Source of the DNA: Verrucomicrobiota bacterium
Lineage (GTDB): Bacteria > Verrucomicrobiota > Verrucomicrobiia > Opitutales > Opitutaceae
Direction of reading: 5' to 3'
Length of the DNA: 16,835 bases
Assembly: GCA_030916665.1 (NCBI GenBank)
Contig: JAUPWC010000121.1
Location: 1-16,835, forward strand
Shown here: one piece after another, positions 1 to 16,835 of the stretch
Layout of the letters: the number at the start of each line of letters is the position of its first letter
Position numbering within the stretch: the stretch's first letter is position 1
Position numbers and translations under genes: made by a program
The notes under the pieces: model-generated
Database searches by the model: none
What the model was told of the DNA's origin: nothing
What the model saw: only the letters and a program-made list of their open reading frames with translations

Positions 1-559
1 ACGCCGCGGCAACGACCGCATCATGACCCGCGGCACCTTCGCCAACGTCCGCATCAAGAACCTGATGCTCGGCGGCAAGGAAGGCGGCAACACGCTCGGG
101 CCGGACGGCGCCGAGACCTCGATCTACGACGCCTCCATGGCCTACCAGGCCAAGGGCGTGCCGCTCATCATCCTCGCCGGCCAGGAATACGGCACCGGCT
201 CGTCCCGCGACTGGGCCGCCAAGGGCACCAACCTGCTCGGCGTGAAGGTCGTCGTGGCCCAGAGCTTCGAGCGCATCCACCGCTCCAACCTCGTCGGCAT
301 GGGCGTGCTCCCGCTCCAGTTCAAGGAGGGCACCACGGCCCAGACGCTCAAGCTCGACGGTTCCGAGACCTACGACGTCGTTGGTCTCACCGCGGCGATC
401 AAGCCGCAGCAGGACCTCACGCTCAAGATCACCCGCAAGGACGGCTCGGTCGAAAACGTGTCCGTGCGCTGCCGCATCGATACGCCCATCGAGATCGACT
501 ACTACCAGCACGGCGGCATCCTGCCGTATGTGCTGCGCCAGATCGTGACCGCGAACTAA
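1..559 (+). CDS. acnA: Aconitate hydratase AcnA, C-terminal part (5' end outside window)
   Basis: This is the last ~185 residues of aconitase, the 4Fe-4S enzyme that isomerises citrate to isocitrate in the TCA cycle in the cytoplasm. The frame is open to the left edge and begins [20 protein letters not shown], typical AcnA sequence, so the ATG at 23 is internal and not a start. The visible part is the C-terminal swivel domain. [17 protein letters not shown] carries the substrate-binding GSSRDW arginine, and it is followed by the conserved [22 protein letters not shown] region, here seen as [14 protein letters not shown]. The iron-sulphur cysteines lie in the missing N-terminal domains. The sequence looks intact to a TAA at 557-559. 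Family assignment is secure; AcnA type rather than AcnB follows from the domain order, with the swivel at the C terminus. Confidence 0.96.
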
Positions 560-560
560 C

Positions 561-644
561 AACGGAGGATATGAGGATCGGAGGGTGTGAAACCTGAGGA
601 TTTCTCGCACCCTCTCACCCTCACCTCCTCACCCCCTCGTTCAA
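561..644. repeat. Intergenic imperfect inverted repeat A (GA-rich words)
   Basis: The gap between acnA and the STAS gene is filled by a purine-rich left arm (about 561-601) and a pyrimidine-rich right arm (about 604-644). The right arm read in reverse complement begins AACGAGGGGGTGAGG, against AACGGAGGATATGAGG on the left. The left arm repeats variants of GAGGAT, GGGTGTGA and CTGAGGAT. The 13-mer GAAACCTGAGGAT at 589-601 recurs exactly at 5017-5029. The pairing is imperfect and there is no T-run. The right arm ends right at the STAS start codon. Confidence 0.7.
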
Positions 645-1148
645 ATGGCAGAGCCATCCAAGCCCGTCTTCCTCGTTGATGCCTACGCCGACCCGGTCGT
701 TGTGCGCATCGAGGGGCGGGCTTCGTTCCTGAACAGCGCGGCGGTGAAGGATTTTTTCACCGCCATGATCGGGCAGGGAAAGACGCGCTACGCGGTGGAT
801 TTCAAGGGCTGCGCCAGCATGGACAGCACCTTCCTCGGTGTGCTCGCCGGGGCGGCCATCCAGCTGCGCAAGTTGACCCCGCCCGGTTCGCTGACACTCG
901 TGCGGGTGGGGGAACGCAACCTTGAGCTCATCCGCAACCTCGGCCTGCACCGTCTCGCGACCGTGGACACCGGCGGCAACGTGGCGGAGGGCGCCTTGAA
1001 CGAGCTCGACGCCCGCAAGCTCGGCGAGATCGAAGGCGCCAAGCTGGTGCTCGAGGCCCACGAAAATCTCGTGGCCACCGATCCCGAGAACGCGACCAAG
1101 TTCCAGGACGTGCTGGCGTTCCTGCGCAACCAGCTGGGCGGCCGCTGA
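645..1148 (+). CDS. STAS-domain protein, likely anti-sigma-factor antagonist type
   Basis: This 167-residue cytoplasmic protein has a STAS fold over about residues 8-110. The conserved phospho-acceptor loop reads CASMDSTFLGVLAG, with Asp60-Ser61-Thr62. In SpoIIAA/RsbV proteins the equivalent serine is phosphorylated by an anti-sigma kinase and dephosphorylated by a PP2C phosphatase. The last ~55 residues are an extra helical-looking tail beyond the usual ~110-residue antagonist. The next gene encodes a SpoIIE-type phosphatase, which supports a partner-switching role; the kinase and sigma factor are not in view. The ATG at 645 gives the best N terminus (MAEPSKPVFLVDAY) but has no Shine-Dalgarno site, because repeat A runs up to it. 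The STAS family is well supported; the exact target is unknown. Confidence 0.85.
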   Translation: MAEPSKPVFLVDAYADPVVVRIEGRASFLNSAAVKDFFTAMIGQGKTRYAVDFKGCASMDSTFLGVLAGAAIQLRKLTPPGSLTLVRVGERNLELIRNLGLHRLATVDTGGNVAEGALNELDARKLGEIEGAKLVLEAHENLVATDPENATKFQDVLAFLRNQLGGR

Positions 1149-1154
1149 TGCGGC

Positions 1155-1262
1155 CAAGTAGCAGGCAACAAGTCGCCAAGTAACAGGAGGGAAATTCCCG
1201 AGGGCCAGGCCGGTGCCGCGGTCCGGATTCTTGCTACTTGTTCCTTGCTACTTGTTACTTCA
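1155..1262. repeat. Intergenic imperfect inverted repeat B (CAAGTAGCAAG words)
   Basis: The left arm at 1155-1188 contains CAAGTAGCAGG, CAACAAG and CCAAGTAACAGG. The right arm at 1228-1262 is close to its reverse complement, with mostly transition differences. The right arm holds a perfect direct repeat of TTGCTACTTGTT at 1231-1242 and 1245-1256. The centre includes the palindrome GGGAAATTCCC. It separates the STAS gene (stop at 1148) from the phosphatase gene (start at 1273). Confidence 0.75.
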
Positions 1263-1272
1263 ATTTGGACCC

Positions 1273-2712
1273 ATGTCCCTTTTCCTCCTCGGAGCCTTTC
1301 TGAGCGCAGCGATCGTGTATGCGTTCTACTGGCGTGCCCAGCGCGACGCGGCGCTGCTGGAGGAGCAGAATCAGACGCTGCTGGAGGAGCGGCAGATCGT
1401 GATCGATTACATGCACACGATGGTGGACGCCGTCGGCGATCGCCTGCCGCGCGACGAGCTGTTCCAGCGCATCGTGCATGCGGCCATCCTCAGCACCGGC
1501 GCGCTCAGCTCGTGCATCTTTGTGAAGGGGGCCGACAACCTGATGCGCGGTGTGGCTGTCGAAGGTCTGTTTCCGCCGCACCGTCCCATCCCCGACACCC
1601 AGCGCATGAAGATGGGCACGCGGGCCAAGTTCATCGAACAGGTGCTCAAGTCCGAGGTTTTCCCCGTGGGCGAGGGGCTGGTGGGTCGCGTGGCGGCCAC
1701 CGGCCGCGGCGAACTCATCGCCAACGCCGCCGCCGATCCAAGGATGGTCAAACATGATGATGCCGCGTTGTCGGTGCGTTCGGTGATCGCCGCCCCCATC
1801 CTCGTCCGCAAGCGCCTGGTGGGCGTGCTCTGCGTGTGCAATCCGGCGGACGGCCAGCCGTTCACCGAGACGGATTATTCGCTGGCTGAGGCGCTGGCCG
1901 AGCAGGCGGGTCTGGCCGTTCACAACGCCGACTTCCTCGCTTTGCAGGTGGAGAAGCAGCGGCTGGATCTCGATCTCGGCCTCGCCAGCGACATCCAGCA
2001 GATGCTGCTGCCGCGCTCGATGCCGGCGGTTCCCGGGTTGGATCTCGATGCCCGTTACCTTGCGGCCCAGAAGGTGAGCGGCGATCTCTACGATGTCTTC
2101 GAACTGGGCTATGGCCGGCTGGGTCTGGCGGTCGCGGATGTGTCGGGCAAGGGCGTGTCGGCCTCTCTGCTCATGGCGAGCTGCCGCATGGCGCTGCGCC
2201 AGATCGCGCCCGCGCATTTTTCGCCGGCCAAGGTGTTGACCGAACTGAACCGCGCGTTGGCGGGTGACATGCGCGAGGGGACCTACATCACGATGACCTA
2301 TGCCGTGGTGGACGCCACCCGCAACAGCCTGATCCTGGCCCGGGCCGGACACGAGCGGCCACTGCTTTCCCGCCGTAGCGCGGGTGCCGGCGGTTTCGTG
2401 AGCGAGTTTGTGGCGGGCGAGGGCATGCCCATCGGCCTGGTGGAGCCCGCTCTTTTTGAGTCCGTGATCGAGGACAAGGCCGTCGAATTTGTGCCGGGCT
2501 CGACACTGCTGCTCTATACGGATGGCCTAACCGAGGCGCCGAACGCGGAAGACAAGGAGTTTGGCGGTGCCCGGCTCGCCGACGCCCTGCGGAGTGCACA
2601 CGCCAGTTCTGCACGACACATCAACGACGCCATCCTGCTGGCGGTCCAGAATTTCACCGGTTCCGGCGGTTTGCGCGACGACTACACGTTGCTCTCAGTG
2701 AAGCGCATCTGA
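1273..2712 (+). CDS. Membrane-anchored GAF-SpoIIE (PP2C) serine phosphatase, RsbU-like
   Basis: This is a predicted protein phosphatase of 479 residues acting at the cytoplasmic membrane. Residues 2-18 (SLFLLGAFLSAAIVYAF) form one membrane helix. A short Glu/Gln-rich coiled coil follows (about 24-45), then a GAF sensor domain (about 50-225, including VGEGLVGRVAATGRGELI), a linker helix, and a SpoIIE/PP2C domain (about 245-479). The metal-binding motifs are all present: KVSGDLYDVF, VADVSGKGVSASLLMA, YTDGLTEA and RDDYTLLSVK. It probably dephosphorylates the STAS protein encoded just upstream. The frame stays open back to a GTG at 1213, but those 20 residues are translated from repeat B, so the ATG at 1273 is preferred. 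No Shine-Dalgarno site is seen. The GAF ligand cannot be read from the sequence. Confidence 0.9.
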   Translation: MSLFLLGAFLSAAIVYAFYWRAQRDAALLEEQNQTLLEERQIVIDYMHTMVDAVGDRLPRDELFQRIVHAAILSTGALSSCIFVKGADNLMRGVAVEGLFPPHRPIPDTQRMKMGTRAKFIEQVLKSEVFPVGEGLVGRVAATGRGELIANAAADPRMVKHDDAALSVRSVIAAPILVRKRLVGVLCVCNPADGQPFTETDYSLAEALAEQAGLAVHNADFLALQVEKQRLDLDLGLASDIQQMLLPRSMPAVPGLDLDARYLAAQKVSGDLYDVFELGYGRLGLAVADVSGKGVSASLLMASCRMALRQIAPAHFSPAKVLTELNRALAGDMREGTYITMTYAVVDATRNSLILARAGHERPLLSRRSAGAGGFVSEFVAGEGMPIGLVEPALFESVIEDKAVEFVPGSTLLLYTDGLTEAPNAEDKEFGGARLADALRSAHASSARHINDAILLAVQNFTGSGGLRDDYTLLSVKRI

Positions 2713-2727
2713 CCGCCCAGTGGGCGG
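2713..2727 (+). terminator. Short GC hairpin after the phosphatase gene
   Basis: A perfect 6-bp stem, CCGCCC / GGGCGG, with loop AGT starts at the base after the TGA stop. The following sequence is CAAAGGCC, with no T-run. It may therefore be the base of repeat C or an mRNA 3'-end stabiliser rather than a true intrinsic terminator. Confidence 0.4.
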
Positions 2728-2860
2728 CAAAGGCCAAACGCCAAGGATCCAAAGGCCAAAGGCATGAAAATATGAAAACTTCGCTTCGATTTCGACCAGG
2801 CCTTGAGGAATTTGTGTTTTGGATATTGGTTGGCGTCTGTGATTTGGCGTTTGGAGTTTA
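2728..2860. repeat. Intergenic imperfect inverted repeat C (CCAAACGCCAA words)
   Basis: CCAAACGCCAA at 2734-2744 pairs perfectly with TTGGCGTTTGG at 2844-2854, and weaker pairing continues inward. The left arm has an exact 11-base direct repeat, CAAAGGCCAAA, at 2728-2738 and 2750-2760. The right arm repeats TTGG-containing words (TTTTGGATATTGG, TTGGCG). The AT-richer centre at 2762-2815 shows no gene. No convincing promoter for trpB was found in this 199-base gap. Confidence 0.75.
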
Positions 2861-2904
2861 AACCGCGATTCTAGTTTGCCACCGTCCGCCTGCTCCCTAC
2901 CTCT

Positions 2905-2909
2905 AGGAG
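2905..2909 (+). promoter_or_regulatory. Ribosome binding site of trpB
   Basis: AGGAG lies two bases before the ATG at 2912. It decides the start: an in-frame TTG at 2876 would add 12 residues unlike TrpB. The spacing is short. This is one of only two recognisable Shine-Dalgarno sites in the window. Confidence 0.6.
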
Positions 2910-2911
2910 TG

Positions 2912-4131
<1,220 letters not shown>

Positions 4132-4135
<4 letters not shown>

Positions 4136-5001
4136 ATTCCATGACCGGCTACGGCCGCGGCACCGCGGTCTTGGGTGAGTTGACGCTTACCGTCCAGGTG
4201 AACTCGGTGAACCGCAAGACACTCGATCTGACGTTGAAATTACCTGCCGAGTGGGATGGGTTCGAGGCGGCGGTGGGAGAGGCCGTTCGCAAGGTGGTCT
4301 TGCGCGGCAAAGTTCATGTTGCCGCCGAAGTTACCGGGCAAGCGGCCGGGGTGGCGAGGTGGGACGAGATGGCGGTGTCCGCCACGCTCGACCAGCTGGC
4401 CGCGCTGGCGAAGCTGAAGGGGGTGTGCTTCGAGCCCAGTGCCGACCTGCTCTGGCAGATCGCCAACAGCCAGCGCACCGAGGGCGGATTGCCGGCCGAT
4501 GAAGAGGCCTCGGCGATCCTGCTCAAGGCGCTTGCCGAGGCCCTGCGCGGGCTGGCTGCGATGCGCGCGAAGGAGGGCGAGGCCCTGCTGGTGGATTTTA
4601 TCGGCCGTTGGGAGAAACTGCATGCGGCGACCGAGGTGATCGCCCAGCGGGCGCCCGCGATCACGACGGCCTACCGCGACCTGCTGTTGCAGCGGCTGCG
4701 ACAGGCCGGGCTGGAATTGGAACTGGGCGACGAACGCGTGCTCAAGGAAGTCGCGCTTTTCGCCGACCGCTGCGACATCACCGAGGAGATCACCCGGCTG
4801 CGTCACCACCTGGTGCAGCTCAAGGAACTCCTGCGCGCCAAGGGCGAGATCGGGCGCAAGGCGGAGTTCATCCTCCAGGAGATCGGCCGCGAGATCCACA
4901 CCATCGGCAGCAAGGCCAACGACCTCGCCGTCTCGCAGAAGGTGATCGAGTTCAAGAACGAGCTCGAGCGCGTGCGGGAGCAGATGGCGAACGTGGAGTG
5001 A
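4132..5001 (+). CDS. yicC: YicC/YloC family endoribonuclease-type protein
   Basis: This protein has 289 residues, the usual family length. The N-terminal YicC domain begins [10 protein letters not shown] and covers about residues 1-155. The C-terminal DUF1732 domain (about 205-289) contains the signature [13 protein letters not shown] and [21 protein letters not shown]. coli YicC is linked to RNA turnover, and members of the family have been described as ribonucleases; the substrate here is unknown. The ATG at 4132 overlaps the trpB TGA; another in-frame ATG at 4141 (MTGYGRG) would also match family N termini. No Shine-Dalgarno site is seen, so expression may depend on translation of trpB. 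The gene ends at a convergent junction with lspA marked by repeat D. Confidence 0.92.
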
Positions 5002-5016
5002 CGCAGACGCGTCATG

Positions 5017-5099
5017 GAAACCTGAGGATATGAAGGTGTGAATCCTGAGGATGAGGAGTTTCAATCCTCACGCCTTCACGCCCTCAGCTTTCAGGTTTC
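5017..5099. repeat. Convergent-junction inverted repeat D, related to repeat A
   Basis: GAAACCTGA at 5017-5025 pairs perfectly with TCAGGTTTC at 5091-5099. TGAAGGTGTGA at 5031-5041 pairs with TCACGCCTTCA at 5068-5078 with one mismatch. ATCCTGAGGAT at 5042-5052 is itself a palindrome. The 13-mer GAAACCTGAGGAT (5017-5029) is identical to 589-601 in repeat A, with the words in a different order around it. It lies between the 3' ends of yicC and lspA, and the lspA stop codon (5091-5093) is inside the right arm. Confidence 0.8.
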
Positions 5100-5678
5100 G
5101 CTGGTCGTTGCCGGTTGCCGGAGCGACCAGAGGATATACCAGAACACGCCGATGCAGATGCCGCTGTCGGCGATGTTGAACGTGGGGAAGACGTAGCCGC
5201 CGAAGTGGAAGTCGAGGAAATCGATGACGTGGCCGTGGACCAGCCGGTCCACGAGGTTGCCGGCGACCCCGCCGACGAGCAGGCCGAAGGCCGGCTGGGC
5301 GGCCCGGTGTTGCAGGCCCAGCGTGTGCCGCCACCAGAACATCGCCCCGAGGGTCACGATGGCCAGCACGGCGAGCCAGAGGCTCTGGCCGGTGAACATG
5401 CTCCAGGCCGCGCCCGTGTTGCCGACGTGCACCAGGTTGAAGAAGCCGGGTATCACCTCGATCTGGGCGAACTTGCCGTAGCTGCCGAAGGGCAGCCGGT
5501 CGGCGATCATCTCCTTGGTGATCTGGTCGGCGACAAAAACCAGCACGCCTACAATCCAGAGGCAACGATACGCCCAGATGCGCTGGATTTTGGATTTCTG
5601 GTTCTCGATTATCGCTTGGCCGGAAACGTCCGGCTCCGCTCCGGCAGTGGGGCCCGGTAACTGGGACTCAGGCTTCAA
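5091..5678 (-). CDS. lspA: Lipoprotein signal peptidase LspA
   Basis: LspA is signal peptidase II, an inner-membrane aspartic protease that cleaves prolipoprotein signal peptides before the lipidated cysteine. Conserved blocks are all present: FVADQITKEMIADRLP, VGNTGAAWSMF, LVGGVAGNLVDRLV followed by VIDFLDFHF, and FPTFNIADSGICIG. The two catalytic aspartates are those in VIDF and FNIAD. Four membrane helices are expected. The start is uncertain. The frame has no ATG before the first helix, and the TTG at 5678 gives 195 residues. Most relatives are about 160, so translation may begin nearer IWAYRCLWIV (around 5580) from an unusual codon. The extra N-terminal residues (such as IENQKSKIQ) are translated from repeat E. 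It lies downstream of ileS and the DksA-like gene, a common ileS-lspA association. Confidence 0.93.
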   Translation of the reverse strand: MKPESQLPGPTAGAEPDVSGQAIIENQKSKIQRIWAYRCLWIVGVLVFVADQITKEMIADRLPFGSYGKFAQIEVIPGFFNLVHVGNTGAAWSMFTGQSLWLAVLAIVTLGAMFWWRHTLGLQHRAAQPAFGLLVGGVAGNLVDRLVHGHVIDFLDFHFGGYVFPTFNIADSGICIGVFWYILWSLRQPATTSET

Positions 5679-5710
5679 TCGAAAATCCGGAATCGAAAAT
5701 CGAAAATTGG
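5586..5710. repeat. Intergenic inverted repeat E (AATCGAAAAT words)
   Basis: The arm at 5586-5614 pairs with 5673-5701, 21 of 29 positions by eye. AATCGAAAAT occurs at 5677-5686 and 5691-5700, with another CGAAAAT at 5701-5707. The opposite arm has GGATTTTGG and CTCGATTATCG. The centre contains a GC hairpin, CCGGAAACGTCCGG. It separates the DksA-like gene from lspA and covers the region where the lspA start must lie. Confidence 0.72.
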
Positions 5711-5711
5711 C

Positions 5712-6632
5712 TTATTCGTCGTCGCCGCCGCTGTCGTCGGCGACCTTGCCGCCTTCCTCGTCGGTGCCGTCGCCGAACAGGCCACCACGCTGGACGGCGC
5801 GGTGGGAGTGGCGCTCGACCTGCTTCTTGGCCTCGGTGGAGTAGCGGGTGAAGGGCACGGCGAGCAGGCGCTCCTTGGCGATGGGCTTCTGCGTGGATTC
5901 GCAGATGCCGTAGGTGCCCGCGTGGACGCGTTTGATGGCGGCCTCGATCTCGGCGAGGGCCTCCTGCTCGTTGGAGACGAGCGAAAGGGCGAAGTCGCGG
6001 TCAAAGGTGTCGGTGCCGGCGTCCGCCATGTGCTGGCCGTAGCCGGAGAGATCGCCGGAGTCGTCCTTGGACGACTTGAGCAGGGTCTCCTCGGTGTGCT
6101 CGCCGAGCTGTTGGAGCACATGGCTGCGCAGTTCGAGCAGGAGGCGGTAGTAACGGCGGAATTTTTCGGGCACCTCGGACTCGTCCACCATGGCGGTCGG
6201 AGCCTTCTTGCCCTTGGCCGGGTTGAATCCGAGGATGTCCGCCAGCGAGGCGGTCTTCACATGGTGCGGCTTGTGGGGCTTCTCCAGCTGGGCCAGGTCG
6301 TGGGCCTTGGCCTTCGCCTGGGTGGCGGCTTTGCTGGTCTTGGCCGTGGCCTCGAGCTGCTTCTCGTTTTTCTGCGCGATCTCGCGCACCTCATCGAGAG
6401 AGAAGGCAATGGCACGGGTGCTCGTGGCGGGTTTGCGTTCGAGGAGCTTGCGCTTGATATCGGCGGCGGACATCGGGACTTTCGTCGTGGATTTGGCGGG
6501 AGCGGGCGCCGGTGCGGGGGCCTTGGCGGATGCAGGTTTGGCCGGGAAGGCTTTGGCGGCGGGTTTTTTGGCCGGGGCCGGCTTGGCTGCGACAGGCTTC
6601 TTCTTGGCGGTGGTTTTCTTGCTCGTGGCCAT
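5712..6632 (-). CDS. DksA/TraR-like protein with a histone-H1-like Lys/Ala/Pro tail and degenerate zinc finger
   Basis: This 306-residue protein has a low-complexity basic tail (about residues 1-60, Lys/Ala/Pro-rich, like eukaryotic H1 tails), a charged linker (60-150) and a C-terminal DksA/TraR-like region (about 155-280). The coiled coil includes DTFDRDFALSLVSNEQEALAEIEAAIKRV, read in two parts as TDTFDRDFAL and EQEALAEIEAAI. The finger reads GTYGICESTQKPIAKERL then AVPFTRYSTEAKK. The canonical family has four cysteines; here only Cys244 remains, and it is the only cysteine in the protein. DksA proteins bind the RNA polymerase secondary channel and alter initiation with ppGpp. Whether this one does so without a zinc site is unknown, and the basic tail suggests nucleic-acid binding. 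The ATG at 6632 lies 15 bases after the ileS stop, so it is probably in the same transcript. Confidence 0.8.
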   Translation of the reverse strand: MATSKKTTAKKKPVAAKPAPAKKPAAKAFPAKPASAKAPAPAPAPAKSTTKVPMSAADIKRKLLERKPATSTRAIAFSLDEVREIAQKNEKQLEATAKTSKAATQAKAKAHDLAQLEKPHKPHHVKTASLADILGFNPAKGKKAPTAMVDESEVPEKFRRYYRLLLELRSHVLQQLGEHTEETLLKSSKDDSGDLSGYGQHMADAGTDTFDRDFALSLVSNEQEALAEIEAAIKRVHAGTYGICESTQKPIAKERLLAVPFTRYSTEAKKQVERHSHRAVQRGGLFGDGTDEEGGKVADDSGGDDE

Positions 6633-6647
6633 AATCGGTAAATTGGG

Positions 6648-9503
6648 TCAGGAGTTAAGGGCTTCCGCACAGCGAGGGCAAACCTCTCCGTGCGGGGTGG
6701 TGACGATTTTCGGGACCCAGCGCCAGCAGCGCGGGCAGCGTTGATAGCCTTGTTCGGCGCAGGGCTCGATCAAAATGGAATTTTTGGGCTCCACACCGGC
6801 AACGGGTGCGAATTTGACGTCCGATACGATGAATAGTTCCGACAGGACAGACGGATCCAGACCTACAGCGTGTAGTTCATGGTCGGCCATTGCTCCTCGG
6901 AAGGTCACGACGGCATCGAGCGACTTACCTAGCTTGCCGGCAGAGCGAAGCGGTTCGATGGCCTCATTGACGAGTGCGCGGTATTGCAAGCGCGAGGCCA
7001 TCTGCGTGGCCAGCGTAGCGTTCGTCCACTCGGCGGGCGCGACCGGCCAGTCCTGCAGGTGAATGGAGTCCTCGGCGTATTCCTTGCCCGTCTTGGCGAA
7101 GCTCCAGGCCTCGTCGGTGGTAAAGGTCAGGAAGGGGGCGAGCAGCTTGGCCAGCGACTCGAAGATGGCGGCGATGGCGGTCTGCGACGAAAGGCGGAGC
7201 GGGTGGGCGGCGCCAAGCGTGTAAAGGCGGTCCTTCAGGATATCGTGGTAGGTCGCCGACAGCGTGACCGAGCAGAACTGGTTGCAGAGCTGGTAAACGC
7301 GGTGGAACTCGTAGGCGTCATAGGCCTTCGTGCATTCGTTGATCAGCGAGGCGGTCTGGTGCAGCGCCCAGCGGTCGAGGGCGTCCATGTGCGCAACGGG
7401 CACGGCGTGCTGCGCGGCGTCGAAGTCGAACAGGTTGGAGAGCTGGAACCGAAAGGTGTTGCGGAAAAGACGGTAGGCTTCGCCGACGTTCTTCAGGATC
7501 TCGTCGTCCACCGGGATGTCGTCGCGGAAATCCTGCGAGGCGATCCAGAGGCGGATGACGTCGGCGCCGTGCTGCGCGATGTAGGCGTCGGCGGTTTGGG
7601 GCTTCTGGTAGGTGGAGCTCTTGGAGATTTTCTGGCGGTTCTTGTCCACGATGAACCCGTGGGTAAGGACGGCCTTGTAGGGCGCGGCGCCGGACGCGAT
7701 GACGCTGTTCCAGAGTGAGGACTGGAACCAGCCGCGGTGCTGGTCGGAACCTTCGAGATAGAGATCGGCCGGCCACGAGGTGCCGCCCTGGCCGCGCTTG
7801 AGCACGGCGGCCTGGGTGGAGCCGGAGTCGATCCAGACGTCGAGTGTGTCGCGTCCGCAGCTGAGGTCGGACGCGGCGGGCCAGCCGGCGGGCAGCTTCA
7901 CGCCCTCGAGAATCTGCGCGGCGGTGGAATCATACCAGAAGTTGGTGCCGCGGGTCGCGATCTTGTCGGCCACGGCGCGGATGACGCCGGCGTCGAGGTA
8001 AGCCTGCTTGTCGGGGCCGTAGAAGGCGATGATCGGCACGCCCCACGAGCGTTGGCGGCTGATGCACCAGTCGGGACGCGACTCGACGGCGCCGCGGATG
8101 CGGGCCTCGCCCCAAGCGGGAATCCAGCCCTGGTTGGCGGCGATTTTGGCGATCTCGGAGAGAGCAATCTGGCGGTGACCGGCCTTGTCGAGCGACACGA
8201 ACCACTGGTCCACGGCGCGGAAAATGATCGGGGTCTTCGAGCGCCAGCAGTGCGGGTAGCTGTGCTGATACTTGGCCTTGGCCAACAGGGCGTTGGCCTC
8301 GGCGAGTTTCTTGAGGACGCCGAGGTTGGCCGGAGAGGGCTTCTTGGCGGCGAGATCTTCGACCGTCTCAAGCGTGCTCAGGCCGACGAGGTCGGCGGGC
8401 ACGCGGCCGTCGTCGAGGTATTTGCCGTCGTCGCCGACGGGGCAGTAAACCTCGAGACCGTTCTTGAGGCCGGTCTGGTAATCCTCGGCACCGTGGCCGG
8501 GCGCGGTGTGGACGGCGCCGGTGCCGCTGTCGGTTGTGACGTAGTCGGCGAGGACGACGGGGGAGGCGCGGTCGATGAAAGGATGGCGGGCCTGGAGCTT
8601 CTCGAGCTTGGCGCCGGGGACCTTCAGCACGACGGCCGGCTGGGGTTCGATCTTCGCGGCGGAGGCGACAGTGCCGAGCAGGGCGGAGGCGACGATGATG
8701 CGCTCGGCGCCGAGGTCGGCGACGGCGTATTCCACCTCGGGGTGCAGCGCGATCGCGAGGTTGGCGGGGATCGTCCAAGGCGTGGTCGTCCAGATGACGA
8801 GGAAGAGCGGCTTGTCTGTCGGAAGGCCGTACTTCGCGGCCTCGGCGGCGGGCACGGCGAACTTCACCCAGATGGCGACGGAGGTGTGTTCCTTGTATTC
8901 GATCTCGGCCTCGGCGAGGGCGGTCTCGAAGGGGATGGACCAATAGACAGGCTTCTTGCTGCGGTAGACGAGGCCTTGTTCGACGAAGGCGGCGAAGGTG
9001 CGCAGGATGTCGGCCTCGAAGGCGGGGGCCTTGGTCTTGTATTCGTTTTGCCAGTCGGCGAGCACGCCGATGCGCTTGAACTGCGCGGTCTGTTTGGCGA
9101 TCCAGCCCTCGGAAAATTCGTCGCACTTGGCGCGCAGCTCGGCGGTGGTGAGCGTCAGCATCTTCTCCTGAATCTCACGGCTGACCTTCTGCTCGATGGG
9201 CAGGCCGTGGCAGTCCCAGCCGGGCACGTAGGGCGTGCGGAAGCCGCGCATGGACTTGTAGCGGTTGACGAAATCCTTGAGCGACTTGTTCAGCGCGGTG
9301 CCGATGTGGACGTCGCCGTTGGTGAACGGCGGGCCGTCGTGCAGCACGAAGGCGGGTTTTCCGGCGCTTTTGGCCTGGATTTTGTCGTAAAGGCCCAGCT
9401 TTTCCCAGTGGGCGACCCGCCCCGGCTCGCGTTTGACGAGGTCCGCCCGCATGGGGAAATCCGTCTTCGGAAGCAGCAGGGAATTTTTCAGGTCTTGGGC
9501 CAT
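6648..9503 (-). CDS. ileS: Isoleucyl-tRNA synthetase
   Basis: IleS is a class I aminoacyl-tRNA synthetase that charges tRNA-Ile. The protein has 951 residues, normal for the bacterial form. The HIGH motif is HIGT at 66-69 (GPPFTNGDVHIGTALNK). The CP1 editing domain contains TTTPWTIPANLAIALHPE. DWCISRQRSWGVPI follows, the KMSKS loop is KISKS near residue 620, and the anticodon-binding region comes after it. A C-terminal zinc finger has paired cysteines in RCPRCWRWVPK and EVCPRCAEALNS. The frame is open back to 9647, but the upstream part is translated from repeat F; the ATG at 9503 (MAQDLKNSLLLPKTDFPMR) matches family N termini. No Shine-Dalgarno site and no T-box-like leader is seen. It heads the ileS / DksA-like / lspA run. 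Confidence 0.97.
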   Translation of the reverse strand: MAQDLKNSLLLPKTDFPMRADLVKREPGRVAHWEKLGLYDKIQAKSAGKPAFVLHDGPPFTNGDVHIGTALNKSLKDFVNRYKSMRGFRTPYVPGWDCHGLPIEQKVSREIQEKMLTLTTAELRAKCDEFSEGWIAKQTAQFKRIGVLADWQNEYKTKAPAFEADILRTFAAFVEQGLVYRSKKPVYWSIPFETALAEAEIEYKEHTSVAIWVKFAVPAAEAAKYGLPTDKPLFLVIWTTTPWTIPANLAIALHPEVEYAVADLGAERIIVASALLGTVASAAKIEPQPAVVLKVPGAKLEKLQARHPFIDRASPVVLADYVTTDSGTGAVHTAPGHGAEDYQTGLKNGLEVYCPVGDDGKYLDDGRVPADLVGLSTLETVEDLAAKKPSPANLGVLKKLAEANALLAKAKYQHSYPHCWRSKTPIIFRAVDQWFVSLDKAGHRQIALSEIAKIAANQGWIPAWGEARIRGAVESRPDWCISRQRSWGVPIIAFYGPDKQAYLDAGVIRAVADKIATRGTNFWYDSTAAQILEGVKLPAGWPAASDLSCGRDTLDVWIDSGSTQAAVLKRGQGGTSWPADLYLEGSDQHRGWFQSSLWNSVIASGAAPYKAVLTHGFIVDKNRQKISKSSTYQKPQTADAYIAQHGADVIRLWIASQDFRDDIPVDDEILKNVGEAYRLFRNTFRFQLSNLFDFDAAQHAVPVAHMDALDRWALHQTASLINECTKAYDAYEFHRVYQLCNQFCSVTLSATYHDILKDRLYTLGAAHPLRLSSQTAIAAIFESLAKLLAPFLTFTTDEAWSFAKTGKEYAEDSIHLQDWPVAPAEWTNATLATQMASRLQYRALVNEAIEPLRSAGKLGKSLDAVVTFRGAMADHELHAVGLDPSVLSELFIVSDVKFAPVAGVEPKNSILIEPCAEQGYQRCPRCWRWVPKIVTTPHGEVCPRCAEALNS

Positions 9504-9515
9504 GGAAAGAAAAGC

Positions 9516-9533
9516 GCCGGACGCTACTCCGGC
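9516..9533 (-). promoter_or_regulatory. Small hairpin in the ileS leader
   Basis: GCCGGA / TCCGGC form a perfect 6-bp stem with a 6-base loop, 12 bases upstream of the ileS ATG. There is no evidence of its function. It could slow ribosome access or simply belong to the GC-rich spacer. Confidence 0.3.
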
Positions 9534-9562
9534 GGGGCCAAGTATCAAGGAGCAAAATCTCT

Positions 9563-9635
9563 GGGCGGGGTCTCCGAACCCCGCCTCGATAGTGTCCATG
9601 CCCGCGGAAAGGCGGGGTTCGGAGGCACCCCGCCC
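9563..9635. repeat. Intergenic inverted repeat F (GGCGGGGTTCGGAG words)
   Basis: The arm at 9563-9586 pairs with 9610-9635. All 24 bases of the first arm can pair if two bases (GC) bulge in the second arm. The loop is 23 bases (9587-9609). It lies between hemG (stop at 9651) and ileS, both minus strand. This is the strongest GC-rich hairpin in the window. No T-run follows it on the minus strand. Confidence 0.85.
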
Positions 9636-9650
9636 TACAGGGGCCACTTC

Positions 9651-11024
9651 CTACTTGGCTCCGGCTCGTTCTGCGAGCCGGAGGCCTGATTTCACGCAAT
9701 CCGGCACCGAGATCCCGTCGCGGGCGTTGCCGCCGATGAAGAGGCGAGGGTGGCGGGTCTCCATTGCGGTGAGCTGTTCCTGCCAGCGCTCGTAGCCGAG
9801 CACGTATTGCGGGATGGCGCGGGGCCAGAAGGTATGCCGCAGAAACACGGGCGCGCCGTTCACCCCGACCAGGTCGCGCAGATCCTGATCAATTTTGGCG
9901 AGCAGTTCCGACGACGAGAGCCGGGCCAGGTCGGGCTGGCGCATGCCGCCGACAAAGACGGTGAGCGCCACGTGGCCGTCGGGGGCGCGTTGGGGAAAGA
10001 GCGTCGAGGAAAACAGAATGCCGAGGACGTTGCGGCGTTCGACCGCGGGCACGAGTCCGCCGAAGCCGTCGAGCGGGTGGGTGACTTGGTCGCGACGGTA
10101 GCCGAGGAACAGCGAGCTGACCGGGGGGTGGGGGATGTTTTCGAGCGAAGCCAGCGGGCGTTCGCCGAGCGAGCCGACCGTGAGCTGCGCGAGCGCTCCA
10201 GCCGGCGCGGCGAGCACGACGGCGTCGAATTCGCCGGACTGCGTCTGGCCGTCCTGCCGCCACACGAGGCGGTGGGGTTGGCCGGGCAGAAGGGTTTCGA
10301 TGGCCGCGTTGAATTTGAGCGAGCCGGGCGGGAGTTTCGCGGCGAGGGTGTCGGTGAGGGTCTGCAGGCCGCCCTTGAGCGAGACGATCGGCGGGATGCC
10401 GCCCTCGCCGGCGGCCTTGCGGGCCTTGGCGCCGGCCATCATGCCGCGGATGAGCGAGCCGTGGGAGCGCTCGGCCTCCCAGAGCATGCGGAAGGAGTGA
10501 CGCACGGAGAGTTTCTCCGGGTCGCCCGCGTAGATGCCGGCGACGAGCGGGTTGACCGCGTAGTCCACGAGTTCTTGCGTGAAGTGGGAGCGGACCAGTG
10601 CGGCGAGACTGAGATCGGTGGTGCGCACGCGCGGCCGGCTGAACATTTCCAGCGGCAGCGAGAGTTTTGTGCGCAGGCCGAAGAGCGACGACTTCAGGAA
10701 GGCCGGCGGCGAGGAGGGCACCGGCACGAACTTGCCGCCGCGGACGACGAACCGGCGTTTCGCCAGCGGGGCGGCGGGCACGACAGCAGATTCGAGACCG
10801 AGGTCGCCGACCAGCTGCTTGATGTCCTTGCCGAACTGCAGGGAGTTGGGGCCGGATTCGTAGAGCCAGCCCTCCTCGGCAGGGGAGCGGATCGAGCCGC
10901 CGGGCTGGGAACCTTTCTCGAAAACGGTGACGCGGCAGCCGCGCCGGGCGAGGTGGAACGCCGCCGTGAGGCCGGTGATGCCGGCCCCGACGACGGCAAC
11001 GTGCGTGGAGGTTGCAGCGGACAT
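9651..11024 (-). CDS. hemG: Protoporphyrinogen oxidase, flavin-dependent HemY type
   Basis: This enzyme oxidises protoporphyrinogen IX to protoporphyrin IX using FAD and O2, the penultimate step of heme synthesis. Some members act on coproporphyrinogen III instead. The protein is 457 residues. An N-terminal Rossmann FAD motif, VAVVGAGITGLTAAFHLARR (residues 9-28), is followed by the ribose-binding acidic residue in VTVFEKGSQPGG. The central part has LKGGLQTLTDTLAAKLPPGS, and the C terminus has the second FAD contact LFIGGNARDGISVPDCV. The start ATG at 11024 has a GGAG eight bases upstream. It belongs to the flavoprotein HemY family and not to the small E. coli HemG family, so hemY would be an equal name. 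Its place after hemF and hemE supports the protoporphyrin route. Confidence 0.93.
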   Translation of the reverse strand: MSAATSTHVAVVGAGITGLTAAFHLARRGCRVTVFEKGSQPGGSIRSPAEEGWLYESGPNSLQFGKDIKQLVGDLGLESAVVPAAPLAKRRFVVRGGKFVPVPSSPPAFLKSSLFGLRTKLSLPLEMFSRPRVRTTDLSLAALVRSHFTQELVDYAVNPLVAGIYAGDPEKLSVRHSFRMLWEAERSHGSLIRGMMAGAKARKAAGEGGIPPIVSLKGGLQTLTDTLAAKLPPGSLKFNAAIETLLPGQPHRLVWRQDGQTQSGEFDAVVLAAPAGALAQLTVGSLGERPLASLENIPHPPVSSLFLGYRRDQVTHPLDGFGGLVPAVERRNVLGILFSSTLFPQRAPDGHVALTVFVGGMRQPDLARLSSSELLAKIDQDLRDLVGVNGAPVFLRHTFWPRAIPQYVLGYERWQEQLTAMETRHPRLFIGGNARDGISVPDCVKSGLRLAERAGAK

Positions 11025-11040
11025 CGGATTATCTCCGATG
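11022..11040 (-). promoter_or_regulatory. Hairpin covering the hemG ribosome binding site and start codon
   Basis: On the minus strand, CATCGGA and TCCGATG form a perfect 7-bp stem around a 5-base loop (GATAA). The last three bases of the 3' arm are the hemG ATG. The Shine-Dalgarno GGAG spans the 5' arm and loop, eight bases before the ATG. Folding would hide both, so it may tune translation of hemG. Confidence 0.45.
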
Positions 11041-11099
11041 ATACCGAAACCATGACCGGAGGACTGCGCAAATCTTGGCCATGGTTGCGCCGATACGGG

Positions 11100-12125
11100 T
11101 CATTTCCAACGGGTGACGGTGTCCACCAGCGCCTCCATGCACTCGATCTTGGCCTGGGGCATGATGCCGTGGCCGAGATTGAGGATGTGGCCGGGGGCGC
11201 CGCGCAGGGATTCGAGCAGGCGCGTGGTCTCGCGACGCACGATGTCGGGGGTGGTGTTCATGAGCACCGGGTCGAGGTTGCCCTGCAATGCGATGTTGGC
11301 GGGCACGAGCCGGCGCACGACGCCGAGGTCCACGGTCCAGTCCACGCCGAGCACGCGGGCGCCGCTGAAGGCGAGGTCGGTGAGCTGGGAGTTGACACCC
11401 TTGGCGTAGAGGATGACTGGAAAATCCTTGGGCAGAGCGGCGATGATCGCGCGCATCCAGCGCAGCGAGGCGGCTTCGTAGTCCTGGCCCGCGATGATGC
11501 CGCCCCACGAGTCGAAGAGCTGGATGGCGTCGGCGCCGGCGCGGATCTGCATCTGGAAATACTCGATGAGCGCGGCGGTGAGCTTCTCCATCAGCGCGTC
11601 GAAGAACGCACGGTCGGTGTAGAAAAGTTCCTTGATGCGCACGTAGTCGTCGGAGCTGCCGCCCTCAACCATGTAGGTGGCGAGGGTCCACGGGGAGCCG
11701 CCGAAACCGAGGAGGGCGCGCTCGCCCTTGAGCTCGGCCTTAACGCGTTCGAGGGCCTTGCCCACGTAGTCGAGCCGGAACTGCACGCCGACCGGGTCCA
11801 GCCGGTCGAGCTGCTGGCGGTTATCGAGGCGGAACTCCATTTCGATGCCGCCGCCGTCACGAAACTTGTAGGGCTGGCCGAGGGCCTCGGGGATGACGAG
11901 GATGTCGGAGAAGATGATGGCCGCATCGAGCGCGAACCGGCGCAGCGGCTGGAGCGTGACCTCGGCCGCGAGCTCGGGCGTGCGCACCATCTCGACGAAG
12001 GAGTGTTTGCCCTTCAGGGCGCGGTATTCGGGCAGGTAGCGGCCCGCCTGGCGCATCACCCAGACCGGCGGGCGGTCGAGCGGCGAGCAGGCGGTGGCGG
12101 CGAGGAAGCGTTCGCGGGAAGTCAT
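11100..12125 (-). CDS. hemE: Uroporphyrinogen decarboxylase HemE
   Basis: HemE removes four carboxyl groups from uroporphyrinogen III to give coproporphyrinogen III, without cofactor, in the cytoplasm. The protein is 341 residues, normal length. The N-terminal signature PPVWVMRQAGRYLPEYRAL (19-37) carries the substrate-binding arginines. GFGGSPWTLATYMVEGG and the FDSWGG motif follow, and NLGHGIMPQAKIE lies near the C terminus. The ATG at 12125 gives the usual MTSRERFLAA start. It has no Shine-Dalgarno site, and the arm of repeat G ends four bases upstream. It is downstream of hemF and 75 bases upstream of hemG. That short gap holds only weak inverted complementarity (AACCATG at 11048-11054 with CATGGTT at 11080-11086). 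Confidence 0.97.
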   Translation of the reverse strand: MTSRERFLAATACSPLDRPPVWVMRQAGRYLPEYRALKGKHSFVEMVRTPELAAEVTLQPLRRFALDAAIIFSDILVIPEALGQPYKFRDGGGIEMEFRLDNRQQLDRLDPVGVQFRLDYVGKALERVKAELKGERALLGFGGSPWTLATYMVEGGSSDDYVRIKELFYTDRAFFDALMEKLTAALIEYFQMQIRAGADAIQLFDSWGGIIAGQDYEAASLRWMRAIIAALPKDFPVILYAKGVNSQLTDLAFSGARVLGVDWTVDLGVVRRLVPANIALQGNLDPVLMNTTPDIVRRETTRLLESLRGAPGHILNLGHGIMPQAKIECMEALVDTVTRWK

Positions 12126-12129
12126 TTTG

Positions 12130-12212
12130 AACCACTAATGGACACTAATGCCTCACTAATTCCAAGCGATGAGAGCGGGTGATTAGTGAGCTATTAGTGT
12201 GGATTAGTGGTT
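12130..12212. repeat. Intergenic inverted repeat G (CACTAAT heptamer, three copies per arm)
   Basis: The arms at 12130-12160 and 12182-12212 pair at 27 of 31 positions. Each arm carries the heptamer CACTAAT (or its complement ATTAGTG) three times at 10-11-base spacing: 12133, 12143 and 12154 on the left, and the mirrored copies on the right. The loop is about 21 bases. The right arm overlaps the last codons and TAA stop of hemF, and the left arm ends four bases before the hemE ATG. Confidence 0.9.
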
Positions 12213-13097
12213 TGATTCATCCGCCCAGTTGCGCGGCTTCAGGAACACGTCGTAGAGCCGCGCCTCAGGCGTGCCGGGGTCGGGTTTCCAGTCGTAGCGC
12301 CACGCGGCAAGCGGGGGCAGGGACATGAGGATGGATTCGGTGCGGCCGCCGCTTTGCAGGCCGAAGTGCGTGCCGCGGTCCCAGACCAGATTGAACTCCA
12401 CGTAGCGGCCGCGGCGGTAGAGCTGGAAGTCGCGCTCGCGGTCCCCCTGGGGCGTGGCCCTGCGCTTCTGCACGATCGGCAGGTAGGCCGGCACGAAGGC
12501 ATCGCCGACCGCGCGCATGAGCGCGAAGCTCTGCGCGAAGCCGGGCGCGTTGAAGTCGTCGAAGAACACGCCGCCCACGCCGCGCGGCTCGGCGCGGTGC
12601 TTCAGGTAGAAGTAGTCGTCGCACCATTTTTTGAACCGCGGGTAGTGTTCGCCGGTTGCGGCCTGGGCGGTGCGATGCCAGTGGGCGCAGTCCTCCTCGA
12701 AGCCGTAGTAGGGTGTCAGGTCGAACCCGCCGCCGAACCACCAGGTGTCGCCGGCCTGGAAGAACCGCACGTTCATGTGGCTGGTCGGGACGAAGGGGTT
12801 GCGGGGGTGGATGACCAGCGAGACGCCGAGGGCGTGGAAGGGCTTGCCGGCGAGTTCGGGGCGGCTGGCGGTGGCGGAGGGAGGCAGGCAGGCCCCGGAG
12901 ACGTGCGAGAAGCCGACGCCGGCTTTCTCGAACACCGCGCCCTCGCTCAGCACCCGCGAGCGTCCGCCGCCACCCTCGGCGCGCGTCCAGGCGTCCTCCT
13001 TGAAGCGGGCGGTGCCATCCTCCCGTTCCAGGACGTCGCAGATCGAGTCCTGCAGGGCGAGGAGGTAGGAGCGGACGGCGTTCAGGTCGGGCGGCAT
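12204..13097 (-). CDS. hemF: Oxygen-dependent coproporphyrinogen III oxidase HemF
   Basis: HemF converts coproporphyrinogen III to protoporphyrinogen IX by two oxidative decarboxylations with O2. The protein is 297 residues from the ATG at 13097; an in-frame TTG at 13115 would add six residues and is less likely. Conserved blocks are [20 protein letters not shown] (91-110), [15 protein letters not shown] (119-133), [19 protein letters not shown] (158-176), FFDDFN, and [18 protein letters not shown] (235-252) then [10 protein letters not shown]. The family usually ends close to the LKPRNW motif; here six further residues (ADESNH) are read, the last of them and the stop from repeat G. It begins the hemF-hemE-hemG run and faces the lipoprotein gene divergently. 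No Shine-Dalgarno site is seen. Confidence 0.97.
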
Positions 13098-13220
13098 GGC
13101 TGGCAAAGGCGCCAATCAGCCACAAAGCGGATGGAAAATACATGCCAAATCTGCGCCGCGGCGGAACAGGGTGGAGGTGGACCGGTCCCAAGTTTGGCCC
13201 TTTCACCCCAACCCTTCCCC
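13098..13220. promoter_or_regulatory. Divergent intergenic region between hemF and the lipoprotein gene
   Basis: This 123-base gap must hold the promoters of both genes, but no clear -35/-10 pair is visible on either strand. GGACCGGTCC at 13179-13188 is a perfect 10-base palindrome and could be a small operator site. GGCTG at 13098 and CAGCC at 13117 could pair next to the hemF start. It lacks the word-type inverted repeats found in the other gaps. Confidence 0.4.
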
Positions 13221-14285
13221 ATGAAAACCTGCGTCCGCCTCGGCGCGTTGGTCCTCGTTCTGAGCTTCGTCGGCTTTTTCGCCGGCTGCGCCAGCCAGTC
13301 TTCGGCTTACCGCCGTCAAGCGGCTGACGACTTTGAAATCGTCGAGACCTCGACCAAGCGCCAGTTCAGCGACCGTGAAATGGCCCACCTGCGGGCGAAG
13401 GCCATCGAATACCTCAACCAAGAGGGGCAGACCGGCAGCGGCGACTACTATTTGCGCATCAATCTGGCGGAAGAGGAGGGGCAACCCAAGGGGGAGTGGG
13501 TGGTCGTGCGCTACACACGGTTCCCGGCGACCGAGGTGAGGATGGTGGCGTCATATCCGACCACGTCCTACCCGCTTTATACCCGCTACTCCTACGACTA
13601 TTCTCCCTTTGGCTTGTTTGGATTCGGAGCCTTCAGCTTCCGCTATTACGACGATCCCTACTACGGATACGGCAGCCACTATCCGGTCTGGGCTCATCCG
13701 CATTACACCGGCAACTGGCGGCACCCGGACCGCCGGCCGGATCATCGGCCTGATCGCAATCCGCCGACCACTGACGGTCGTCCCAATGGCGCGCTGAAGC
13801 CCTCCTACGTGCCGTCCCATGGCGATCGCAACCGCTGGAGCGGCACCAATCGGGAAAACGACAACCGGGGACGTGATCGTCCCGATCATTCTGCCAACAG
13901 CGGCGGCACGCCCCCGAATTGGCGCGAGCGCGACAACCAGTCGGGTTCGACGAGCCCGGGCAGCACCTATACGCCTTCCGCCAATGTCGGCCCGAGTCGT
14001 CCGGCCACCCGTTCCGATTTTCACCGAAACCGCGGGTCATCGGACAACGGTTCCGTCACGCGCCCAATGCCGTCGTCCGAATCGTCGGGCAGCCGCGGGC
14101 GTGATTACACGCCGTCCAGCTCTTCATCGTCTTCGACCGAAACCCGTTCCTCCTCGCCTCCGCCGGCGCCGACCTACACTCCGCCCCCCGCGCCGAGCTA
14201 CAGTCCGCCGGCTACGTCGGAGTCGTCGCAACCGGCCACGCGATCGGTCCTGCACGACGGCGGTCGCACCGCGCGGGAGCCGTGA
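13221..14285 (+). CDS. Tyr- then Ser/Pro/Arg-rich lipoprotein of unknown function
   Basis: A 354-residue predicted lipoprotein. The signal peptide MKTCVRLGALVLVLSFVGFF ends in the lipobox FAGC, with Cys23 as lipid acceptor. Ala follows it, which does not match the inner-membrane retention Asp, so outer-membrane sorting is likely. Residues about 35-110 look folded (QFSDREMAHLRAKAIEYL, GEWVVVRYTRFPATEVRM). Residues 111-152 are very rich in Tyr and Phe. From about 165 to the end the chain is disordered-looking, rich in Arg/Asp/Pro then Ser/Pro. PATRSDFH at 261-268 and PATRSVLH at 338-345 repeat each other. TYTPPPAPSYSPP is a proline motif typical of wall-spanning or extracellular linkers. I do not recognise a named family. 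The ATG at 13221 is chosen because it gives the signal peptide. It is a plausible substrate of LspA. Confidence 0.8.
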   Translation: MKTCVRLGALVLVLSFVGFFAGCASQSSAYRRQAADDFEIVETSTKRQFSDREMAHLRAKAIEYLNQEGQTGSGDYYLRINLAEEEGQPKGEWVVVRYTRFPATEVRMVASYPTTSYPLYTRYSYDYSPFGLFGFGAFSFRYYDDPYYGYGSHYPVWAHPHYTGNWRHPDRRPDHRPDRNPPTTDGRPNGALKPSYVPSHGDRNRWSGTNRENDNRGRDRPDHSANSGGTPPNWRERDNQSGSTSPGSTYTPSANVGPSRPATRSDFHRNRGSSDNGSVTRPMPSSESSGSRGRDYTPSSSSSSSTETRSSSPPPAPTYTPPPAPSYSPPATSESSQPATRSVLHDGGRTAREP

Positions 14286-14313
14286 GGGTAACTGGCGTTT
14301 GGCCCCTTCTCCC

Positions 14314-14398
14314 GCTGGATTCTTCGCTTCGCTCAAAATGACACGCTGAGAGGGAGCTGTCCCGTTCCGGTCATCCTGAGCGCAGCGAAGGATCCAGT
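14314..14398. repeat. Convergent-junction inverted repeat H (GAGCGCAGCGAAGGATC type)
   Basis: The arm at 14314-14342 pairs with 14370-14398, 24 of 29 positions; most differences are transitions that still allow G-U pairs. The core CCTGAGCGCAGCGAAGG resembles a word seen between genes in many unrelated bacterial genomes (recollection, not a search). It lies between the 3' ends of the lipoprotein gene and the TfoX-like gene, and could act in both directions. No T-run is present. Confidence 0.82.
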
Positions 14399-14429
14399 GA
14401 AACCACGTCGTCGCTGGGCTCCGACGCGG

Positions 14430-14840
14430 CTACTTTTTCGATCGGCGCGGCGGCGCGGCTTTCTTCCGCTTCTTCGGTTGTGGCGTGACACCCAGCCGTG
14501 CATCTCGGCGGCGGGCCAGCGCGACGAGCTTGGCGGCGACGCTTTCAAAGCTGTCGGCCGCTTCGGGCAGGTAGAGCCACTTGGGCAGGATGGGGTGGGG
14601 CGAGAGCGCGGGGAGCTCGGCCAGCAGGGCGGCGTGGTGCTCGCGCGCCGTGCAGGCCAGCAGACCGCGCCACGGTTCCTCGCCGGCGCAGAAGCAAAGC
14701 ATGAGCTTGCCGTCGAGGTAGGCGGCCTTGGCCCCGAACATCGCACGCAGCACGAAGGTGGCGTCCGTTTCCAGCGGTTCCCACAGCCACGCGTAACGGT
14801 GCGGACGGCGGGCGACGGGGCGTTCGGTCGGTTTAGCCAT
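14430..14840 (-). CDS. Small TfoX N-terminal-like protein
   Basis: A 136-residue protein whose centre, [20 protein letters not shown], resembles the MFGG.gly.dG.mfa core of TfoX N-terminal domains. [20 protein letters not shown] resembles the later part of that fold. TfoX proteins regulate competence in gamma-proteobacteria, but the stand-alone N-terminal domains elsewhere have no settled role, so none is claimed. The last ~20 residues are a Lys/Arg-rich tail ([15 protein letters not shown]). The ATG at 14840 overlaps the stop of the VF530-type gene by eight bases, so translation is probably coupled. No Shine-Dalgarno site is seen. The coding sequence is secure, the family less so. Confidence 0.6.
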
Positions 14841-15072
14841 GGCGGGTTCGGTGCGCGAGATGGGCCCGGTAGAGGTTTTCGACCTCCTGTCTCGCCCACG
14901 GCGTGCGCCGCAGGAACTTCAGGCTGGAGCCGATGCTGGGGTCGAAGTTGAAACAGCGGATACGCACACGGCGACCGAGTTCCGCCCAACCGTGGGCGGC
15001 GACGAGCTCCGTAAGGATTTTCTCGAGCGTGACGCCGTGCAGCGGGTCCTTGGACGGGTGGGGTGTGCTCAT
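14833..15072 (-). CDS. VF530-family (DUF2132) small DNA-binding-type protein
   Basis: A 79-residue protein that matches the VF530 family along its whole length: [20 protein letters not shown], then [20 protein letters not shown] and [12 protein letters not shown]. The family is described as DNA-binding from the structure of the Vibrio fischeri member; the cellular role is not known. The ATG at 15072 overlaps the TGA of the upstream secreted-protein gene (ATGA, 15069-15072), and the TAA overlaps the start of the TfoX-like gene. The three genes are thus read as one overlapping set. The same frame stays open upstream to 16011, but that part is antisense-frame noise inside the larger gene, so the short form is used. 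Confidence 0.88.
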
Positions 15073-16754
15073 CGGTCGCGGAAGCGCAGGCGGGTGACAA
15101 AACTCCAGTCGCCGGCCACGTTTTGGATTTTGATCAACAGGTGGTTTTTGCCGGCCTTGAGGCGGAGCGGCACAATGTCGTCGTCGATGCGGCTGATGCG
15201 GCGCGTCCAACGGTCGTTCACGAGTTCGCCGTTGTGCCAGACCTTGAGTCCGTCGTCGCTGCCGATGCCGAGCCAGGCCTGGGTGTCGGCCGAGACCTCG
15301 ATCTCGGTCCATGCGTAACCGACGCAATATTCCGGCCGTGGGTAGATGCCCTCCTGCAGGTTGACGTAGCCGTTCTGCGACTGGATCGCCTTCCAGGCGT
15401 AGGCCTTGCCGTCCACGGCCTGCGCTTGTCCGTCCACCGGCACGACGCTCGCGGCTCCGGCCTCGCCGAAAAAATCGCTGCTGAAGGCGCTCTCCTGCGA
15501 AGCTCGGGAAACGCGCCGGTCGGAGACCTCGAAGGCGCGCAACACGACCCGTCCGTCGGGACCGATGCTCTCGATCTCGCTGAATTCCTGTTCGTTGACC
15601 GGGATCGGGCCGAGCGTTTTCCAGGCCAGCAGCGGCACCTCGCCGCGGATGCTGCGGTCGAGCCACGCGAGGTCGGCGTCGGCCTGCGGGTTGGCCGGCG
15701 GGACTTCGAGCACGTAATCGTAAGCGGATGCGACGGGCTGGCCGCCGGTCATGGCGGGCAGGAACACGGCGCGTTTGAGCGCGTCGGTGAGCGGCGCGGT
15801 CAGTTTCTCGGGCACGACGGAGCCGGACTGGAGCGTGGCGGCGGTGACCTTGCCCTCGGCGTCGAGTTCGAGCTTCGCGGCGACACGACCGACGCCGCGC
15901 TGGCGCAGGCCGTCGGCACGGAGGGGATTGCCGATCAACTCGGGGCCGGCGTCGGAATGGGCGTAGGCGAGAGCCCGCACCGCCCGTCCGTAATGCGCAC
16001 GGTCGGTCCAAGTCCGGCTGTTGAGCGGGCTGGCGACCCAGACGAGGTCCGAGAGATCGTCGATGAATGTGCGGATGGCGGCGAGGTTGAGAGGGCGGGC
16101 GCCGAGCAGCAGGTCGCCGTCGCGGGTCATCACGACCATGGACGAGCCGTCAGGCGGGGCGCGGCGGGCGAGGGCGGGCATGTCTTTCTGACGCTTGAAA
16201 TCGGTGACCAGCCACGGCGTCCACGACTGGATGGTGACACGCTCGTGCTCCTCCTCGTTGTGCCAGAGTCCGTAGAAGACCGTCGCGGTGAGGCCGGGAT
16301 AGACGCGCTGCAGCCGGTGATGGATCGGCACGATGTTGTTCGAGAGCATCCAAGTGCCCGAGTCGCCGTGGTAACCGTAGATGACGACGAGCAGCTCCGG
16401 CTCGGGCCGGCTGGCGAGGTCGGCCAGGATCATGCGGCGATATTGGTATTCGAGGCGCTTGAGCGAGCCGTTGAGTTCGCGGGTCACGGCGCCCTGCGCC
16501 TCCGTCCAACGCACGGCGCGGGCGGGCCGGCTTGAGAGGGCTTGGTGGAAACGCCGGCAATCCTCGGCCGAGAGCGCGCGCAGGGGCACGCGTTTGAGGA
16601 CAGGGTCAGCGGTGCGGAACAGCGCCAGCGAGCCGAAAAGCGCGGCGGGTTCGCCCTGGAAGCGCGCGCCGTCGGCATCCGGCCAGTCGCTGGTGGCGTG
16701 CAGGCGCGCGCAGACGCCGAGGATCAGCAGGACAAGCAGGGTGCGTGGGGCCAC
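15069..16754 (-). CDS. Secreted multidomain protein: SHD1-like, TonB-C-like and PA14/carbohydrate-binding-like regions
   Basis: 561 residues from a GTG at 16754. That start gives a clean signal peptide, [20 protein letters not shown], cut before TSDWPD; the frame is open to a TTG at 16820, but those 22 residues do not look like a signal sequence. Residues about 23-73 ([29 protein letters not shown]) resemble SHD1 domains common in secreted planctomycete and verrucomicrobial proteins. The middle (about 115-250, [18 protein letters not shown]) may be thioredoxin-like but has no CXXC. About 286-350 ([19 protein letters not shown]) resembles the TonB C-terminal fold. The end (about 468-561, [34 protein letters not shown]) is a PA14 or galactose-binding-like module. 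Overall function is unknown; a periplasmic or surface role is inferred. It is first of three overlapping genes. Confidence 0.75.
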
Positions 16755-16835
16755 GAACTGATTTCGGCATGTTGCGGGCCCGATGTGAAGCCGGTTTCCG
16801 CGCAAAGCGCGCGGTTTCAAATTAGAACTGTCCGG

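Follow-up and report, generated by a model that had tools for sequence, protein, structure and literature searches.

Inverted repeats between genes of an Opitutaceae genome are probably gene-less copies of small dispersed elements

The window, a 16,835-nt stretch of an Opitutaceae genome, contains eight imperfect inverted repeats (IRs A–H; Table 1). All eight are present in the gaps in which the initial annotation had placed them. Each scores above 100 of 100 dinucleotide-preserving shuffles of its own gap, and the IRs fold into strong stems. The divergent gap at 13099–13220, described as empty, indeed has no significant IR (24/100 shuffles reach its score). The accompanying claim that every sizeable gap 3' of a gene holds such a repeat fails within the window itself, where the best IR of a 75-bp co-directional gap (11025–11099) is reached by 7/100 shuffles. 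Read by eye, none of the arms is followed by a T-run, as first noted, and none of the eight IRs thus has the stem and T-run of an intrinsic terminator. Known RNA families were set aside as candidates, as the window contains no Rfam match at gathering scores. The gaps separate protein genes, a position distinct from that of an intervening sequence (IVS) inside a 23S rRNA gene.

Table 1. Inverted repeats and neighbouring features of the window
Feature	Position	Arms	Strand	Description	Location	Shuffles reaching IR score
A	561..644	565-590 / 605-630		gene-less IR, TGAGG-type words, period ~8	between gene taken for leuD and STAS gene	0/100
B	1155..1262	1155-1188 / 1222-1254		gene-less IR, AAGTAAC-type words, period 7	STAS gene to SpoIIE-type phosphatase gene	0/100
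C	2728..2860	2729-2759 / 2830-2859		gene-less IR, CCAAANG-type words, period 7	upstream of trpB	0/100
trpB|yicC junction	4132..4135		+	stop and start codons overlap; empty in window		
D	5014..5100			gene-less IR, A vocabulary	convergent yicC/lspA gap	0/100
E	5586..5710	5587-5618 / 5676-5707		gene-less IR, ATCGAAA-type words, period 7	lspA to DksA-like gene	0/100
F	9561..9636			inverted dimer of GTAG-type REP	ileS to gene taken for hemG	0/100
G	12129..12214	12130-12160 / 12182-12212		gene-less IR, CACTAAT words 10 and 11 nt apart	hemE to hemF	0/100
H	14313..14400			REP-like inverted dimer, GTCATYCTGAGCGNAGCGAAGRATC arms	convergent gap	0/100
Gene beside H	14430-14840		-	no Pfam match		

The arms of A–E and G are arrays of short words, and the vocabulary changes from gap to gap except between A and D, as the initial annotation had observed. 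Its description of all arms as built from repeated words holds for A, B, C, E and G. The best tandem lag is 8 nt in A and 7 nt in B, C and E (0/500 shuffles reach each), and the spacing in G is reached by 8/500. The periodicity of D is not significant (45/500), and F and H are not word-built (284/500 and 79/500, respectively). By eye, the arm ends of A, B, C, D, E, G and H lack a GTAG or CGTC tag; those of H start with GTCAT. The right arm of D includes the lspA stop codon. The initial observation is confirmed in part.

A census of the same genome was made with genes from our own Markov gene finder. In 80 other contigs, IRs occur in only 39 of 137 non-divergent gaps of at least 60 bp, far from every such gap, and in 3 of 30 divergent ones (one-sided Fisher p = 0.024); a first sample of 60 contigs had given 27/105 and 2/22 (two-sided p = 0.10). 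Gene pairs that nearly touch are essentially free of IRs, in agreement with the original description: gaps shorter than 30 bp outside the window hold one in 1 of 133 cases. The census misses some IRs, since it counted one in only six of the eight non-divergent gaps of at least 60 bp that it saw in the window. This bias to gaps 3' of genes, the strong stems, and the finding that orthologous gaps can differ in IR vocabulary, as expected if structure alone mattered, are what would be seen if the IRs were RNA structures at 3' ends (terminators or protectors of mRNA ends) selected for pairing, with the words a by-product of slippage and arm correction.

The words themselves point elsewhere. The arms of B, C and D find their best matches in arm pairs around genes for four-helix-bundle proteins: B in genome G017 (L325, score 53; the best control, 51, is a gap with a solo copy in L035), C in genome G013 (L329, 44; control maximum 38) and D in G017 (L324, 45; control maximum 40). 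The arms of A match the same G017 pair as D (L324, 43), a score equalled by a control flank with an own-genome solo copy (L058). E words flank two four-helix-bundle genes in the genome of the window itself (L317, 47 and 42), and a control flank that presumably holds a solo copy also reaches 47 (L016). For all of A–E, then, arms of 7–8-nt words are found inverted around a PF05635 gene within the same bacterial family and genus, with A and E tied by a solo copy. The B sequence AAGTAACAAGTNNCAAG has 16 copies in the genome. Reversed-control searches returned 3 matches in G013 and 6 in G067 for the B pattern, and 10 in G078 for the E pattern, the last reading as a microsatellite.

Element G leads to a second gene family. 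Its CRC-words are found inverted around genes for GxxExxY nucleases (PF13366) in the same genome (L334, score 48), in G013 (L344, 46) and in G025 (L349, 40), against a control maximum of 43. The G word, with 24 fixed bases, occurs in at least 120 stretches of the collection, for which our arithmetic gives a chance expectation of about 0.002 matches, and many phyla are represented among the 80 matches listed. At the site of G, hemF and hemE overlap or lie within 8 bp of each other in 8 of 32 relatives (distance between alignment ends). This suggests that G is an addition to a closely packed gene cluster, which disfavours termination as the reason for which the IR exists. Because the G word is widespread, H arms are repeated many times in the genome and each vocabulary flanks one kind of small gene, the vocabularies are not local inventions.

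The initial annotation had proposed a genome-wide class of 3'-end elements maintained by structure rather than sequence. The genome-wide occurrence and the bias to gaps 3' of genes stand, as does the conservation of structure while sequence differs. A single class held by structure alone was dropped, as the same words return across phyla, have many copies in a genome and go together with two gene families. Together with the missing T-runs (by eye) and the position of G, this makes selected 3'-end structures an improbable explanation of the IRs. The interpretation is partly supported, and a replicated element class was the third of the three roles that it offered.

Elements F and H differ from the others. 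In F, a GTAG tag beside a short G+C-rich hairpin is present in the right-hand unit only (GTAGGGCGGGG, minus strand), and the left-hand unit has TCTG in its place. A broken RAYT gene of the genome (L002) is flanked by a similar GTAG hairpin (AGTAGGGCCGGT); the best arm matches of F are control flanks, none of them a RAYT locus. Exact copies of the H arm number 79 in the genome and 99 in G017 (reversed control, 0), and none of the 24 genomes selected by their G word contains H. All best arm matches of H are control flanks, and a search for its partner gene in eight G017 stretches with widely spaced H arms gave ordinary-looking genes (translations judged by eye). A common identity of the eight IRs as ordinary REP/REPIN elements, mobilised by RAYT transposases, would fit the tag on F, the many-copy dimer H, the RAYT-type genes with inverted flanking repeats in this genome and the gap preference shared by published REPs (PMC3733652). 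The untagged, word-built arms of A–E and G argue against it, and their best partner-gene matches are four-helix-bundle or GxxExxY genes, with none of the three RAYT loci among them. RAYT was accordingly dropped as the owner of all IRs, and we regard this explanation as highly improbable.

The association of arms with the two gene families extends across genomes. Flanking IRs score at or above the 95th percentile of controls (242 own-genome genes) at 43 of 49 four-helix-bundle loci (p = 5e-22) and 42 of 47 GxxExxY loci (p = 9e-23); six and five loci, respectively, fall below it. The first set comprised 26 genomes, 16 of which were chosen for holding the CACTAAT word, and the scored loci are the better matches among all. 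L307 (short flank), L292 and L312 (genes covered by L318 and L319) were left out, and the scored loci do not include three GxxExxY loci of the window's genome that lie at contig ends (L337, L339, L341). The word period depends on the partner: it is 7 in 36 of 43 four-helix-bundle loci and 9 or 10 in 31 of 40 GxxExxY loci. Two phylum samples, with displaced controls taken from the same loci, gave the same periods (7 and 9–10). In Bacteroidota, 18 of the 30 best four-helix-bundle loci among more than 150 matches pass the control 95th percentile (p = 6e-9) and 12 fall below, L268 being left out as already used. In Pseudomonadota, 25 of 28 GxxExxY loci pass (p = 9e-14) and 3 do not. Among loci with arms, protein identity correlates with arm-word similarity between genomes (Mantel r 0.40 and 0.42; 0/2000 permutations each).

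The trpB|yicC junction, which is empty in the window and also in L189 and L200, occurs in gene-bearing, gene-less and remnant states among relatives. A four-helix-bundle gene is present there in 8 of 19 relatives, in 7 of them between inverted word arms (assigned by eye), with B words in one clade and C words in another. Other genera also carry the gene at this junction (L209, L217), suggesting that the window may have lost it. The flanks at the junction have diverged, and no clear target-site duplication was seen by eye.

The proteins of the two clades are 48–63% identical and lie within unrelated words. This would be expected if the IRs were pre-existing hot spots and the small genes cargo that landed between them, encoding proteins that do not recognise the words. 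Solo IRs next to ordinary-looking genes (by eye) are compatible with the same idea, as in the G017 stretches with H arms and in L058, where the two gaps beside a gene that looks cupin-like by eye (5944-6286) each hold a solo copy with A/D words. A cargo origin is nevertheless unlikely, because the word period is specific to the partner and the word is predicted by protein lineage between genomes. An ORF6N-domain gene in L058 (1378-1941) had been considered as a third partner and was rejected, as no A/D words adjoin it.

Three known systems resemble these elements in part. In the IVS of the Coxiella 23S rRNA gene, an S23p ORF is enclosed by complementary termini, which pair into a 28-bp stem. 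This IVS has been termed a selfish element, and the same paper reports its excision by RNase III and cites older ideas of IVS mobility or descent by transposition (PMC4990558). The protein family is the same by name (PF05635 is the 23S rRNA-intervening sequence protein) and likewise lies between complementary termini, whereas the elements described here are located between protein genes, exist in many gene-less copies and have arms of tandem 7-nt words that vary from element to element. REP/REPIN elements with RAYTs are also short and inverted, have gene-bearing and gene-less forms and prefer gaps 3' of genes (PMC3733652), and F is such an element. The word-built elements, however, have partner proteins outside the RAYT family, lack a GTAG or CGTC tag and carry arms of degenerate word arrays in place of a fixed hairpin.

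The third system is that of the heptameric intergenic repeats, which share 7-nt words in intergenic arrays with the elements described here. Published examples are GGGAATC in Xanthomonas, which forms 70 inverted pairs in one strain and 75 in another, and GGGGATT in Nostoc (PMC4692102), as well as TAACTGA in Beggiatoaceae, where the sets are nearly all direct repeats (PMC4679880). Neither text, as searched, contains 'S23', 'four helix' or '23S rRNA', and among the open-licence papers listed in literature searches none was seen to link four-helix-bundle or GxxExxY proteins to intergenic IRs. If the IRs are elements of the kind proposed here, a four-helix-bundle gene should be found inside such published words, and this prediction held. 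Two of three Pseudomonadota genomes with (GGGAATC)3 have one four-helix-bundle gene each, and both genes sit inside inverted GGGAATC or GGGATTC words, which distinguishes them from the repeats as published. The reversed heptamer pattern gave 10 matches, in two genomes without true matches, and in G281 and G443 the listed true matches form long runs at a single site. Integron attC sites, a candidate suggested by the arrays in a Nitrosomonas contig, were set aside.

We conclude that the IRs of the window are probably gene-less shells of small dispersed elements. In type 1 (A–E), arms built from degenerate 7-nt words would enclose a four-helix-bundle gene (PF05635/TIGR02436), and in type 2 (G), arms of CRC-words spaced 9–10 nt would enclose a GxxExxY PD-(D/E)XK nuclease gene (PF13366/TIGR04256). 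F would be a RAYT-type dimer of a GTAG REP, and H a dimer that resembles REPs. The two word-built types, both apparently undescribed, cover six of the eight IRs. Movement of the elements is what we infer from these sequence patterns; no transposition event was seen in the analysis. Each protein may recognise its own word in a single strand of DNA or RNA that has folded, and promote the copying or insertion of whatever stands between two such arms, in which case gene-less copies could be mobilised in trans or result from internal deletion. In transcripts the arms would form long stems open to removal by RNase III, as reported for the Coxiella IVS, and this might explain why the elements are tolerated between genes and in operons. 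Selection against elements upstream of promoters could in turn produce the 3' bias.

More tentatively, these elements may be a form of selfish DNA found in many bacterial phyla. A protein without known transposase homology, either of the pentamer-forming four-helix-bundle family or a GxxExxY PD-(D/E)XK nuclease, would read its own short DNA or RNA word, repeated with variable letters in inverted arms, and copy those arms into gene junctions. The length of the word would be set by the type of protein (7 or 9–10 nt) and its spelling by the lineage of the protein. Much of the bacterial intergenic repeat DNA that is so far unexplained, heptamer arrays included, would be debris of this process.

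The pattern recurs in distant bacterial phyla, where each kind of word wraps one of two little-studied protein genes. It gives a joint home to ownerless intergenic word repeats, to the four-helix-bundle (S23) proteins and to GxxExxY proteins of unknown role. For any genome it predicts the kind of word to expect around each type of gene, and so names the pairs of protein and DNA that are worth testing. Should the words indeed be recognised by the proteins, a protein-to-word code would be readable from sequence, and the elements would represent a way of moving that needs no classical transposase.

The initial annotation had assigned inverted repeats (IRs) to eight gaps of the window, and all eight are present, with none of 100 shuffles matching any of them. 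The divergent gap described as lacking an IR has a score matched by 24 of 100 shuffles. The arms are built from short words with a best period of 7–11 nt in A, B, C, E and G (the G words are spaced 10 and 11 nt). The Pfam domains of the window are Aconitase_C, STAS, GAF-SpoIIE, PALP, YicC, signal peptidase II, DksA/TraR zinc finger, class I tRNA synthetase, amino oxidase, URO-D and coproporphyrinogen oxidase; the names leuD, trpB, ileS and hemG are putative assignments from domain and position. Because the stop codon of lspA lies in an arm of D and the start of its longest reading frame in E, the ends of this gene are partly element-derived or mis-called.

Inverted repeats of the window and other loci described in the text
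Feature	Position	Words or content	Best word period	Genes flanked by the same vocabulary
A	561..644	TGAGG type	8	four-helix gene, G017 (L324)
B	1155..1262	AAGTAAC	7	four-helix gene, G017 (L325)
C	2728..2860	CCAAANG	7	four-helix gene, G013 (L329)
D	5014..5100	TGAGG type	weak	four-helix gene, G017 (L324)
E	5586..5710	ATCGAAA	7	two four-helix genes, own genome (L317)
F	9561..9636	GTAG REP dimer	none	
G	12129..12214	CACTAAT	11	GxxExxY genes, own genome (L334), G013 (L344), G025 (L349)
H	14313..14400	REP-like dimer	none	
trpB–yicC junction	4132..4135	overlapping stop and start codons		
lspA stop codon	5091-5093	within right arm of D		
lspA longest-frame start	5678	TTG, within E		
Cupin-like gene, own genome	L058:5628-6471	solo A/D-type IRs		
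Second RAYT-type gene, own genome	L003:1297-2006	GTGGAACG...CAGCGCGTT		
Third RAYT-type gene, own genome	L001:1405-2410	AAGGGGTCATG kind		
Nitrosomonas array	L068:1-720	CGC-dialect IRs		
Four-helix gene at trpB–yicC, G017	L188:13463-13965	frameshifted		

The expected enrichment of IRs in non-divergent gaps also holds outside the window. The genome (4.29 Mb, 698 contigs, 85% complete), of which the window is one entire contig, was sampled in 81 contigs (80 of the 698 plus the window; 513,340 bases, 466 genes) with a purpose-built gene finder. Among gaps of at least 60 bp, IRs occur in 39/137 non-divergent versus 3/30 divergent gaps with the window excluded (one-sided p = 0.024), and in 45/145 versus 3/31 with it included (p = 0.0099); the first sample, of 60 contigs, had them in 27/105 versus 2/22 (two-sided p = 0.10). 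Only one of 137 gaps shorter than 30 bp, window included, contains an IR, and the background rate in the first sample is 2/197 mid-gene windows. The window vocabularies reappear at other sites of the same genome.

One kind of partner gene is seen in a Nitrosomonas contig, in which a GxxExxY gene (PF13366/TIGR04256, a PD-(D/E)XK nuclease family) lies between two CAC-word IRs. In a set of 26 genomes that is partly word-selected (10 relatives and 16 chosen through the G word), PF13366 is present in 26/26 versus 3/14 control genomes, and the four-helix family PF05635 (23S rRNA intervening sequence protein, S23) in 22/26 versus 0/14. At most of the 30 GxxExxY loci inspected, inverted arms of CRC words lie no more than about 150 bp away; PF05635 genes have inverted arms of 7-nt words that are unlike between most genes. 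Flank-IR scores reach the 95th percentile of controls (242 own-genome genes) at 43/49 four-helix and 42/47 GxxExxY loci, the scored loci being the better matches. The best word period is 7 in 36, 8 in 5 and 6 in 2 of 43 four-helix loci, and 9 in 20, 10 in 11, 8 in 7 and 11 in 2 of 40 GxxExxY loci. Between genomes, protein identity and word similarity at these arm-bearing loci give Mantel r values of 0.40 and 0.42, respectively (0/2000 permutations), with orthologous loci kept in. Phylum samples, each including one centre genome whose loci were left unscored, contain PF05635 in 61/80 Bacteroidota and PF13366 in 16/100 Pseudomonadota. Here, 18 of the 30 best Bacteroidota four-helix loci (period 7 in 13/18) and 25/28 Pseudomonadota GxxExxY loci (period 9–10 in 22/24) reach 95% of displaced same-locus controls.

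The partner genes listed in the table, whose arms share vocabularies with the window, come from the same bacterial family. Arms of the window elements were compared with partner-gene flanks and 227 control flanks. The best-scoring flank belongs to a partner gene for B, C, D and G; for A and E the partner-gene flank ties with a control, and for F and H the best flank is a control. Several high-scoring control flanks are gaps with solo (gene-less) copies (L035, L058, L005, L014). A cupin-like gene in L058, named by eye, has a solo IR in both its gaps, one of them divergent, so solo copies can frame an ordinary gene. The second RAYT-type gene of the genome has a flanking repeat of a type different from F, with more copies downstream; the third lies between 29-bp inverted repeats that by eye are unlike the window elements.

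At least 120 stretches contain the G word, which has 24 fixed bases; among the 80 listed by name are Verrucomicrobia, Lentisphaeria, Planctomycetota, Chlamydiota, Bacteroidota, Nitrosomonas, Methylococcales, Desulfobacterales, Nitrospinia and Orenia. Of 135 matches listed from these stretches, 47 have at least two exact reverse words within 260 nt; in the remainder the partner has drifted or there is no exact one. With a looser CAC skeleton, 23 of 24 genomes give hits (reversed control, 0), 16 of the 24 having been chosen as word-bearing; word dialects are particular to each genome. Copies of the H arm number 79 in the own genome, 99 in G017, 76 in G013, 3 in G003 and 2 in G023, and none was found in the 24 genomes chosen via the G word. 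Two letters inside the H arm co-vary in nearly all copies listed (two exceptions), so each arm acts as a hairpin of its own. The Nitrosomonas contig L068 carries a tandem array (spacing ~165 bp) with the architecture of the window IRs, followed by a small-gene pair, presumably resembling a toxin–antitoxin pair, and further along by a GxxExxY gene between CAC IRs.

Gene order is conserved through much of the genus, and one orthologous gap holds different vocabularies in different species. In the hemE/hemF gap, IR scores of at least 26, taken without a shuffle test, occur in 8/32 relatives (that of L211, a 345-bp gap, may be chance); the window has CACTAAT words, relatives have CACGAAT, GAAGTAA or CATCCAA, and alignment ends lie no more than 8 bp apart in 8/32. 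The yicC/lspA gap scores at least 26 in 8/18 scored relatives, with five vocabularies.

The trpB–yicC junction, where the genes overlap in the window, was surveyed in the 19 relatives in which both were found. Two (L189 and L200) are likewise empty, and eight contain a four-helix gene. Three of these form a B-word clade (L188, L196, L204; 70–73% identity to L196) and four a C-word clade (L192, L193, L197, L209; 70–88%), with 48–63% identity between clades; the arms in L217 are not clear. In L188 the left arm of the element supplies the trpB stop codon. The other nine gaps span 87–210 bp. By eye, four contain solo CAC or CRC IRs (L191, L203, L205, L208), L190 a GTAG dimer and a C-arm remnant, and L206 a C-arm remnant; no recognizable element was seen by eye in L194, L202 or L207. 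One CAC-dialect IR is nested within another in L205, also by eye, which suggests that one shell inserted into another.

Inverted heptamers are known from Xanthomonas, where PMC4692102 gives 70 and 75 inverted GGGAATC pairs in two strains; a search of its text finds neither S23 nor four helix. In a prediction check, (GGGAATC)3 was present in 3 of 398 Pseudomonadota genomes, the matches in G281 and G443 being long runs at one listed site, and the reversed control matched two other genomes. Two of the three, G313 and G443, have one PF05635 gene apiece, surrounded by inverted GGGAATC (L441) or GGGATTC (L440) words. The genes on either side of both are, we assume, accB and accC.

Across six GxxExxY sequences the invariant residues are G24, G26, E29, Y32, D69, E79 and K81, as would be expected of a PD-(D/E)XK enzyme. 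A structure model from these sequences (pLDDT 76.8, pTM 0.72) gave weak fold matches (best E 6e-3, none at 0.001, TM about 0.5), with lambda exonuclease and SSO0001, which we take to be a Cas4, at the top, a Holliday junction resolvase below and other folds also present; by sequence, no relative at a useful level was found in the PDB (best E 0.085). For the four-helix protein of the own genome, the PDB match is 2gsc, XCC0516 (E 2e-17); its match to Avd, a retroelement protein, is weak and below the cut-off (21.9 bits against 80). XCC0516 is taken to be the Xanthomonas S23p described as a toroidal homopentamer (PMC4990558). We tentatively propose, as the simplest specific roles, that GxxExxY would be a nuclease cutting folded arms or targets and that the four-helix protein would be a ring holding word arrays. 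We infer that the elements move. The Coxiella intervening sequence is reported to have inverted repeats at its ends that pair into a stem, the insert being cut out of the RNA by RNase III (PMC4990558); comparable tolerance may let arms stay between genes.
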